The notes: generated by a model from the sequence alone, not told the origin. A DNA stretch of 64,000 bases from Thermoanaerobaculum sp. (GCA_021154885.1 JAJKHS010000080.1:62001-126000), one strand, 5' to 3'; counted from the stretch's first letter, positions 1-64,000 are shown. A program made the numbers and translations.

Positions 1-1101
1 GCACTTCTCATACAGCTCGGCCCGGCCCTTCGGCAGGTCGGTGACGCGGTGGTAGTGGACGAGCGTGATCAGCGACAGGAGGAGCGGCGTGGAGGCGATG
101 CGCAGGAGGTTCTCGTTCCCCTTCAGAGATCCCCAGAGCGCTTCGGCTCGCTGCCCGGCCTCCTCGAACGCCCGGCGCTCCACCTTCTGTACCTTCGCCG
201 GATCGGGCGAGGCCCCCAGGAGGCCCACCGCGCGGGTGCGCAGGACCTCGCGATACCAGACTCCGAGAAAACGGCGGATGTCGTCGGCGGTGAACGGCTG
301 GATCTCGTAGGTGCGGAGGGCGGGGAGCTGGTTGTGCCAGCCGGCGACCCGGCAGGTCACGACGTAGTAGTTCTCAGGATAGTCGGCGACCAACCTCTCG
401 ATCTCCTCGACGGCCTGGGCGTGGCGCGTCTCGTCCAGCACCTCGTCGAGACCGTCGAGGAGAACGAGGCAGCCGCCGCGCTTCAGCCAGCGCTCGGGAT
501 AGCCGGCCGGGATCTGTTTAAGCGGCGAGGACTTCGCCAGCAGGGCGGTGAGCGTCTCGTTCCCGGCGCTCCCGAGCTCTCGCAGGCGCGCCAGCAAAGG
601 AAAGGGGCGACGGAGCCGATCGCGCAGCGGGTTCTTCTGGTAACCGGTGAAGACGAGGACGAGATAATCGAGCAGCGTCGACTTGCCCGCTCCCGGGCTG
701 CCCAGGATCGCCAGGCGCCGCTCTTCGGGCTTGAAGATCTCGTTCCAGCCAAAGCGGGGACTGTCCTCGTCTCGCCCGGCGGCCACGCGCAGCGAGACGT
801 AGACCTCCTGCAGCCGCGGCGGATGGAGGTCCGCTTGGTTGTAGACGCCGATCAGCTTGAGCCAGCGGTGGCGGTCCGCCAGCGCTGTCAGATAGCGCTT
901 GCGGAAGCGCCAGCCGAGTCCGGCGAAGGCGGTCTCCAGCCATTTTCCAATCTTCACGGACACCGCCGGGAGCACCTTGGTAAAGAGAAGCGTCACGGCG
1001 GCCGTGATGACGACGAGGAGGACCTTGTCCCCGTTCTGTTGCCAGAAACCGGGAGGCGGTGCCGCAGGGGCAGCCTGGAGGAGGACGAGGATTCCGCTCA
1101 T
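1..1101 (-). CDS. NACHT-domain STAND NTPase, membrane-anchored (3' part outside window)
   Basis: The first 367 codons lie in the window and the gene runs off the left edge. Near the N terminus (about residues 24-43) is a hydrophobic segment, suggesting a single membrane anchor. Walker A reads GSPGAGKST at residues 134-142 and Walker B reads LVLLDGLDEV at about 212-221, the NACHT signature. The last visible residues (GRAELYEKC) match the usual NACHT end region before the helical sensor part. The ATG at 1101 is the first in frame. NACHT proteins are signal-transducing ATPases; in bacteria many are phage-defence sensors, but the C-terminal sensor that would decide this is not visible. The gene is divergent from a broken Uma2-type gene. 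Family call is firm; role is open. Confidence 0.85.
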   Translation of the reverse strand, partial: MSGILVLLQAAPAAPPPGFWQQNGDKVLLVVITAAVTLLFTKVLPAVSVKIGKWLETAFAGLGWRFRKRYLTALADRHRWLKLIGVYNQADLHPPRLQEVYVSLRVAAGRDEDSPRFGWNEIFKPEERRLAILGSPGAGKSTLLDYLVLVFTGYQKNPLRDRLRRPFPLLARLRELGSAGNETLTALLAKSSPLKQIPAGYPERWLKRGGCLVLLDGLDEVLDETRHAQAVEEIERLVADYPENYYVVTCRVAGWHNQLPALRTYEIQPFTADDIRRFLGVWYREVLRTRAVGLLGASPDPAKVQKVERRAFEEAGQRAEALWGSLKGNENLLRIASTPLLLSLITLVHYHRVTDLPKGRAELYEKC

Positions 1102-1233
1102 ACTGAACCTGGAGAGTCTACATCCTTGCCGCCGCCTTATCGCTCACCCGTGCTACCATAGAGACGGTCGGAGTTGCGTGGTCACAAGTTTCGTGATGTG
1201 ATCCCGCGACCCGTCGGGGAAAGGCAGGCACGC

Positions 1234-1714
1234 ATGAGCGCTCTTTTGCTCGAGCAGGAGATCGAATACCCCACCTCCGACGGCCAGCCCATGGCCGAAA
1301 CCCCAGAGCACGTCCAGGCGATCTTCGACCTCCTCCACGGGTTGCAACGTCGCTATGTCACGACGCCGGACGTCTGGGTGGGAGCCAACTTCTTCCTCTT
1401 CTACGAGAGGGGAAATCCCAAGGCCCGCGTGTCTCCGGACGTGATGCTGGCCAAGGGGGTCGCCCCAAGGGGACCGGCAAAACTACCTGCTCTGGCGGGA
1501 GCCTCCCCCGAGCCTGGTGGTGGAGGTGACGTCGCGCAAGACCCGGCGCAAGGACTCGGGACCCAAGAAAACGCTATACGAGCGGATCGGCACCGAGGAG
1601 TACATCCTCTTCGATCCCTTCGGGGATTACCTGCGGCCGCGGTTGCAGGGCTTCAGGCTGCGGCGCAGCCGCTATCAGCCCATTCCTGAAACGAAGAGAG
1701 ACGCGAGAAAATGA
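1234..1714 (+). pseudogene. Uma2-family (DUF820) endonuclease-like gene, frameshifted and short
   Basis: Two reading frames carry consecutive parts of one Uma2-like (PD-(D/E)XK fold) protein. The first, from ATG 1234, runs through ARVSPDVMLAKGV. The second resumes with YLLWREPPPSLVVEVTSRKT. The break falls at about 1460-1475, in a stretch with runs of C and G, so it is a one-base indel or a sequencing error there. The second frame ends at 1714 soon after YILFDPFGDY, earlier than usual for the family (about 180-200 residues). Uma2 proteins are common, multi-copy and of unclear function. Correcting one base would restore a protein of about 160 residues, still short at its C terminus. Confidence 0.75.
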
Positions 1715-1746
1715 GAGGATGAGGCAGGAGTAAGACTACCGCGTCG

Positions 1747-2520
1747 ATGAAGACTTCAGTTCCGTGGCCAAGGCTCGAGGCTGCCTACGAAGCGCGGGTC
1801 AGCACTCGGGCGCAGCGCTCGGTGTCCGCTCACGAGGCGCAAGATCTGAAGTTTGCGGCTGGTCGGTTGGCCGAAGGCAAGGCGATCGGCGAGCTCCTAG
1901 CGGCCAGGTTCAGCGGGCCGGTGCGCGTCCTCGACCTGGGATCTGGCAATGGCGGAGTCGCGTCCGGTGTTGCGAACTTCGAGAGGATGACCGTCGTGGC
2001 GCTGGACCACCGCTTCAATCCCGACCTTCAGCGCCTGTGTTCCGAGACCGGTTTGCGCGTGTTGCAGGTGCTCGGAAACGGCGAGGCTCTGCCGTTTCGG
2101 GACGAGGCCTTCACTGCCGTCCTGTGCCTGGAAACGATCGAGCATGTCTCTCGCCCGGCGCTGCTGGGCGCCGGAATCTTCCGCGTGCTCCGCACCGGGG
2201 GGCTGTGCATGCTGACCACGCCGCCACGGCTGAAGTATCTGTTCCGGCGAGACCCGCATTTCGGAATCCCAGGCCTGCTGGCGCTCCCGGATGGTTTGCA
2301 GCGGCTTGTGGTCACCCGTATCTTTCGCCGTGTCAGCCGTCGAGAGTACGACGTCCAGCATATCTACTGCTACGCAGGCTCCATTGCCCGGTTGTTTCCA
2401 GGACGAAAAATCTTTCAGGGAGTGGGGCAGCCGCCGTCGAACGTGGTGGCAAGGCTGTTCTGGTCGATCCGGCAGAGGTTCTCCTGGGAACGGCTGCTCA
2501 TCTGGAAAGTCGACGCCTGA
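1747..2520 (+). CDS. Class I SAM-dependent methyltransferase (type 11 like)
   Basis: A 257-residue protein with the class I methyltransferase core. Motif I is VLDLGSGNG at 61-69, followed by the acidic strand end ALDHRF and a post-II region ending VLCLETIEHV near residue 134. The 'LxTIEHV' form is typical of methyltransferase 11/12 enzymes that act on quinone, sugar or lipid intermediates. The C-terminal third is rich in Arg and hydrophobics (RIFRRVSRREY), which may help membrane association. It stands alone between the broken Uma2 gene and a convergent DUF481 gene, so context gives no substrate. Confidence 0.8.
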   Translation: MKTSVPWPRLEAAYEARVSTRAQRSVSAHEAQDLKFAAGRLAEGKAIGELLAARFSGPVRVLDLGSGNGGVASGVANFERMTVVALDHRFNPDLQRLCSETGLRVLQVLGNGEALPFRDEAFTAVLCLETIEHVSRPALLGAGIFRVLRTGGLCMLTTPPRLKYLFRRDPHFGIPGLLALPDGLQRLVVTRIFRRVSRREYDVQHIYCYAGSIARLFPGRKIFQGVGQPPSNVVARLFWSIRQRFSWERLLIWKVDA

Positions 2521-2532
2521 CAGATCTGGCCG

Positions 2533-3387
2533 TCAGAGCTTGAGCTCGATCTGTACGATGCCCGCGACGTCGTTTCTCTTGACGGTCGGATCGGCGGGCT
2601 TGCGCTTGTATTCGTCGATCAGGCCGACTTTGAGCTCGAGGTGCTCGGCGACCTCGGCGCCGAGCGCCATGTCGAAGTGGTAGTAAGCATCGGCAAAATC
2701 GCTCGTCTTCCAGAGCGCGAAGGCGCCCTCGGTGAGGTTTGCCGATTTCGAGATTTTCCAGGAGAAGTTCTCGCCCGCCCGTACCGCGCCGCTGCTCGTG
2801 CGGTCGACGTCCGTGTCCTTCTCGAAAATGGCACCCGCTCCGAGATCCGCGGTCAGCTCCCGCTCGTCGGTCTTGATCAGGCGGACGCCGACGCCGGCTG
2901 TGGGAGAGAAGAGGTAGTCGATCTCCTTGAACCGGTCCCTCAGGTACTGAGCGTCTCCGAACACGAACCAGCGGGGCCGGAAGTAGTACTCGTCACGGAG
3001 TTGGGCGAAGGTGCGGTCGACGGTGCTCTCGCCGTTCTCGGAGTTGCGGAGATAGAAGGCGTCGGCCTTGACGAGGTTCTTCGTCCGCGGGTCGTACTGG
3101 CCGGAGAGCGCCAGGTTGAAGCTCCGGGTGCTGCTGTTGCCGCTGGTGAAGTTGAAGCCGGCGGCGAACTTGCCGGTGAGAGGCTTGGGCTTTTTCTTAT
3201 CCTTGTCCTCAGGCTCCTTCGGCTTGTTCTCCGCCTCCTGGGCGAGGGCGTCGCCGGTGGGCTTGTCCGCGGCTCCCGGTGGCGGCGGCGAAGGGGGAGC
3301 AGCCTGTTGCGGCGCCTGGGCCTCCGCGAGGCCGAACGCTGCCAGCATGCAGACTGACAAGACGAAGATCGTGATCCTTCGATTCAC
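2533..3387 (-). CDS. DUF481 outer-membrane beta-barrel protein (YdiY-like)
   Basis: A 284-residue secreted protein. I start it at GTG 3387, preceded by GAGGGAGG; the frame stays open upstream to 3591 but that part is not protein-like. Residues 1-24 form a signal peptide (hydrophobic core ending AEAQA). A Pro- and Lys-rich linker follows (about 25-72, with KEPEDKDKKKPKPL). From about 73 the sequence alternates as amphipathic strands (GKFAAGFNFTSGNSSTRSF) and ends IVQIELKL, as in DUF481 barrels. DUF481 proteins sit in the outer membrane; E. coli YdiY is described as salt-induced, function unknown. It converges on the methyltransferase gene with 12 bp between. Confidence 0.8.
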   Translation of the reverse strand: MNRRITIFVLSVCMLAAFGLAEAQAPQQAAPPSPPPPGAADKPTGDALAQEAENKPKEPEDKDKKKPKPLTGKFAAGFNFTSGNSSTRSFNLALSGQYDPRTKNLVKADAFYLRNSENGESTVDRTFAQLRDEYYFRPRWFVFGDAQYLRDRFKEIDYLFSPTAGVGVRLIKTDERELTADLGAGAIFEKDTDVDRTSSGAVRAGENFSWKISKSANLTEGAFALWKTSDFADAYYHFDMALGAEVAEHLELKVGLIDEYKRKPADPTVKRNDVAGIVQIELKL

Positions 3388-3590
3388 GGGCTCACCCTCC
3401 CTCAAATTACGGTTTGGTACAGCGGCAGGAGAGATGAGCAAATCCGATGCCATCGAGGAGGGGAAGACTTCAGGGCTCCCGCTGTCCCGTCTCCGAGCAC
3501 GGCCTGCACCTTTTCTATTGAGGCCCCGCTCTCCGGTTGGACGCTCAAAGACCTTCCACGCTGAATCCTCTCGACCGAAAGGAGAACGCA

Positions 3591-3944
3591 ATGCGCAAGA
3601 ACCTGTTCGGATTAGTGATCGCAGCCGCCGCCCTGCTGGCCGTCTTGAGCGTGGGGCCGGCCTGCGCCGCCGACCTCGCCGGCAACCCGGCCGCCGTCGC
3701 CGCGGTGACAGCGCCCTCGCCGCTGCCGGCCAACTGTGGGACGGGAGTCGTCCTCCCTAGCCAGACCGCGGGGGCCGAGACCTGCCCGGCCGCTCCTGTG
3801 ACCGAGAGCACCGTCCCCGCTTTCATGAATCCGCCGGAACACCGCCTGGGTTACTGCCACTGCGGCTGCGTGAACCAGCGTGTCTGCCGGACCAGCGCCG
3901 ACTGCGGCGGCGCCTCCTGCGATCAGGCGATCTCCTGCTGCTGA
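3591..3944 (+). CDS. Small secreted protein with Cys-rich C terminus
   Basis: A 117-residue protein started at ATG 3591, six bases after AAAGGAG; an in-frame start at 3537 lacks such a site. Residues 1-25 are a signal peptide (hydrophobic run ending ACAA). A Pro/Ala-rich middle with two cysteines leads to a compact tail in which the last 30 residues hold eight cysteines, beginning YCHCGC and ending ISCC. This suggests a disulfide-bonded or metal-binding exported module. I recognise no family. It is divergent from the DUF481 gene. Other small Cys-containing secreted proteins occur at 16276-16758 and 60976-61197, but they align poorly with this one. Confidence 0.65.
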   Translation: MRKNLFGLVIAAAALLAVLSVGPACAADLAGNPAAVAAVTAPSPLPANCGTGVVLPSQTAGAETCPAAPVTESTVPAFMNPPEHRLGYCHCGCVNQRVCRTSADCGGASCDQAISCC

Positions 3945-3996
3945 GCCCTTTGGGGGCCGGACTCCTCAGGGGCGGCCCGTCGGGTCGCCCCATCTC

Positions 3997-5844
3997 CTAC
4001 CGCCGCACGGTGATCCCGAGTTGGACCAGCCGCGGCGCCCCCAAAGTCTCCAGCGGCGTGCGGCCGGTAGTAACCTTTTCATTGAAGAGATTCTCGGCCG
4101 AGAGGAAGACCTCCACGCGGTTCCCCAGGGGGCGGCGCAACGCGAGGTCCGCCACGAAGAAGGACGGCAGGGGAAGCTGGTTCAGATCGTCGTCGAACTG
4201 GGAGCCCGCCCAGCGGCCCTGGAGGAGGACGAGCACCGGGCCGGCCCAGGTGAGGCCCAGGGAACCCTGGTTGAGGGGAGCCTGCGGCACCCGCAGGCCC
4301 GTGCGCTCCACCCGCGAGTCCGAGTAGAGATAGGACGCCTGCACCTGCCAGCGGTCGAAGAGCCGGAGCCGCGCCTCGGCTTCGAGGCCGTCGACCGTCA
4401 CCCGGTCCAGGTTCTCCCGCCGGCGGGTGATGAGCTGCGGAGTGACCGAGAGGGTGACGTTGCCCACGGCACCATCCAGCCGGTTGTGGAAGGCGTTGAC
4501 GCGGACGAAGACTCGGGAGCTCGGGACGAGGTCGGCCCCGATCTCGGCGCCCAGCAGGCTCTCCTCCCCCAGGTTCGGGTTGGCGTCCGTCTCGACGTTG
4601 CCCACCCGGAACGGCCGGTAGAGCTCGTTGAGGGTCGGAGCCCGAAAGCCCCGATACAACGAGCCGCGCAGGGTGATGGCGTCCGTGGCCCGGAAGAGGG
4701 CGCCGACGCGCGGGTTGAAGCTGGAGCGGGTGCGCTGGCTCGCCCAGAGGTCGAAGCGGCCGCCCGCGAGGAGATCGAGACGGGGAGAGACGCCCACGGT
4801 CTGCTGGGCATAGAGGCCGCCCAGGGTCTGATCCTGGACGTCCCAGGAGGCGCGGCGCAGGTCCGCTCCCACCAGCAGGCCGCTGCCGGAGCGCCAGGCG
4901 GCCGATCCCCCGAAGCCCTGGGTGCGGAAGTCCTGCTCGGCGGTGAGAAACTCGCGCGAGCGATCCGGCAGGATGCGGGAGAAGGTGCTCTGAAAGCGCT
5001 GGGTCTGGCCGTAGAGGTCCCAGATCCAATGCTCGCCGCCATAACCCGCGTCGAGCGTCTGGAGGCTCGTGTCGTTGCGTTGCAGGGCCGTGCCGTTCCC
5101 CCGGTTCTCGTGGAAGACGTTCAAGCCCGCGTGATAGCTCCCCCACTGGAAGCGGCCGTAGAGGGTGCCGAAGCCCACGGTGGCGCGGCGGTCCACGGCG
5201 CCGCGGTCCTCGGGGGAGAGGATGTAAAAACCGTTCGTATCGAAGAGGCGGCCGGCGAGGGTCCAGCCCCAGGGCTTTCCACCGGTGGAAGCGTCGGAGG
5301 CAAAGACCTCGGCGTCGCTGGTGGTGCGGTCGCCGCCGCGGACGCTGGCCTCCAGCGTGCCTGGCCGCGGAGCCCGGGGGAGGAGCTGGATGGCCCCGCC
5401 CAGGGCCGCGCTGCCATAGAGCTGCGAGAGCGCGCCCCGCGCCACCTCGACCGATTGCAGGGCCGAGACGGGCAGACGGTTCCAATAGACCCAGCCGCCA
5501 AAGGGGTCGTTCAGCGGCGTGCCGTCGAACAGGACCAGGGTGCGGCTCGCCCCGCTGGGTCCGAGGCCACGCAGCGAGACACCCTGCGAGGTTGGGTGGG
5601 CCGTCAAGCTGCTCGAGCGGCGCAGCAGGCTGAAGCCGGGGATCTGGCGGAGCTGATCGTCGAGAGTCAGGCTGGGCGAGCGGGCCAGGTCCCCGCGGCT
5701 GAGGGCGGAGGTGGCGGAGACCGCGTCCACCAGACGCTGCTCGCTCTTGGCGGCGGTGACGACGAGGGTGTCGGCGAAGGAGGGACCCTCCTCAGGGTTG
5801 GCAGCCTGCAACAGGGCGAGAAGAAAGAGGAGATTGAGGCCCAT
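3997..5844 (-). CDS. TonB-dependent outer-membrane receptor, last gene of the XoxF/caa3 operon
   Basis: A 615-residue receptor. It has a short signal peptide, a TonB-box-like DTLVVTA just after it, a plug domain (VSLRGLGPSGASRTLVLFDG and later RGALSQLYGSAALGGAI) and a 22-strand-type barrel with closing motifs (YRGFRAPTLNELY, NPNLGEESL, LFNEKVTTGRTPLETLG). It ends GITVRR rather than in the usual aromatic residue. It starts 8 bp after the YVTN propeller gene, so it belongs to the PQQ-dehydrogenase operon. From that context I infer a substrate connected with the enzyme: PQQ (as for E. coli PqqU/YncD) or a lanthanide chelate (as for methylotroph LutH). A siderophore or cobalamin substrate cannot be excluded by sequence alone. 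Confidence 0.9.
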   Translation of the reverse strand: MGLNLLFLLALLQAANPEEGPSFADTLVVTAAKSEQRLVDAVSATSALSRGDLARSPSLTLDDQLRQIPGFSLLRRSSSLTAHPTSQGVSLRGLGPSGASRTLVLFDGTPLNDPFGGWVYWNRLPVSALQSVEVARGALSQLYGSAALGGAIQLLPRAPRPGTLEASVRGGDRTTSDAEVFASDASTGGKPWGWTLAGRLFDTNGFYILSPEDRGAVDRRATVGFGTLYGRFQWGSYHAGLNVFHENRGNGTALQRNDTSLQTLDAGYGGEHWIWDLYGQTQRFQSTFSRILPDRSREFLTAEQDFRTQGFGGSAAWRSGSGLLVGADLRRASWDVQDQTLGGLYAQQTVGVSPRLDLLAGGRFDLWASQRTRSSFNPRVGALFRATDAITLRGSLYRGFRAPTLNELYRPFRVGNVETDANPNLGEESLLGAEIGADLVPSSRVFVRVNAFHNRLDGAVGNVTLSVTPQLITRRRENLDRVTVDGLEAEARLRLFDRWQVQASYLYSDSRVERTGLRVPQAPLNQGSLGLTWAGPVLVLLQGRWAGSQFDDDLNQLPLPSFFVADLALRRPLGNRVEVFLSAENLFNEKVTTGRTPLETLGAPRLVQLGITVRR

Positions 5845-5852
5845 GGGTCACC

Positions 5853-6869
5853 TCAGCGCGGCCCGATCGCCACACCCCACGCCCCCTGCCCGGCCGGAAT
5901 AGTGGCCACGACTTTGAGGGTCGCGGCGTCGAGCACGGAGACGTCATTGGAGACGCCGTTGGCGGTATAGATCTTCTTGCCGTCCCGGGTGACGGCGATT
6001 CCCCAGGGCCGCTTGCCCACGGGCACGTTGGCGAGCAGCTTCCCGGTCATCGCATCGAGCACGGCGACGGCGTTGCCGTGGCCGTTGGCGACGTAAACGC
6101 GCCTGCCGTCTGGCGAGACGACGACGCCCACGGGGTGGGAGCCGGGAATGGGAATGGATTTCAGCACCTGGTGCCGGGTGGTGTCGATCACGGAGACCGT
6201 GCCGCCGATCTCGGCGGTCACCCAGGCCCGCTTGCCATCGGGCGAGAAGGCGGCGGCGCGGGGGCGCGGGTCCACCAGGAAGCTCGCCACCACCTTGTTG
6301 GCCCGGGTGTCGATCACCGAGACGGTGTTGCTCGTCTCCGCCGTGACGTAGACCCAGCGGCCGTCGGGGCTCAGGGCCACGCCCTCGGGCTCGATGCCCA
6401 CCACCAGCGCCGCGACGACCTTCTGCCGTTTGACGTCGGTGACCGTGGCCGTGCCGGCGTCCTCGTTGGAGGCGTAGAGGCGGGAGCCGTCGCGGCTGAG
6501 GGCGAAGCGCTCGGGATTGCTGCCGGCGTCGAAGCGCGCCACGACCTTGCGGGTGGCGGTGTCGAGGGCCACGATGGCATCGCCGGGCCCCTGGACGTTG
6601 TGGTCGAGGTCGCTCAGGGCGACGTAGACCCGTCTGCCATCCGCGCTGACCTCGATCCCCCGCGGCCGGGAGCCCACGTTGACGGTGCCAACCACCTTGT
6701 CGGTTGCCGTGTCGATCACCGTCACCGTTCCGGCCAGCTCGTTGGAGACCCAGGCCAGGGGGGCGGCGGCAACAGGGACTGTAAATAGCAGGAAAGAAAT
6801 TAAAAAATCCGCTGCGTTTCGGCGAAGGTTGTAGGGGCGCAATTCATTGCGCCCGGCGGTGCGGCTCAT
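5853..6869 (-). CDS. YVTN-type seven-bladed beta-propeller, PQQ-system associated (YncE-like)
   Basis: A 338-residue protein, exported by an N-terminal hydrophobic segment (ISFLLFTVPVAAA), then made almost wholly of repeats of the form SPDGRRVYVAN..SNTVSVIDT. Six to seven repeats are visible, consistent with one propeller. Propellers of this kind accompany PQQ-dependent alcohol dehydrogenase clusters, and E. coli YncE is encoded next to the TonB receptor YncD, as here. Its role is probably periplasmic binding. The start overlaps the upstream gene by 4 bp. The first codons (GRNELRPYNLRR) contain a 20-bp palindrome at 6835-6854, so the N terminus looks extended by a repeat insertion ahead of the true signal peptide. 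Confidence 0.85.
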   Translation of the reverse strand: MSRTAGRNELRPYNLRRNAADFLISFLLFTVPVAAAPLAWVSNELAGTVTVIDTATDKVVGTVNVGSRPRGIEVSADGRRVYVALSDLDHNVQGPGDAIVALDTATRKVVARFDAGSNPERFALSRDGSRLYASNEDAGTATVTDVKRQKVVAALVVGIEPEGVALSPDGRWVYVTAETSNTVSVIDTRANKVVASFLVDPRPRAAAFSPDGKRAWVTAEIGGTVSVIDTTRHQVLKSIPIPGSHPVGVVVSPDGRRVYVANGHGNAVAVLDAMTGKLLANVPVGKRPWGIAVTRDGKKIYTANGVSNDVSVLDAATLKVVATIPAGQGAWGVAIGPR

Positions 6870-7567
6870 TCCTGCACCTCCTTCACCAGCTTCCCCGCCG
6901 CATCCACCAGATACACCGGCTGCACGAGGTGATGATCCTGAGGATCGAAGCCGAGCTGCGCCCCCTTGTGGCCGTCGAAACGCATCGTGGCGAGGGCTTT
7001 TTGAAGATCCTCGACCGCACCCGCGGGAGAGCGCAGCGCGACTTCGGCGGCGACCTTCACGGCCATCCAGCCCCGCCAGGCCTCCTCGTCCATGGGGGCG
7101 TCGTAGCGGCGGCGGAAGCGCAGGTTGAGGCTGTCGGCGCCATAGTGCTTCAGGTCCGGGTGCCAGTCGGCGACGTGAACGTCCTGGCGATCCCCCAGGG
7201 CCCGGCGGCGCGTCGCCGGGCTGGAGGCGACGTGGAAGACCCTGGGGCGGACGGGGGACGGCGCATCCAATGGAGCTACGGTGAAGAAGAGGACTCGCGA
7301 TTCCTCGGCCGGCGCCGTCTCCCCCACCAGGGCGTGGACGGCGGAGCCGGTGGCGGTCAGCTCGAGCTTCACCTGCAGCAGTCCGGCCGTCTGACGCGCC
7401 TCCTCCGCTGCCATCGTCGCACCTTTCCCGGCGGACCCGGGCGGCAGGAGGAGACCGATCTGGATCACCCGCGGAATCGGGCCGGCTGCCAGGGCCGGCC
7501 GCACGCCGAGCCTGGCCAGGACGCCGGCGGCGAGGAGCGACCGGAGGAGCTCGCGGCGGGTGGTCAT
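6866..7567 (-). CDS. ABC-type substrate-binding-like protein of PQQ alcohol dehydrogenase systems
   Basis: A 233-residue protein with a twin-arginine-like leader (MTTRRELLRSLLAAGVLARLG, cleavage near LAAG). The body begins IQIGLLLPPGS, as in type I periplasmic binding folds, and has LNLRFRRRYDAPMDEEAWRG, a pattern seen in the binding protein that accompanies PQQ-dependent alcohol dehydrogenases. It is shorter than usual for that family (normally over 300), as if the central part of the first lobe were reduced. No ABC permease or ATPase lies in the operon, so it may act as an accessory factor rather than in transport. It overlaps both neighbours by 1-4 bp. Confidence 0.7.
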   Translation of the reverse strand: MTTRRELLRSLLAAGVLARLGVRPALAAGPIPRVIQIGLLLPPGSAGKGATMAAEEARQTAGLLQVKLELTATGSAVHALVGETAPAEESRVLFFTVAPLDAPSPVRPRVFHVASSPATRRRALGDRQDVHVADWHPDLKHYGADSLNLRFRRRYDAPMDEEAWRGWMAVKVAAEVALRSPAGAVEDLQKALATMRFDGHKGAQLGFDPQDHHLVQPVYLVDAAGKLVKEVQE

Positions 7568-7953
7568 CAGCGCAGAGTGTAGAGGAAAGCCGCGATGTCC
7601 CGGCCGTCCTGCTCGCCGACCCCCATCTCGGGCATGGCGGAGCCGGGCTCGATCGCCTGGGGATCGCGGATCCAGCGGATCATGTTCTGCGGCTCGTTGG
7701 GCAGCCGGCCGGCCAGATAGGCCCGCTTGGCGATGCCGTCGAGGGGAGGCCCGATGGTGCCGTCGGCCCCGGAGACGCCCGGGATGGTGTGGCAGGACTC
7801 GCAGCCATACTTGCGGACGAGCCCCTTGCCCCGGCCCGGCTCGCCGCCCGTCATCGCCGCCGCCTGCCGCTCGACGCTGCCGCCGCAGCCGCAGAGCATG
7901 GAGAGGGCCAGCGCCAGGCCGGCGGCCACGGCCCCTTGGCTCTCACGCCTCAC
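7567..7953 (-). CDS. c-type cytochrome, monohaem lipoprotein
   Basis: A 128-residue protein. The N terminus ends in a lipobox-like SMLCGC, so it is probably anchored in a membrane on the outer face. One haem site, CESCH (residues 50-54), and a C-terminal methionine ligand region (GSAMPEMGV) make a class I cytochrome c. Its start overlaps the end of ctaG by 11 bp, and its stop overlaps the next start by 1 bp, so translation is likely coupled. In this operon it is a candidate electron carrier between the dehydrogenase and the oxidase. Confidence 0.88.
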   Translation of the reverse strand: MRRESQGAVAAGLALALSMLCGCGGSVERQAAAMTGGEPGRGKGLVRKYGCESCHTIPGVSGADGTIGPPLDGIAKRAYLAGRLPNEPQNMIRWIRDPQAIEPGSAMPEMGVGEQDGRDIAAFLYTLR

Positions 7954-8869
7954 GTTCTGTCCCCCCTCTTTCGAGCGATCGCAGCAGCACCTCGCTGCGG
8001 GTGTGAGCCACCCGGCGCTCGGCCTCCCCCAGCCAGGCCGCGAACAGGGCCAGCCCCAGCACGATGAAGAGGATCCCGGCCGGCACCCACATGATGAGCC
8101 CGGCGAGCTGCTGGTCCTCCAGCGCCGAGAGGCCCCAGGCCGCCGTCCGCGCCTCGTAGATGGGGTACCAGAGCCGCGGCGCGAAGGTGAGGAGGGCGCC
8201 CAGGACGCCGCTGTGCAGCGAGGTGGTGAACACGTAGAGCACGGCCGCGCCGTAGCCGAGCCGGCCGAAGCGGCCGTGGACCAGCGCCCACCAGAAGAGG
8301 GCGGCGCTGACGAAGAAGCTGAGGTGCTGGCAGGCGTGGATCAGCTCGTCGTCCAGCGTGGCCTGGTAGAGGGATGGCAGGTGCCAGATCCAGAGGGCCA
8401 CGCCGTGAATCAGCCAGACGGCGAGGGGCGCCGTGAGGAGCCCCCAGACGGCGGTCACGGCCGGCCCTTGCGCCCACCGCCCCGCCCGCTCGCGGCCGGC
8501 CGGGGGGAGGGCCCAGACGAAGGTGGCGAGCGGCCGGCCCAGCACCATCAGGGGCGCCGCCACCAGGATCAGCACCTCGTGCTGGGCCATGTGGGCCGAG
8601 AAGAGGATCTCGCCGAGCCTGTCCAGGGGCGAGATCAGGGCCAAAATCAGGGCGAGCCATCCCGCGGCGAAACAGGCCGCCTGCCAGCGGCGGATCCCCT
8701 GGCCGGCCCCGGCCCGGCGCCACAGCCGGGCGAGGCCCACGGCGTAGAGCCCGCCCGAGAGGGCCAGCAGGACCAGGACCCACGGGTCCCACGTCCACCA
8801 GCCGAGGATGGCGCCGGCCGAGAGGTGGTGTCCGCCTGTGTGAGCGAGGAGCCATGGAGCGAAGATCAC
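7943..8869 (-). CDS. ctaG: Cytochrome c oxidase assembly protein, CtaG (caa3 type)
   Basis: A 308-residue polytopic protein. I start it at GTG 8869, which overlaps the TGA of the upstream gene (GTGA); a longer open frame upstream is not protein-like. Seven hydrophobic segments are visible. Conserved family features include SAHMAQHEVLILVAAPLMVL and the later WIWHLPSLY and HACQHLSFF motifs, whose histidines probably handle copper or haem. CtaG of the caa3 type helps assemble the CuB centre of haem-copper oxidases. Its place after the subunit III gene fits that role for the oxidase encoded here. Confidence 0.9.
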   Translation of the reverse strand: MIFAPWLLAHTGGHHLSAGAILGWWTWDPWVLVLLALSGGLYAVGLARLWRRAGAGQGIRRWQAACFAAGWLALILALISPLDRLGEILFSAHMAQHEVLILVAAPLMVLGRPLATFVWALPPAGRERAGRWAQGPAVTAVWGLLTAPLAVWLIHGVALWIWHLPSLYQATLDDELIHACQHLSFFVSAALFWWALVHGRFGRLGYGAAVLYVFTTSLHSGVLGALLTFAPRLWYPIYEARTAAWGLSALEDQQLAGLIMWVPAGILFIVLGLALFAAWLGEAERRVAHTRSEVLLRSLERGGTEREA

Positions 8870-9252
8870 TGGCACACCCCCAGCACAAACTTCGGCACCT
8901 CCAGCGCCAGGATCGCCACCACGAACGCGGCGCCGAGCGCCGCTCCGTACCGGGCCAGGAAGCGCGCCCGGGAGCTCTCCGGCTCTCCTGCCTCCGTGGA
9001 GCCTGCCGGCAACCGCCGGCCGACGCTCCAGGCGAGCGCCGCCCCGCCCGCGGCGAGGAGCAGCGAGAGGAGGCCCACGGCGAAGAGCATCCACTTCGTC
9101 CCCGCGGCGCAGGCGGTGGGCGCCAGCGAGTAGCTCGCGAATTCGTTGAGCGCGAAGGCGAAGGGGCCGGTCAGCGCAGCCAGTACCAGGAGGGCGTCCC
9201 GCCTCGGCAGCGGCGGGTTCGGTTCGATGCTCGGAGCAGGCATGGCGCTCAA
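8866..9252 (-). CDS. Small membrane protein of the oxidase cluster
   Basis: A 128-residue protein with three predicted membrane segments (about 20-43, 53-75 and 104-125) and a charged cytoplasmic stretch between the second and third (GSTEAGEPESSRARF). I do not recognise a family. It lies between subunit III and ctaG, 13 bp after coxC, and its stop overlaps the ctaG start. It is likely a minor oxidase subunit or assembly factor; this is inference from position only. Confidence 0.65.
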   Translation of the reverse strand: MSAMPAPSIEPNPPLPRRDALLVLAALTGPFAFALNEFASYSLAPTACAAGTKWMLFAVGLLSLLLAAGGAALAWSVGRRLPAGSTEAGEPESSRARFLARYGAALGAAFVVAILALEVPKFVLGVCQ

Positions 9253-9265
9253 TTCCTCAGCAGGC

Positions 9266-9889
9266 TCAACGGACCTGGAGCAGCCCGGGGTCGAGAAAGA
9301 AGATGCAATAGAACACCACCCACGCCAGCACCACGAAGTACCAGTACATGCTGTTGAGCCGCAGGTCGACCATGTGCTTGTCCTCCACCGGCCCCTTGAG
9401 CAGGAGGGCGAGGAAGAGAAGGTTCTCGCCCGTCCCCGTGAGCACGTGCGTGGTGTGGAGCGCCGCCGCGATCCAGACCACCGAGCCGTAGGCGTGGCTG
9501 TCCCAGCGGAAGGTCAGGCCGGTGAGGATGAAGCCCCGCACCGCCAGGAACGCCACCATCAGCACGGTGGAGACGAGCAGCCAGAGGCGGATTCCCTTGA
9601 GGTCCTGCCGCCCCGCCGCCCTGGCCACCAGGTACATGGGGACGATGCTGGCGAGGAGGATCGCCAGGTTGAGCGTGGTGATCCCGAGCCCCGGGTGGCG
9701 CACGCCCGTCGGCGGCCATTCCACGGCGGCACCGCGCAGGTAGAAATAGGTGGCGACGAGGATGGCGAACATCGTCCCCTCGATGGCCATGATCCCGGTG
9801 ACTCCCCACCAGAGCGGAGCCCGGGGGCCGTCGGCGACCGTGGGCAGGCCGGAGACGTCCAGGGCGGGCTTTTCTGCAATCGCGCTCAT
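9266..9889 (-). CDS. ctaE: Cytochrome c oxidase subunit III
   Basis: A 207-residue protein started at ATG 9889, which overlaps the coxA stop (ATGA). It has five membrane helices, like the short bacterial subunit III of caa3 and related oxidases. Family signatures seen are GIMAIEGTMFAILVATYFYL, the AALHTTHVLTG histidine motif and WYFVVLAWVVFYCIFF at the end. Subunit III stabilises subunit I in the inner membrane. Confidence 0.92.
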   Translation of the reverse strand: MSAIAEKPALDVSGLPTVADGPRAPLWWGVTGIMAIEGTMFAILVATYFYLRGAAVEWPPTGVRHPGLGITTLNLAILLASIVPMYLVARAAGRQDLKGIRLWLLVSTVLMVAFLAVRGFILTGLTFRWDSHAYGSVVWIAAALHTTHVLTGTGENLLFLALLLKGPVEDKHMVDLRLNSMYWYFVVLAWVVFYCIFFLDPGLLQVR

Positions 9890-11817
9890 GACCTCTTCTC
9901 CATGATCACGTCGCGGTCCATGTCCCCCCGCGGCCAGAACCACGCGATCAGAGCCACGGCACAGGGCACGGCGCCGACGACGAAGCCCCAGGGATTGAAG
10001 ATGGCGTAGATGAAAGTCATCGCCACGCCGCAGGCGAGGATGAAGGGCCAGATCGTGGGACCGGGCAGCACGTCGCGATGGTCCGGCTCGGCGTCGAGGA
10101 GGTTGGTCACCAGCATCTCCCGGCGGTCGCTGCGCAGGCCGGTGACTTCCGGCTGGTCGTCGCGGCGGGACCACAGGGCGTAGCGGCCGGCGACCGTGGG
10201 CAGGCGCAGGAAGTTGTAGGACGGCGGCGGCGAGGAGGTGGACCACTCCAGGGTATCCGCCCCCCAGGGGTCGTCGCCTGCCATCTCGCCGTGACGCAGG
10301 CTCTGGAGGGCGTTGACCACGAAGACCAGGACGCCGAGGCCGAGAATGCCGGCGCCGATCGTGGCCAGGAGGTTCAGGTCCCCCCAGCCGGTCTCCGGAA
10401 GATAGGTGTAGACCCGCCGCGGCATGCCCTGAAGACCGAGCTGGTGCATGGGGAAGAAGGTCACGTTGAAGCCCACGAAGACCAGCCAGAAGCTGAGCCT
10501 CCCCAGCCGCTCCGAGAGCCGCCGACCCGTCATCTTGGGCAGCCAGAATGAGAGTCCGCCCAGCAAGGGGAAGACGGCGCCGCCGATCAGCACGTAGTGG
10601 AAATGGGCGACGACGAAGAACGTGTCGTGCACCTGGAGGTCGAGCGGCACCGAGCCGAGCATGACGCCCGTCAGGCCTCCGATCACGAAGACGAAGAAGA
10701 AGCCGAGGACGTAGAGGAGAGGCGTCGTGAAGCGCGGCCGGCTCCCCCAGAGAGTCGCGAGCCAGCAGAAGATCTGGGTGCCGCTGGGGATGGCGATCAT
10801 CAGGCTCGCCGCGGTGAAGAAGCTCGCCCCGAGCTGCGGCAGGCCGGTGGCGAACATATGGTGCACCCACAGGCCGAAGCCGATGAAGCCGGTGGCCACC
10901 AGCGACATCACCATCGGCAGGTAGCCGAAGACCTCGCGGCGGGTGGAGGCGGCGATGATCGAGGAGACCATCCCCAGCGCCGGAATGAAGATGATGTAGA
11001 CCTCCGGATGGCCGAAGAACCAGAACAGGTGCTGCCAGAGCAGGGCGTCGCCCCCCTCAGAAGGATTAAAGAAGTGGGTGTCCACCAGCCGGTCCAGGGC
11101 GAGCATCAGCGAGCACAGCATCACCGCCGGCATGGCGAAAACCACCATGAACGAGGTCACCAACTGCGACCAGACGAAGAGCGGGACGCGGTTGAGCGAC
11201 ATGCCCGGAGCCCGGTGCTTGAAGATGGTGGTGATGAGGTTCACGGCCACGGCGAGCGAGGAGATCTCGGTGAAGGTGATCATCTGCGCCCAGATGTCGA
11301 CCCGCTTGCCGGGGGAGAACGCCGGCCCGGAGAGGGGGACGTAGGCGAACCAGCCGGCGTCCGGCCCGGTGTTGGTGAACAGGCCGGCGTAGAGCAGCAG
11401 GCCGCCAGCCACGTAGACCCAGTAGGAGAAGGCGTTGAGGCGGGGGAAGGCGAGGTTGCGGGTACCGATCATCAGCGGCACGAGGTAGGTCCCCATACCC
11501 AGCATGATGGGCACGGCAAAGAGGAACATCATGGTCGAGCCGTGCACGGTGAAAAGCTGGTCGTAGCGGTCCGGCCCGATCAGGCGCGCCTCGGGCCGGG
11601 CGAGTTGCAGCCGCATGAGCAGCGCCTCGATCCCGCCGAGCGCGAAGAAGACCAGGGCGGTGCCGACGTAGCGCTTGCCGATCGCCTTGTGGTCCACGTC
11701 CGTGAGCCACCCCCGGAGGCCTTTGGGGGACCACCAGGTCCGCTCCAGCCGGCGCCGTTCCTCGGCGTCCGCGTTCTCGCCGGCGTAACCGACGTCCTCC
11801 ACTTCCGCGACGCTCAT
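9886..11817 (-). CDS. ctaD: Cytochrome c oxidase subunit I with altered D and K proton channels
   Basis: A 643-residue haem-copper oxidase subunit I. All metal ligands are present: low-spin haem His92 (TVHGSTMM), the CuB His270/Tyr274 pair with the nearby glutamate (HPEVY), His319-His320 (WVHHMF), and the haem histidines in DTFFVVAHFHYV (405, 407). The active glutamate of HPEVY (272) is kept. Two proton-channel residues are not standard: the D-channel aspartate of the usual GARDVAFPRLN is Asn121 here (GTRNLAFPRLN), and the K-channel lysine of PTGxKIF is Gln348 (PSGTQIF). A C-terminal extension after residue 520 carries two more hydrophobic segments, resembling a fused subunit IV. It catalyses O2 reduction; pumping ability is uncertain. 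Confidence 0.95.
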   Translation of the reverse strand: MSVAEVEDVGYAGENADAEERRRLERTWWSPKGLRGWLTDVDHKAIGKRYVGTALVFFALGGIEALLMRLQLARPEARLIGPDRYDQLFTVHGSTMMFLFAVPIMLGMGTYLVPLMIGTRNLAFPRLNAFSYWVYVAGGLLLYAGLFTNTGPDAGWFAYVPLSGPAFSPGKRVDIWAQMITFTEISSLAVAVNLITTIFKHRAPGMSLNRVPLFVWSQLVTSFMVVFAMPAVMLCSLMLALDRLVDTHFFNPSEGGDALLWQHLFWFFGHPEVYIIFIPALGMVSSIIAASTRREVFGYLPMVMSLVATGFIGFGLWVHHMFATGLPQLGASFFTAASLMIAIPSGTQIFCWLATLWGSRPRFTTPLLYVLGFFFVFVIGGLTGVMLGSVPLDLQVHDTFFVVAHFHYVLIGGAVFPLLGGLSFWLPKMTGRRLSERLGRLSFWLVFVGFNVTFFPMHQLGLQGMPRRVYTYLPETGWGDLNLLATIGAGILGLGVLVFVVNALQSLRHGEMAGDDPWGADTLEWSTSSPPPSYNFLRLPTVAGRYALWSRRDDQPEVTGLRSDRREMLVTNLLDAEPDHRDVLPGPTIWPFILACGVAMTFIYAIFNPWGFVVGAVPCAVALIAWFWPRGDMDRDVIMEKRS

Positions 11818-11830
11818 TTCAATCTCCCAC

Positions 11831-12778
11831 TCATTTCAGGCCGTCCAGAAAGGCCAGCAGGGCCTCGAGGTCGTTCGATCCAAGGCTGGTGGCCGGCATG
11901 GGGTTGCTGGGCTTGAGGGTCTGGGAGTCGACGATCCAACCCGCCAGGTGGCCCGGGGTGTTGGGCAGCGTGCCTGCGGCCAGGGTGCGGCGGCTGGCGA
12001 GGTGGGTGAGGTCCGGCCCGATCCGGCCGTTGGCGTCCGTGCCCTGGACCGTGTGGCAGAGGGCGCACTGGAGCTGGACGAAGAGATCGTGGCCCCGTTG
12101 CGCGAGCGGCGTCGCCGGCGGCGAGGCCGACTGCCGCTGGGCGGCGAGCCAGCCGGCGAAGCGCGCCGGCGATTCGGCGACCACCAGGAACGCCATGTGG
12201 GCGTGCTGATGGCCGCAGAACTCGGCGCACTGCCCGCGGTAGACGCCCGGCCGGTCGGCCTGCAGCCAGAGCTCCCCGTCGTAGCCGGGGATCAGGTCGT
12301 GCTTGCCGTGCAGGTTCGGCACCCAGAAGCTGTGAATCACGTCATGGGACACCGTGCGGATGCGGATCGGCCGGCCGACCGGGATGTGGATCTCGTTGGC
12401 GGTGGTCACCCGCTGCGCCAGCACCGGGTCGAGATATTGGACCTCCCACCACCACTGGTGCCCCGTAACCTCGACGGACACCGGATCGGCAGAGGAGAGC
12501 GAGGCGAGGGCCCGCCCCGTCCCCGTGCTGGCGAAGAGGAAGACGAAGAGAATGAGGGCCGTCGCGATCACCGCGCCGGTCACCACCCGGTTCATCCGCC
12601 GCCGCGCCGGCTCTTCCTCCCGCACCAAGCCGGCCGCGAGGGCGGCCATCACCAGCAGGAAGACCGCCGAGCAGACCCAGAACATCAGCCACCAGAGATC
12701 GCCGATGCGCGCCGCCTGCGGCCCGGCCGGGTCGAGGGCGGAGTGGCCGGCAAAAGCGAGGAGACAGGTCCAGCTCAT
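11831..12778 (-). CDS. ctaC: Cytochrome c oxidase subunit II with fused cytochrome c (caa3 type)
   Basis: A 315-residue protein started at ATG 12778, overlapping the upstream stop (ATGA). Two membrane helices (about 25-52 and 65-85) precede the CuA cupredoxin domain, with its ligands in HDVIHSFWVP and CAEFCGHQHAHM. A C-terminal cytochrome c domain has the haem site CALCH and a late methionine ligand (NPMPATS). The fusion is diagnostic of caa3 oxidases, which accept electrons directly from periplasmic or membrane-bound cytochrome c. Confidence 0.95.
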   Translation of the reverse strand: MSWTCLLAFAGHSALDPAGPQAARIGDLWWLMFWVCSAVFLLVMAALAAGLVREEEPARRRMNRVVTGAVIATALILFVFLFASTGTGRALASLSSADPVSVEVTGHQWWWEVQYLDPVLAQRVTTANEIHIPVGRPIRIRTVSHDVIHSFWVPNLHGKHDLIPGYDGELWLQADRPGVYRGQCAEFCGHQHAHMAFLVVAESPARFAGWLAAQRQSASPPATPLAQRGHDLFVQLQCALCHTVQGTDANGRIGPDLTHLASRRTLAAGTLPNTPGHLAGWIVDSQTLKPSNPMPATSLGSNDLEALLAFLDGLK

Positions 12779-13320
12779 TGCGGGTGCTCCGCTTTTTGCC
12801 CGCGGGGGGCCGCGGGCGAGGTGGCCTGCTCGGAGCGCCGCGCCTCCATCTGGTCGCTGCGGTCGGGCTCCGCCGCCTTGGGCGCGAGACCGGACAGGGT
12901 GCGCACGTAAGCCTCGATTTTCCAGATCTGGTCGTCCGGGACGTGGCCCCCATAGGAAGGCATGCCGTTGGGCCGGCCCTCGACGATGGTGTCGTAGATG
13001 TTCTGGGGATCGCTGCCGTAGATCCACTTGGCGTCCATCAGCGGCGGACCGATGCCGCCGCCGCCGTGGAAGTGGCAGCCCGAACAGTTGTACTGGTTGA
13101 AGAGCCGCTCGCCCTCGGAGATGGCCCAGGCGTTCTCGTCGTAGGGTCCGTGGCCGGAGCGGGCGGGCAGGGACTGTCCGGGCTGGAGCGTGGTCAGCCG
13201 CACCGGTTGCGCCCGGGCGCTCTTCGCGGGCAGCGTCTGGAACCGGCGCTCCTCCCGCTCGCAGGCGAGCGCCGCGAAGGTGAGGGCCAAGGCACAGAGT
13301 CCGGTCGCAAGGCGTCGCAT
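12775..13320 (-). CDS. c-type cytochrome, monohaem lipoprotein (possible dehydrogenase partner)
   Basis: A 181-residue protein started at ATG 13320 after GGGAGGG. It has a lipobox-like FAALAC, one haem site (CSGCH in YNCSGCHFHGGGG) and a methionine ligand region (GRPNGMPSYGG). A charged C-terminal tail follows. It lies between the dehydrogenase pair and the oxidase, 14 bp after the XoxJ-like gene, so it is the best candidate for the electron acceptor of the dehydrogenase, doing the job of XoxG/cytochrome cL, although its sequence is not clearly of that family. Confidence 0.85.
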   Translation of the reverse strand: MRRLATGLCALALTFAALACEREERRFQTLPAKSARAQPVRLTTLQPGQSLPARSGHGPYDENAWAISEGERLFNQYNCSGCHFHGGGGIGPPLMDAKWIYGSDPQNIYDTIVEGRPNGMPSYGGHVPDDQIWKIEAYVRTLSGLAPKAAEPDRSDQMEARRSEQATSPAAPRGQKAEHPQ

Positions 13321-13334
13321 GGTGATCCCTCCCA

Positions 13335-14180
13335 TCAAGCCGCTCCAGGCGATCCTGCCGGCGTTGGCCGTGGCACGCCGTAGCGATCGAGCAGCGCGTC
13401 GATCTCCCCTCGCCGGCGCTCGAGGACGGCGTCGATCTCCCCGCGCAGCCGCTCGTCCCCCCGGCGCACCCCCACGGCGATGTCGTAGACGAAGGGGAGG
13501 AACGGCAGGTCGATCTGCGGCGCGACGGGCACCAGGGCCAGCGCCACCGGCTCGCGCGGCGCGAAGTAGCCGGCCAGGGGTCCCCAGACCACGGCGACGT
13601 CGATCTCGCCGGAGGCCACCGCGTCGAGGATGCGGGCCGGCGGGTTCGGCCGGGCGTAGTCGCCGTAGACCGTGTAGCCGGTGACGTTGTCGACGATGCC
13701 GCGGGCCGCCAGGGCGTGGACCGGGGGGGTGTTGGCGTAGTCGTTGCCCACGATCTGGACGCCGATCCGCAGCCGCTTGAGCGCCGGATCGTTGAACGAG
13801 CGGATCTTGAATCCACGGTCCCGGCGGTAGACGAAGACGTAGGTGGAGCGGTAATACGGCCGTGTCGGCGCCACCATCTGCAGGCTCGCGGGCACCCCCA
13901 GCACGACGTCGCAGACGCCGGCCTTCAGCGTGTTGCGGAAGAAGCCGCGGCGCTGCGCCCACCAGGTGTAGCGCACGGAGGCGCCGAGATCGCGGGCGAC
14001 GATCTCCGCCAGCCGGTTCTCGAATCCCTCCAACCGCCGATTCGAGAACGGCAGGTTATTGGGATCGGCGCAGACCCGCAATTCCCGGGCTGCCCGCGGC
14101 GGCGCCGGCCGGGCGCAGGCGCCGGCAAGGAGCGCCAGAATCGCGAGAGCCAGGAGGGCTCTACGGCAGCGCGAAGACAT
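13335..14180 (-). CDS. xoxJ: XoxJ/MxaJ-like periplasmic binding protein
   Basis: A 281-residue lipoprotein-like protein (lipobox LLAGAC) with the type II periplasmic-binding fold: RVCADPNNLPFSNRRLEGFE, then GVCDVVLGVPAS and YYRSTYVFVYRRDRG. This is the quinoprotein-dehydrogenase-associated binding protein family that includes MxaJ and XoxJ. XoxJ is thought to bind and help mature the XoxF enzyme rather than transport a solute. It overlaps the dehydrogenase gene by 20 bp, as expected for a partner. Confidence 0.85.
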   Translation of the reverse strand: MSSRCRRALLALAILALLAGACARPAPPRAARELRVCADPNNLPFSNRRLEGFENRLAEIVARDLGASVRYTWWAQRRGFFRNTLKAGVCDVVLGVPASLQMVAPTRPYYRSTYVFVYRRDRGFKIRSFNDPALKRLRIGVQIVGNDYANTPPVHALAARGIVDNVTGYTVYGDYARPNPPARILDAVASGEIDVAVVWGPLAGYFAPREPVALALVPVAPQIDLPFLPFVYDIAVGVRRGDERLRGEIDAVLERRRGEIDALLDRYGVPRPTPAGSPGAA

Positions 14181-16056
14181 ACAGCATCCCCCCCGGCGTC
14201 GTCTTCTGCGGCAGGTCCTTCATGGCGTTGACGAACCCCAGGGCCGCCGTGCCGTCCCGCGGGTCGAGGCCGGCGGCGACGATGGCGCCGGACCAGCCGC
14301 CGACCCCTGAAAAAATGGCCACGTACTGCTTGCCATCCGGTCCCTTGTAGGTGATGGGCTGGCCGATGATCCCGGAGCCGGTCTTGAACTTCCACAGCTC
14401 CTTGCCGGTGTGGGCGTCGAGGGCCTTGAACCAGCCCTCCATGGTGCCGTAGAAGACGACGTCGCCGGCCGTGACCAGGGCGCCGCTCCAGGCCGGGAAC
14501 GGCTCCGGCACGCTCCACACCGCGCGCCCGGCGGCCGGGTCCCAGGCGGTGAAGGCGCCACGGTTGCCCCCCGGCCCCGCGTACATCCGCACGTTGGCCC
14601 CCACGAACGGCGTGCCGGCGATGTAGTTGGCCTCCACTCCCTCCTCGTCCATGCACAGGTTGTTGTGCGGCATGTAGAGCAGCCCGGTGCGCGGCGAGAA
14701 GGCCGAGGGCTGCCAGTCCTTGGCTCCCGGCGCCGCCGGGCAGACGTCGCGCACGATGTGGCCGAAGCCGGTCTTCTTGTCCGGCGCCTCGATCAGGCGG
14801 CCGGTCTTGAGGTCCACCCCCCGCGAGGAGGTGACGTGGACGAACGGATTGGCCGAGAGCACCTCGCCCGTGACGCGGTCGAGGACGTACACGTAGCCGT
14901 TGCGCTCCGGCCGCACCAGCACCTTACGCCGCTGGCCGTGCTGGCCCTGAAGTTCGAGATCGAGCAGCACGTTCTCGTTGATGCCGTCGTAGTCGTAGAG
15001 GTCGTGGGGACTCCACTGGTAGAACCAGCGGGCCTCGCCCGTGTCGGGATCGCGGGCGAAGATGCCGGCCGTCCACTTGTTGTCGCCCGGCCGGATGTCC
15101 GGGTTCCAGGGGCCGGGATTGGCCGTCCCGTGATAGATCAGATTGAGCTCGGGATCGTAGGAGATCCAGCCCCACATGGTGCCGCCGCCGATCTTCCAGG
15201 CGTCCGGCGGCCAGGTGGAGACCCCGAGATCCTTGCCGCGGTCCTGCGGATAGAACGGTTTGAACCTGGGGCCGATCAGCACGTCCTTGTCCGGGCCGGT
15301 GCTGTAGGCCCGCCAGGCGATCCTGCCGCTGCCGGAGTCGAGGGCCGTCAGCCAGCCGCGCACCCCGAACTCGCCGCCGCTGTTGCCCACCAGCACCTTG
15401 CCCTTCACCACCAGGGGCGCCATGGTGATCGACTCGCCCTTGTTGATATCGGCCACCATCGTGCGCCACACCTCGCCGCCCGCCGCCGCGTCGACCGCCA
15501 CCGTCTGGCCGTCCAGCGTGTTGTAGTAGATCTTGCCGTCGTCGTAGGCGGCGCCGCGGTTGACCACGTCGCAGCAGGCCACCCCCTGGGCCGCGGGCAG
15601 CACCGGCGGCTCGTACTTCCACTTGAGCGGCGCTCCGGGCTGGGTGAGGTCGAGGGCGTAGAGGATGTTGGGAAACGGGGTGACGACGTACATCGTGCTC
15701 CCCACCACCAGCGGCGCCCCCTCGTGGCCCCGCACGTTGCCGGTGGAGAACGTCCACGCCGGCTTGAGCTGGGCGACGTTGGCGGTATTGATCTGGGCGA
15801 GCGCGCTGTAGCGGGTGCTGGCGTAGTCCTTGGCCGGCATCAGCCACTGGCCGTCGTCTTGTTGGGCTGGGGGCTGGCCGGCCACCCGCGCGCCGGCGAG
15901 CGCGGCGCTACGGGCCGGCGCCGCGGGCTTGCCGTCCTCCTTGGAGGCTCGGGTGCGACAGCCCGCCAGCCCCAGAGCCAGGCCCAGGGCGAGGATCGCA
16001 CCACGATAAAACTGCTCGGAGCCTTCCCATCGGTGACCCGAGGCCGTATCTCGCAT
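14161..16056 (-). CDS. xoxF: PQQ-dependent alcohol dehydrogenase, XoxF-like, probably lanthanide-dependent
   Basis: A 631-residue quinoprotein. I start at ATG 16056, after GGGAGA; an upstream in-frame start at 16227 gives an unlikely leader. The leader ends in a lipobox (ALGLAGC, Cys33), so it may be membrane-tethered, unlike soluble XoxF. The eight-bladed propeller carries the adjacent cysteines of the PQQ site (VACCD, 161-162) and the metal ligands Glu229 (GGEFGVRG) and Asn313 (TANPGPWNP). The catalytic Asp355 and an extra Asp357 lie in HDLYDYDGIN. An aspartate two residues after the catalytic one marks lanthanide enzymes; calcium MxaF has alanine there. First gene of a 12-gene operon. Substrate is methanol or another primary alcohol. 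Confidence 0.92.
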   Translation of the reverse strand: MRDTASGHRWEGSEQFYRGAILALGLALGLAGCRTRASKEDGKPAAPARSAALAGARVAGQPPAQQDDGQWLMPAKDYASTRYSALAQINTANVAQLKPAWTFSTGNVRGHEGAPLVVGSTMYVVTPFPNILYALDLTQPGAPLKWKYEPPVLPAAQGVACCDVVNRGAAYDDGKIYYNTLDGQTVAVDAAAGGEVWRTMVADINKGESITMAPLVVKGKVLVGNSGGEFGVRGWLTALDSGSGRIAWRAYSTGPDKDVLIGPRFKPFYPQDRGKDLGVSTWPPDAWKIGGGTMWGWISYDPELNLIYHGTANPGPWNPDIRPGDNKWTAGIFARDPDTGEARWFYQWSPHDLYDYDGINENVLLDLELQGQHGQRRKVLVRPERNGYVYVLDRVTGEVLSANPFVHVTSSRGVDLKTGRLIEAPDKKTGFGHIVRDVCPAAPGAKDWQPSAFSPRTGLLYMPHNNLCMDEEGVEANYIAGTPFVGANVRMYAGPGGNRGAFTAWDPAAGRAVWSVPEPFPAWSGALVTAGDVVFYGTMEGWFKALDAHTGKELWKFKTGSGIIGQPITYKGPDGKQYVAIFSGVGGWSGAIVAAGLDPRDGTAALGFVNAMKDLPQKTTPGGMLYVFALP

Positions 16057-16275
16057 CCGCGTCTCCCGTTCCGTCTCCAAACTACGACACCCTTCGGGGG
16101 ATGACGAAAGCAAGAGACGCGCCAAGCTGCGGAAAGACCGCCAGATCCAGAGTAGAAGATGGATTTCGGCCGCGAACCGGCTGTGGAGAGCCTCGCGGGT
16201 GGAAAAACTTGCAAGGGAGGAGCGCAAAGGGCCGGCGAGGCCGACCCCTTCAAGAATCGCGAAAAGACCGCGTAT

Positions 16276-16524
16276 TTACTCGAAGACGATGTCCTGGCAA
16301 TTCGGGGAGTAGTAGATCTGCCAGCCGTCGGGCACCACGCAGGGATTCGGGTAGACGCAGCACTCGCCGGTGTCCGGGTTGCGGGCCGAGACGATCACCT
16401 GGATGCAGGAGCCGGTGAAGCTCTTCCGCGGGCAGTTGTTCGCGCTGGCCGCCCGGTCGAGAGCCAGGAAGCTCAGCACGATGAAGGCCAATCCGATGAG
16501 ACGGAGCTTGAGCATCGAGGACAT
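16276..16524 (-). CDS. Small secreted Cys protein, paralogue of the next gene
   Basis: An 82-residue protein with a strong site (AAGGAGAAGAC before ATG 16524) and a signal peptide (residues 1-28, ending AASA). The mature part has six cysteines and the pattern C-x-QVIVSARNPDTGEC, then a C-x(4)-PC-VPDGW-x-IYY-x(2)-NC. The same pattern occurs in the neighbour at 16552-16758, so the two are a tandem duplication. The (N/D)PxTGEC..PxPCxVPxGW arrangement recalls small eight-cysteine-cluster lipoproteins and protease-inhibitor-like folds, but I would not assign either. Exported, disulfide-bonded, function unknown. Confidence 0.7.
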   Translation of the reverse strand: MSSMLKLRLIGLAFIVLSFLALDRAASANNCPRKSFTGSCIQVIVSARNPDTGECCVYPNPCVVPDGWQIYYSPNCQDIVFE

Positions 16525-16551
16525 GTCTTCTCCTTTCAGATCCTTCCAGAC

Positions 16552-16758
16552 CTACGAGGCGCAACCGGTGTAGGAGATGGTCCAACCCGGCGGCACGGAG
16601 CAGGGAGTAGGGAATTCGTGGCACTCTCCGGTCTTGGGATTGGTCCCCCAGACCACGACGTCGATACAGGCGGCCGCGGGCGCTACCGAGGCGCCCAGAG
16701 CCACGAGACTCAGGGCGATAAAGGCCAGTCCGGCGAGGCGCAGCTTGAGCTTGGACAT
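16552..16758 (-). CDS. Small secreted Cys protein, first of the tandem pair
   Basis: A 68-residue protein started at ATG 16758, with AAGGAGG upstream. Residues 1-30 are a signal peptide (KLRLAGLAFIALSLVALGA). The mature chain has four cysteines in the same order as its paralogue: C-IDVVVWG, NPKTGEC, PTPC-VPPGW and a C-terminal YTGC. It has lost the extra N-terminal cysteines present in the other copy. The genes are 27 bp apart and each has its own ribosome site. Confidence 0.7.
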   Translation of the reverse strand: MSKLKLRLAGLAFIALSLVALGASVAPAAACIDVVVWGTNPKTGECHEFPTPCSVPPGWTISYTGCAS

Positions 16759-16882
16759 GGTTCTTTCCTCCTTGGGAAGAGTTTTCGGAACCCACCTTAT
16801 CGACGGACGCGCATAAAGTCAACGATGGGAGGAGCGCGGATGAGATAGAATAAGGCTGGACCCTGGAAGAGGAGACAAGCTC

Positions 16883-17119
16883 ATGAAATCGGCGGTCAAG
16901 ATCGAAATCGTGATTCCCGAAAACCGCCGGATCGAGCTCGCTCTCCCTCAGGATCTGCCTCTGGGTCCGGCAGAGGTCATCGTTCTCGCCGGGCCCGAGC
17001 GCCCCCTCGCCAGCAGGCTGCGCCCAATGGGAATCGATGCCGGCAAGGGGTGGGTCGCCGAAGACTTCGATGCGCCGCTGCCGGACGACCTCCTGAGATC
17101 CTTCGAAGGGCGGTCGTGA
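16883..17119 (+). CDS. Antitoxin of a PIN-type toxin-antitoxin pair
   Basis: A 78-residue protein preceded by GAAGAGGAGACAAGCTC. The N-terminal half (VKIEIVIPENRRIELALP) resembles the beta-strand DNA-binding part of DUF2281/VapB-like antitoxins. The acidic C terminus (WVAEDFDAPLPDDLL) is the usual toxin-wrapping segment. Its stop codon overlaps the toxin GTG by 3 bp, the classic antitoxin-first order. It should autoregulate the pair. Confidence 0.82.
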   Translation: MKSAVKIEIVIPENRRIELALPQDLPLGPAEVIVLAGPERPLASRLRPMGIDAGKGWVAEDFDAPLPDDLLRSFEGRS

Positions 17120-17520
17120 GGCTGCTCGTCGACACCCATTGCTGGCTCTGGTACCTCCTTGCGCCGGAGCGCCTGAATTCGCGAGCTCAGGAGCTCCTCC
17201 GGGAGCCTGATAACGAGATCTTCTTCTCGTCCGCCAGCGCCTGGGAGATCGTCGTCAAGTTCGCTCTCGGCAAGTTGGAGTTGCCTCTCTCCCCCTCGAA
17301 GTACATCCCAGACCGCGTTGCCTCTCTGGGCCATCAATCCCTCCCCATACGCCAGGATCACGTCATTAGGATTGAGGCTCTTCCCCTCCATCATCGCGAT
17401 CCTTTCGACCGCATTCTGGTGGCTCAAGCCCAAGTAGAATCCTTGCCGCTGCTGACCGCGGACGGCGCTCTCACCGCCTACGATGTCCCGATCCTATGGG
17501 CGGGTCTCGACAAGCCCTGA
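17116..17520 (+). CDS. PIN-domain toxin (VapC-like ribonuclease)
   Basis: A 134-residue PIN protein started at GTG 17116, inside the antitoxin stop codon. The acidic active-site residues are Asp6 (LLVDTHCWLWY), Glu44 (SAWEIVVK), Asp98 (HHRDPFDR) and Asp116 (LLTADGAL). This set and length match the type II VapC-like family that cleaves tRNA or other RNA using Mg2+. All catalytic positions are intact, so the pair is probably active. Confidence 0.9.
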   Translation: MRLLVDTHCWLWYLLAPERLNSRAQELLREPDNEIFFSSASAWEIVVKFALGKLELPLSPSKYIPDRVASLGHQSLPIRQDHVIRIEALPLHHRDPFDRILVAQAQVESLPLLTADGALTAYDVPILWAGLDKP

Positions 17521-17521
17521 T

Positions 17522-17780
17522 CTACCCGACCCTCTCCACCACCCGGCCCTCTCCGCCGCCTTGAACCGGCGCACGATCTCCCCCGCCGGCTCGATCCCCT
17601 CCACTCCGGCCACGCTCTTGCCAGCTTGAAGGTAATCCCGGTAGGGCTGGATCACCCCGATGCCGCCGGCCTCGGAGACCGCGGCCACCAACTCGGGATG
17701 CTGCACGGATACATGGCACCGCAGATCAGCGGCACCTCGATGCCGAGTTGGCGGGTGAAGTCCGTGTCGAGGAGGGACAC
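17522..17780 (-). pseudogene. Nitronate monooxygenase remnant: internal deletion plus frameshift
   Basis: The start (from about GTG 17780) reads as the N terminus of a nitronate monooxygenase (LGIEVPLICGAMYPCS). A one-base loss near 17700 then shifts the frame, and the next frame continues PELVAAVSEAGGIGVIQP. Immediately after that, the text is typical of the far C terminus of the same family (YLQAGKSVAGVEGIEPAGEI). About 250 residues between the two ends, including the FMN-binding barrel, are missing. The gene is therefore dead and has been removed by deletion rather than by point decay alone. Confidence 0.7.
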
Positions 17781-17784
17781 GGCG

Positions 17785-18069
17785 CTAGCGCTCCACCTTG
17801 ACGCCACGCCAGAACGCGACGTGATCCTTGACGTTGGCCGCCGCCGGCTTGGGGTCCGGGTAGTACCAGGCGGCGTCCTTCCCCTCGACCCCGTCCACGA
17901 CGACTGTGTAGTAGCTCGCCGTCCCCTTCCAGCCGCAGACCGTGTGGGTCGGGCTGGGCTTCAGGTACTCGCGGCGCACCGTCTCAGGCGGGAAGTAGAC
18001 GTTCCCCTCCACCAGCTCGAACTTGTCCGTCTCCGCGATCACCGTCCCGTTCCAGATGGCCCTGGGCAT
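17785..18069 (-). CDS. DUF427 domain protein, short form
   Basis: A 94-residue protein, started at ATG 18069 after GAGGAG. It matches the DUF427 family throughout: RAIWNGTVIAETDKFELVEGN, YFPPETVRREYL, then TVCGWKGTASYYTV and AAWYYPDPK. DUF427 proteins are small beta-rich proteins with no settled function. A longer relative lies at 20046-20540 on the other side of the egtB-like gene. Confidence 0.88.
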   Translation of the reverse strand: MPRAIWNGTVIAETDKFELVEGNVYFPPETVRREYLKPSPTHTVCGWKGTASYYTVVVDGVEGKDAAWYYPDPKPAAANVKDHVAFWRGVKVER

Positions 18070-18179
18070 GCCTGCTCCTCCCCGACTCGACAGTCTAAGA
18101 CGAAATTCATTGCACCGCCGGGCTCGCACACACCCCGGAGAGTTTTTTCAGCCTCAGAAGCCCAGGAACAATAGGATGG

Positions 18180-18500
18180 ATCGCTCGCACGATGCGTTGA
18201 GCGCTGCGCACATTGTTCCGAGCGTCTCGCGCATTGGGGTAGCCGTTCGCACAATGCGCCGGATGATTTCCACAATGCGTCTCGGGCCTCCCGCAATGCG
18301 TCGAGGCGTATTCACATTGAGAAAATCGCTCGCGCAATAGGATTGCCGCCCATCCCATGGTTCCAGCGCTCCGCGGGCTGGAATAACGGCCCGGAGCCTG
18401 GAAAAGCCGTCCGACTCAATGAGATCGCCGTCCGGAGCCTGAGATAGGCGTGCGACTCAATGGGATAGCGGCGGGGGAGACTGGAAAAGACAGCGCAGTT
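18180..18500. repeat. Degenerate tandem array, 20-21 bp period, about 16 units
   Basis: This fills most of the 527-bp gene-free gap before the egtB-like gene. A first block has eight units built on CRCAATGCG, with the CAATG core at 18190, 18211, 18232, 18252, 18273, 18294, 18315 and 18335. A second block has units built on TGGRATAGCG at 18358, 18379, 18399, 18420, 18440, 18461 and 18482. Steps are 20 or 21 bp throughout, including across the block boundary. Translated, it reads as imperfect seven-residue repeats in short open frames that I do not believe are genes. Confidence 0.8.
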
Positions 18501-18569
18501 TCCGATGCATCCGCTCGACACATGTCGTTGACGCCAGAGCGCGCGGAGCAGGGCGCAAGACGAGCGGTA

Positions 18570-18590
18570 TACAATCGCGGGCCGGGAGGA
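18570..18590 (+). promoter_or_regulatory. Extended -10 (TATACAAT) and ribosome site of the egtB-like gene
   Basis: TACAAT at 18570-18575 (preceded by TA) is followed within 10 bp by GGGAGGA at 18584-18590 and the GTG start at 18597. No good -35 lies at the proper distance. The short spacing would give a leader of only about 15 bases. The same TACAAT box recurs ahead of 40726, 47048 and 61305. Confidence 0.4.
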
Positions 18591-18596
18591 ACCGCC

Positions 18597-19895
18597 GTGG
18601 ATCGAGACCAGCTTCTAGAGCGCTATCGCCAGACCCGCAACCTGAGCGTCGAGCTGTGCCGGCCTCTGCGGCCGGAGGACTATCGCATCCAGTCCATGCC
18701 GGACGTGAGCCCGCCGTGGTGGAACCTGGGCCACACCACCTGGTTCTTTGCCAAGAACATCCTCGAGCCCTTCGGCCTCTATTCGGACGACGACGCCCGG
18801 CTGGAGTACGTGATGAACTCGTATTACGAGTCGCTCGGCCCGCGCATCCGGCGCGACCATCGCGGTCTCGTGACCCGGCCCACCAACGACGAGGTCTATC
18901 ACTTCCGCGAGTCCGTGGACGGGCGCGTCGAGGAGCTCCTTCGCGGCGCCAGCGGCGAGGATCTCGACCGCCTGCGGTTCCTGGTCACCACGGGCATCCA
19001 GCACGAGCAGCAGCACCAGGAGCTGCTGGTGACGGAGCTCAAGCACATCCTCGGCAGCAACGTCCCCGAGCTGCGGGAGCCGTATCGTCCCGCGGTGCCC
19101 GCTCCGCGGGAGGGAGTTCCCGCCCTCCGCTTCATCCCCTTCGCAGGCGGGCTCCACGACTTCGGCAACGTCGAGGGCGGCTGGTGCTGGGACAACGAGA
19201 TGCCCATCCACAAGGCCTGGCTGGACGGCTTCGTCCTCGCCAACCGGCTGGTCACCAACGGCGAGTACCTGGACTTCATCGCCGATGGCGGCTACGGCAA
19301 ACCCCTCCTCTGGTTGTCGAACGGCTGGGCGAAGGTCCAGGACCAGGGCTGGGAGGCTCCCCTGTACTGGGAGTGGGATGAACATCGCGGTGATCGCTGG
19401 CGGCAGTGGACCCTCTCCGGAGTCCGCGACGTCGATCCGGACGAGCCCGTCTGTCATGTGAGCTTCTACGAGGCCGACGCCTTTGCCCGCTGGCAGTCGC
19501 AGCAGGGGAAGGACTGGGGGGGGACCCGCCTTCCCACCGAGCGCGAGTGGGAGCACGCTGCCCGGGTCTCCGGCTTCCCCGGCCGAGGCGGCAACTTCCT
19601 TGACACCGGCGCCCTCCATCCACGGCCGGCCCATGGTGACAGCGGCGGCTCGGACCTCCTGCAGATGGGCGGCGACCTCTGGGAGTGGACCTCGAATCAC
19701 TACGAGCCCTATCCCGGATACCGCCCCTTCGCAGGCCCTCTGATGGAATACAACGGCAAGTTCATGGACAACGTCCGCGTCCTGCGCGGCGGCTCCTGCG
19801 CCACGCCGGAGAACCACATCCGGGCGAGCTACCGCAATTTCTGGGCTGGCGATACCCGATTCCAGCTCACCGGGATCAGGTTGGCGAAGGGCTAG
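18597..19895 (+). CDS. egtB: EgtB-like ergothioneine biosynthesis protein (DinB plus FGE-sulfatase)
   Basis: A 432-residue protein. I choose GTG 18597 because GGGAGGA precedes it by 6 bp and homology begins just after; an open frame extends to 18450 through the tandem repeats. The N-terminal DinB-like domain carries the iron histidines in NLGHTTWFF and HEQQHQE. The C-terminal formylglycine-generating-enzyme-like domain has PVCHVSFYEADAFARWQ, RLPTEREWEHAA and VLRGGSCATPENH. EgtB is a non-haem iron sulfoxide synthase joining a thiol to hercynine. No egtD methyltransferase is in the window. Related OvoA or selenoneine-type enzymes are possible alternatives. Confidence 0.88.
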   Translation: MDRDQLLERYRQTRNLSVELCRPLRPEDYRIQSMPDVSPPWWNLGHTTWFFAKNILEPFGLYSDDDARLEYVMNSYYESLGPRIRRDHRGLVTRPTNDEVYHFRESVDGRVEELLRGASGEDLDRLRFLVTTGIQHEQQHQELLVTELKHILGSNVPELREPYRPAVPAPREGVPALRFIPFAGGLHDFGNVEGGWCWDNEMPIHKAWLDGFVLANRLVTNGEYLDFIADGGYGKPLLWLSNGWAKVQDQGWEAPLYWEWDEHRGDRWRQWTLSGVRDVDPDEPVCHVSFYEADAFARWQSQQGKDWGGTRLPTEREWEHAARVSGFPGRGGNFLDTGALHPRPAHGDSGGSDLLQMGGDLWEWTSNHYEPYPGYRPFAGPLMEYNGKFMDNVRVLRGGSCATPENHIRASYRNFWAGDTRFQLTGIRLAKG

Positions 19896-19921
19896 GAGCC
19901 TGCGCGGCAGAAACGAGAAGC

Positions 19922-20020
19922 AAGGACGCAAAAGACATCAGGGACGACAAGGACAAGGAGGATCCCGTCTCGATGATATCTTTGTGTCCTTGAAGTCCTT
20001 GATGTCCCTGTTGTCCTTGC
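19922..20020. repeat. 9-bp AAGGAC/AGGGAC repeats arranged as an inverted repeat (possible terminator)
   Basis: Between the convergent egtB-like and DUF427 genes, AGGGAC/AAGGAC units recur every 9 bp in one orientation (19922-19958) and then as GTCCTT/GTCCCT in the other (19984-20018). The two arms can pair into a long hairpin. The position suits a bidirectional terminator. A close relative lies at 53565-53657. Confidence 0.6.
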
Positions 20021-20045
20021 TCCGGAGAGCCGCCACGCAAGCCTC

Positions 20046-20540
20046 CTACCACCCCGCCGTCCCCGCTCCGCCTTTGAAGGGCCCCACGATCTCATGGGTG
20101 ATCCAGCCGCCGTAGAAGTCGCCCTCCTGGAACCGGACCTGCTCGCCGTCCACGAGGCAGGCCTCCATGGCCTGGGGGTAGAAGGCCACGTACTCCTTGA
20201 TGGGCTCGTAGATCAGGGTCGGCAGGGGGAAGTACCAGGCCGCGGCAGGAGCCGTCCTGCCGTTCACCTCGACGTCGTAGTAGAGGGCGAGGCCCTTCCA
20301 CTCGCACCAGGTGGCGCGGGGGTTCGGTTTGAGATGCTCCATGCGGACGTCGGCAGGAGGGATGTAGTAGACCGGAGGATGGCTCGTCTCCAGGACGCGC
20401 AGGGCGTTGCGTGTTTCGGCGACGGTTACGCCATTGAAACGGACCTGGATCAGCCGGGAGGAATCCTCCACGCGGGGAGGACGGGGATAATCCCAGACGG
20501 ACTCCTGGCCGGGACCGGGCTCGATACGTGGGATCGTCAT
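20046..20540 (-). CDS. DUF427 domain protein, long form
   Basis: A 164-residue protein started at ATG 20540. An N-terminal 50-residue stretch (ESVWDYPRPPRVE) precedes a DUF427 domain with VTVAETRNALRVLETSHPP, YYIPPADVRMEHL, TWCEWKGLALYYDV and AAWYFP. Longer DUF427 proteins of this shape are common and uncharacterised. It is convergent to the egtB-like gene. Confidence 0.88.
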   Translation of the reverse strand: MTIPRIEPGPGQESVWDYPRPPRVEDSSRLIQVRFNGVTVAETRNALRVLETSHPPVYYIPPADVRMEHLKPNPRATWCEWKGLALYYDVEVNGRTAPAAAWYFPLPTLIYEPIKEYVAFYPQAMEACLVDGEQVRFQEGDFYGGWITHEIVGPFKGGAGTAGW

Positions 20541-20595
20541 GACCCGCTGACGATAACGGATCGGGGCGCGGCCTGATAGACCGCGCCCCTTCTCG

Positions 20596-21714
20596 CTAGC
20601 GCTTGTTGGCCAGCTCCGGCGGTGTGGAAGCCGGCTTTGAGGTCTGCTGCCCCTGAGCTGGGGCTGGCGCTTCGCCCGGCTTGTCGGAACCAGCATTCGC
20701 CAGGGCGGGGGCCTGCTTCTTGACCTCCTCCTTGGCAGTGTTCGTGGCTTCCTGAGCGACGGCCTTCACCTTGTCGGCCAGGTCCTGGGGACTGAGGCCC
20801 TGGTGCTCGGCCTCGGTCTTGACCTTGTCGACCACGGTCTCGGCCACCTGCTTGCCCTTGTCGAGGGCCTCCTGACCGAGCTCCTTCGCCTGGTCCACGA
20901 ACTGGTCCCGTTTCTCCCCCATCCACTCGTCCTCGACATCCGTGGAGGGGATGGCCAAGCCGGCGATGATGCCGAGGGCCAGGGTCGCGGCGCCCACCAG
21001 GAGGGGGTTCTCCTCCATCGTCTGCCAGAACCCGGTGCGGGCACGCCGCACCTGAGTCTTGGCCTTGCGCTTGAGCTGGAGCGCCTTCTCCTGGGCCTGA
21101 TGGCCGAGGTCGAGGGCCTGGTCCTTGAGGTGCTCGGTCTTCTCCCCCACCGTGTCGGCGGCGTTGGAGACGGCGTCCTTGGCGCTGCTCGCCACATCTT
21201 TGACCTTGTCCCGGGCGGTGTCCAGAAGGCCGGAGGATTCGGACTCCCAGTCGTTCCCGGAATCGTAGTCCTGGTAGCCCGCGGAGCTCCGGCCATAGCT
21301 GGACCGGCCGTAGCTGGACTCGCCGTAGCTGGACCGGCCATAGCCGCTGCGGTCATAGGAGCCGCGGCCGTAGCCGTAGTCGTCGGAGCCGCGGCTTTCC
21401 GAGCGGCGGGAGCTCTCGACCAGCAGCCAGCCCGCACCGAGGCCGATGACAGCCGACGGCAGGGGGTGCTCGCGGACGACGCGCAGGAGCCGGGTGGCGC
21501 CGGCGCTGGAGCCGCCCTTGAAGAGACCCCAGGCCTCTTCCAGGATCTGTCCGGGGGTGAGCTTCGACTCGAGAGCGCTGAACGTTTCGTCCATGTCGGC
21601 GCGGGTGCGGTCGATGTCCGAGCGGATCTGATCCGAGTTGCGGTCGCGGCCGAAGCCAGGGTCGGCGCTGGTGTCGGCGTCGGTGTTCGTCAGGAAATCT
21701 TCTCTTTCAGCCAT
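20596..21714 (-). CDS. DUF3618 protein with Tyr/Ser/Gly repeats and LEA-like helices
   Basis: A 372-residue protein. The N terminus is DUF3618 (SDQIRSDIDRTRADMDETFSALE, about 28-50). A hydrophobic segment near 88-100 leads to a low-complexity run of YGRSS/YGESS pentapeptides (about 115-145). A long Lys/Ala/Asp-rich helical region follows (DTARDKVKDVASSAKDAVSN), a second hydrophobic segment near 240-258, and more helical repeats. Proteins of this type sit at the membrane and are linked to desiccation or osmotic stress. It overlaps the holin-like gene by 25 bp, with AGGAGAAC before its ATG. Confidence 0.8.
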   Translation of the reverse strand: MAEREDFLTNTDADTSADPGFGRDRNSDQIRSDIDRTRADMDETFSALESKLTPGQILEEAWGLFKGGSSAGATRLLRVVREHPLPSAVIGLGAGWLLVESSRRSESRGSDDYGYGRGSYDRSGYGRSSYGESSYGRSSYGRSSAGYQDYDSGNDWESESSGLLDTARDKVKDVASSAKDAVSNAADTVGEKTEHLKDQALDLGHQAQEKALQLKRKAKTQVRRARTGFWQTMEENPLLVGAATLALGIIAGLAIPSTDVEDEWMGEKRDQFVDQAKELGQEALDKGKQVAETVVDKVKTEAEHQGLSPQDLADKVKAVAQEATNTAKEEVKKQAPALANAGSDKPGEAPAPAQGQQTSKPASTPPELANKR

Positions 21715-22112
21715 TCTTTGTTCTCCTGCAAGCTTTGGGTGGTTTTCTCGGGAGCGAGACTCTCGTGCTTGAGGGTTTCGAGGGCTTTGTTGACCAGGGA
21801 CCAGCCGATGCCGGCCAGGATCGCGCCGACGATGAGCGGCGCCAGCCAGACGGCGACGCCCAGGGACATGAACTTGCTGAGGATCGAGGTCAGGCCGTAG
21901 ACCACGGCCGCGAGCAGCGCCAGGGCGCCGAGGAAGGCCACGGCGCCGCCGACGGCGAGGGCGCCGAGGTTGGCCCCCACCCGCGCCGCTTTCTCGCTCA
22001 TCTCGGTCTTGGCGAGGTCCACCTCCTGCTTGAGCAGGGTGCGGGTCGCAGTCGTCAGCTCACGCAGCAACTGGACGATCGACAGGTCCTCCTTAACGTT
22101 CGAGACTGCCAT
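21690..22112 (-). CDS. Holin-like membrane protein (Phage_holin_3_6 / YqjE type)
   Basis: A 140-residue protein with an amphipathic N terminus (LLRELTTATRTLLKQEVDLAKTE) and two strong membrane helices (about 47-72 and 84-108). This is the YqjE/DUF1469 family often encoded with DUF3618 proteins. Despite the family name it is not phage-derived here: both neighbours are stress-envelope genes. It is 3 bp after the upstream gene. Confidence 0.82.
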   Translation of the reverse strand: MAVSNVKEDLSIVQLLRELTTATRTLLKQEVDLAKTEMSEKAARVGANLGALAVGGAVAFLGALALLAAVVYGLTSILSKFMSLGVAVWLAPLIVGAILAGIGWSLVNKALETLKHESLAPEKTTQSLQENKEWLKEKIS

Positions 22113-22115
22113 GGC

Positions 22116-22751
22116 TCAACCTCCCAGCGGCGCGTTGTAGGCAGCTCCGGCGCCCGAGGCGAAAGCGTCGTCGGGGTTGCGCCGATCGGGAGCCCACGCG
22201 GAGCGCTGCGGCCGGCGGGCATCCGCACCGCGGAAGCCGGTGGAGGGCTGCTGGTAGGGCCGATAGCCGCCGGGCCGCTCCGGAGCCGAGCTCTTGAGGA
22301 ACCGGGCGAGGAAGAGGCCGGCGAGGAAGGTGCCGCCCAGGAAGAGGTCGGGATGACGCCGGGCGAGGGTCTCCGTGTCGCGCACGAAACCCTGCAGGTC
22401 GTTGTCCCGCAGATAGGAAGACAGCTTCTCCACCTGCTCGGCGGCGCGGTCCGCGTACTGGCCGAAGCCTTCCGTGTCCTGCTCCTGGAGCTTGTGGGCC
22501 GTGTCGCGCAGAGCGCCCGCCAAGCCGCCCAGCTTCTCGGCCGTCTGGTCCTTGCGCTCGGAGACCAACTGATTCACCTGGTCGCGGGCCTGGCCCGCGA
22601 GCTTCGCCGTCTGGTCCTTCGCCTGCGAGGCGAGATCTTTCGCCTGGCCCTTGGCATCCTCCAGGACCTGCGAAGCTTTCTGCTTGACATCGCTGGTGTC
22701 GGGTAGCGTGGCCGTGGAACTGCCGCCACCGAGATCGTCTCGATTCGCCAT
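22116..22751 (-). CDS. LEA-like helical protein with one membrane segment
   Basis: A 211-residue protein with AAAGGAGAGC before ATG 22751. Residues 20-75 are Lys/Ala/Asp/Gln-rich helical repeats (QAKDLASQAKDQTAKLAGQARDQ) like late-embryogenesis-abundant proteins. A short hydrophobic segment near 135-150 (LFLGGTFLAGLFLARFL) precedes a Pro/Gly/Arg-rich tail. It is the first gene of the three-gene cluster with the holin-like and DUF3618 genes, probably for envelope stress tolerance. Confidence 0.75.
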   Translation of the reverse strand: MANRDDLGGGSSTATLPDTSDVKQKASQVLEDAKGQAKDLASQAKDQTAKLAGQARDQVNQLVSERKDQTAEKLGGLAGALRDTAHKLQEQDTEGFGQYADRAAEQVEKLSSYLRDNDLQGFVRDTETLARRHPDLFLGGTFLAGLFLARFLKSSAPERPGGYRPYQQPSTGFRGADARRPQRSAWAPDRRNPDDAFASGAGAAYNAPLGG

Positions 22752-22875
22752 GAAGAGCTCTCCTTTCCCAAGTTGAACTGACCGGACCCGCGAGACCTGC
22801 TCAGGTCACCGCACTCGGTTTCACCCTTTCGCAAGAGGCGTGCCAGAATGTCTGCGGCGAGAAATTCCGACTGTC

Positions 22876-22961
22876 AGGAGGAGAGATGGCGGAGGCCGTC
22901 CGCCGGATCTCCACCGAGATGCTGGTGGAGATCGAGGCGGACGCCCCTCGTGGAGTGAGCT
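22876..22961 (+). other. Possible truncated gene start (strong ribosome site, no conserved continuation)
   Basis: CAGGAGGAG precedes ATG 22886, and the first 24 codons read as normal protein (RRISTEMLVEIEADAPRG). After about 22960 the frame continues only as the antisense of the small gene at 22962-23198 and looks artificial. I read this as the 5' end of a lost gene joined to the neighbour by deletion. The rest of the gap from 22752 shows nothing I can name. Confidence 0.3.
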
Positions 22962-23198
22962 TCAGCCCTTTACAGACAGCGCTTGGCGGAGCTGCTGTCT
23001 CAGCACGGCGAGGTCCGACTCCCCGTCACGGTACGCCGGCTCACCGCCGGCGCGAGTGGCCTCGCCGCAATCCACTTCATCCTCCTCCTCCTCGTTGCGA
23101 GTCGCCTCGGCGCAGAGGCCGAAGCCCGGCGCTCCGGGCCGGAAGAGCCGGGCGGCGGGAAGGACGTCGATCATGAGTTCTCTGGCTTGGAAGCTCAT
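22962..23198 (-). CDS. Small twin-Cys protein, unknown, RiPP-precursor-like
   Basis: A 78-residue protein with a very strong ribosome site (AGGAGGAGAGG directly before ATG 23198). The N terminus SFQARELMIDVLPA is leader-like. Two matching Cys motifs follow, LCAEATRNEEE and VDCGEATRAGG, around an acidic run, and the end is a basic helix (LAVLRQQLRQAL). There is no signal peptide. The layout resembles short peptide precursors, but no modification enzyme or transporter is nearby, so the role is unknown. Confidence 0.6.
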   Translation of the reverse strand: MSFQARELMIDVLPAARLFRPGAPGFGLCAEATRNEEEEDEVDCGEATRAGGEPAYRDGESDLAVLRQQLRQALSVKG

Positions 23199-23313
23199 CC
23201 TCTCCTCCTGGGGCACTGCCCCGTCACAGCCGCAGATTGCGCGGCCAAGCTGAATCAACTGGAAGCGATGGTGAGTACGAGTGTACCAGAATGGGAGGGC
23301 AAGCCGCACCGCC

Positions 23314-26300
23314 CTAGCGGCCGGACGAGCCCGGGACGGCTTTGAGGGTCAGCATATAAATGTTCCCCTCGTCGGTCTCCCGCACGGCGTAGAGGGTGCG
23401 GTCGTCCGGGGCCACGGCCAGGGATTTGAACACCGAGCTCGGCGGCGACGTCAGGACGAGGCGGGGCGTCCGCTCGCTCAGGCTGACCCGGAAGATCTTG
23501 CCGTCCTGGAGGTAGAGCAGGGTGCGGCTGTCATGAAGCCAGATCGGCTGGGAGCCGGCCTTCGTCAGCGAGTCGTAGCCGTTGGTAGAGAAAGAGTAGA
23601 CGACGACGCCGGGGATTCCCGATTCATCGGCCTGCTCCAGCGTGCCCGCCAGATATCGGCCGTCCGGGGACCAGGCGTGAGGGGCGAAGAGCTCCTTGCC
23701 GCTCTCGGGCGGGGAGAGCTTGCGGAGGTTGCCGCCCGCGGCGGCGTTGAGGTCCAGGAGGACCGCACCCTTGGAGCCGAGGCTGGCGACGACCTCCCGG
23801 CCATCCGGCGACGGGATGGGGTTGGTCAGCGAGTCGCTGCTGCCATGCGGCAGGGGCTTGAGCCCCCGGCCGTCGGCACCGATCGTCCAGGCGCCGTAGC
23901 TGCCACCACCGCGGTCCGAGTAGAAGAGGAGGCGCCCGTCGGGGAGCCACTGGGGAACACGGTCCTTCGCCGGATCCGAGGTGAGTTGGCGCTGATCGGA
24001 GCCGTCCGGCCGCACAAGGTAGAGGTCCTCCTGAGGGGACGAGGTGTCGAAGGCGATCCACTGGCCATCGGGCGAGACGGCGGCGGAACGCACCGAGCGC
24101 GACCCTTGCGTCACCGGCAGCCCTTTGTCGGCCGTCACCTTGAAAGTGGCCGGATCGAAGGCCCAGCGCTCGAGGTTCGACTTCCCCTCCACGGTGGCAT
24201 AGGCGATCTGCCGGCCCGAGAGGCTGAGCAGGCCCAGCGACTGCGAGGAGGAGGTGACCGGCTCCGGCTCCCCTTGCGGCTCGCCCGTGGCCTCGTCGAT
24301 GGGCAGTTGCCAGACGTTCATGATGCCGCTGCGGTCGGAGACGTAGTAGAGGTACCGTCCGTCGGCCGACCAGACGGGATTCCAGTTGACGTGGCCGTCG
24401 CGGACGGCCGCCACCGGTCTGCCACCCTCGGCGGGAATGGTGTAGAGGATGCGCTGCGAGGTGCCGGCGGGCACTCCCCAGTAGGCGATGCGCAGGCCAT
24501 GGGGAGACCAGTTGGGCTGCACGGCGTCGTCGTCGCCCAGGGCCTGCGTCCTGCCGCTCGCCAGGTCCACCACGCGGAGCTGGCTGAGCAACCGTCGCTG
24601 CGAGGGACCCGCGACGCCCTCGGTGGCGAAGGCGATCCTGGTACCGTCGGGCGACCAGGCCGGGTTGAAGCCGGCGTCGGTCAGGCGGCGGACCGCGCCC
24701 CCCGTGGTCCCCATGAGGAACAGGCCGCCGCCGTCCCGCTCGGAGCGGAACGCGATCTGGGTGCCGTCGGGAGAGAAGGCGGGCTGGGTGTCGTCCGCCG
24801 GCGAGGCCGCCGTCAGGTCGAGCGTATTGCCGCCGCTCACCGGCTGAAAAAAGATGTCGCGTTTGCCGTGGCTCGGCTTGACGTAGAGGAGGTACTTGCC
24901 ATTCGGCGACAGGCTGGGGAACGATTCGCTCCCCTCGAGGTCGGTGAGACGGTCGAATCTCTCCACCGACGCGGACGCGACGCGCCCGCCGCGGCCGTTC
25001 CACAGCCAGAGGCCGCCGGCGATCAGGGCCGCCACCAGGGCGAGGGCGACGGGCCACAGCCAGACGGGCGCCGCGGGCCGGGCGTCCCCCGGCTGGGTGC
25101 GCACGGTGGTGGTCATCGACTCGTTGCGCAGGGCCGTGAGATCGCCCAGCGGGCCGTCCACCGTGGGATAACGGTCGCCGGGGTCCTTGGCCAGCAGGCC
25201 GTCGACGATCCGCTCCAGCTCGGGAGGGGCCTCGGGCCGCAGCTCGTGCAGCGGCCGGGGGCGCTCGTTGAGCAGCGAGAAGAGCACCGCCTGCTCGTGC
25301 TCGCCGCGGAACGGCCGGCGGCCGGCCACCATCTCGTAGAGCACGACGCCCAGCGACCACAGGTCCGCGCGGTGGTCCACCTCCTCGCCCCGCGCCTGCT
25401 CGGGGGACATGTAGGCCGGCGTGCCCACCGACGAGCCGGTGCGGGTGATGGCCGCCGAGCCCGCCAGCTTGGCGAGGCCGAAGTCGAGGATCTTCACCAC
25501 CCCGTCGCTCGTCACCATGAGGTTGGCCGGCTTGACGTCGCGGTGGACGATGCCGTGGCGGTGGGCCTTGGCGAGGCCGCGGGCGATCTGCTGCGCGATG
25601 TCGGTGGCCTCGTCGATGGCGAGCGGTCCGCGCTCGATCCGCTTGCGCAGGGTCTCGCCGTCGTAGGCGGGCATGGCGAGGTAGAGCCGGCCTTCGTCGG
25701 TCTCCCCCACCTCGTGGATGGTGCAGATGTTGGGGTGGTCGAGCACCGAGGCCGAGCGGGCCTCCTGGAGGAAACGGGCCTTGGCCTCCGGGTCCCGCGT
25801 CAGCTCGGGCGGGAGGAACTTCAAGGCCACCGTGCGGTTGAGGCGCAGGTCCTCGGCCTTGTAGACGACCCCCATGCCGCCGCCGCCCAGCAGCTCCAGC
25901 ACGCGATAGTGGGCCACGATCTGCCCGGCCAGGCCCTGGCCGGTCTCCTCCGTGGCCGTGCGGGGGCGCGAGAAGCCCGAAGGGATCTCCCGGATGGTGG
26001 GGTCGAAGCCGTCCTGGAAGCCGGGGAACCCGAGGCTGTCGGCTGCCCGCAGCAGGTCGGCCCGCAGCTCCTCCATGCGCGAGTAGCGATCCTCCGGCCG
26101 CTTGGCGAGGGCGCGGGCGACGATCCGCTCGACGCTCGCCGGCACGTCCTTGCGCAGGGCGGCCAGGGGCTCGGGATCGCGGCTGAGGATCCCCCGGATG
26201 CGGTCGTGATCCGTCTCGGCCGGGAATGGCGAACGGCCGGTGACCATCTCGTAGAGCACGATCCCCAGGGCCCAGACGTCGGTGCGGGCGTCGATGGCGT

Positions 26301-26847
26301 CGCCGCGGATCTGCTCCGGCGCCATGTACCCGGCGGTGCCCACGGCCGTGCCGTCGCGGGTCAGGCGCGACTGATCAGGGAGCTTGGCGATCCCGAAGTC
26401 GACGATCTTCACCCGGCCGTCGGGGGCCACGATGACGTTGGCCGGCTTGACGTCGCGGTGGACGATCCCCTTGGCATGGGCCGCGGCCAGGCCGGCGGCG
26501 ATCTGGGCGGCGACGTCGACCGCCTCGGCCAGGGGGAGCGGCTCGCGCTCGATTCGGCGCTTCAGCGTCTCCCCCTCGCAGAGGGCCATGGCGATGAACA
26601 GCCGCCCGTCCTCGGTCTCGTCCACCTCGTAGACGGTGCAGATGTTGGGGTGGTCGAGGGCGGAGGAGACCCGGGCCTCGCGCAGGAACCGGCGCTTGTC
26701 GGCCTCGTTGCCGGCGCGGTAGGAGGAGAGGAACTTGAGCGCGACCAGCCGCTCGAGCCGGGTGTCCTCGGCCTTGTACACGACACCCGCACCCCCGCCG
26801 CCGAGGCGTTCCAGGACCTTGTAGCGGAAGATGGTGCTGCCGATCAA
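23314..26847 (-). CDS. Tandem-kinase Ser/Thr protein kinase with C-terminal PD40 propeller
   Basis: A 1177-residue receptor-like kinase started at TTG 26847. Two complete Hanks-type kinase domains lie in tandem: residues about 8-268 (Lys38, HRDVKP with Asp131, DFG Asp150) and about 313-575 (Lys343, HRDVKP with Asp436, DFG Asp455). Both keep the glycine loop (LGGGGAG, LGGGGMG) and APE/SPE motifs. One membrane helix at 596-616 follows, then about 550 residues of PD40/WD40-like repeats outside (SPNGKYLLYV, SPDGTQIAFRS). Single-kinase PD40 proteins are common in Acidobacteriota; two intact domains in one chain are unusual. Probably senses an external ligand and phosphorylates cytoplasmic targets. 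Confidence 0.93.
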   Translation of the reverse strand: MIGSTIFRYKVLERLGGGGAGVVYKAEDTRLERLVALKFLSSYRAGNEADKRRFLREARVSSALDHPNICTVYEVDETEDGRLFIAMALCEGETLKRRIEREPLPLAEAVDVAAQIAAGLAAAHAKGIVHRDVKPANVIVAPDGRVKIVDFGIAKLPDQSRLTRDGTAVGTAGYMAPEQIRGDAIDARTDVWALGIVLYEMVTGRSPFPAETDHDRIRGILSRDPEPLAALRKDVPASVERIVARALAKRPEDRYSRMEELRADLLRAADSLGFPGFQDGFDPTIREIPSGFSRPRTATEETGQGLAGQIVAHYRVLELLGGGGMGVVYKAEDLRLNRTVALKFLPPELTRDPEAKARFLQEARSASVLDHPNICTIHEVGETDEGRLYLAMPAYDGETLRKRIERGPLAIDEATDIAQQIARGLAKAHRHGIVHRDVKPANLMVTSDGVVKILDFGLAKLAGSAAITRTGSSVGTPAYMSPEQARGEEVDHRADLWSLGVVLYEMVAGRRPFRGEHEQAVLFSLLNERPRPLHELRPEAPPELERIVDGLLAKDPGDRYPTVDGPLGDLTALRNESMTTTVRTQPGDARPAAPVWLWPVALALVAALIAGGLWLWNGRGGRVASASVERFDRLTDLEGSESFPSLSPNGKYLLYVKPSHGKRDIFFQPVSGGNTLDLTAASPADDTQPAFSPDGTQIAFRSERDGGGLFLMGTTGGAVRRLTDAGFNPAWSPDGTRIAFATEGVAGPSQRRLLSQLRVVDLASGRTQALGDDDAVQPNWSPHGLRIAYWGVPAGTSQRILYTIPAEGGRPVAAVRDGHVNWNPVWSADGRYLYYVSDRSGIMNVWQLPIDEATGEPQGEPEPVTSSSQSLGLLSLSGRQIAYATVEGKSNLERWAFDPATFKVTADKGLPVTQGSRSVRSAAVSPDGQWIAFDTSSPQEDLYLVRPDGSDQRQLTSDPAKDRVPQWLPDGRLLFYSDRGGGSYGAWTIGADGRGLKPLPHGSSDSLTNPIPSPDGREVVASLGSKGAVLLDLNAAAGGNLRKLSPPESGKELFAPHAWSPDGRYLAGTLEQADESGIPGVVVYSFSTNGYDSLTKAGSQPIWLHDSRTLLYLQDGKIFRVSLSERTPRLVLTSPPSSVFKSLAVAPDDRTLYAVRETDEGNIYMLTLKAVPGSSGR

Positions 26848-26884
26848 ACGGTAGCTTCCCGAGTCAGGATCTGGCAGGAGTCTA

Positions 26885-28300
26885 TCACCTCCCGGCCAGC
26901 CGCCGCAGCTCCGCGTACTCCTCGTGGAATCCCGCGACCACGGCCTCGGGGTCGGGCACCAGTCCGGCGTCCGTGCCCACCCCCACGCGCACGTGGCCGG
27001 CGTAGCTGAAGATGCTGATGCCCAGCCCCACTCGGCCCGACTGCGGCACCCAGAAGAAGATCTCGTCGATCGGCTTGCCCGCGAGATAGAGGGTCTCGCG
27101 CGGCCCCGGCACGTTGGTCATCACCGCCGTGGCCTTGGTCGCGAAGATCGTGACCACCAGCTTCTGCACCGCCAGCGGCACGATGCCCAGCAGCTTGAGG
27201 ATCGCGTAGACCACCACCGGCTCGGCCGAGCGCTTGAGGGCGAGCGAGCGGCGCCGCAGCTCCCGCAACCGCTCCAGCGCGTTCTTCGCGCCCACCGGCA
27301 GCGACAGGAAGACGAGACCGAACTGATTGCCGAGCTCGGCCATGCGGGCGAGCGGCCGCAGGTTCACCGGCATGGCGGCCCGGAAGTTGATCCCCTCCCC
27401 GCGCTCCCCCTTGCGGTCCAGGTAGCGCCGCAGGCCGCCGGTCATCGCCGACAGCAGGACGTCGTTGAGCGTCCCCCCCAGGGCCTTGCCAATCTCCCGC
27501 ACCTCGTCGACCGGGATCTTGTCCGACCAGGCGACCTTCTTGGGCACCCCGAGCGGCCCTTTGAAGATCGTCTTCGGATCGGAGGGGCGGAGCACCAGCC
27601 GGCCGAAGGCGCCGGTCGAGGCGACGCCGGTCGTCAACGCCCCCATCGACTTGAAAGCCGCGGCCGAGGCCTCGAGCAGCCGCAGCCCCTCCGGCATGAT
27701 CCGCCCGATCAGCTCCTTCGCCGCCGCGACGCCCCGCGGCGGATCGAGGAGCAGGCCGAGGAACGGGTTGCCCAGCCCCCCCTCCTCCGGCTCTGCCGGT
27801 TCCACCGGGGGCCCGGCGTCGATGTCCGTGAGGGACAGCAGCACGAGGAGGAGAGCCATGCCGTCGCCGATGCAGTGGTGGAGCCGCCCGAGGATCACCG
27901 AGCCGCTGTTGTAGTTCTGCACCAGGAGGAAGCCCCACAGCGGCCGCCCGAGGTCCAGGGGCTGGCTCATCTGCGCGCTGACGAGCTCGCGCAGCTCGGC
28001 GTCGCCGCCCGGCGCGGGGAGCGTCACCTCCTGCAGATGGACGTCCAGGTCCACCTCCGGAACCGTCTCCCAGAACGGCTCCCCTGCCTTCATCGCCACC
28101 CGCTGGCGGAACCGGGGGATGGGGAGCAGGCGCTGCTCGAGGAGCCGCCGGACGCGCTCGCGGGCCACCGGCGCCCCGAGCACCAGGACGCCATTGATGA
28201 TCATCAGGTTGGTCGGATCGTCCATGCGCAGCCACGCATGATCGACCGGCGCCAGGGGCACCGGGGCGCTGGCCGCCCTGCTCTGTTGCGTTGCGCTCAA
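26885..28300 (-). CDS. Wax ester synthase/diacylglycerol acyltransferase (WS/DGAT)
   Basis: A 471-residue acyltransferase. I start at TTG 28300, with GAGAGG upstream, which gives the family length; the open frame continues upstream without homology. The catalytic HHxxxDG is HHCIGDG at 141-147, preceded by the conserved PLW (120-122). The later GGTLNDVLLSAMTGGLRRYL and VMTNVPGPRE motifs complete the family pattern. It makes wax esters or triacylglycerol from acyl-CoA for storage. It is followed 37 bp on by the tandem kinase. Acyl-CoA synthetase, FadJ and FadL-like genes lie elsewhere in the window. Confidence 0.93.
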   Translation of the reverse strand: MSATQQSRAASAPVPLAPVDHAWLRMDDPTNLMIINGVLVLGAPVARERVRRLLEQRLLPIPRFRQRVAMKAGEPFWETVPEVDLDVHLQEVTLPAPGGDAELRELVSAQMSQPLDLGRPLWGFLLVQNYNSGSVILGRLHHCIGDGMALLLVLLSLTDIDAGPPVEPAEPEEGGLGNPFLGLLLDPPRGVAAAKELIGRIMPEGLRLLEASAAAFKSMGALTTGVASTGAFGRLVLRPSDPKTIFKGPLGVPKKVAWSDKIPVDEVREIGKALGGTLNDVLLSAMTGGLRRYLDRKGERGEGINFRAAMPVNLRPLARMAELGNQFGLVFLSLPVGAKNALERLRELRRRSLALKRSAEPVVVYAILKLLGIVPLAVQKLVVTIFATKATAVMTNVPGPRETLYLAGKPIDEIFFWVPQSGRVGLGISIFSYAGHVRVGVGTDAGLVPDPEAVVAGFHEEYAELRRLAGR

Positions 28301-28389
28301 GGGGAAGGTCCTCTCGATGGGGAAGTCTACACCGTCGCCCCAGGCATATCTGAGTCCCCTCCGCGCTCTCCGCAGGCACCTTTCTTGAC

Positions 28390-28472
28390 AGGTCCCTTCG
28401 GGGGACCGCCACTCGTTCAAGAGGAGGTGATCGCGTGCGGTCGCCGGGGGGCATCCCCAAGGGGTGCCCCCT
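28390..28472 (-). terminator. Two hairpins after the AMMECR1 gene
   Basis: A GGTCCC/GGGACC stem with a UUCGG loop lies at about 28391-28407. A larger GGGGGCA-CCCC/GGGG-TGCCCCC hairpin with an AA loop lies at 28446-28471. Neither has a clear T tract. They sit between the stop of the AMMECR1 gene and the wax synthase start and probably separate the two units. Confidence 0.4.
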
Positions 28473-28488
28473 GTCCTCGAAACCCTGT

Positions 28489-29070
28489 CTACTCCCCCTC
28501 CACCCACTTCCTCACCGTGTAGCGCTGGAGCTGCACGTCGGGCGACCAGAAGCCCGTGGGGAGGCCGGCCTTTTGCTTGAGGTGGGCGAGGAAGTCTTTC
28601 GGATCCGGGAGCTGCTCCCAGACCTGGGGGAGGAAGGTGCTGCGGTGAGAGCCGGCTTCGAGGATGAGGCCGTCGACGCCGGGGCGCAGGGCGGCCAGGG
28701 CCTCCGCCTCGCGGGCGAACGGCGGCAGCGGCTCAGGGCTGGAGAGCAGGGAGACCTCGACGGCGATCTCCGGGAATTCGTCCCGCTCCACGGGCGGGAA
28801 ACGGGTATCGTGGAAGGCCGCGGCCCGGGCGTTCAGCCAGACGTCGTCGAACAGCGGTCGGTAGGCGCGCACGGAGCCGACGCAGCCGCGCAGCTCCCCC
28901 CAGCGGGTGAGAGTGATGAAGCAGGCGCCCGGCTCCTGGAGCCACGCCTCGCGGTAGTCGGCCGCCACACCCAGGCCCAGGGCCTCGGTCAGGCTCTCCC
29001 GCGCGATGCGCAGGAGCACCCGGCCGCGGGCGGCGTCCCAGGAACCGTCCAGTCGCTCAGCCACGCTCAT
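28489..29070 (-). CDS. amrA: AMMECR1-domain protein
   Basis: A 193-residue protein started at ATG 29070, inside the end of the MEMO gene (14-bp overlap). It shows the AMMECR1 signature LRGCVGSVRAYRPL and later EFPEIAVEVSLLSSPEPL and QVWEQLPDPKDFLAHLKQKA. AMMECR1 and MEMO domains co-occur, often with a radical SAM protein, as the AmmeMemoRadiSam system. The radical SAM partner is not in this window. Function is probably RNA- or protein-directed modification; not established. Confidence 0.9.
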   Translation of the reverse strand: MSVAERLDGSWDAARGRVLLRIARESLTEALGLGVAADYREAWLQEPGACFITLTRWGELRGCVGSVRAYRPLFDDVWLNARAAAFHDTRFPPVERDEFPEIAVEVSLLSSPEPLPPFAREAEALAALRPGVDGLILEAGSHRSTFLPQVWEQLPDPKDFLAHLKQKAGLPTGFWSPDVQLQRYTVRKWVEGE

Positions 29071-29854
29071 GGAAGGCGAAGGCTCCATAGCCCACCACTC
29101 GGGAGGGATCGCCGGCGGTGTCCGCCGAATTACGCAGATCGAGGAGCTGCGGCGCGAGGCCACGCGTCCGGGCCGCCTGCAGCAGGCCGTTGATGGGCAT
29201 CGCGCCGCAGGCCTGACGCGGATCGAGGGGGCCGCGCAGGGCGAGGATCGCGTCCGCCGTCTCCCGGTCCGCCCGCCGCGCCGCGTCGTAGGGGAGGTAG
29301 TGGGAGAGGTCGGAGCTGACGACGATCAGGGTCTCCGGACCGCCCCACAGGCGGTCCAGCACCTCGGCCACCTCTTCCGGCTCCGCGTCGCCCACGGCCA
29401 GCGGCACGAGCTCGAAATCGCCGAGCAGCACCTGGAGGAACGGCAGCTCCACCTCCAGCGAATGCTCCCGGACGTGGGCCTCGGGGACGACCCGCACCTG
29501 CGGCAGCCGGAGAGAGGCCTGGGCGCCCACAGGCTGAATCTTCACCGTCCCCAGCGGGGTGCCGAACGACTCGTGCCCGGGCAGGGCCAGGCCACGGATG
29601 GGGATGAAGTGGGAAGGTCCCAGGAGGACCACCCGCTCGATCGTCCCGGCCGCCCCGGCCAGGGTCTGGAAAGCGCTGCCCGCGATGGGCCCCGAGTAAA
29701 CGTAGCCGGCATGGGGAGCGATGACCACCTTGGGCGCCAGCTCGCCGTTGCGCGCCGGAGCCTCGCGCAGATACCCCTCCACCGCCGCGCGCAGCTCCGC
29801 CGCGGAGGCGGGGTAGAACAGGCCGGCGACGGCGGGGGGGCGGACGGAGGGCAT
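29057..29854 (-). CDS. amrB: MEMO1-family protein (AmmeMemoRadiSam system)
   Basis: A 265-residue protein of the MEMO family, related to class III extradiol dioxygenases. Motifs: RPPAVAGLFYP at the N terminus, VVIAPHAGYVYSGPIAGSAF, LLGPSHFIP and the HSLEVELPFLQ and VVSSDLSHYLPY segments. The family histidines that bind metal in the dioxygenases are present (PHAGY, PSHF, EHSLE). Just upstream of ATG 29854 there is a TATAGT box at 29861-29866, only 6 bp away, which implies a leaderless transcript. Confidence 0.92.
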   Translation of the reverse strand: MPSVRPPAVAGLFYPASAAELRAAVEGYLREAPARNGELAPKVVIAPHAGYVYSGPIAGSAFQTLAGAAGTIERVVLLGPSHFIPIRGLALPGHESFGTPLGTVKIQPVGAQASLRLPQVRVVPEAHVREHSLEVELPFLQVLLGDFELVPLAVGDAEPEEVAEVLDRLWGGPETLIVVSSDLSHYLPYDAARRADRETADAILALRGPLDPRQACGAMPINGLLQAARTRGLAPQLLDLRNSADTAGDPSRVVGYGAFAFHERG

Positions 29855-29860
29855 GGCTCA

Positions 29861-29866
29861 ACTATA
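29861..29866 (-). promoter_or_regulatory. Candidate -10 box for a leaderless MEMO-AMMECR1 transcript
   Basis: TATAGT on the minus strand ends 6 bp before the ATG at 29854, so transcription would begin at or beside the start codon. There is no ribosome site. No strong -35 is visible. The 91 bp between this gene and the next upstream gene hold nothing else. Confidence 0.4.
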
Positions 29867-29945
29867 CAAGGATTGACGCCGGTCGACGGCCCTTGCCAGG
29901 ACGCATGGACCGGCAAAGGATCTGTGTACGCCACCGCTCCGCTCC

Positions 29946-31346
29946 CTATCCCCCCTTCAACACCTGACGCGCCCGCCGCTGCGCCCTTTCCCGGTCCGGC
30001 AACGGCAGGTCGCCGAACAGGACGAGCGCCCTTTCCCGTCCTCCGGCGAGGAGGGTGAGGACCTCCCGGAACTGCTGCTCGGCGCGGTCGCGGTGGCCGA
30101 GGCGCAGGAGGCAGTCGCCCAGCAGGACGCGGACCTGGAACAGGGCCGGATCGAGGTAGAGGGCGGCGCGGTAGGAGGTGAGAGCCTCGTCCGTACGGCC
30201 GGCGAGGTCGTGCAGGAAACCCTCCAGGGCGTGGGCGGAGGGCTCCGAAGGATCGGCGGCCAGGGCCTGCTCGACGGCCCGGCCGGCGGCGGCGATGCGG
30301 TTGGCCGCGAGCTCGCGGGCGGCTTCCAGCAACCGCTCATGAACTCCAGGGAGGGCAAGGATCGGGGGCGGCGACGCCTCGCGGATCGCGGGAGGAGGCA
30401 CCGGAGCGGGGGTGGGCGGCTTCGAGGGGAGGGGTGGAGCCGGGCGGACGGCCCGCGGGCGCTCCGGCGCCTTGGCCAGGGACGGGGCGGGCCGGGCCTC
30501 CCCCGCGGGCCGGGATTCCCGGTGGCGGTAGGCGAAGCAGGGACCGAGATCGACCGATTCCAGCTCGTCCTGGATCTGCCACAGGGTCTCGGAGGCGCCC
30601 AGGAAGAGGGAGCCTTCGGGGGACAGCAGGCGGGCCACCTGGGAGATCACCCAGCGCTGCAGCGGCCGGCGGAAGTAGATGAGGACGTTACGCATCAGCA
30701 CCAGGTCGAGCTCGTCCCACGGCAGGGCGAACGGCGCGTGGGCGAGGTTTAGGGGCTGGTAGAGGATGCGCGAGCGCAGCCCGGAGTCCAGCTCGTAGAG
30801 CTTGCCGCGGCGGGAGAACCAGCGCGCCAGGAGATCGGGCGGCACCTGCGCCACGGCGCGCTCGCCGTAGAGGCCGATGCGGGCACCGGCCAGGGCCTCC
30901 TCGTCCAGGTCGGTGGCGACGATGGTCCAGCTCCAGCCGGCCAGGGCGGGCTCGTCGGCGAGGAGCATGGCCAGCGTCGCCGGCTCCTCCCCCCGGGCGC
31001 ACGCCGCGGACCAGATGCGGAGCTGGCGGCTGGCCGAGCGGGCGCGCACCAGCTCGGGCAGGATGCGCTGGCGGATGACCTCGAACTGCTGCGGCGCCCG
31101 AAAGAAGTAGGACTCCTTGATGGTGACCAGGGGGATGAGGCTCCCCCACTCGTCCGGCAGCTCGCGGGCGGCGAGGGCGTGCACGTACGCGGCCACGCCG
31201 GAGAGGCCCCGGGCGTGGGCCCGCCGTTCCGCCACCTCTTCCAGGAAGGCCAGGCGGGCCGGCGGAATGACGTTGCCCGTGGTCTCCCGGATCAACGCGA
31301 CGAGCTGCTGCACGGCCGGCGATCCCTCGGCGGGCGACTGGCTCAT
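29946..31346 (-). CDS. CheR-type methyltransferase with TPR (WspC-like)
   Basis: A 466-residue protein started at ATG 31346 (ATGA overlap with the upstream stop). The N-terminal helical domain leads to a SAM-binding CheR domain: WSAACARGEEPATLAMLL, ATDLDEEALAGA, VLMRNVLIYF. A Pro-rich linker (about 290-345) is followed by TPR repeats (ALEGFLHDLAGRTDEALTSY, VLLGDCLLRLGHRDRAEQQF). CheR fused to TPR is the WspC arrangement. It would methylate glutamates on the two receptors encoded in this operon. Confidence 0.92.
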   Translation of the reverse strand: MSQSPAEGSPAVQQLVALIRETTGNVIPPARLAFLEEVAERRAHARGLSGVAAYVHALAARELPDEWGSLIPLVTIKESYFFRAPQQFEVIRQRILPELVRARSASRQLRIWSAACARGEEPATLAMLLADEPALAGWSWTIVATDLDEEALAGARIGLYGERAVAQVPPDLLARWFSRRGKLYELDSGLRSRILYQPLNLAHAPFALPWDELDLVLMRNVLIYFRRPLQRWVISQVARLLSPEGSLFLGASETLWQIQDELESVDLGPCFAYRHRESRPAGEARPAPSLAKAPERPRAVRPAPPLPSKPPTPAPVPPPAIREASPPPILALPGVHERLLEAARELAANRIAAAGRAVEQALAADPSEPSAHALEGFLHDLAGRTDEALTSYRAALYLDPALFQVRVLLGDCLLRLGHRDRAEQQFREVLTLLAGGRERALVLFGDLPLPDRERAQRRARQVLKGG

Positions 31347-32776
31347 GGGCGGACGCAGTTCCGGCCGGCGGCCTTGGCCTCGTAGAGGCGGCGGTCCGCC
31401 AGCGACACCAGCAGGTCGGAGGTCAGCGGCCCCGGCAGCTCGTCGCGCGACGCCACGCCGAAAGAGGCGGTGATGCGCACCTCGGGGACGCCGGTGGAGA
31501 GTCGCACGCGGGCGCCTTCCAACCCCAGCCGCAGCCGCTCGGCGGCCTGGCGCGCCGCGTCGAGGTCCACCTGCGGCAGCACGGCCAGGAACTCCTCGCC
31601 GCCGTAGCGCCCCAGCAGGTCGGTGCCGCGCAGACAGCGGCGCAGCACAGCCGCCCCCTCGCGCAGCACGGCGTCCCCAGCCAGGTGGCCGAAGGTGTCG
31701 TTGACCTCCTTGAAGTGATCGAAGTCGCAGAGCACGACGCTCAGGGGGTAGCGGTAGCGGCGGGCCCGCTCCAGCTCGTCGGTCAGGCGGTCGTAGATCA
31801 CCCGGTGGTTGAGCTGGCGGGTGAGGCCGTCGAGGGTGGACAGCTCGTGCAGACGCTGGGAGAGGCGGGCGTTGTCCAGCACCAGGGCGAGGTGGCGGGT
31901 GAGGGCCTCGACCAGCGCCGTGGTGGCGGCGTCGAAGCCGTGTGGATCGCGCGGCATCACGGCGAGAACGCCCTCGGCGTCGCGCAGCGGCAGCGGCAGC
32001 CACAGGGCGCGGTCGAGCTCCACGGTGACGTCGCCCCGGCGCTCGCCGTCGTAATGGATCTCCACCGGCACGTCCGGCGGCAGGCTCAGAGCGCCCACCA
32101 GCAGGTCGGCCAGCGTCTCCACGTCCGCCGCCCGGATGGGGTCGTGGAGAAGGATCTGGACCAGTGCCGAGTCGAGCTCCGCCACGGCCAGGGCCAGGAA
32201 CGGGGCGTCCACCAGTTGCGCGAGGGTCTCCAGGGCACCCTGGGCCGCGGCGTGGAAGTCGCTGGCTTCCATCCCCCGTTCCAGCAGGGTGTTGACCACT
32301 GTCGCCTGCAGCAGCGAGGCGTCCAGGTGGCGTGCCACCCGGGCCAGCACCTCCACCGGTCCCAGCGCCGGGAGGGCGGCGAGGCCGGGGGTCCGCGGCG
32401 CCGCGGCGGACTTCTCCACCAGGCGGGCGACCGTGGCCACGAGCTGCTGCGGGTCGTGGTCCTTGGTGAGGTAGGCGTCGGCGCCGGTGCGCAGGCTCCA
32501 GTAGCGGGAGGCCGCCTCGCCGTGGCTGGTGAGGATCAGCACCGGGATGTGGCAGCTCGCCGGATCGGCCTTGAGCAGGCGCAGGAGCGGGAAGCCGTCC
32601 ATGGTGGGCATCTCGAGGTCGGTGACCACCACCGCCGGCTGGTCGCGCAGGGCCGCCATCGCGCCCTCGGCGCCATCGCGGGCCTCCACCACCTCGAAGC
32701 CGGAGCCGCGCAGGGCGCGGGCGAGGATGGCCCGGGTCACCTCGCTGTCGTCGACCACCAGGACGCGGCGGTTCAC
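31343..32776 (-). CDS. Response regulator with GGDEF output (WspR-like diguanylate cyclase)
   Basis: A 477-residue protein. REC domain at 1-125 with Asp9/Asp10 and the phospho-acceptor Asp53 (VVTDLEMPTMDG). A middle region (about 150-300) is GAF-like. The C-terminal GGDEF domain has LDGLTRQLNHRVIYDRL, DFDHFKEVNDTFGHLAGD and the active-site GGEEF, so it should make cyclic di-GMP. This is the WspR slot in the operon, with an added GAF-like region that Pseudomonas WspR lacks. Start and stop overlap the neighbours by 4 bp. Confidence 0.92.
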   Translation of the reverse strand: MNRRVLVVDDSEVTRAILARALRGSGFEVVEARDGAEGAMAALRDQPAVVVTDLEMPTMDGFPLLRLLKADPASCHIPVLILTSHGEAASRYWSLRTGADAYLTKDHDPQQLVATVARLVEKSAAAPRTPGLAALPALGPVEVLARVARHLDASLLQATVVNTLLERGMEASDFHAAAQGALETLAQLVDAPFLALAVAELDSALVQILLHDPIRAADVETLADLLVGALSLPPDVPVEIHYDGERRGDVTVELDRALWLPLPLRDAEGVLAVMPRDPHGFDAATTALVEALTRHLALVLDNARLSQRLHELSTLDGLTRQLNHRVIYDRLTDELERARRYRYPLSVVLCDFDHFKEVNDTFGHLAGDAVLREGAAVLRRCLRGTDLLGRYGGEEFLAVLPQVDLDAARQAAERLRLGLEGARVRLSTGVPEVRITASFGVASRDELPGPLTSDLLVSLADRRLYEAKAAGRNCVRP

Positions 32777-33837
32777 GTTTCAGTCCCCTTCGTCCACAGC
32801 CGGATCAGCGTCCGGGCCAGGGCTCGCGGCGGCAGGGACACCTCGGCCGCCCCTTTCTCCAGGGCCACCCGCGGCATGCCGAAGACGACGCAGCTCGCCT
32901 CGTCCTGCACCAGGGTGATCCCGCCGGCCTGGCGCAGGGCGAGGAGCCCCTCGACGCCGTCCGCCCCCATGCCGGTCATCAGCACGCCGGCCACCTCCCG
33001 CGGACAGTGCTCGGCGCAGGACTGGAACAGCTCGTCCACCGACGGCCGGTGGCCGCGGCGGGCCGGCGTCTCGGAGTCCAGGCGCAGCACGCCACCGGCC
33101 TCGATGCGCAGGTGGGAGCCGCCCGGTGCCAGCCGCACCATGCCGCGGCGCAACGCCTCGCCGTCCTGGGCGAGGCGGACGTCGAAGGGAAATTCCTTGT
33201 TGAGCCAGTCGGCGAAGCCCAGCTCGAAACCGGAGGCGATGTGCTGGACGATCAGGAAGCCGACCGGCGGATCGGCCGGCACCTCCTCCAGGAATTCACG
33301 GATCGCCGCCGGGCCGCCGGTCGAGGCGCCGATGGCCACCCAGCGCAGCTCCAGCGACGACTGCACTCCGGGGAGAACCGCGGGGACGCGCGGCGTTCGC
33401 GGCGTCCGCGGCGTTTGCGGCGTTTGCGCCAGGCGCGGTGCGGTCTGCGCCAAGGCCACCATGCGCACGGTCTCGGGCAGGCTGTCGGCGAGCTGCTGCC
33501 AGCTCGCCGTATCCTCCGGCTTGGGCAGCACTTCGAGCGCTCCCCGGCGCATGGCCTCGAAGGCGGTCTGCATCTGGTTGCGGTTGGCCCGCGAGGAGAG
33601 CACCACGATCGGCGTCGGCCGCACGGCCATGATGCGCTCGGTGGCGGCGTAGCCGTCCAGCACCGGCATCTGGAGGTCCATCACCACGACCTGCGGCTGG
33701 AGGTCGATGACCATCTGCACGGCCTGGGCGCCGTCCGCCGCCTCGCCCACCACCCGGATGTCGCGGGTGCGGGAGAAGAAGCGGCGCAGCACCGCCCGCA
33801 CCGACGGCGAATCGTCCACCAGGAGAACGCCGATCAT
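32773..33837 (-). CDS. CheB methylesterase response regulator (WspF-like)
   Basis: A 354-residue protein. REC domain with Asp54 (VVMDLQMPVLDG) and a CheB esterase domain with the serine in GASTGGPAAI, the histidine in FLIVQHIASGF and the aspartate in LMTGMGADGVEGLL. The linker is a 9-bp repeat in DNA, coding TPQTPRTPRTPRVP. It removes receptor methyl groups and, in Wsp systems, sets the signalling level. It starts 11 bp after the hybrid kinase gene and overlaps the next start by 4 bp. Confidence 0.93.
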   Translation of the reverse strand: MIGVLLVDDSPSVRAVLRRFFSRTRDIRVVGEAADGAQAVQMVIDLQPQVVVMDLQMPVLDGYAATERIMAVRPTPIVVLSSRANRNQMQTAFEAMRRGALEVLPKPEDTASWQQLADSLPETVRMVALAQTAPRLAQTPQTPRTPRTPRVPAVLPGVQSSLELRWVAIGASTGGPAAIREFLEEVPADPPVGFLIVQHIASGFELGFADWLNKEFPFDVRLAQDGEALRRGMVRLAPGGSHLRIEAGGVLRLDSETPARRGHRPSVDELFQSCAEHCPREVAGVLMTGMGADGVEGLLALRQAGGITLVQDEASCVVFGMPRVALEKGAAEVSLPPRALARTLIRLWTKGTET

Positions 33838-33848
33838 AAGCGCCGACC

Positions 33849-35957
33849 CTACTTTCCGCTCAGCCGGCGAACCAGGTCCACCAGCTCGCCGGCGTCCAGG
33901 CTCTGCTTGGTCAAATAGGCATCCGCCCCCACCTTGAGGCCGCGCAGGCGGTCCTCCGGGCGGTCGCGGGTGGAGACGACGATGATGGGCATCTGGGCGA
34001 AGTGCTCCATGCCGCGGAGCTGGGCCGCCAGCTCGAAGCCGTCCATGCGCGGCATCTCGATGTCGGTGACCACGCAGTCGAAGCTCTCCTCGGCCAGCAG
34101 CGACAGGGCCTCTTCGGCGTCGGCGGCGGCCGAGACGAGGAAGCCGGCGTCCTCCAGCAGCCGCCGCTCCATCTCCCGGGTGACCAGGGAGTCGTCGACC
34201 AGCAGCACGCGCACGCGCCGCACCACGACCTGCGGCCGGGCCGCGGGCAGGGCGCGCAGGTACTCGGCTTGCGCCAGCACCGCCGGCGACAGCACGCCCA
34301 CCGGCTCGCCGGAGGCGAGGAGCGCCACCCCCTCCAGCAGATGATCGGTGGGCACCCGCCGGGTGATGGGGCGCACCAGCACCTCGTGCTCCCCCTCGAC
34401 GTCGTCCACCGCCAGGGCCAGCGGCTGGCCCGAGACCACCCCCTCCAGCAGGAGCTGGCGCTCGCCCGGCGCCTGGCCATAGATGCGGGAGAGGGGAACG
34501 AAGGGGACCAGCCGATCGGGGAAAACGGCAAGCGTGCGGCCGTCGCGCTCCACCACCCCTTCGGGATCAATCCGGGTGGCGCGGCGCACCACCGAGGCCG
34601 GCAGGGCGATCTTGAGCTGTCCCACCCGCAGCAGCATCACCGATTCCCCGCGGCGGGCCACCGGCACCTCGACGGTGAAGGTCGTCCCTCGCCGCGCCTC
34701 GGTCTCCACGAACACCTCGCCGCCCACCCGGTTGACGACGTTGGCCACCACGTCGAGCCCGACGCCGCGGCCGGAGATCTCGGAGACCAGCTTGCGGGTC
34801 GAGAAGCCGGGGGAGAAGAGCAGGCGCAGGGCCTCCTTCTTGCCCATGCCGGCGGCGCTCGCGGCATCCACCAGCCCCACCTCCACCGCCTTCTGGAGCA
34901 CCCGGGCGAGGTCGATGCCGCCGCCGTCATCGGCGATCACCAGCCGCACCTTGGGGCCGTCGGCCAGGGCCTGGATGCGGATACGGCCGGTGCACGGCTT
35001 ATTCAGGGCCTCCCGCACCTCCGGCGCCTCGATGCCGTGGTCGACGGCGTTGCGCACCAGGTGGAGGAGCGCCTCCTCCAACTCGCGGGCGATGCGGCGG
35101 TCGAGGCGGGTCTCCTCGCCCTCCAGCTCCACCTCGGCCTCCTTCTTCATCGAGCGGGCCAGCTCGCGGGCGTAGCGGGCAAAGGAGAGGAGGAAGCCGC
35201 GCATGGGCTGGAGCTGGAGCGAGAGCATCTGCTCGAGCTGCTCCTCGGCCGAGCGGATGAGCCGGCGCTGCCCGCCTTCGAGCTCCACCGCCACCCGGCG
35301 CAGCATGGTGGCCAGCACCGCCAGCACCTGGGTGGGCTGCGGCTCGTGCAGCCCCTCCTCGGCCAGACGGGCGAGGTCATAGATGCGGTCCACCACCTGG
35401 CGCCCGGCGATCGCCATGATGCGCACCTGGGTGGCCCGCTCGGCCACGGCGTCGAGCGCGCCGGTGTCCACCCGCACGTCGCCGGCGACGCTGCCGCTCT
35501 TGGGCGGGGCCGCGGCCTCGGGGGAGGGGGGTGGATCCGACCGATCCGACCGATCCGACCGATCGGTCGGATGAGCTGCCGCGGGCGGGGGCGCGGGAGC
35601 CTCCGCTTCGGCGGCGTTCGCCCGCAGCAGCTCCACCAGCTCCGGGTCCACCGGCGGCTCGCTCCCCCTGGCGACCGCCTCCACCAGCACGGTCAGCTCG
35701 TCCACCACCCGGGTGAGGAGGGGGATCATCCCCGGCCGCGCGGCGTGGAGCACCTCCTCGGCGGCGTGGCAGAGCTCGGCGAGGGCGCCGATGCGCATCA
35801 TGCGTCCCGCCCCTTTCAGGGTGTGAAGCTCGCGCTTCGCCTCGACGGCCGACTGCGGATCGGCCTCCAGACGGGGGACGCTGCTGGCCAGCCGCTCCAG
35901 CCGGTCGCGCGCCTCCTCCACGAAGAGAGGGATGAGATCCGCGAACTCGGCGTCCAA
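33849..35957 (-). CDS. Hybrid CheA histidine kinase with REC domain (WspE-like)
   Basis: A 702-residue kinase. The Hpt domain has His45 (ELHTLKGAGRMM). A linker of TDRSDRSDRSD repeats (9-bp DNA repeat, 35536-35570) is followed by dimerisation and ATPase domains (HLVRNAVDHGIE, ADDGGGID, GRGVGLDVV). A CheW-like domain comes next (ESVMLLRVGQLKIALP). The C-terminal REC domain has VVTDIEMPRMDG and a signature lysine in LTKQSLD. A CheA with its own receiver is WspE's layout. It would phosphorylate the GGDEF regulator and CheB encoded downstream. Confidence 0.95.
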   Translation of the reverse strand: MDAEFADLIPLFVEEARDRLERLASSVPRLEADPQSAVEAKRELHTLKGAGRMMRIGALAELCHAAEEVLHAARPGMIPLLTRVVDELTVLVEAVARGSEPPVDPELVELLRANAAEAEAPAPPPAAAHPTDRSDRSDRSDPPPSPEAAAPPKSGSVAGDVRVDTGALDAVAERATQVRIMAIAGRQVVDRIYDLARLAEEGLHEPQPTQVLAVLATMLRRVAVELEGGQRRLIRSAEEQLEQMLSLQLQPMRGFLLSFARYARELARSMKKEAEVELEGEETRLDRRIARELEEALLHLVRNAVDHGIEAPEVREALNKPCTGRIRIQALADGPKVRLVIADDGGGIDLARVLQKAVEVGLVDAASAAGMGKKEALRLLFSPGFSTRKLVSEISGRGVGLDVVANVVNRVGGEVFVETEARRGTTFTVEVPVARRGESVMLLRVGQLKIALPASVVRRATRIDPEGVVERDGRTLAVFPDRLVPFVPLSRIYGQAPGERQLLLEGVVSGQPLALAVDDVEGEHEVLVRPITRRVPTDHLLEGVALLASGEPVGVLSPAVLAQAEYLRALPAARPQVVVRRVRVLLVDDSLVTREMERRLLEDAGFLVSAAADAEEALSLLAEESFDCVVTDIEMPRMDGFELAAQLRGMEHFAQMPIIVVSTRDRPEDRLRGLKVGADAYLTKQSLDAGELVDLVRRLSGK

Positions 35958-35972
35958 GGGCTCCCCGCGCTT

Positions 35973-37616
35973 TTAGATCCTGGTCCAGCTATCGACGTTG
36001 ACGTCGAGGCCGAGGACGCCTTCCAGCTCCCCGTTCTCATAGATCGGCGCGGCGGCGGTGAAGATGGGCTGTCCCGAGAGCAGCGAGTTGAACAGCGGTG
36101 TCAGGATCGTGTGCTCCTCGCGCACCGCCGACTTGTACCACGGCCGCTCGGCGAAGCCGTCGCCGGCCTTGACCGCCGGCGGCACCTGGCGGTCGCCCAT
36201 GATCTGGCGGTTGACGGTGAGCGCCGTCTGGTTGCGCTTGCCGTCGAAGAAGTAAAGGCACTCGACGAACGACTGGCGCTGCACCAGGTCCTCCAGCAGT
36301 CTTTCGATCGCCTCCCAGTTGCCGAGCCGGCGCCGCACCTCCCGGCCCCAGGCCTCGGCCGTGTGCTTCAGCGAATGGGGCGATTCGAGGTGGAACGACT
36401 GCGCGAGCATCTGGATGACGAGCCCCAGATGGTTCAGCCGGTCGGCGGTCTCCGAGAACTGCTTGAGGCCGTCGGCCATGCGCTGCACCACCTGGCTGAC
36501 CTCCTTCAGGGTGAGCACCACCTCGTCGGAGGCGGCGTTCTGCTGCTGGGTCGCGAGGGAGATCTCGCGCGCCACGCGGGCGGTGTCGCTGGAGGCGCCG
36601 CGCAGCTCCTCGATGGCCGCGGCCGCGGCGCGCGCCCGTTCCAGCACCCGGCCGGCCTCCGTGCTCCCCTCCTCGGTGGCGACGACGGTGGTGCGGATCG
36701 AGCCGGCGAACTCGTCCAGCAGGTTGCGCACCGACTCCACCGACTCCTGCGAGCGCTGGGCGAGGCGCCGCACCTCCTCGGCCACCACCGAGAAGCGCCG
36801 CCCGTGGTCGCCGGCGGCGGCGGCCTCGATGGCGGCGTTCAAGGAGAGGATGTGGGTCTCCTGGGCGATCTCGGTGATCAGGTCGAGCACCCGGTAGATC
36901 TCCTTCGAGCGGGTGCCCAGGATCTCGGCGCGGCTGGCGATGCCGCTGATCCGCTTCTTGACCTCCTCGACGCCGTCGACCGCCTCCTCGACCGCCCCCT
37001 GGCCGGCGTTGCCGCTCTCCTCGGCCGTCTGCGCCAGGTCGGCCTGGGAGGCGGCGTTGTCGGCGATCTGGCCGGCGGTGCGGGCCAGCTCCTCCATGGC
37101 GGCGGTGATCTCCACCACCGACGCCGCCTGCTGCGACGAGCCGGAGGCCAGCTCCGAGGCGATCTCGTTGACCGCGTTGGCCGCCGAGGCCACCTCGATG
37201 GAGCTCGACTGGATTTGTTGCGCCAGGACGTCGAGCGCGTTGACGGCGTTGCCGAGCACCAGCGCCAGCCGGCCGGGGAGGGAGCGGGCATGCTCCGAGC
37301 AGTTCACCAGGTCGCCCGCCCGCAGCCGGTCCAGGGCCTGGACAAGGGTGCCTTCGATCCCCTCCCGGCTCTCCTCGGAGCTCTCCACCCGCTGCCGCAG
37401 GTCCTGCTGCGAGCGGTAGACGACCCGGGCATAGACGGCGAAGGTGGCCACGGCGATGAGCAGGTAGGCGTTGAACGGCCAGCTCTGGCCGCCGCCCGCC
37501 TCGGTCACCATGAGCAGCACCAGCCCCGCCACCCCGATGACGCCCAGGATGAGCAGCCCGGTCCGCGCGTGGTTGAACGATTCACTCACGTCCTTGACGT
37601 CCTTCAAGTCCTTCAT
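35973..37616 (-). CDS. Chemoreceptor (MCP) with C-terminal sensor-like domain
   Basis: A 547-residue receptor started at ATG 37616, after AAGGAG; GTG 37646 is an alternative. Two membrane helices (19-38 and 49-67) are separated by only about ten residues, so there is no periplasmic sensor. The signalling domain follows, with the conserved tip EIAQETHILSLNAAIEAAAA and RRFSVVAEEVRRLAQRSQES. After it, the last 150 residues form a separate PDC/Cache-like domain (KAGDGFAERPWYKSAVREEH, ILTPLFNSLLSGQPIF, LEGVLGLDVNVDSW). Sensor after output is the reverse of the usual order. The first codons (MKDLKDVKDV) come from a 9-bp repeat. It overlaps the CheW-like gene by 35 bp. Confidence 0.9.
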   Translation of the reverse strand: MKDLKDVKDVSESFNHARTGLLILGVIGVAGLVLLMVTEAGGGQSWPFNAYLLIAVATFAVYARVVYRSQQDLRQRVESSEESREGIEGTLVQALDRLRAGDLVNCSEHARSLPGRLALVLGNAVNALDVLAQQIQSSSIEVASAANAVNEIASELASGSSQQAASVVEITAAMEELARTAGQIADNAASQADLAQTAEESGNAGQGAVEEAVDGVEEVKKRISGIASRAEILGTRSKEIYRVLDLITEIAQETHILSLNAAIEAAAAGDHGRRFSVVAEEVRRLAQRSQESVESVRNLLDEFAGSIRTTVVATEEGSTEAGRVLERARAAAAAIEELRGASSDTARVAREISLATQQQNAASDEVVLTLKEVSQVVQRMADGLKQFSETADRLNHLGLVIQMLAQSFHLESPHSLKHTAEAWGREVRRRLGNWEAIERLLEDLVQRQSFVECLYFFDGKRNQTALTVNRQIMGDRQVPPAVKAGDGFAERPWYKSAVREEHTILTPLFNSLLSGQPIFTAAAPIYENGELEGVLGLDVNVDSWTRI

Positions 37617-37968
37617 CGGGGCGATCTCCTTCTCCACCGTCTTCACCGTCTCCAGATTGCAAGGCCGCTGGCGGGCGTCCCGGGTCCACCACCACCACCG
37701 GCTCGCCGCCGTGCACCGCGAGGCCGGCCGCCGGCTGGGGCCAGAAGCGGCGCACCACCGGCGCCAGCGGCCAGACGCGCAGGTCCTCCACCACGCCCAG
37801 GATCTCGTCGGCCGCCAGGACGCCGCTGCCGTTGCCGCCGCTATCGCCGATCGTGATCCGGTAGTCCGCCCCCCTTCGCACCAGCCCGTCGATGGCGGCG
37901 TTGGCGATCCCCCACAGGCCGCCGCCGCGGCGCAGCAGCAGGTAGCCCCGGGCGTGGGGGACGCTCAA
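37582..37968 (-). CDS. Degenerate CheW-like coupling protein
   Basis: A 128-residue protein started at TTG 37968, inside the preceding stop (TTGA). The body resembles a CheW SH3-like domain with weak conservation: GYLLLRRGGGLWGIANAAID, LAADEILGVVEDLRVWPL and AVHGGEPVVVVDPGRPPAAL. The tail (GDGEDGGEGDRPDEGLEG) is acidic and overlaps the receptor start. Wsp systems have two CheW proteins, and this is the second one here. It may bind the kinase or receptor more weakly than the neighbouring CheW. Confidence 0.65.
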   Translation of the reverse strand: MSVPHARGYLLLRRGGGLWGIANAAIDGLVRRGADYRITIGDSGGNGSGVLAADEILGVVEDLRVWPLAPVVRRFWPQPAAGLAVHGGEPVVVVDPGRPPAALQSGDGEDGGEGDRPDEGLEGRQGRE

Positions 37969-38417
37969 GTCGCCCGCCCCAGCGCCTCGAGGTTGAGGAC
38001 GCGCACCACCTCGCCCCCCACCGGCGCCTCGCCGAGCAGGAAGCCGCCGTCGCCGGCCACCACCGATCCGGCCGGCACGTGCACCACCTCCAGCGCCGAG
38101 TCCGCGGCCAGGCCCAGCATCTCGCGGGCCTCCGCCGGCCCCACCCACACCACGACGGTGACCGGATAGGTCGGATTGGGGCCGGCCGGCGCGTGGACCA
38201 GCCGCCCGAGGTTGAGCACCGGCAGCGGCTCGCCGCCGAACTCCGCCAGCCCTTCGAGCTCAGCCGTGGCGCCCGGCAGCGGATGAACGGTCAACGCCCG
38301 CACCACCCGTCGCACCGAGGCGAGGGGGAGGGCGCAGGCGTACTCCCCCGCGCGCACCAGCAGGTGGGTCCCCTCGCGCCGGCTCTTGCCGTTCTCCTCG
38401 ACCGGGACCGTATCCAT
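37965..38417 (-). CDS. cheW: CheW coupling protein
   Basis: A 150-residue CheW started at ATG 38417, two bases after the stop of the upstream receptor. Features: HLLVRAGEYACALPLASVRRVV, FGGEPLPVLNLGRL and VVVWVGPAEAREMLGLAAD. It links receptors to the CheA kinase at the membrane array. Confidence 0.88.
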   Translation of the reverse strand: MDTVPVEENGKSRREGTHLLVRAGEYACALPLASVRRVVRALTVHPLPGATAELEGLAEFGGEPLPVLNLGRLVHAPAGPNPTYPVTVVVWVGPAEAREMLGLAADSALEVVHVPAGSVVAGDGGFLLGEAPVGGEVVRVLNLEALGRAT

Positions 38418-38419
38418 TG

Positions 38420-40099
38420 TCAGATCCTCGTCCAGCCGGTGACGTTGATGTCGATCCCCAGAACGGCCGTGATGGTGCCAGCGGCGTCGCGCACCGGCGT
38501 GCAGACGGTGAAGCAGGCCTCGGAGCTCTGCATCGACTCGTAGGGGGGGATGAGCGTCGTGCGCCAGTGCCGGGAGACCGACTTGAACCACGGCCGGGTG
38601 CGGACGTCCGTCTCGTGGACCTTGTTGGCCAGGGCCCGCTGGCGCTCGTTGAGCAGGTCCTTGTTGAAGGAGAGGAGGGGCGTCGTGCCGTCCAGCCGCG
38701 AGACGTAGCCCAGCTCCACGAAGGGCGCGGTGGCCACCATCTCGTCCAGCGCCTGCCCCTTCTCCGCCTCGCCCGGCGCCGCCTCCAGGCGGCGCGCCCA
38801 CTCCTCCACCAGATGCTTCAGAGAGCGGGGGGAGGCGAGGTGGAACGACTGCGCGAGGAGCTGGATCTCGAGGCCCAGGGTATTGAGCCGGTCCGCCGTG
38901 CTGGAGAGGTTCTTCAGGCCGCCGGTCATCCGCTGCACCACCAGGCTGACCTCGCGCAGGGTCATCACCACCTCGTCGGAGGCGGCGTTCTGCTGCTGGG
39001 TGGCGAGGGAGATCTGGCGGGCCACCCGGGAGGTGTCGCCCGAGGCGCGGCGCAGGTCCTCGATGGCCTCGGCCGCGGCGCGCGAACGCTCCAGCACCCG
39101 CGACGCCTCCTTGCTCCCCTCCTCGGTGGCGACAATGGTGGCGCGGATCGAGCCCGAGAACTCGTCCAGCAGGTTGCGCACCGACTCCACCGACTCCTGC
39201 GACCGCTGGGCGAGGTGGCGCACCTCCTCGGCCACCACCGAGAAGCGCCGGCCGTCGGCCCCCGCCGCCGCCGCCTCGATGGCGGCATTGAGCGACAGGA
39301 TGTGGGTCTCCTGGGCGATCTCGGTGATCAGGTCGAGCACCCGGTAGATCTCCTTCGAGCGGGTGCCCAGGGCATCGGCCCGGCTGGCGATGGCGCTGAT
39401 GCGCTTCTGCACCTCCTCGACGCCGGTCACCGCCTCGAACACGGCGGCCGACCCGGCGTCGCCGCTGGCCTCGGCGCGCGACGCCAGCTCGGCCTGGCGG
39501 CTGGCGTTCTCGGCGATCTGGGAAGCGGTGCGGGCCAGCTCCTCCATGGCGGCCGTGATCTCCACCACCGACGCCGCCTGCTCCGAGGAGCCCGAGGCCA
39601 GCTCCGAGGCGATCTCGTTGACCGCGTCGGCGGCCGAGGCCACCTCGATGGAGCTGTCCTGGATCTGCTGCGCGAGCTGCGACAGCGACTCGCTCGCCGC
39701 CTCCGAGATCTTCGCCAGCCGCTCGGGCAGCCCGCGGGTCTTCTCGATGGAGCGCACCAGGTCGCCGGCCCCGAGCTGGTCGAAGGCCGCGATCAGCTCG
39801 CCCTCCAGGCGCGCCCAGCGCTCCTCCCCCTCCGGCAGCCGGCGCTCCAGCCGGCGAAAATAGGGAAAGACCCAGACGCCATACGCCAGCACGCCCGCGA
39901 CGCCGAGGGCCAGGAAGAGCAGACGCGGCCAGCCGGGAGCGCCCGCCGGCGAGCCCACGGAGAGCAGGACGAACCCCAGCAGCGTCAGCCCCACGACGAG
40001 GATCCAGCCGATCAGGGCGTTCTCGGTGTGATGCCCCGTCTGCCGGGATGCCACACGCATCCCGGAGCGGACGGCGGGAAGGGTCGAATCGACGTCCAT
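38420..40099 (-). CDS. Chemoreceptor (MCP) with C-terminal sensor-like domain, paralogue
   Basis: A 559-residue receptor, first gene of the chemosensory operon, with AAAGGAGAG upstream of ATG 40099. Architecture matches the receptor at 35973-37616: two close membrane helices (28-48, 58-79), a long signalling domain with near-identical tip text (EIAQETHILSLNAAIEAAAA), and a C-terminal Cache-like domain (HETDVRTRPWFKSVSRHW, ACFTVCTPVRDA, AVLGIDINVTGW). The two differ mainly in the C-terminal sensor, so they probably report different signals to one kinase. No CheR-binding pentapeptide is visible at either C terminus. Confidence 0.92.
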   Translation of the reverse strand: MDVDSTLPAVRSGMRVASRQTGHHTENALIGWILVVGLTLLGFVLLSVGSPAGAPGWPRLLFLALGVAGVLAYGVWVFPYFRRLERRLPEGEERWARLEGELIAAFDQLGAGDLVRSIEKTRGLPERLAKISEAASESLSQLAQQIQDSSIEVASAADAVNEIASELASGSSEQAASVVEITAAMEELARTASQIAENASRQAELASRAEASGDAGSAAVFEAVTGVEEVQKRISAIASRADALGTRSKEIYRVLDLITEIAQETHILSLNAAIEAAAAGADGRRFSVVAEEVRHLAQRSQESVESVRNLLDEFSGSIRATIVATEEGSKEASRVLERSRAAAEAIEDLRRASGDTSRVARQISLATQQQNAASDEVVMTLREVSLVVQRMTGGLKNLSSTADRLNTLGLEIQLLAQSFHLASPRSLKHLVEEWARRLEAAPGEAEKGQALDEMVATAPFVELGYVSRLDGTTPLLSFNKDLLNERQRALANKVHETDVRTRPWFKSVSRHWRTTLIPPYESMQSSEACFTVCTPVRDAAGTITAVLGIDINVTGWTRI

Positions 40100-40323
40100 C
40101 CTGTGATCTCTCCTTTGCTGCCGGCGGGACCCGGGGCGATGCGGGCCGCCGCTTGCCGCAGGGGGCCCGCGGCGCGGGCGACGTGGAATCCCGGCGCTTT
40201 CCAAACGGAGCGTGCGCGTAGGATAGGCAATTCAGCATCCTGCCGCAAGCCGTACGGCCATTTCGCTCCCAGCCTCTGGCCCGAGGAAACTTCAGGCGGC
40301 TCTCTCTGAATCGTGGCGGGGTG

Positions 40324-40517
40324 CCCTCCGAAGCCTCACCCCCGGCCCCTCTCCCGGGAGGAGAGGGGGGTCTCATGCCAAGGGGGATTGCCGCTAGCGC
40401 GCGCTGTACGTTCCACCACCGGTGTTGAATCCCCCAGCGCACCCTACAAGCTCGCTCCTCTCAGCCAAGTCCCCCCTCTCCCCCCGGGAGAGGGGCCGGG
40501 GGTGAGGCTTCGGAGGG
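40324..40517. repeat. 194-bp element with perfect 35-bp inverted repeats
   Basis: The left arm 40324-40358 (CCCTCCGAAGCCTCACCCCC then GGCCCCTCTCCCGGG) and the right arm 40483-40517 are exact reverse complements. The 124-bp centre holds further short inverted repeats (AAGGGGGATT and AATCCCCCA; GAGAGGGGGG and CCCCCCTCTC) and no open frame. The element lies in the 626-bp gap upstream of the FadL-like gene. It is a miniature inverted-repeat element or a large hairpin; the arms belong to the same GC-rich repeat family as 42009-42220. Confidence 0.85.
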
Positions 40518-40583
40518 GACGTGGATTCATAGGCCTCCATCCGAATGGACCCAGCCGCCGGTGATGGGGTATTGAGGCCCCCA

Positions 40584-40612
40584 TTGTCCTCAGACCCATT
40601 GGGCTGTACAAT
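40584..40612 (+). promoter_or_regulatory. Sigma70-like promoter for the FadL-like gene
   Basis: TTGTCC at 40584-40589 and TACAAT at 40607-40612 are separated by exactly 17 bp. The expected start is near 40619, giving a leader of about 107 bp before ATG 40726. This is the best canonical promoter I found in the window. Confidence 0.6.
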
Positions 40613-40725
40613 CACCCACCAATTTCGTTTTCTCTACAGTGGCACGGCTCTGATGAGTTGGCGCCCCGGCTCGTGCGGGAGTGCCGCAGTTACGCTGTCT
40701 TCACGTTGTTTCAGGGAGATTTACC

Positions 40726-42006
40726 ATGCAAAGGAAAGGTCTCATCCCTCTTCTCGCCGCCGCCCTCCTCCTCGCCACGCCGGCTGTCTGGGCGGGCAAC
40801 GGCCACAATCTGCACGGCATCGGCGCCGTCAACAGCTCCATGGGAGGAGCCGGCGTGGCCCTTCCCATCGACACGCTGGGGAGCCTGCTGCTCAATCCCG
40901 CCCTGCTGGCGGGCATGGAGGGCAGCCACTTCGCCTTCAGCGCCGAGTACAACCAGGCCAAGAACGCCGTCGAGAGCACCGTCCAGACTCCCGTCGGCCC
41001 CTTCAGCGGCCGTACCAACGAGGCCGGCGACCGCGCCGTGATCCCGGCCTTCGGCTTCGTGCATCACGACCGGGGCTCGAACTTCGCCTATGGCACCGGC
41101 TTTCTGGGCCTCGCCGGCTTCGGCGCCGACTACCCGCAGGACTCCACCAACCCCATCCTCGCTCCCCAGCCCCGCGGCTTCGGCCGGGTGTTCTCCAACT
41201 ACCAGCTCCTGAAGGTCCCCACCGTCCTCTCCTGGCAACTCAGCGACGCCTTCTCCTTCGGCCTGTCGCTCAACGCCGCCTACGCCACCCTGACCGCCAA
41301 CCCGGCGGGTTTCGCCAGCCCCGACTGCTCGGGTCCCCAGGGGCCGTGCTTCGTCCCCAGCGTCAACGGCGACAGCGCCTGGGGCTACGGCCTGGGCGTC
41401 GGCATCCGCTACAAGCTCACCCCGACCTGGTCGCTGGGCGCCTCCTACAGCACCAAGACCAAGTTCCAGGAGTTCCAGTGGAACTCCGCGGTGGCCAATC
41501 CCAATCTGCCCACCTTCGGGACGGCGCGGAAGATCCGGCTCCACCTCGACATGCCGGCCCAGACCATCGTGGGGCTCGGCTGGACTCCCAACGACCGGCT
41601 GGCGGTGGCCCTCGACGGCAAGCTGATCAACTATGAGAAGACCGCCGGCTTCGGCGACGTCCTCGGCTTCAAGGACATCAAGGTGGGCGAGATCGGCCTG
41701 CAGTACAAGGTGACCGACCACCTTGCCGTGCGCGGCGGCTACAACAAGAGCCAGAACCCGATCCCGGACAACCGGACTTTCTTCACCATCGAGACGCCCG
41801 CCATCTTCAAGACCCACTACACAGGCGGCATCGGCTACAAGGTGAGCGACGTCCTCACCCTGGACGCGGCCTACTACCACGTCCAGGAGAACACGATCAC
41901 CGGCCCCATCTTCGGCCCCACCGGCCCGGTCCCCGGCGCTTCGGTGACCACCCGGATGGCGATGGATTCGGTGGTGGTGACCTTCAACTTCGGGTTGCGG
42001 CAGTAG
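40726..42006 (+). CDS. FadL/OmpP1/TodX family outer-membrane transport protein
   Basis: A 426-residue outer-membrane protein. Signal peptide 1-23 (PLLAAALLLATPAVWA), then the FadL-type start NGHNLHGIGAVNSSMGGAGV, where the N terminus plugs the barrel, and NPALLAGMEG. A 14-strand-type barrel follows with GIRYKLTPTWSLGASYSTK and a C-terminal VTFNFGLRQ. FadL proteins pass long-chain fatty acids or other hydrophobics across the outer membrane. AGGGAG lies 7 bp before the ATG. It fits with the acyl-CoA synthetase, FadJ and wax synthase in the window. Confidence 0.9.
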   Translation: MQRKGLIPLLAAALLLATPAVWAGNGHNLHGIGAVNSSMGGAGVALPIDTLGSLLLNPALLAGMEGSHFAFSAEYNQAKNAVESTVQTPVGPFSGRTNEAGDRAVIPAFGFVHHDRGSNFAYGTGFLGLAGFGADYPQDSTNPILAPQPRGFGRVFSNYQLLKVPTVLSWQLSDAFSFGLSLNAAYATLTANPAGFASPDCSGPQGPCFVPSVNGDSAWGYGLGVGIRYKLTPTWSLGASYSTKTKFQEFQWNSAVANPNLPTFGTARKIRLHLDMPAQTIVGLGWTPNDRLAVALDGKLINYEKTAGFGDVLGFKDIKVGEIGLQYKVTDHLAVRGGYNKSQNPIPDNRTFFTIETPAIFKTHYTGGIGYKVSDVLTLDAAYYHVQENTITGPIFGPTGPVPGASVTTRMAMDSVVVTFNFGLRQ

Positions 42007-42008
42007 CC

Positions 42009-42220
42009 TTCACCACCCCGGCCCTCCTCTCCCGTCCCTCGACGGGAGAGGAGGAAGACCCTCATCACCCCGGCCCTCTTCTCCCGCCTCCTCCCAACCC
42101 CCCTCACCGGGAGAAGAGGGAGAACAGCAAGAAGGCTCCAACCGGGTTCCCCTCTCCCGGGGAGGGGGGTGGCGAGGGGGCGGGAGAGGGGTAGGGGTGA
42201 GGGCTTCGGGGCGGGGGCGC
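42009..42220. repeat. Cluster of GC-rich hairpin repeats, includes probable terminator
   Basis: Three related units lie between convergent genes. The first is a perfect 13-bp stem (CCTCCTCTCCCGT, 42023-42035, with 42042-42054) and a 6-base loop. The second pairs CCCTCTTCTCCCG (42074-42086) with 42108-42120. The third is a looser CCCCTCTCCCG/CGGGAGAGGGG pair at about 42151-42215. Each unit carries a CACCCCGGCCCTC-like flank. They probably end both transcripts. Confidence 0.7.
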
Positions 42221-42234
42221 TCCCGAGACGGCCT

Positions 42235-43785
42235 CTACCACCCCAGCTCCCCCATCAACCCCGCGAAGACCTCGATCCCATCCCAGAGGTTCTGCAGCCG
42301 CAGGTTCTCGTTGATCCCGTGCTGGTTGTTGTCGTGGTTGACGATGGGGACCCCGATCACCGGCACCTTCAGGGTCTCGGTGAACAGGTACATCGGTACG
42401 CTGCCGCCCAGCATGGGGACCTGGACGGCGGAGCCGCCGACGGCGCGGTCCACCACCGCGGCCACGGCGCGAGAGACCGGGAGGCTCATGTCGGTGCGGG
42501 CCGCCGGGTAGTCCAGCGACCAGGCGACGCGGGCCACCTTGGGGTGGGTGCGCCGCGTCTCGCGGTCGGGCGCCTCGGCGACCAGGGTCCACCCTTCAGC
42601 GCGCAGGAAGGATTCGACCCGGTCCCGGACCTTCTGCGGCGTCTGGTCCGGCACCAGACGGAAGTCGATCGAGACCTGCGCCTCGGTGGGGATGGCGTTG
42701 GCCGCTCCCTCCCCCACCTCGGCCGAGCGCAGACCGCGGACGTTGAGCGCCGGCGCCATCAGCCGCTCCTGGAGACGGGCGCCGCTCCCCTCGGTCCGTC
42801 CCAGGGCGAGCTCGTCGCGCAGCCCCTCCTCGACCGGCGGCATGGCGGCGACGGCCCGCTTCTCCGCCGCCGTGAGCGGCCGGACGTCGTCGTGGAAGCC
42901 GGGGATCAGGATCTTCCCCTCCTCGTCCCGCAGGCTCGCCACGAGATGGGCCAGCGTCACCGCCGGGTTCGGTGCCCAGTTGCCGTAGTGGCCGCTGTGG
43001 AGGGGACGCAGCGGACCATAGACCGTCAGCTCGAGGCCGGCCACACCCCGGGCGCCGTAGTAGACCTGCATCCGCCGGGTGGGATGGACGGGGCCGTCGC
43101 AGAGGATCCAGGCGTCGGCTTTCAGGAGGTCGAGGTTCTGGCGCAGGATCTCCGTCAGGTGGGTCGAGCCCTGCTCCTCCTCTCCCTCCAGGAACAGCTT
43201 GAGGTTCACCGATGGCTGGATCCCGGAGGCCCGCAGGGCGTCCAGAGCCGTGAGGAGCGCCACGATGGGCGCCTTGTCGTCGCTCGCCGAGCGGGCGTAG
43301 ATCCGCCACTCAGGATTGAGCGGCCCCTGGACCTTCGCGAGGTCCACCTCCTTCACCCCCTCGCCCAGGGGGCCGGTGCGCACGACCGGCTTGAAGGGAC
43401 CGGAGAGCCACCCTTTCTGGCCCACGGGCTGGCCGTCGTAGTGGGCGTAGAACACGACCGTCCGCTTCGCCCCGGGGACCCGCAGGTCGCCGAGGACGGC
43501 CGGGGGCGTGCCGGGGGCCGCCGCGAGACGGCGCACCTCGAAGCCCCGGCGGCGGAGCATCTCGGTCAAGCGATCGGCGTTCTTCTCGACGTCGGCCACG
43601 CGGGTGGCGACGTTGGGCAGGGCGAGCAGGTCCGTGAGCTCGCCCACGATCTCCTTCTCGTGCGCGGCGCGGTACGCCCGCACCTTGCCGCGGACTCCGG
43701 CCGCGGGCTCCGCGGCACGGGCGGCGCCGGAGGAAAAGAGGACCGCCCCCGCGAGGATGGCCGCCGCCGATCTCCCTCTGGTCAT
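42235..43785 (-). CDS. M20-family metallopeptidase, secreted
   Basis: A 516-residue zinc peptidase. An N-terminal signal peptide (AAAILAGAVLFSSGAARA) sends it to the periplasm or outside. Metal and catalytic motifs of M20 are present: VVFYAHYDGQP, YARSASDDKAPIVALL, LFLEGEEEQGS and the late NHDNNQHGINENL. The dimerisation domain lies between (about 225-390). The family includes dipeptidases and carboxypeptidases; the substrate is not predictable. It starts 31 bp downstream of the tRNA-Pro gene. Confidence 0.92.
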   Translation of the reverse strand: MTRGRSAAAILAGAVLFSSGAARAAEPAAGVRGKVRAYRAAHEKEIVGELTDLLALPNVATRVADVEKNADRLTEMLRRRGFEVRRLAAAPGTPPAVLGDLRVPGAKRTVVFYAHYDGQPVGQKGWLSGPFKPVVRTGPLGEGVKEVDLAKVQGPLNPEWRIYARSASDDKAPIVALLTALDALRASGIQPSVNLKLFLEGEEEQGSTHLTEILRQNLDLLKADAWILCDGPVHPTRRMQVYYGARGVAGLELTVYGPLRPLHSGHYGNWAPNPAVTLAHLVASLRDEEGKILIPGFHDDVRPLTAAEKRAVAAMPPVEEGLRDELALGRTEGSGARLQERLMAPALNVRGLRSAEVGEGAANAIPTEAQVSIDFRLVPDQTPQKVRDRVESFLRAEGWTLVAEAPDRETRRTHPKVARVAWSLDYPAARTDMSLPVSRAVAAVVDRAVGGSAVQVPMLGGSVPMYLFTETLKVPVIGVPIVNHDNNQHGINENLRLQNLWDGIEVFAGLMGELGW

Positions 43786-43816
43786 CGTCGTGTGGGAGTC
43801 GTGTGGGAAAGGAAGA

Positions 43817-43893
43817 TGGTCGGGGCGAGAGGATTTGAACCTCCGGCCTCACGGTCCCGAACCGTGCGCTCTACCAAGCTGAGCTACGCCCCG
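43817..43893 (-). tRNA. tRNA-Pro (anticodon CGG), CCA encoded
   Basis: The minus strand folds as a full cloverleaf: acceptor CGGGGCG/CGCCCCG, D arm with TAGCTCAGC..GGTAGAGC, anticodon stem CACGG/CCGTG with loop TTCGGGA (anticodon CGG), variable AGGCC and T arm GGAGG-TTCAAAT-CCTCT. Discriminator A is followed by an encoded CCA (43819-43817). Confidence 0.97.
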
Positions 43894-44114
43894 ACATTTC
43901 TGCGGTCCTCCGCCCGCCGAGGCGAGCGCTACCCGAGGGGATCAACCGCGAGGACGGGGAGGATACCGCCGCCTCGCCCGCCAGTCAAGCGGCGCCTCGC
44001 CGACGTCTTCCGGCGGCTCGGCCGTGCCACGGCATGGGCCCGAACCCCCTCTGCAAACCCGCGCCGCTCTAGGGGTTGCAAGATTGGAGGTGCTTTTTCC
44101 GTTTTATACAGGGC

Positions 44115-45098
44115 ATGAGACACGACAAGACGCCACGGGAAGGCGGCGGGCCGGAGCACGACTCCGGCTACAAGCTGCTCTTCTCTCACCGACAGATGGT
44201 GCAGGACCTCTGCCGGGGATTCCTCCCCGAGCTAGGGGCGAGGTGTCTCGACTTCGCGACGCTGGAGCGGGCGGCGAGCAGCTTCGTCGACAACCGCTTC
44301 CGGGAGCGCCACGGCGACCTGGTCTGGCGGCTCGGCAGGCGGGACGAGCCGCGCCCCGTTTTCCTCCTCCTGGAGTTCCAGTCCACGCCCGACCCGATCA
44401 TGCCCTTGCGCCTGCTGGGCTACGTCAGCCTCCTCCTCCAGGACATGATCCGGAATGGCCGGCACAAGCCGTCGGACGAGCTGCCGGTCGTCCTCCCCGT
44501 GGTTCTCTACAATGGCCGGCTCGCCTGGCGGGCACCTCTCCAGGCGGCGGGCCTCTTCGGTGTCCTGCCCTCCGAGTTGAGGCGCTATGCCCCCGATCTC
44601 CACTATGTCCTCCTCGACGAGAAGGAGCTGGACCTGGAGCGTCCCGATCTCGCGGACAACCTCGCGGCGGCCATCTTCCGGATCGAGACCTGCGACGTGC
44701 AGGACTTTCGCCGGCTCCTGCACGAGATCCTGGACCTCGCGACCCGGGAGCAGGACATGGAGCTGCGCAGCAGCATCACGGCCTGGCTCCGAAGAAAGTG
44801 CCATCGGGTGCTTCCTGGGAGTATAATCACCCCTGGTCTGGAGGACGCCACCATGCTCGAAGAGTCGATCATTCGCTGGGAGAAAGAGTTCCTGCAGCAG
44901 GGGCGACGGGAGGGCGAACGGGAAGGCATGATCAAGGGTATGCGGCTTGTGCTGCTCGGCCTGCTCCGGCAGCGGTTTGGGCGGCTGCCTGCCAGGGTCC
45001 GGCAGAGCGTGGAGGCCATTCAGAGCGAGAGAGAGCTACAGCGAGTGGCGAGGCGCGTCCTCGAAGCGAAGTCGTTCGCCGAGTTGGGCTTGTCGTAG
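44115..45098 (+). CDS. Rpn-family recombination-promoting nuclease/putative transposase
   Basis: A 327-residue protein of the PD-(D/E)XK Rpn family. The core has DNRFRERHGDLVWRL and FLLLEFQSTPDP, giving the catalytic aspartate and the E-x-Q of the family, then VVLPVVLYNG. The Arg/Glu-rich helix near 265-280 (LQQGRREGEREGMIKGM) is typical of the C-terminal region. Rpn proteins are DNA nucleases linked to recombination or phage defence, and often inactive copies. The start may be ATG 44115 or a TTG at 44076; the ribosome site (AGGG) favours neither strongly. Confidence 0.88.
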   Translation: MRHDKTPREGGGPEHDSGYKLLFSHRQMVQDLCRGFLPELGARCLDFATLERAASSFVDNRFRERHGDLVWRLGRRDEPRPVFLLLEFQSTPDPIMPLRLLGYVSLLLQDMIRNGRHKPSDELPVVLPVVLYNGRLAWRAPLQAAGLFGVLPSELRRYAPDLHYVLLDEKELDLERPDLADNLAAAIFRIETCDVQDFRRLLHEILDLATREQDMELRSSITAWLRRKCHRVLPGSIITPGLEDATMLEESIIRWEKEFLQQGRREGEREGMIKGMRLVLLGLLRQRFGRLPARVRQSVEAIQSERELQRVARRVLEAKSFAELGLS

Positions 45099-45171
45099 AT
45101 CCCCGGATTCCGCACGGCGCTCGCGAGCTCTCCCCGGAAGCCCGCGAGCGCGATTCAGAAGGATCTCCCCT

Positions 45172-46443
45172 TCACATCCCGTTTCCCCGCCGCTCGCGGC
45201 GCAGGTACTCCGCGAACTGGCGGACGAGATCCACAGTCAGCTTCTCCTCTTCGCAGGCGCGCTGGAACATGAGGAGGGCGATGATGGCCTCCCGGTGGAC
45301 GTCCCGCGACTCGAAGATAGGCATCAGCTCGGCCGCCAGCCTCTTCAGGTCCTCGACGCAGCCCTCCTGGGCGTAGAGCAGGGCGAGGTCGAGAGAGACC
45401 AGGGCCGCGTCATAGCCCATGCGGCGCTCCAGGAAGTCGCGCTGGACCTCCCGGAAGGCTGCCTCGGCGGGTCCGAGTTGCGAAAGCCCCAGATGGATGA
45501 GCCCCTCAGCCCAGCGCAGACGGATGAGATCGAGAGGATGCGAGTTGTCCCGAAGGAAATCCCGTACTTCGGGAAGGAGTTGCTCCGCTTCGGCGATCCG
45601 ATTGGCTTGAACGAGGCAGCCCAGTAAATTGTAGCGGGCATAGGTGAAGAGCTGACGCTCGGTGGAACGGTCGATCTCCGCTGCCGCATTTCGAAGGAGA
45701 TCGATCGCCTGAGCCAAATCTCCGGTCTCCTCAACGATCTTGGCCTTCTTTAGGAAACACTTGCCGGCACCCTGAAGCTCTCCAGCCTCGCGGTAAAGAA
45801 CCAGAGCGTAGTCGATCAGCTCCAGAGCTTCGCCGAGCCGTCGCTGCGCTCGCCTCAATGAACTCTTTAAGCTCAGGATCTCGGCTTGGACTTCAATACT
45901 CCCGGTCCCGCTCAGGGCAAGACATCTCTCCGCCTTCACGAAGGCATCATCCGCGCTGCGCAGCTCTCCCAGGACCCGGCGAGCGTTGCCGAGATAGGCA
46001 AAACAGCGGGCGCGCAGGTCCATCACCCAGTTGGGGTCGTACGCAGTCCCGAGATGGCGGACGATCCGCAGGGCCAGGTTGGCCAGCTCGACGGCCTTGC
46101 CGGGATCGCTGAAGACCGCCTCCCGGCTCTTCTTGAGGAGGAGTTGGCAGAGGCCCCAGGCGTGCAGACCCTCATCCTCCTCCACGGTCCGGAGCTGCTC
46201 CGCGTACGGGCGCTCCGCCAGCCGGTCCCAGAGCTCCGGGGCTTCCCGGCCCTCCAGGACGACCACCACTTCGTCCCAGTGGCCAACTTCCTTCTGCAAG
46301 CGCGCGATCTCCTCGCGCCGCTCCCGGCAGACTGAACAGCGCGACAGGAAATGCGGGATCACCAGCCGGAGCATCTCCTCCTGCTCCAACCCTCCCGACA
46401 GCCACTTCGCCAAGGTCTCCAACGACAGATGCGCGTCTTCCAA
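45172..46443 (-). CDS. TPR protein with zinc-finger-like (anti-sigma-type) N terminus
   Basis: A 423-residue protein. The N terminus (HLSLETLAKWLSGGL then HFLSRCSVCRER) has the H-x(3)-C-x(2)-C layout of anti-sigma zinc domains. The remainder is helical repeats resembling TPRs (AYLGNARRVLGELRSADDAF, IDYALVLYREAGELQGAGKC). There is no membrane segment. Proteins of this shape are common in this kind of genome. It lies 116 bp downstream of a small secreted-peptide gene in the same direction, so the two may form one unit. Confidence 0.72.
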   Translation of the reverse strand: MEDAHLSLETLAKWLSGGLEQEEMLRLVIPHFLSRCSVCRERREEIARLQKEVGHWDEVVVVLEGREAPELWDRLAERPYAEQLRTVEEDEGLHAWGLCQLLLKKSREAVFSDPGKAVELANLALRIVRHLGTAYDPNWVMDLRARCFAYLGNARRVLGELRSADDAFVKAERCLALSGTGSIEVQAEILSLKSSLRRAQRRLGEALELIDYALVLYREAGELQGAGKCFLKKAKIVEETGDLAQAIDLLRNAAAEIDRSTERQLFTYARYNLLGCLVQANRIAEAEQLLPEVRDFLRDNSHPLDLIRLRWAEGLIHLGLSQLGPAEAAFREVQRDFLERRMGYDAALVSLDLALLYAQEGCVEDLKRLAAELMPIFESRDVHREAIIALLMFQRACEEEKLTVDLVRQFAEYLRRERRGNGM

Positions 46444-46559
46444 GCCAGCCTCCTGTCCATGAGATAAGATGCCTTCTCAAGCAACATAGTATCAGAACAG
46501 GTCTCTATCGTGACACTTTGAAGAAAAATGGGGCCGGATCGCTCCGGCCCCGGATCTCA

Positions 46560-46865
46560 CTAGGCGTGGCCGTCAGGATCGATCGTCACCCCCTCGTCCG
46601 TCAGGTCCGGGGGATTGGGATTGACCGTCGTGCCCTGTCCGTTCTTGGCGCCGTTGGGGTCGATCGACATCCCCTCTTCTTGGAAAATCCGCGTCCAGAG
46701 GCTCACCAGGAAGTGCTCTAGCCGGTCACCGACTCCGGCAACGTGGACAACCTTTGCGAGGGAGGGAGGGACCGTCTGGCCCTGGACAGGCGCGCCGGCG
46801 AAGGCCAGCAAGGCGATCAGGACCACGGCGACAACTCCAACGCGAAGAGTACGATACGAAGACAT
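46560..46865 (-). CDS. Small secreted protein, unknown
   Basis: A 101-residue protein with AGAGGAG before ATG 46865 and a clear signal peptide (VGVVAVVLIALLAFAGAPVQG). The mature part is short and acidic. Its C terminus has two similar segments (MSIDPNGAKNGQGTTVNPNP and VTIDPDG) rich in Asp, Pro and Gly, which could bind calcium. No family recognised. It precedes the TPR/zinc-finger-like gene. Confidence 0.6.
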   Translation of the reverse strand: MSSYRTLRVGVVAVVLIALLAFAGAPVQGQTVPPSLAKVVHVAGVGDRLEHFLVSLWTRIFQEEGMSIDPNGAKNGQGTTVNPNPPDLTDEGVTIDPDGHA

Positions 46866-47047
46866 GGAGACTCCTCTCGGGGCGGGTCTCGAGCGCAGCG
46901 GCATGCCGGCGGAGCCCATTCCCACAAGAGAAAGGTTGCTCCTAACGGAAAATCTGCGCCACCCGGGCCCCACCTACCCGTTGGCGTCGGGGCCGCCCCC
47001 GGCTCCATGCGATACAATGCGCGGCGCAACCGAAGCGGGAGGGTCCC

Positions 47048-48841
47048 ATGTCGGTCAGAACCTTGTCGGAGCTGTTCCTGAAGGCGGCGAGCTACAACAA
47101 GCCGGACTGCCTGCTCTCGAAGATCGGGGGTGGATTTCAGCCGATCTCGACGGCGGAGCTGGTGGACCGCGTGCGGCGGCTGTCGAAGGCCCTCGTGGAG
47201 CTGGGAGTGGCACCCGGCGACCGCGTGGCGCTGATGTCGGAGAACGGCCCGCACTGGCCGACGGTGGACTTCGCCACCCTCTGCATCGGCGCCGTGCTGG
47301 TGCCCATCTACCCCACGCTGCTGCCGGACCAGGCGGCCTACATCGCGAACAACTGCGGCGCCAAGGTAGTGGTGGCCGAGACGCCGGCCCACCTGAACGG
47401 GTTGCTGGAGCACGCGGCCGAACTGCCGGAGATCCAGCAGTTCGTCCTCATCAAGGGGGAGTCGAGCGACCCTCGGGTCGTCACGCTCGACGCGCTGATC
47501 GCCCGTGGCGGCGGTGTCGACGTGGACGAGTTCGAGCGGCGGGCCCGGGCCGTGAAGCCGGAGGACCTCGCCACCTTCATCTATACGAGCGGCACCACGG
47601 GGACGCCCAAAGGGGTCATGCTGACCCACGGCAATCTCGCCTCCAACGTCACCTCCGGCCTCTCGGTGCTGAACCTCGACGGCCGCTTCACGGCGCTCTC
47701 CTTCCTGCCGCTCTCCCACTCTTTCGAGCGCCTGGTGGACTACTGCTATTTCCTCACGGGGTGCACCATCGCCTACGCCGAGTCGGTGGCGGTGGTGGCG
47801 CAGAACCTCCAGGAGGTCAAGCCGCACGTCTTCGTCTCGGTGCCCCGGGTCTACGAGAAGCTCCTCGCCCGCATTCAGGAGAACGTGGCGCAGGCCTCGC
47901 CCATCCGCCAGCGGCTGTTCGCCTGGGCCGTGGGGCTCGGGCGCCAGGCGCTCCCCTACCGCCTCAAGCACCAGAGCCCGCCGGGCTGGCTCGGCGTCCA
48001 GCTCGGGCTGGCCGACAAGCTGGTGTTCAAGAAGATCCTCGAGCGGCTGGGCGGCCGCTTCGCCTTCGCCATCTCCGGCGGCGCGCCGCTGTCGCGCGAC
48101 CTCGCCGAGTTCTTCTGGGGCGCCGGCATCCCCATCTATGAAGGCTACGGCCTGTCCGAGACCTCGCCGGTGATCTCGGTCAACTCCCGCGACGCGGTCA
48201 AGATGGGCACGGTGGGCCGGCCGATCCCCGGCGTCGAGGTCCAGATCGCCGCCGACGGCGAGATCCTGGCCCGGGGGCCCAACATCATGAAGGGTTACTG
48301 GCACATGGAGAAGGAGACGGCGGAGGTCATCGACGCCGAGGGGTGGTTCCACACCGGCGACATCGGCGAGATCGACGCCGACGGCTTCCTGCGCATCACC
48401 GACCGCAAGAAGGAGCTGATCATCAACGCCTACGGCAAGAACGTGGCGCCGGCGCCGATCGAGAACGCGCTCAAGAACAGCCGCTACATCGGCCAGGCGG
48501 TGGTCATCGGCGACCGCCGGAAGTTCCTCTCGGCGCTGCTGGTGCCCGACTTCGACGCCCTCAAGGGGTGGGCCGAGAGACAGGGGCTCCCCGCGGCGAC
48601 GCCCGAGGCGCTGGCGGCCGACCCCAAGGTCCGGGAGCTCATCGGCCAGGAGGTGCAGGGGGTCAACGCCAACCTCGCCGGCTTCGAGAAGATCGTGGCC
48701 TGGGAGCTCCTGCCCAATGAGTTCACGCTGGAGACCGGCGAGCTGACGCCGACCCAGAAGGTCAAGCGCCGGGTGATCAATCAGAAGTACGGCGAGGTCA
48801 TCGACCGGCTCTACGCCGAGGCGGACAAGCACGGGGGGTAG
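47048..48841 (+). CDS. fadD: Long-chain fatty acid-CoA ligase (AMP-forming)
   Basis: A 597-residue adenylate-forming enzyme. The ATP-binding motif YTSGTTGTPKGV is at 179-190. Further motifs are FAISGGAPLSRDLAEFF, YEGYGLSETSPV, the hinge region WFHTGDIGEIDADGFL and ITDRKKELIINAYGKNVAP. The length and pattern match the FadD15/FACS subgroup. It activates fatty acids with CoA for beta-oxidation or storage lipid. A TACAAT box (47013-47018) and GGGAGG precede the ATG. FadJ is next downstream, after a repeat element. Confidence 0.94.
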   Translation: MSVRTLSELFLKAASYNKPDCLLSKIGGGFQPISTAELVDRVRRLSKALVELGVAPGDRVALMSENGPHWPTVDFATLCIGAVLVPIYPTLLPDQAAYIANNCGAKVVVAETPAHLNGLLEHAAELPEIQQFVLIKGESSDPRVVTLDALIARGGGVDVDEFERRARAVKPEDLATFIYTSGTTGTPKGVMLTHGNLASNVTSGLSVLNLDGRFTALSFLPLSHSFERLVDYCYFLTGCTIAYAESVAVVAQNLQEVKPHVFVSVPRVYEKLLARIQENVAQASPIRQRLFAWAVGLGRQALPYRLKHQSPPGWLGVQLGLADKLVFKKILERLGGRFAFAISGGAPLSRDLAEFFWGAGIPIYEGYGLSETSPVISVNSRDAVKMGTVGRPIPGVEVQIAADGEILARGPNIMKGYWHMEKETAEVIDAEGWFHTGDIGEIDADGFLRITDRKKELIINAYGKNVAPAPIENALKNSRYIGQAVVIGDRRKFLSALLVPDFDALKGWAERQGLPAATPEALAADPKVRELIGQEVQGVNANLAGFEKIVAWELLPNEFTLETGELTPTQKVKRRVINQKYGEVIDRLYAEADKHGG

Positions 48842-48847
48842 TGCCGG

Positions 48848-48998
48848 CCCCTCACCCCTGGCCCCTCTCCCACCGCCCTCCCCCCGACCGGGAGAGGGGA
48901 ACCCGGCTGAAGGGTTCTTGCCTTTCCCCCTCTTCTCCCGGTCGGGGGGAGGGCGGTGGGAGAAGAGGGTCGGGGTGATGAGGGTCTTGGGCGGGGGA
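48848..48998. repeat. Inverted-repeat hairpin element, copy A
   Basis: About 50-bp imperfect arms: the left starts CCCTCACCCCTGGCCCCTCT at 48848, and the right ends with its near reverse complement at 48984, followed by a shared TCTTGGGCGGGG tail. The loop holds AGGGTTCTTGCCTTT. A nearly identical copy lies at 57142-57290. It separates the acyl-CoA ligase gene from fadJ and probably acts as a terminator for the former. Confidence 0.8.
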
Positions 48999-49052
48999 AG
49001 TCCGGCAGGAGAAGTGGCCCGGAGCAATGGTGGCTTTCAAGGAGGTTTCACC

Positions 49053-51185
49053 GTGGCATCCAATTTCCATCTCGAAGTCGGCGCCGACCGGCTGGCGACG
49101 CTGACCTTCGATTCGCCGGACAAGAAAGTCAACATCTTCACCCGCACCGCCCTGCAGGAGCTCGAGAGAGTCCTGGAGGAGCTTAGCGGACGGCACGACG
49201 TCGGCTGCCTGATCCTGCTCTCGGGCAAGCCCGGGAGCTTCATCGCCGGCGCCGACGTGGAGGAGATCGCCCGGGTGACCGATCCGGTGGAGGCGGAGGC
49301 CGGCTCGCGGGTGGGTCACCGCCTGTTCGCGGCCTGGGAGGCCCTCCCCTTCCCCACCGTCGCCGCCATCCGCGGTGTCTGTCTGGGCGGCGGCCTCGAG
49401 ATCTCCCTCGCCTCCACCTGGCGCGTGGCCAGCGACCGCCCGGACACCAGGCTGGGCCTGCCCGAGGTGCAGCTCGGCATCCTCCCCGCCTGGGGCGGCT
49501 CCACCCGCCTGCCGCGCCTCATCGGCATCGCCGAAGCCCTGGACCTGATCCTCACCGGCAAGACCGTGGCCGGCCGCAAGGCCCTGAAGCTGGGCCTCGT
49601 CGACGCCCTGATGCCGGATGCCCGCTTCCTCGACGAGGTGCGGGACTTCGCCCTGGAACGCGCCGGCCAGAAGCGCCGCGACGACTCGGGCGCCGGCTTC
49701 AAGGAGCTGCTGCTCGAAAAGAACCCCGTGGGGCGGAAGATCCTCTTCGACCAGGCGCGCAAGAAGACCCTGGAGCAGAGCCGCGGGCACTACCCGGCGC
49801 CGCTGCGGGCCCTCGAGGTCGTCCGGGTGGGGATCGAGCAGGGGGTCCGGGCCGGCTTCGACGCCGAGGCGCGGGCGGCGGCCGAGCTCGCGACCTCGAA
49901 GATCTCGAAGAACCTCGTCCACGTCTTCCACCTCACGGAAAACGCGAAGAAGGAGAATGGCCTGGCCGGCGCCGAGCCGCGCCGGGTGCGCCACACGGCC
50001 GTGCTGGGCGCGGGCGTGATGGGCGGTGGCATCGCCCAGCTCATCGCCGACAAGACCGGCCTCCCCGTGCGTATGAAGGACGTGCGCGACGAGGCCCTGG
50101 CGAGCGGCATGGCGCACGCCGCGGCGCTGTTCGACAAGCAGGTCCAGCGCCGCCGGCTGACGGCGCCGGAGGCGCGGCGCAGGATGGCCCTGCTGCTCCC
50201 CACCCTGGACTACTCGGGCTTCTCGCGGGCGGACCTGGTGATCGAGGCGATCGTCGAGAGCCTCGGGGTCAAGCAGGAGGTCTTCGCCGAGACGGCGAAG
50301 CACGTGCGGGCCGACGCGGTCCTCGCCTCCAACACCTCGTCGCTCTCCATCGCCGGCATCGGCGCCAGGACGCCCGAGCGCAGCCGGGTGGTGGGCATGC
50401 ACTTCTTCAATCCCGTGGACCGCATGCCGCTGGTGGAGGTCATCGCCGCCGAAGGCAGCGATCCGGCGGCGGTGAACACGGTCTTCGCCTTCACCCGCAA
50501 GCTGGGCAAGACCCCCATCCTGGTCAGGGACACTCCCGGCTTCCTGGTCAACCGGCTGCTGATGTTCTACTCCACCGAGGCCTTCTGGCTGCTCGACGAG
50601 GGGTGCAGGATGGAGGACCTGGACCGCGCCATGACCGACTGGGGCATGCCGGTCGGCCCCATCACCCTCGCCGACGAGGTGGGGATCGACGTCGCCACCA
50701 AGGTGGCCCACATCCTGCGCGACGCCTTCAGCGACCGCCTCCCGGTGCCCGCCTGGCTCGACAAGGTGCCGCAGTCCGGCCGGCTGGGAACCAAGAACGG
50801 CAAGGGCTTCTACCTCTATGAGGGGAAGGAGCGCAAGGGGCCGGACCCCAGCATCTATTCCCTGCTGGGGCTCCATCCCAGGGAGGAGGCCCCCGACCCG
50901 GGCGCCATCGCCGACCGCATGGTGCTGCCGATGGTCAACGAAGCCGCCCGCTGCCTGGAGGAGGGTGTGGTGAGGAGCGCCGCGGACGTCGACCTGGCGC
51001 TGATCTTCGGCACCGGCTTCCCGCCCTTCCGCGGCGGCCTCTGCCGCTGGGCGGACCAGGAGGGGTTGAACCAGATCGTCGCCACCCTGGAGCGGCTGGA
51101 GAGCGCCGTGGGCGACCGCTTCCGACCCTCCGACGCCCTGCGGGCCACCGCCGAGGCCGGCGGGTTCTACGCCCGTTTCGGGTGA
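49053..51185 (+). CDS. fadJ: FadJ/FadB-type fatty acid oxidation multifunctional enzyme
   Basis: A 710-residue protein started at GTG 49053, seven bases after a full AAGGAGGT site. The N-terminal enoyl-CoA hydratase domain has SFIAGADVEEIARV and LPEVQLGILPAWGGSTRLPR. The 3-hydroxyacyl-CoA dehydrogenase part has the NAD loop VLGAGVMGGGIAQ, SNTSSLSI and the catalytic histidine in MHFFNPVDRMPLVEVI. The C-terminal domain has GTGFPPFRGG. It catalyses hydration and dehydrogenation in beta-oxidation. The thiolase partner is not in the window. Confidence 0.95.
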   Translation: MASNFHLEVGADRLATLTFDSPDKKVNIFTRTALQELERVLEELSGRHDVGCLILLSGKPGSFIAGADVEEIARVTDPVEAEAGSRVGHRLFAAWEALPFPTVAAIRGVCLGGGLEISLASTWRVASDRPDTRLGLPEVQLGILPAWGGSTRLPRLIGIAEALDLILTGKTVAGRKALKLGLVDALMPDARFLDEVRDFALERAGQKRRDDSGAGFKELLLEKNPVGRKILFDQARKKTLEQSRGHYPAPLRALEVVRVGIEQGVRAGFDAEARAAAELATSKISKNLVHVFHLTENAKKENGLAGAEPRRVRHTAVLGAGVMGGGIAQLIADKTGLPVRMKDVRDEALASGMAHAAALFDKQVQRRRLTAPEARRRMALLLPTLDYSGFSRADLVIEAIVESLGVKQEVFAETAKHVRADAVLASNTSSLSIAGIGARTPERSRVVGMHFFNPVDRMPLVEVIAAEGSDPAAVNTVFAFTRKLGKTPILVRDTPGFLVNRLLMFYSTEAFWLLDEGCRMEDLDRAMTDWGMPVGPITLADEVGIDVATKVAHILRDAFSDRLPVPAWLDKVPQSGRLGTKNGKGFYLYEGKERKGPDPSIYSLLGLHPREEAPDPGAIADRMVLPMVNEAARCLEEGVVRSAADVDLALIFGTGFPPFRGGLCRWADQEGLNQIVATLERLESAVGDRFRPSDALRATAEAGGFYARFG

Positions 51186-51331
51186 CGGTGAAGGGATTCG
51201 CTCTGTCCTCTGCGGAGGACGGAGCTGCGCGCCGCCACCGCGGAATATTCCTGGCCCGCCCCTTGCTGTGTCTAAGGGGGAACGACGCCATTCGGAAGCG
51301 GAAAAGCCCGGTCCGAGCAAAGGAGAAAAAA

Positions 51332-52441
51332 ATGTCACGAACCATGCGAATGACGGCGCTGGCCCTCGTCGCGCTCTGCGGCATGGGGCGCGCGGTCCTG
51401 GCCCAGAACGAGGAGAAGCCTGTAGGCCAGTTCCAGGGCAAGGTGAACGTCAACGAGGTTCTCCTGGACGTGCTGGTCACCGATGCCAGGGGCAACGTGA
51501 TCGTGGGACTCGACAAGAACGACTTCGTGGTCAAGGAGAACGGCAAGCCGGTGACGCTGACCGGCGTGACCTTCTACAGCAACCGGCGGCTCCTCGAGTC
51601 CTCGCCCACCCTGGCCAAGCAGGGGGTGAGCACGGAGCAGGCGCCGGAGGACCGTTACTTCATCCTCTTCTTCGAGGATCAGAAGGGCAATGCCCAGGAC
51701 GCGCCGCAGCTCCTCACGCAGCAGATGGAAGCGGCCAAGCGGGCCCGCGGCTGGGTGGACGCCGAGCTGCTGCCCAACGACTGGGTGGCGGTGGTCTCCT
51801 ACGACTCCCGCCTCAAGGTGCAGCAGGACTTCACCCACGACCAGCGGGCGCTGGTGGCGGCCATCGCCGACGCCATGAAGGGCAAGGACCCCGAGGGGAA
51901 CTACCCCTCCCGCATCCAGGCCGGCAAGGGCCCGTCGCTGCTCGCCGGCCTGCCCAAGGGCGAGGAGCTGCGGAACAAGACGCCCAACATCTACGAAGCG
52001 CTGCAGCAGATCGCCCGCTCGGCGGGCAACATCCGCGGGCGTAAGAACCTCCTGCTCTTCACCTACGGCCTGCCGGGCCGGGAGAACACCTTCGGCAGCT
52101 ACGTGCCCGACGACCGCTACTTCAAACCCACGGTGCAAAGGCTCAACGACAACAACGTCGCCGTCTACAGCCTCGACCTGACGCCGCCAGCCGTGCAGCA
52201 CACCCTCTCCGACTCCCTGAACCTCCTCTCCCTCGAGACCGGCGGCCGCTACTTCTTCAACGTCACCAACTACTCGACTCCGCTCGACCAGGTGGCGAAG
52301 GAGAACAACGGCTACTACCTGCTCAGCTACGAGAGCACGCAGCCGGCCGGCAAGGCGGGGTTCCAGGAAGTCGACGTGAAGACCACCAACCCCGAATTCA
52401 AGCTCAAGGCGCGGAAGGGGTACGGATACGGGAAGGATTGA
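51332..52441 (+). CDS. VWFA-related protein of the acidobacterial type, secreted
   Basis: A 369-residue protein started at ATG 51332 after AAAGGAG. Signal peptide 1-24. The following domain begins VNEVLLDVLVTDARGNVIVG and LDKNDFVVKENGKPVTLTGV, the hallmark of the VWFA-related family that is abundant in Acidobacteriota. The VWA-like part includes YFILFFEDQKG in place of a standard DxSxS metal site, then GRKNLLLFTYGLPG. It ends YYLLSYEST..GYGYGKD. Likely an exported binding protein. Its last 38 bp overlap the convergent oxidoreductase gene. Confidence 0.88.
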   Translation: MSRTMRMTALALVALCGMGRAVLAQNEEKPVGQFQGKVNVNEVLLDVLVTDARGNVIVGLDKNDFVVKENGKPVTLTGVTFYSNRRLLESSPTLAKQGVSTEQAPEDRYFILFFEDQKGNAQDAPQLLTQQMEAAKRARGWVDAELLPNDWVAVVSYDSRLKVQQDFTHDQRALVAAIADAMKGKDPEGNYPSRIQAGKGPSLLAGLPKGEELRNKTPNIYEALQQIARSAGNIRGRKNLLLFTYGLPGRENTFGSYVPDDRYFKPTVQRLNDNNVAVYSLDLTPPAVQHTLSDSLNLLSLETGGRYFFNVTNYSTPLDQVAKENNGYYLLSYESTQPAGKAGFQEVDVKTTNPEFKLKARKGYGYGKD

Positions 52442-53531
52442 AAAGACTGCGCAGCAGCCTCCTCCGCAACCCCGTATAGGGCTGCCGGCAGGCCAGCAGG
52501 TCCCCCAGCACCCTTCGGACCCCTGAGTGGAGCCGCGCCGCCGGCACCATCCACTGGCCGATCGATCCCTCGAAGAACAGGTCGCGGGCGTTCCCGGCCC
52601 TCTCCATCTCCGCCGCCAGCTCGGCGGCGAGGACGTCCGGGTACCTCTCGGGGTCTCCCGCCAGCAGACCCTCGGCCGCCCAGAGACCGGAGAGGAGGCC
52701 GTAGCGGATCCCCTCGCGGGTGAGAGGGTCGGCCAGGGCCGCGGCATCGCCGGTCAGGAGCACCCGGCGGACGAGGGCGCGGCGCACCGACGGCAGGGTC
52801 CACTCGCCGAAGACAGGAATGGGATACCGGTAGCGGGGACCCGGAAGGTCCCGCCAGCCGCCGGGGAGGTGGCGGTCGAGGAAGGAGCCCAGGGCGGCGC
52901 GGGCGGCGGCGTCCGTGAGGCGGCCGGCCGTGTAGGCGATGCCCACCGAAGCGCCGCCTGGCCGGGGGAAGATCCAGAGGTAGGAATCGGCGAGCCCGGG
53001 AAAGGCGAGGACGAGGCGGTCCCAGGCGAGCCCCGAGAGCGAGCCCCCCAGTCCGAGGCTGTCCCCCCGCGACGCCAGGCCCAGGCTGCGGCGCGTCAAT
53101 CCGCGGGCGCCATCCGCGCCCACGATCCAGTCATAGATCCGGGTTTCTCCAGCCGCGCTGACCTCAAGGCCGCCGCTCCCCCACTCCAGCCGCTCCGCCC
53201 TGGCGGGCCGCAGCACAGCGCCGGCGGCCACGGCCGCCTCGGCGAGCGCGCGGTCGAAGTCGCGCCGGCGGAAGATGCGGATCCCCTGGAGGTCCACGCC
53301 GATCCGGCCGCCGCCAGCGTTCTCCAGCACGGCGGCGGGGCTGATCACGGCCGGCAGCGGCGAGAGATCGAAGCCGGCGAGGCGCGGCAGCACGTGCTCC
53401 GGCACCGCGCCGCCGCACGGCTTCTCGCCGGGACGGGCAGGGAGATAGAGGTCCACCGCCGCGCCGCCGCGGGCCAAGGCCAGGGCCGCCGAGCCGCCGG
53501 CGGGGCCGCCGCCGATTACGGCAATGCGCAT
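52404..53531 (-). CDS. FAD-dependent oxidoreductase, geranylgeranyl-reductase-like
   Basis: A 375-residue flavoprotein started at ATG 53531. The dinucleotide loop VIGGGPAGGSAALALA is at 5-20, the family marker KPCGGAVPEHVLPRL follows, and the second FAD motif is LLTGDAAALADPLTREGIRYG. These fit the geranylgeranyl reductase family, which reduces isoprenoid chains of quinones or lipids. Other members act as halogenase-like or unknown oxidoreductases. It is convergent with, and overlaps, the VWFA-related gene. Confidence 0.85.
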   Translation of the reverse strand: MRIAVIGGGPAGGSAALALARGGAAVDLYLPARPGEKPCGGAVPEHVLPRLAGFDLSPLPAVISPAAVLENAGGGRIGVDLQGIRIFRRRDFDRALAEAAVAAGAVLRPARAERLEWGSGGLEVSAAGETRIYDWIVGADGARGLTRRSLGLASRGDSLGLGGSLSGLAWDRLVLAFPGLADSYLWIFPRPGGASVGIAYTAGRLTDAAARAALGSFLDRHLPGGWRDLPGPRYRYPIPVFGEWTLPSVRRALVRRVLLTGDAAALADPLTREGIRYGLLSGLWAAEGLLAGDPERYPDVLAAELAAEMERAGNARDLFFEGSIGQWMVPAARLHSGVRRVLGDLLACRQPYTGLRRRLLRSLFNPSRIRTPSAP

Positions 53532-53564
53532 GGCGGGGATTGTAGAGCCAACTTTGGAAGCCGC

Positions 53565-53657
53565 AAGGGACAACAGGGACTTCAGGGACAGCAGGGACAA
53601 AGACACTGACGCCGATGTCCCTAGTCCCTGTCGTCCCTGAAGTCCCTGATGTCCCTT
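53565..53657. repeat. 9-bp AGGGAC repeats as an inverted repeat
   Basis: Four AGGGACNNC units (53565-53598) face five reverse-complement units (53617-53657), able to form one hairpin. It lies between the PP2C gene end and the oxidoreductase start and should end one transcript. The 19922-20020 element has the same design. Confidence 0.7.
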
Positions 53658-53672
53658 GCCTGAGCCCCGCCC

Positions 53673-54467
53673 CTACCGCGTCGCCTCCCCCTCCTCCTCC
53701 TGGTCCTCCTCGACCGAGAGGAGCACGACGGTGACGTTGTCGATGCCACCGCGGGCGTTGGAGTCGGTGATCAGGGTACGGCAGATCTCGTGCAGGCTGC
53801 GGCCGGAGGCCAGGCGGTCACGGATGTCGGCGTCGGAGAGCATCCCGGTCAGGCCGTCCGAGCAGAGGAGGAAGAGGTCGCCGGACTGCACCTCCAGCTC
53901 CCGCACGTCGACCAGCACGTCGCTCTCCCCGCCCAGGGCACGGGTGACGACGTTCTTCAGCGGGTGGGAGCGGGCCTGCTCCTTGGAGAGAAAGCCGGCC
54001 ACCACCTGCTCGTTGACCCAGGTGTGGTCCTGGGTGAGCTGCTCCAGGCGGCCGCCGCGCAGCCGGTAGGCGCGGCTGTCGCCCACGTGGGCCACGGCGG
54101 CGGTCTGGCCGGCGAGGAGGAGGCCCACCACCGTCGTGCCCATGCCATAGAGCGAGCCGTCCCGGGTGATCTCCCGCAGCACGTGGTCGTGGGCCTTGCG
54201 CACGGCCATCTTGAGCAGGTTCGAGTGGCGCTCCAGGCGGGCGTCCATGCCGAACGGCCAGGTCGTGTCCTTGTCGGCGGTCTTGGCGATGAAGTCGCGG
54301 ATGGTGTCGACGGCGATCCGGGAGGCCACTTCGCCGTGGCTGTGGCCACCCATGCCGTCGGCCACCACGTAGAGCCGGTGCATCGGATCGATCTCGAAGT
54401 AATCCTCGTTGTGGGCCCGGGTGAGCCCCACGTCGGAGAGCCCGCAGGCCTTGACGCGCAGCGACAT
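53673..54467 (-). CDS. PP2C-family protein phosphatase
   Basis: A 264-residue Ser/Thr phosphatase started at ATG 54467, one base into the preceding stop. All PP2C metal motifs are present: SDVGLTRAHNEDYFEI, VVADGMGGHSHGE, GTTVVGLLLAG, VGDSRAYRL, LCSDGLTGML and GGIDNVTVVLL. It has no membrane segment and an acidic tail. It would reverse Hanks-type kinase signalling, such as that of the tandem kinase in this window. Last gene of a four-gene operon. Confidence 0.94.
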   Translation of the reverse strand: MSLRVKACGLSDVGLTRAHNEDYFEIDPMHRLYVVADGMGGHSHGEVASRIAVDTIRDFIAKTADKDTTWPFGMDARLERHSNLLKMAVRKAHDHVLREITRDGSLYGMGTTVVGLLLAGQTAAVAHVGDSRAYRLRGGRLEQLTQDHTWVNEQVVAGFLSKEQARSHPLKNVVTRALGGESDVLVDVRELEVQSGDLFLLCSDGLTGMLSDADIRDRLASGRSLHEICRTLITDSNARGGIDNVTVVLLSVEEDQEEEGEATR

Positions 54468-55123
54468 CAGCCGCCCCTTCCGAACAGACCCCGGCGGCCG
54501 GCGGGGGCGGCGGCGGCGGCGGCGCGGGTGAGCTCCTCCAGAGCCTGGCGCACGACGGGGTCGTCGTCCCCCCACTGGAGGGCCTTGCGGTAATACTGGA
54601 CGGCTTCGTCGGCCTGGCCCGCGAGGGCGAAGATGCGGCCGGCCTGCTTCAGGTAGGAGCCGTTCATGGGCTCCAGGGCGCAGGCCCGCTCGATGGCGGC
54701 CACCGCCCGGGGGAGCCAGCTCTTGTTCTGGCTGCAAGCCTGGGCCAGGTGATGCCAGGCCTGGGCGTTGCGGGCGTCGGCCTGGGTCGCGAGGTCGAAG
54801 TTGCTGGCCGCCTCCAGGTAGTTCTTCTCCTTGTAGGCCTTCACCCCGCGCTGCAGGTAGACGCGGAAGAGCTGCCGCGGATCGGAGCCCCCCTGCTCCT
54901 CCGGGCGCACCAGGTCGACGTCGTGGCGGCGGCGGCGCTCCGGGTCGACGAGCGCGTTGAAGGCTTCGGTGATGTCCTGGAACTCCTTCTCGGCGCGCAC
55001 CTTCTCCTGTCCCTTGAACCGGTCGGGGTGCCGGGCACGGGCCAGCTCGCGGAAGCGCTGCCGGATCTGATCCTCGCTGGCGTTCCGCGGCAGAGCGAGG
55101 ACGGCGTAGAAGTCCCTGGCCAT
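54467..55123 (-). CDS. J-domain protein with TPR repeats
   Basis: A 218-residue protein. The N-terminal J domain (1-68) has the HPD motif at 32-34 (RARHPDRFKG), so it can stimulate DnaK ATPase. TPR-like repeats fill 80-200 (GVKAYKEKNYLEAASNFDLA, LAGQADEAVQYYRKALQ). A co-chaperone role for specific clients is likely. It lies 10 bp after the repeat-protein gene and overlaps the PP2C start by one base. Confidence 0.9.
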   Translation of the reverse strand: MARDFYAVLALPRNASEDQIRQRFRELARARHPDRFKGQEKVRAEKEFQDITEAFNALVDPERRRRHDVDLVRPEEQGGSDPRQLFRVYLQRGVKAYKEKNYLEAASNFDLATQADARNAQAWHHLAQACSQNKSWLPRAVAAIERACALEPMNGSYLKQAGRIFALAGQADEAVQYYRKALQWGDDDPVVRQALEELTRAAAAAAPAGRRGLFGRGG

Positions 55124-55133
55124 CAGACTGATC

Positions 55134-56147
55134 CTATTGCTGCTTGATTCTATACAAACGCAAGGCTGTCGAGCGAACCGCGTCCGGAATGTTCCGGTCG
55201 CGGCTGAGCTCGCGCAGGTCGCGCACCGCCAGCCGGGGGACCAGACGCAGGGCCGTGCCCGTGGGTGTGCGGGGATTGGAGACCAGCGCTTTCACCACGT
55301 TGTACTTGCCGATCCAGTCCCGCTTCTTGGCGATCAGGCCCAGCACCTCCTCGACCACCGACCGGCTGGAGGCGACCTGCTCCACCTCCTGGTCGGAGAG
55401 GCTGTTGTTGACGATCACCGAGACGGCGACCTGGGCATTGGAGTCCCGCAGCAGGATGAGACGCAGGGTGCGCGGCGCGCCGCGGGAGAGCTTCAGGCGG
55501 GCCGGCACCGGGAGCATGCGGATCTGTCCTTCGGTGAGCTGGGTCCTCTCGGGCTCCAGCTCGCCGACGGCGGGGAGCTCGCGGGCGGTTTCGATCGCCT
55601 CCGCCAGCTCCTCTTCGTCCATCTCCTCCGTCGGGACCGGCGCCCGGACGACCGGCGTGCGCTCCCGCGGCAGCAGGTGCTCGCGGTACTCGGCGATGCG
55701 CCGCAGGGTGTAGGTGGAGACCTCGGGGTTCTCCTCCAGGGCCTCGAGGATCGCCGGCTGCTCCACGATGGCGTCCTGGCGCAGCAGGAGGATCTCCTGC
55801 AGGTCGGGAGGGAGGCGGCGGGCCAGGCGGGCGAGGAGGGGGCGCGGCGTGTCGCGCCGGCGGACGATGGCCTCGATGAGCACCGGATGGCTCGTCTCCT
55901 CGGCGAACCAGGACAGCACCTCTTCAGTGGCACCGCGCTCCAGGTAGGGGCGGGCCATGCGGACGTCGATCCCCCGCAGGCTCTTGCGGGCCAGCGCCGC
56001 CACTTCCGGGTCGAGCCCTTGGGCAAGGTCGACCTGGAGGGGGATCATCTCCTCCGGCGGCAGGGGGAGCACCCCCTCGGCGGCGAGGAGCTGAAGCTGG
56101 CGGTTTCCCGAGCGCACCTGCTCGAGAAGGGGCGAGCTGCCGGCCAC
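55134..56147 (-). CDS. Helical-repeat (HEAT-like) protein, unknown
   Basis: A 337-residue all-alpha protein with no signal peptide. Repeats of about 30 residues carry Leu/Pro patterns (RDTPRPLLARLARRLPPDLQ, NPRTPTGTALRLVPRLAVRD), suggesting leucine-rich-variant or HEAT-like folding. An acidic linker (TEEMDEEELAEAIETARELP) divides two halves. I do not recognise a named family. It is 2 bp from the RodZ-like gene and 10 bp from the J-domain gene, so it acts in the same unit. Confidence 0.7.
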   Translation of the reverse strand: MAGSSPLLEQVRSGNRQLQLLAAEGVLPLPPEEMIPLQVDLAQGLDPEVAALARKSLRGIDVRMARPYLERGATEEVLSWFAEETSHPVLIEAIVRRRDTPRPLLARLARRLPPDLQEILLLRQDAIVEQPAILEALEENPEVSTYTLRRIAEYREHLLPRERTPVVRAPVPTEEMDEEELAEAIETARELPAVGELEPERTQLTEGQIRMLPVPARLKLSRGAPRTLRLILLRDSNAQVAVSVIVNNSLSDQEVEQVASSRSVVEEVLGLIAKKRDWIGKYNVVKALVSNPRTPTGTALRLVPRLAVRDLRELSRDRNIPDAVRSTALRLYRIKQQ

Positions 56148-56149
56148 GT

Positions 56150-56953
56150 TCAGCGGGTCTCTTTCTTCGCTTTCAGGGCCTGGACGGTGTTGAGGTCGAT
56201 CAGCAGATTGCGCACCACGTCCCCCTGCGTCTTTCCCAGGTCCAGAGGGTAGCCGTTGACCTGCGCCTCGACGCCTCCGGCATTGCCGAGCTTCAGCACG
56301 ATGCTCTTCTCCGCCTCGAGCTGCAGGGCCTCGCCCTGCACCCGCAACTCGGCGAAGTTGTTCTTGCCGTCGATGACCGCCTCCACCCAGCAGTCCTGGT
56401 TGAAGTTGAGGGTGACCTGCAGCGGCGCGCTCGGCTGCGGCGTGGCAGCGGCGAGCGTCGCGGGCTTGGGCGCCGGCGCCGGAGGGGTCGCGATGATCGG
56501 CGGCGCCTGCCGCGAGCCGGACGGCTGGTCGTGGCGCCGGTCCGCGAACCAGGCGGCCAGCCCCACCAGGATGAGGAGGATGAGCCCCACCAGGGCGAGC
56601 AGCAGGCCGTAGCTCCAGTTGCGTCGCACCGGCGGCTGCCCGGGGTCCAGCGGCTTCGGCCGGGTCCGCACCTTGGTGTCGTCCTTGATGGCGGTCTCCA
56701 GCTCCTCGGGATGATGCACGGAGAGGTAGTGATTGACCACGTCGTCCGGGGAGAGCCCGACGTAGCGGGCGTACTCGCGCAGGAAACCCTTGGCGAAGAT
56801 GGGGGCGGGCAGGAGGTCGAAGCGGTCGGCCTCCATGTTCTCGAGATAGCGCAGGCTGATCTTCGTGCGGTCCGCGATGTCGCGCAGGCTGATCTCCCGC
56901 ATCTCACGCTGGCGCCGCAGCCAGTCGCCGAAGGAGCTGGACTCGCCATGCAC
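56150..56953 (-). CDS. RodZ-like helix-turn-helix membrane protein
   Basis: A 267-residue protein. I start at GTG 56953, with GAAGGA upstream; a second GTG at 57058 in the same frame adds 35 Arg/Pro-rich residues. The N-terminal helix-turn-helix is FGDWLRRQREMREISLRDIA, then the RodZ-type KGFLREYARYVGLSPDDVV. One membrane helix (about 140-160) leads to a periplasmic DUF4115-like domain (VTLNFNQDCWVEAVIDGK, VVLKLGNAGGVEAQVNG). RodZ links MreB to the cell wall. Its operon with a J protein and PP2C suggests a shared role in shape or envelope control. Confidence 0.85.
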   Translation of the reverse strand: MHGESSSFGDWLRRQREMREISLRDIADRTKISLRYLENMEADRFDLLPAPIFAKGFLREYARYVGLSPDDVVNHYLSVHHPEELETAIKDDTKVRTRPKPLDPGQPPVRRNWSYGLLLALVGLILLILVGLAAWFADRRHDQPSGSRQAPPIIATPPAPAPKPATLAAATPQPSAPLQVTLNFNQDCWVEAVIDGKNNFAELRVQGEALQLEAEKSIVLKLGNAGGVEAQVNGYPLDLGKTQGDVVRNLLIDLNTVQALKAKKETR

Positions 56954-57141
56954 GGCTTCCTTCTCCCAGGGCGGTTGGCGATTGGGACGTGTGCCGTCCG
57001 CCGCGGAGCTTGCGGCGGGCTCGGTCTTGCGGGGCGGAACTCTCTCTTGTCTGGACACGTTTTTTGGCACGCGACTCCTAACTCTACGCGGCAGCTCTCC
57101 CGGGGTCAAATCTCAGAGCAAGACCCGCGCCCGCCGCCGGC

Positions 57142-57290
57142 CCTCACCCCTGTCCCCTCTCCCACCGCCCTCCCCCCGACCGGGAGAGGGGGACGCAGCT
57201 CAGGGTTCTTGCCTTTCTCCCTCTTCTCCCGGTTGGGGGGAGGGCGGTGGGAGAGGAGGGTCGGGGTGATGAGGGTCTTGGGCGGGGGGC
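57142..57290. repeat. Inverted-repeat hairpin element, copy B
   Basis: Nearly identical to the 48848-48998 element: arms starting CCCTCACCCCTGTCCCCTCT (57142) and ending GGGGTGATGAGGG (57275), the same AGGGTTCTTGCCTTTC loop and the same TCTTGGGCGGGG tail. It fills most of the gap between the RodZ-like gene and the divergent GreA-fusion gene. Nothing else is visible in that 380-bp gap. Confidence 0.8.
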
Positions 57291-57333
57291 GCCAGCGCCC
57301 GGGGACTGGAATCTGCTATCGTGCACTTCCCCT

Positions 57334-59406
57334 ATGACCATCACAAGAACCACACAGAACCAACTTTCGAAGGGCGATTTCGAGGCCATCGAAGGCGAAT
57401 GGCTGGCGCAGCTCGAAAAGGACCCGGCGGATCTCGACTACTTCGTGGGCGTCGCCCGCGCCCTCATCGGCACCGGCGAGGAGTCCCGCGCCAGCTCCCT
57501 GCTCGAGATCCTGGACGATCAGCTCCGCGAGGGGGGCCGCTGGGCCATCCGCCTGCAGCTCCTCAAGCGCGCCGGCGCGCTCTTCCTCCCCGCCGACAAG
57601 CTCCACCCCACCGTCTCCTCCACCCTCGGCAAGCTCTACGGCGACCGCTCCACCTACAAGGCCCTGTACGAAGCCGTGGGGCTCCACCGCGCCCCCACCG
57701 ACATCCCCAAGACCTGGGAGAAGGTCGAGCGCCTGGAGGGGCTCCTGGCCTTCGACGTCGGCACGGTGGTGGCGATGGAGGGCAAGGGCGTGGGCCGGGT
57801 GGTGGAGGCCAACCTGGGGCTGGAGAGCTTCAAAGTGGACTTCGAGCGCATCCGCGGCCTGACCGTGGGCTTCAAGGCCGCGCCCAAGCTGCTGCGCCCC
57901 CTGGCCCCGGACCACGTGCTGCGGCGCAAGCTGGAGCACCCCCAGGCCCTGAAGGTCCTGACCCCGCCCGAGCTGCTGCGCACCACTCTCCAGAGCTACG
58001 ACCGGGCGCTCACCGCCGGCGAGGTGCGCGAAATCCTCGCCGGGATCGTCTCCGAATCGCAGTGGACCGCCTGGTGGGGCGCGGCCCGCAAGCATCCCCA
58101 GGTGGTGGCGAGCGGCGCCGGCGCGCGCCAGACCTACCACTGGGCGGAGAGCAGCGGCGACGCCATGGACTCGGTCTGGAAGGCGTTCGAGAAGGCGTCG
58201 CCGCGGCGCAAGATCGAGCGCCTGAAGCGCGAGGGCGCGCGCGACGCCGGCCTGCGCGACCGCATGGCGGAGAACCTCGCGGAGGTGGCCGAGGCGGCGA
58301 TGGACTCCGATCCCGGGCTCGCCTTCGAGATCTGGTTCGCCATCGAGCGCAGCGGCTCGAAGGTCGCCGGCGATGTCGCCTGGTCGCCCGAGGACCTGCT
58401 GGAGGGGCAACCGCAGCGGGTCTTCGTCGGCATCGAGGACCGGCAACTGCGCGAGCGCGCCTACGCCATGGTGCGCGAGCGGCGGGAGGACTGGCCCGTC
58501 ATCTACCGCGACGCCATGACCCGGGAGCTCGATCCCCGTGCCCTCGACCTGCTGGCCGACGGCCTGGCCCACGGCGCGCCGAAGGAGCTCGACCGCTTCC
58601 TCGACAACCTGCTGGCCCAGCCCCACCGCAACCCGGCGGCCTTCACCTGGATCGCCGAGCGGGCGGCGGTGGACGAGGCGATGCGGACCCGCAACCCCCT
58701 GCGGCTGTTGCAGCAGATCCTCACCGTCCTCAACCGCGACGAGTTCGCCACCTTCCGCGTACGGCTGCTGGTGCTGGCCGAGTCCGGGAGCACACTCCCC
58801 CGCCTGCTCTCCCACCTCACCGAGGACCAGGCGTCGCAGGCCGAGGACGCCATCCAGCGCGCCTCCAACCTCGAGCCCTACCAGCGCGAGCAGCTCGTCA
58901 ACGCCATCCACCTCCGCTTCCAGGGGCTGCGCAAGGAGACCGGCCCGCCGCCCCTCTACGCCACTCCGGACTCGGTGGCGGCCAAGCGCGCCGAGCTCCA
59001 CCAGATCATGACCGTGGAGGTCCCGGCCAACCGCAAGGCCATCGAGGAGGCCCGCGCCATGGGCGACCTGCGGGAGAACTTCGAGTACAAATCGGCCCGC
59101 CAGCGCCACGAGTACCTGAACGCCCGCGCCTTCACCCTCAACGCCGAGCTCTCCCGGGTGCGGATCATCGAGACCGCCGGCACCGACATCACCGAAGCGC
59201 GCATCGGCTCGCGCATCCACCTCCGCAACCCGGGCGGCGGCACGCGGGTGATGACCATCCTCGGCCCCTGGGAGAGCAAGCCCGAGGAGGACGTCATCTC
59301 CTACGAGTCCGACCTGGCGAAGGAGCTGCTGGGTAAGAAGCCGGGCGAGACCGTGGGCGTCGGCGGCGAGAGCTGGGTGATCGAGAAGATCGAGCCGTGG
59401 GTGTAG
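57334..59406 (+). CDS. GreA/GreB-domain protein with large N-terminal extension
   Basis: A 690-residue protein, far longer than GreA (about 160). ATG 57334 follows the repeat element; no ribosome site is seen. Residues 1-530 are mostly alpha-helical with TPR-like text (FEAIEGEWLAQLEKDPADLD) and a basic/beta patch (VGTVVAMEGKGVGRVVEANL). The final 130 residues are a GreA-type module: coiled coil with the acidic tip MGDLRENFEYKSARQRHEYL, then the C-terminal domain (GSRIHLRNPGGGTRVMTILG). The tip acidic residues needed to stimulate RNA polymerase transcript cleavage are kept. Probably targets RNA polymerase, with the extension binding other partners. Confidence 0.85.
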   Translation: MTITRTTQNQLSKGDFEAIEGEWLAQLEKDPADLDYFVGVARALIGTGEESRASSLLEILDDQLREGGRWAIRLQLLKRAGALFLPADKLHPTVSSTLGKLYGDRSTYKALYEAVGLHRAPTDIPKTWEKVERLEGLLAFDVGTVVAMEGKGVGRVVEANLGLESFKVDFERIRGLTVGFKAAPKLLRPLAPDHVLRRKLEHPQALKVLTPPELLRTTLQSYDRALTAGEVREILAGIVSESQWTAWWGAARKHPQVVASGAGARQTYHWAESSGDAMDSVWKAFEKASPRRKIERLKREGARDAGLRDRMAENLAEVAEAAMDSDPGLAFEIWFAIERSGSKVAGDVAWSPEDLLEGQPQRVFVGIEDRQLRERAYAMVRERREDWPVIYRDAMTRELDPRALDLLADGLAHGAPKELDRFLDNLLAQPHRNPAAFTWIAERAAVDEAMRTRNPLRLLQQILTVLNRDEFATFRVRLLVLAESGSTLPRLLSHLTEDQASQAEDAIQRASNLEPYQREQLVNAIHLRFQGLRKETGPPPLYATPDSVAAKRAELHQIMTVEVPANRKAIEEARAMGDLRENFEYKSARQRHEYLNARAFTLNAELSRVRIIETAGTDITEARIGSRIHLRNPGGGTRVMTILGPWESKPEEDVISYESDLAKELLGKKPGETVGVGGESWVIEKIEPWV

Positions 59407-59467
59407 GGGTCCCGGCTCCGAGCGGAGTGGTGACGGAGAAACCCGGAAAAAATTTGAGGATGTACGA

Positions 59468-60658
59468 CTAGTATCTGAAGACCGCCGCCATCGCCTGGCC
59501 GTCCGGCACCTCGGCTTGAGGCACGGCGTAGACCGTCCCTCGGTTGAGGAAGGTCTGCACGGCGGCCCGGTCGAGCAGGTCCTCGCTGCCGTTGCGCTGC
59601 GCGGTCTGATCCTCCTGGAGGCGGACCGCTCGCTGGTCGGCGTCGTAGGTGCCCCAGAGGCGCACGCCCCGGGCCACGAACAGGGTGTCCACCCGGCCGT
59701 CGTGGGCCGCGGGGAGGATCTCCTCGTAGCGGCTGCTGGCGCGGCCGGTGCCCACGAGATCGAAGTAGCGGTCGGCCGCCTTCCGGCGCTCCGCGTGGAA
59801 GACGGGCTCGACGATCTCCCAGGCGGTGTCCCGCAGCTCCTCCGGCGACAGCCCATCGGCATTACCGGGGAGGCCGTCGGCCAGCACCCGCGGGAGCTCC
59901 GCGGCGTCCTTGTACAGCGGCAGCAGATACTCGACGCCGGCCAGGACGATCGGGACGTCGCGGTCCAGGTGCCTGGCCAGGGCCTTGTCGGCGCTCCGGA
60001 AAAACTCGCGGATCTCGGTCTTGAGGTCGTCCTCGCTCGGGCCGTGGGTGGGCAGGATGGGCGACCGGCCCACGATCTTGGCGCTGGGCCGGGGGTGGAA
60101 CCGGTCGAAGCGGCTGACGCCGCCCAGCGCCTCGGCGAGGCTGCGGGGTACGCCGGGCAGCTCCAGCTCCTCCGCCGCGTGGCGGGTCGCGGCGATCAGG
60201 CGGAGGTTCTTGAGACTCAGGGCCAGGATGTAAAAACGTCCATCGCCGGAGAGCAACGAGAAGAGCGGCTTCAGGTGGAAACGGGTCTCCACCACGGCCA
60301 GCTCGTCGAGCTCGAGCGGCAGGCCGTAGGTGCGGAACAGCTCCGGGGAGCGGAAGACGGCCAGGCCGTCGCTCGGGGTCCGCCAGAAGGCGGGATCGTC
60401 GAGCAGGCCGCGCAAGGGCTCCAGCAGCTCGCCGGCCGTGCCGTTGGGGAGCGCCATCCCCTGGAGCCGCTCCTCCAGGGAACGCAGCAGGTTCTTGAAC
60501 CGGATGGGGTTCTGCTGCGTCTGCGCGCCGGCCCGGATAGTGGGCATATAGAGAGAAAGGCAGGGACGCCCGGGGACCTGAAGGAGATCCTGGATGTCCT
60601 CGCGGCTGATCGGCCTCCCCGTGGAAACCTGGACGTCGTCTTGGGTGAGCAATGCCAT
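59468..60658 (-). CDS. baeRF-type (bacterial archaeo-eukaryotic release factor) family protein
   Basis: A 396-residue protein started at ATG 60658, with a full AGGAGGTGA site 5 bp before it. The pattern ISREDIQDLLQVPGRPCLSLY, LFRTYGLPLELDELAVVETRF and the later VFHAERRKAADRYFDL match the large baeRF proteins, which share a fold with aRF1/eRF1 release factors. They are thought to act on stalled ribosomes or in stress, without proof. Monocistronic, with repeats upstream. Confidence 0.75.
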   Translation of the reverse strand: MALLTQDDVQVSTGRPISREDIQDLLQVPGRPCLSLYMPTIRAGAQTQQNPIRFKNLLRSLEERLQGMALPNGTAGELLEPLRGLLDDPAFWRTPSDGLAVFRSPELFRTYGLPLELDELAVVETRFHLKPLFSLLSGDGRFYILALSLKNLRLIAATRHAAEELELPGVPRSLAEALGGVSRFDRFHPRPSAKIVGRSPILPTHGPSEDDLKTEIREFFRSADKALARHLDRDVPIVLAGVEYLLPLYKDAAELPRVLADGLPGNADGLSPEELRDTAWEIVEPVFHAERRKAADRYFDLVGTGRASSRYEEILPAAHDGRVDTLFVARGVRLWGTYDADQRAVRLQEDQTAQRNGSEDLLDRAAVQTFLNRGTVYAVPQAEVPDGQAMAAVFRY

Positions 60659-60775
60659 GGGGGTCACCTCCTGGGGGAGTGGACGATCCCGGCGCCGGAG
60701 CGCCGTCGGGATGCTGTCCAAAGCCAGCAAGGCCCGTGCCGCGAAGCCGGGCCCATGGCCTTACCGAGTCGCTGG

Positions 60776-60965
60776 CCCTCATCACCCCGGCCCTCTTCTC
60801 CCAGCCTCCCCCCCGTCCGCCGGGAGAAGAGGGAGGGTTAGTCTGAAACAAGCAGAAGCAAGAACCCCCCGGGAGCGCCGGCGTCTCGCCGGCCACTTAC
60901 TCCGTTTTTTCTTGAAGCCCGCTCTCTCCCGGCGCCTGGGGGAGGCTGGGAGAGAGAGGGTTAGG
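60776..60965. repeat. Inverted pair of GC-rich hairpin repeats
   Basis: CCCTCATCACCCCGGCCCTC at 60776 begins a hairpin (CTCTTCTCCC / GGGAGAAGAG) ending near 60836. A second copy lies inverted at about 60916-60962 (CTCTCTCCCGGCGCCTGGGG). The two form a larger inverted repeat. This and a short unremarkable stretch fill the 317 bp between the baeRF and Cys-rich genes. Confidence 0.65.
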
Positions 60966-60975
60966 AGAGCTTCTT

Positions 60976-61197
60976 CTAATCCGGCGGCGGCACGCAGTTG
61001 GTGACGCAGGTGCCGCAGGTCTCGGTCCGCCGGGTGCCGCAGACCACCACCCTGCAGGGCTGGGACTTCGGGGTGGGGGTGTTGCAGGTCTTGCACATGC
61101 CGAAGAGAAAGCACGCGTCCGATTTCGCCGGGCGGGTCGCGGCCGCGGCGGTGAGAAGGAACGCACAGGCGAGCAGCAGGGCCCTGGTCTTCTTCAT
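60976..61197 (-). CDS. Small secreted Cys-rich protein
   Basis: A 73-residue protein. I start at ATG 61197, nine bases after GGAGG; ATG 61203 is a possible alternative but sits too near the site. Signal peptide 1-28 (LLLACAFLLTAAAATRP). The mature chain has eight cysteines in 45 residues, with GMCKTCN, PCRVVVCG and CGTCVTNCVPPPD. A disulfide-rich or metal-binding exported peptide, unknown. Spacing differs from the 16276-16758 pair. Confidence 0.65.
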   Translation of the reverse strand: MKKTRALLLACAFLLTAAAATRPAKSDACFLFGMCKTCNTPTPKSQPCRVVVCGTRRTETCGTCVTNCVPPPD

Positions 61198-61304
61198 CGT
61201 CATTCGCCTCCATGGGAGAGGAGACCTCGCCATTGGGGTCCCCCAAAGACAGTGCATCGAATGCGGCAGGCCGGGACCCGCCCCCCAGCTACAATCCCCC
61301 CGCC

Positions 61305-61418
61305 ATGGGCGAACGCATCCTGATCGTCGACGACGAGGCGGGGATCCGGTCCTCTCTCGCGAGCATCGAGCGGCTGATGATCATGGTGCCGGGCGACGGC
61401 GACCGGAGCCCTGTGTAG
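61305..61418 (+). pseudogene. Response-regulator N-terminal fragment
   Basis: A 37-codon frame. The first 19 residues (GERILIVDDEAGIRSSLA) are the start of a receiver domain, with the conserved DDE. Then the text becomes unrelated and stops at 61418, where the 21-bp tandem array begins. A TACAAT box (61290-61295) lies 9 bp before the ATG, so the intact gene was probably leaderless. The remaining gene, perhaps 400 codons if of the NtrC type, is missing. Confidence 0.6.
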
Positions 61419-61648
61419 AGGCTCGCGATCCCTGTGTAAGGCTTCGCGAAGCCCGGGCCGGGCATGGCCAGGCCCGGAGCGGGCTTCGCGAAATCTCGTA
61501 ACGGCCCCGCGAAGCCCGGCGCAGGCATCGCGAAGCCCGGAGCGGGCCTCACGAAATCTCGTAACGGCATCGCGAAGCCCGGCACGGGAATCGCGAGGCC
61601 CGGAGCAGGCTTCGCGAAACCCGTCACAGGTCTCGCGCAAGCCTTTGC
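61418..61648. repeat. Exact 21-bp tandem array, 11 units
   Basis: Eleven units with consensus GGGCWTCGCGAARCCCGGAGC start at 61418 and repeat every 21 bp without slippage to 61648. Some units carry the variant ATCTCGTAAC in their second half (61490s and 61550s). The core TTCGCGAA is self-complementary. Both strands are open in frame as seven-residue repeats (for example AKPGAGI on the plus strand), an effect of the period. It lies between the response-regulator fragment and the ABC transporter genes. Confidence 0.9.
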
Positions 61649-61658
61649 GCGCTCCCCG

Positions 61659-62480
61659 TCAGAGGCTCCGCCGCGGGATCTTCTTGAAGCCGTACGCCGC
61701 CACCAGCAGCACCGCTCCCAGCAGGATGATCGCCGGCCCGGATGGCAGGTCGTAGTAGAAGGAGAGGACCAGCCCGCCCAGGGTGATCGAGACGCCGGTC
61801 AGCACCGAGCCGGCGAGCACGGCCTTCAGGTCCCGCCACAGCATCAGGCTGATGACCGAGGGGATGGTCAGCAGCGCGACCACCAGGATGATCCCCACCA
61901 CCTGGATCAGGATCACCACCGAGAGGGCGATCATGGTCAGCAGCAGCGACATCAGGAACCGCACCCGCACCCCCCGCACCCGGGCGAACACCTCGTCGAA
62001 GGACACGGCCACGATCCCCTTGAAGAAGAGGAAGAGGATGGCCAGCACCGAGACCGCCAGCGCCAGGATCACCTTGAGATCGTGATGCGACACCAGGAGG
62101 ATGTTGCCGAAGAGGTAGGTCATCAGGTTCGGCGCGTAGCCCGGGGTCTTGTAAACGAAGACCACGCCCACCGCCATGCCCACCGCCCACAGGACGCCGA
62201 TCAGGGCATCGTAGGAGCGGATGGTCTCGCGGTCCACCGCCCCGAGGGCGAGGGCGCAGACCAGGGCCACGGGGATGGCGCCCAGCAGCGGGTCGATCCC
62301 CAGATAGAAGCAGACCCCCATCCCGCCGAAGGCGGCGTGGCTGATGCCGTCGCTGATGAAGGCCAGCCGCTTGACCACCACGAAGGTGCCGATGACGCCG
62401 CACAGCACGCTCGCCAGCACCCCGGCGATCAGGGCGTTGCGCATGAAGTCGTAGGAGAGGGCCTCCAGGAAGCTGGGCAA
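61659..62480 (-). CDS. znuB: Metal (zinc-type) ABC transporter permease, ABC-3 family
   Basis: A 273-residue protein with about eight membrane helices. Family text: FIGSFVVVKRLAFISDGISHA-like (here TFVVVKRLAFISDGISHAAF), YLFGNILLVSHHDLKVI and LVVALLTIPSVISLML. ABC-3 permeases move Zn2+ or Mn2+ inward. It is 13 bp after the ATPase gene. Note that the last codons border the 21-bp array. Confidence 0.92.
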   Translation of the reverse strand: MPSFLEALSYDFMRNALIAGVLASVLCGVIGTFVVVKRLAFISDGISHAAFGGMGVCFYLGIDPLLGAIPVALVCALALGAVDRETIRSYDALIGVLWAVGMAVGVVFVYKTPGYAPNLMTYLFGNILLVSHHDLKVILALAVSVLAILFLFFKGIVAVSFDEVFARVRGVRVRFLMSLLLTMIALSVVILIQVVGIILVVALLTIPSVISLMLWRDLKAVLAGSVLTGVSITLGGLVLSFYYDLPSGPAIILLGAVLLVAAYGFKKIPRRSL

Positions 62481-62493
62481 GGCGGGGCTCCGG

Positions 62494-63288
62494 TCAGCGG
62501 CGGTGCTCGGGAGGGGGCTCGTCGTGGTGGTGATCCAGCACGCGGTGGGGCACGCCGTGGGTGACGAGCTCCACCGGACAGCCGTAGACCTCCTCCATCA
62601 CCTCCCGGGAGAGGTCGGGGTCGCCGTGGTAGAAGAGCCGGCGGTTGATGCAGGCGATGCGGCTCACCATGGGTGCGAAGGAGGTCACGTCGTGGGTGAC
62701 CACGACGATGGGGATGGTGCGGTTCAAGTCCGCCAGCAGCTCGCGCAGCGTCTCCCGCGACTCGGCGTCGATGGAGGCCGTGGGCTCGTCGAGGAAGAGG
62801 ACGTCGGGCGAGGAGACCAGGGCGCGGGCGATGAGCGCCCGCTGGAGTTGGCCGCCGGAGACCTCGGCCACGTGGGCGCGGGCCAGGGGCTCGAGGTGGA
62901 GCCGCTCCAGCGCCTGGTCGGCGGCGGCGCGGTCGGCGCGGCTGTAGGGGCGCAGGAGGTTGCGGCGCCCGAGGCGGCCCATCAGCACCATGTCCCCCAG
63001 GCGCAGGGGAAAATCCTTGTCGAAGGTGGAGAACTGGGGGACGTAGCCCAGGCGTCCTCGGGGGTCCCGGGGGTCTCCCCCTGAAGGGAGATGGAAGATC
63101 ACCTCGCCGGACCATGGGCGGACGAGCCCCAGGATCACCTTCAGCAGGGTCGTCTTGCCGCCGCCGTTGGGGCCGATGACGGCGAGGAAGTCGCGCGGCT
63201 CGACGTTCAGGTCCACGTGATCGAGCACCACCTCCCGGCCATAGCCGAAGGTGACGCCGCGGACCTCGATCAAGGGCGTGTCAGGCAT
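62494..63288 (-). CDS. znuC: Metal (zinc-type) ABC transporter ATP-binding protein
   Basis: A 264-residue ATPase. Walker A is GPNGGGKTTLLK, the signature is EVSGGQLQRALIARAL and Walker B is VLFLDEPTASID, with the switch histidine in VVVTHDVTSFA. The N-terminal half matches ZnuC-type ATPases. It overlaps the binding-protein gene by 8 bp. Confidence 0.94.
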   Translation of the reverse strand: MPDTPLIEVRGVTFGYGREVVLDHVDLNVEPRDFLAVIGPNGGGKTTLLKVILGLVRPWSGEVIFHLPSGGDPRDPRGRLGYVPQFSTFDKDFPLRLGDMVLMGRLGRRNLLRPYSRADRAAADQALERLHLEPLARAHVAEVSGGQLQRALIARALVSSPDVLFLDEPTASIDAESRETLRELLADLNRTIPIVVVTHDVTSFAPMVSRIACINRRLFYHGDPDLSREVMEEVYGCPVELVTHGVPHRVLDHHHDEPPPEHRR

Positions 63289-64000
63289 GGCTCAACGCCT
63301 CGCCGAGCTCGCGGGTGACCCGGCGGAGGTTGCCGAGCCAGTCCCGCTCCTGGGGATCGGCGATCACCACGCTCCCGCCCGCCGCGTCGGCGATGACCTG
63401 GGCGCTCTTGCGGGGGAAGCCGCGCTGCACGAAGATGACCTTGACGCCGTCCCGCCGCGCCTCGTCGATCAGCCGGATGAGGCGCTGAGCGCTCGGCTCC
63501 TTCCCCTCGCCCTCGATGGCCACCTGCTGCAGGCCGTACTCATGGGCGAAGTACCCCCAGGTCGGGTGGTAGACCATGAACCGGCTGCCGCGGAAGGGGC
63601 CGAGCTCGGCGCGGACCTCGCGGTCGAGGGCGGCGACGTCGGCCTCGAAGCGGTCCAGATTGGCGCGGTACTCGGCGGCGTGGGCGGGGTCGATCCGCTC
63701 CAGGGCCGCGGCGATGTTGCGGGCCGCCACCGCCACCGTCGCCGGCGCGACCCAGACGTGGGGATCGCCGGCCCCCCCGGAATGGCCATGGCCCTCCTCG
63801 TCCGCCCCCTCGCCCTCCCCGGCGAGGAGCGGCATCCCCCGCGACATGTCCACCACCTGCAGGCCGGGCAGGGTCTTGAGGAACGGGAAGAGCTGGATGC
63901 GCTCGAACTCGAAGGCCGGATGCCCCACGGCCACGTACAGCCGCGCCCGCGAGAGAGCCACGATCTGGCGCGGCGTCAGCGGATAGTCGACGTGGGAGTA
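63281..64000 (-). CDS. znuA: Metal (zinc-type) ABC transporter substrate-binding protein (5' end outside window)
   Basis: The last 239 codons are in the window; the gene continues past the right edge, so the signal peptide and first metal ligands are not seen. Visible parts fit the cluster A-I metal-binding family: AVGHPAFEFERIQLFP, a His/Glu/Asp-rich loop (ADEEGHGHSGGAGDPHVW) that suggests zinc, FMVYHPTWGYFAHEYGL and the C-terminal IFVQRGFPRKSAQVIADAAG. First gene of a znuA-znuC-znuB operon. Confidence 0.9.
   Translation of the reverse strand, partial: YSHVDYPLTPRQIVALSRARLYVAVGHPAFEFERIQLFPFLKTLPGLQVVDMSRGMPLLAGEGEGADEEGHGHSGGAGDPHVWVAPATVAVAARNIAAALERIDPAHAAEYRANLDRFEADVAALDREVRAELGPFRGSRFMVYHPTWGYFAHEYGLQQVAIEGEGKEPSAQRLIRLIDEARRDGVKVIFVQRGFPRKSAQVIADAAGGSVVIADPQERDWLGNLRRVTRELGEALSHA

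Follow-up and report, generated by a model that had tools for sequence, protein, structure and literature searches.

A TonB-dependent receptor family distinct from PqqU, found at the end of a xoxF operon, is a candidate PQQ importer in Acidobacteriota

The window analysed here is a stretch of 64,000 nucleotides from a soil Acidobacteriota bacterium (Thermoanaerobaculum sp.), whose genome (8.2 Mb, 96.6% complete, not closed) has Acidobacteria and Thermoanaerobaculia metagenome bins as its closest named relatives. It carries a minus-strand operon in which xoxF is the first gene and a YVTN propeller and a TonB-dependent receptor, separated by 8 bp, are the final two (Table 1). An earlier note on this DNA had placed such a pair at the end of an operon for a PQQ-dependent and probably lanthanide-dependent enzyme, and coordinates, domains and gene order bear this out. 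The best PDB match of the dehydrogenase is the Methylacidiphilum methanol dehydrogenase (4mae, 700 bits), and alignment of its DYDG motif to that protein places the extra lanthanide Asp two residues past the catalytic Asp (D-x-D), so that both marks of a lanthanide-type methanol dehydrogenase, the TIGR03075 match and the extra Asp, are present.

Table 1. Genes of the xoxF operon, in window coordinates and ordered from the receptor towards the dehydrogenase
Feature	Position	Strand	Evidence
TonB-dependent receptor, 615 aa	3997..5844	minus	Plug and beta-barrel Pfam domains, AF2 model
YVTN beta-propeller, 338 aa, TIGR03866 / PedA2 family	5853..6869	minus	TIGR03866 314 bits, cut-off 287
Short periplasmic-binding-protein-like gene, PedA1 (TIGR03863)-like in C-terminal part	6866..7567	minus	TIGR03863 58 bits, below cut-off 413; Peripla_BP_6 37 bits
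c-type cytochrome	7567..7953	minus	PF00034
CtaG oxidase assembly factor; true start probably further downstream	7943..9094	minus	PF09678 204 bits
Small membrane protein, CoxIII-CtaG interval	8866..9252	minus	ORF, Pfam-negative; similar gene in L058, 40%
Cytochrome c oxidase subunit III	9266..9886	minus	PF00510
Cytochrome c oxidase subunit I	9886..11817	minus	TIGR02891 725 bits
Cytochrome c oxidase subunit II with C-terminal cytochrome c	11831..12772	minus	TIGR02866 159 bits, over cut-off
XoxG-like cytochrome c	12775..13338	minus	Cytochrome c profiles including MoxG 45 bits
MoxJ/XoxJ-like periplasmic protein	13335..14180	minus	TIGR03871 305 bits, cut-off 212
XoxF-type PQQ dehydrogenase, lanthanide-type active site	14161..16227	minus	TIGR03075 656 bits, cut-off 480

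The arrangement is already published and hence not new: in the accessible part of PMC10875860, Fig. 5 gives a xoxF3 cluster of Acidobacteria and Gemmatimonadetes with an identical gene set (xoxF3, XoxJ, XoxG, CoxI-III, the small protein, CtaG, CytC, the propeller as 'YncE' and the receptor as 'TonB'), and the small gene between CoxIII and CtaG is likewise part of the published xoxF3 clusters. That part of the paper draws the receptor without a ligand, suggests in general terms that PQQ may enter via a PQQ TBDT, and contains no family definition, profile or test of the receptor.

The propeller had been described as YncE-like, by analogy to E. coli, but it is not a YncE ortholog. It reaches only 95.7 bits against the YncE model NF052280 (cut-off 400) while passing the curated cut-off of TIGR03866, which assigns it to the PedA2 family. 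PedA2 is one component of PedA1A2BC, a lanthanide ABC transporter of Pseudomonas putida (PMC12997753), and the gene preceding the propeller is partly PedA1-like, although its match to TIGR03863 is confined to the C-terminal part and far from the cut-off. In contrast to PedA1A2BC, the operon contains neither PedB nor PedC, and has an oxidase and an outer membrane receptor instead. These two neighbours, together with the lanthanide-type XoxF in the same operon and the many receptor-bearing genomes that have lanthanide-type dehydrogenases, are what would be expected if the receptor took up a lanthanide chelate for metallation of XoxF, as LutH does. LutH of Methylorubrum extorquens is similar by role, being the TonB receptor of a XoxF organism; its partner in strain AM1 is the Lut ABC transporter. 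No Lut transporter is seen at the receptor locus. The propeller also adjoins the receptor in three related loci (L047, L053 and L058). In the congeneric genome G199, an unrelated opposite-strand reading frame of 890 aa (L048 916-3588 (-)) splits propeller from receptor, showing that their adjacency is not fixed across the genus.

Matches to the Plug domain (PF07715, 70 bits) and the TonB_dep_Rec beta-barrel (PF00593, 139 bits) identify the receptor as a TonB-dependent receptor, and its AF2 model is of good quality (mean pLDDT 88, pTM 0.88). The closest folds are TonB receptors generally, with BtuB first (Z 41); the PQQ-bound PqqU structure (9c4o) superposes with Z 36.2 and an rmsd of 2.1 over 538 residues. 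As judged from the model, the fold match is that of a generic TBDT and does not discriminate between ligands. The sequence is not that of a PqqU. It scores 33.5 bits against NF041535, where the cut-off is 1200; this cut-off is strict, being passed by 0/80 Acidobacteriota genomes, including those with PqqU-like proteins that carry the signature residues. That signature consists of an aromatic residue at plug position 99 together with R304 and R365 (PMC12124388). In our receptor family, position 99 is a gap in 115/115 aligned members, so there is no equivalent of Y99, whereas it is F or Y in the PqqU-like proteins of the phylum. The residues aligned with R304 and R365 are Q/G/N and V/D/S, in a part of the alignment that is unsure at approximately 20% identity. 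The absence of the aromatic residue means that PQQ, if bound, would need a different binding mode. The PqqU-like proteins of the phylum, by comparison, score 280-326 bits over their full length and have F99, R304 and R365. Those of L242-L248 also have a Glu at position 274 and fall far under the NCBIfam PqqU cut-off.

In a tree with PqqU, the PqqU-like proteins of the phylum, BtuB, CirA, FecA and FhuA, the receptor family forms its own clade with support of 100/98. It stands apart from PqqU, and there is no firm grouping with siderophore or cobalamin receptors either. Since both proteins miss their cut-offs and the plug aromatic is absent, a true PqqU-YncE pair was rejected, and what survives of the E. 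coli parallel is functional: PqqU (YncD) is likewise a TonB-dependent receptor of similar overall fold, also occurs in organisms without PQQ synthesis and has the ligand that we propose here, but it is longer (700 aa versus 615) and belongs to another clade. The nearest characterised receptors are CirA and BtuB by sequence (approximately 21-25% identity) and BtuB by fold, as might be expected if this were an ordinary receptor for siderophores, heme or cobalamin that came to its neighbourhood and distribution by coincidence. However, none of the curated models is passed (BtuB TIGR01779, 107 bits of the required 600; siderophore, 104 of 224; hemin, 106 of 317), the family stands in a clade of its own, and the gene neighbourhood is different. 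A cobalamin riboswitch, which is common though not universal upstream of BtuB genes, was found neither in positions 1-20000 of the window nor in 25 related loci; together with the missed TIGR01779 cut-off, this led us to reject a cobalamin receptor.

The host has no match to PqqC anywhere in its 8.2-Mb genome (G000), and for PqqE only generic radical-SAM matches were obtained, the best with 90 bits (cut-off 381); among the pqq genes, this search covered pqqC and pqqE. The PqqC model is over cut-off in 17/396 genomes of the phylum, so it does detect phylum members and its failure in the host is meaningful, suggesting that this bacterium probably cannot make PQQ. No PQQ synthesis genes had been visible to the earlier note, a statement that now extends from the window to the whole genome; with pqqC missing, no complete pqq operon is seen.

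We then asked how the receptor family is distributed relative to PQQ dehydrogenases. A TIGR03075 dehydrogenase scores over cut-off in 37 of 148 relatives, and every one of these 37 genomes also carries the receptor family, while PqqC is over cut-off in none of the 148. Of 396 Acidobacteriota genomes, 99 combine receptor and dehydrogenase, 29 carry the receptor alone, 28 carry the dehydrogenase alone, and the remaining 240 lack the two (odds ratio 29, p = 1e-40), at thresholds (receptor E < 1e-35, dehydrogenase E < about 2e-30) that were chosen after the tables had been seen. The association holds when each family is reduced to a single point (27/7/7/47, p = 5e-10) and when families are treated as strata (Mantel-Haenszel odds ratio 5.6, p = 1e-4), although such profile p values handle relatedness only in part. 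Against PQQ import, and in line with an ordinary receptor, 29 of the 128 receptor-bearing genomes have no TIGR03075 enzyme detected at this threshold. Most of these belong to one family (f27); the counts cover TIGR03075 enzymes, and the 29 genomes may use other quinoproteins. An ordinary siderophore, heme or cobalamin receptor would leave both this profile and the repeated linkage to PQQ enzymes described below unexplained, and we regard it as quite unlikely.

A receptor for PQQ should be less needed in cells that synthesise the cofactor or have PqqU, and both relations are observed. Among dehydrogenase-bearing genomes, the receptor is present in 6/15 with pqqC compared to 93/112 without (p = 8e-4), and within a single genus (g42) in 1/9 compared to 12/12 (p = 4e-5). 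A recheck in which every candidate was scored confirmed that the receptor is absent from the 28 dehydrogenase-bearing negatives and from the pqqC genomes G084 and G336. Of the 19 dehydrogenase-bearing genomes with neither receptor nor pqqC, 6 have a PqqU-like protein (G041, G077, G183, G333, G374 and G395), against only 2 of the 36 compared genomes with receptor and dehydrogenase (G388 and, as a partial match, G353; p = 0.016). G183 is an instructive case: it belongs to family f30, of which the other 14 sampled members have the receptor; the two receptor-bearing f30 genomes that were checked (G028 and G107) have no PqqU-like protein. The separation is not perfect, however: pqqC and receptor occur together in 6 genomes and PqqU and receptor in 2, and in 13 genomes with a dehydrogenase all three are missing, some of these genomes being incomplete but others 98-100% complete. 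At least one further PQQ route may therefore exist, or the dehydrogenases may be fed otherwise. The near-complete (98-100%) genomes with PQQ dehydrogenases and none of the three sources are G179, G187, G349, G405, G426 and G480.

For uptake of a lanthanide chelate, the absence of the receptor where PQQ is made or PqqU is present would lack a reason. Moreover, four of the receptor-free genomes with PqqU (G041, G077, G395 and G333) have dehydrogenases with the lanthanide-type D-x-D motif, showing that lanthanide enzymes do not generally require the receptor. Counts of dehydrogenase motifs were also tried as a discriminator between PQQ and lanthanide, and failed on their own because Ca-type and lanthanide-type enzymes occur side by side in many receptor-bearing genomes.

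Linkage to PQQ enzymes arose more than once. The receptors at the end of xoxF operons come from the genus of the window (the window itself and L086) and from another family of the class (L053 and L058), and they do not form one clade; forcing them together costs 197 log units (AU test, p = 2e-79), by which a single inherited clade of operon-linked receptors is rejected. Two receptor lineages have therefore taken the same 3'-end slot of the xoxF operon, and this repeated occupancy points to a functional tie between receptor and operon. Elsewhere, a family member is followed 27 bp downstream by a Ca-type quinoprotein (L153; WDYT, no lanthanide Asp), which counts against a lanthanide ligand. A TIGR03074-like enzyme lies about 0.2 kb upstream of the family member in L294 and a XoxF fragment 0.5 kb downstream in L110, while PQQ enzymes are divergent to the receptor gene in L158 and convergent in L295. 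Mostly, the receptor stands alone: of 134 receptor loci, the great majority have no PQQ dehydrogenase in the flanking sequence retrieved, and ORFs around a sample of unlinked members revealed no constant neighbourhood. The same is true of E. coli pqqU, which has yncE adjacent and no PQQ dehydrogenase in the stretch examined. At the pqqC loci, no relative of the dehydrogenase queries was found within about 10 kb.

Taken together, the gene neighbourhood, the phylogenetic profile, the lack of pqqC and the inverse association with pqqC and PqqU favour PQQ import, and we consider it likely, going by genomic data, that the receptor is a PQQ importer from a family distinct from PqqU. The earlier note had left the choice between PQQ and a lanthanide chelate. 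The former is the better supported half; the latter fits less well given both inverse relations, the Ca-type neighbour and the two lineages in the xoxF slot, and lanthanide-chelate import is in our view unlikely. Import of a PQQ-metal complex (PQQ-lanthanide or PQQ-calcium), bringing in both cofactors at once, would be consistent with all of the PQQ evidence and with the XoxF operon. Metal co-transport has been proposed for those PqqU homologs whose residue 274 is Glu (PMC12124388), a substitution that also occurs in the Acidobacteriota PqqU-like proteins, but the equivalent position is not alignable in the receptor family. We regard co-import as very unlikely.

For import of PQQ itself, we envisage that free PQQ released by other organisms would be caught at the cell surface by the receptor and pulled across the outer membrane into the periplasm in a TonB-driven manner, where XoxF would be assembled with PQQ and a lanthanide. 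Electrons from XoxF would then pass via the cytochromes of the operon to the cytochrome oxidase that the operon also encodes. As relatives of PedA2 and PedA1, the propeller and the short binding protein may handle cofactor or metal in the periplasm.

PqqU has been found among Acidobacteria only in Vicinamibacteria, and the remaining members were suggested to make PQQ or to depend on diffusion (PMC12124388). We found no report of the present family as an acidobacterial, non-PqqU PQQ importer in the open-access literature, subscription papers and preprints aside. Given its distribution relative to PQQ enzymes, pqqC and PqqU, the family probably represents a second type of PQQ importer that evolved separately. 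We further think it somewhat probable that this whole family, with a PQQ pocket different from that of PqqU, is the main PQQ importer of Acidobacteriota, that genomes tend to hold one of synthesis, PqqU or receptor, and that the family accounts for most of the PQQ supply in a phylum thought to be reliant on synthesis or diffusion. If the receptor family imports PQQ, most sampled quinoprotein-bearing Acidobacteriota would depend on PQQ from their neighbours via a dedicated importer, soil lanthanide-dependent methanol oxidation would be tied to cofactor cross-feeding, and the family would provide a marker for counts in metagenomes.

Some genes around the operon deserve mention. Directly downstream of the receptor lies a gene for a DUF481 outer-membrane-like protein (2533-3591 (-)); no such gene appeared in the flanks retrieved from relatives. 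Next to the receptor, on the other strand, a small secreted Cys-rich protein without Pfam match is encoded (3537-3944 (+)), and in a congeneric bin (L086 2478-3079) the receptor has two neighbours that are weaker relatives of it. On the xoxF side of the operon are two plus-strand genes that, by eye, we take to encode a PIN-domain-like toxin (17050-17520) and a protein resembling EgtB-type ergothioneine synthesis proteins (18450-19895).
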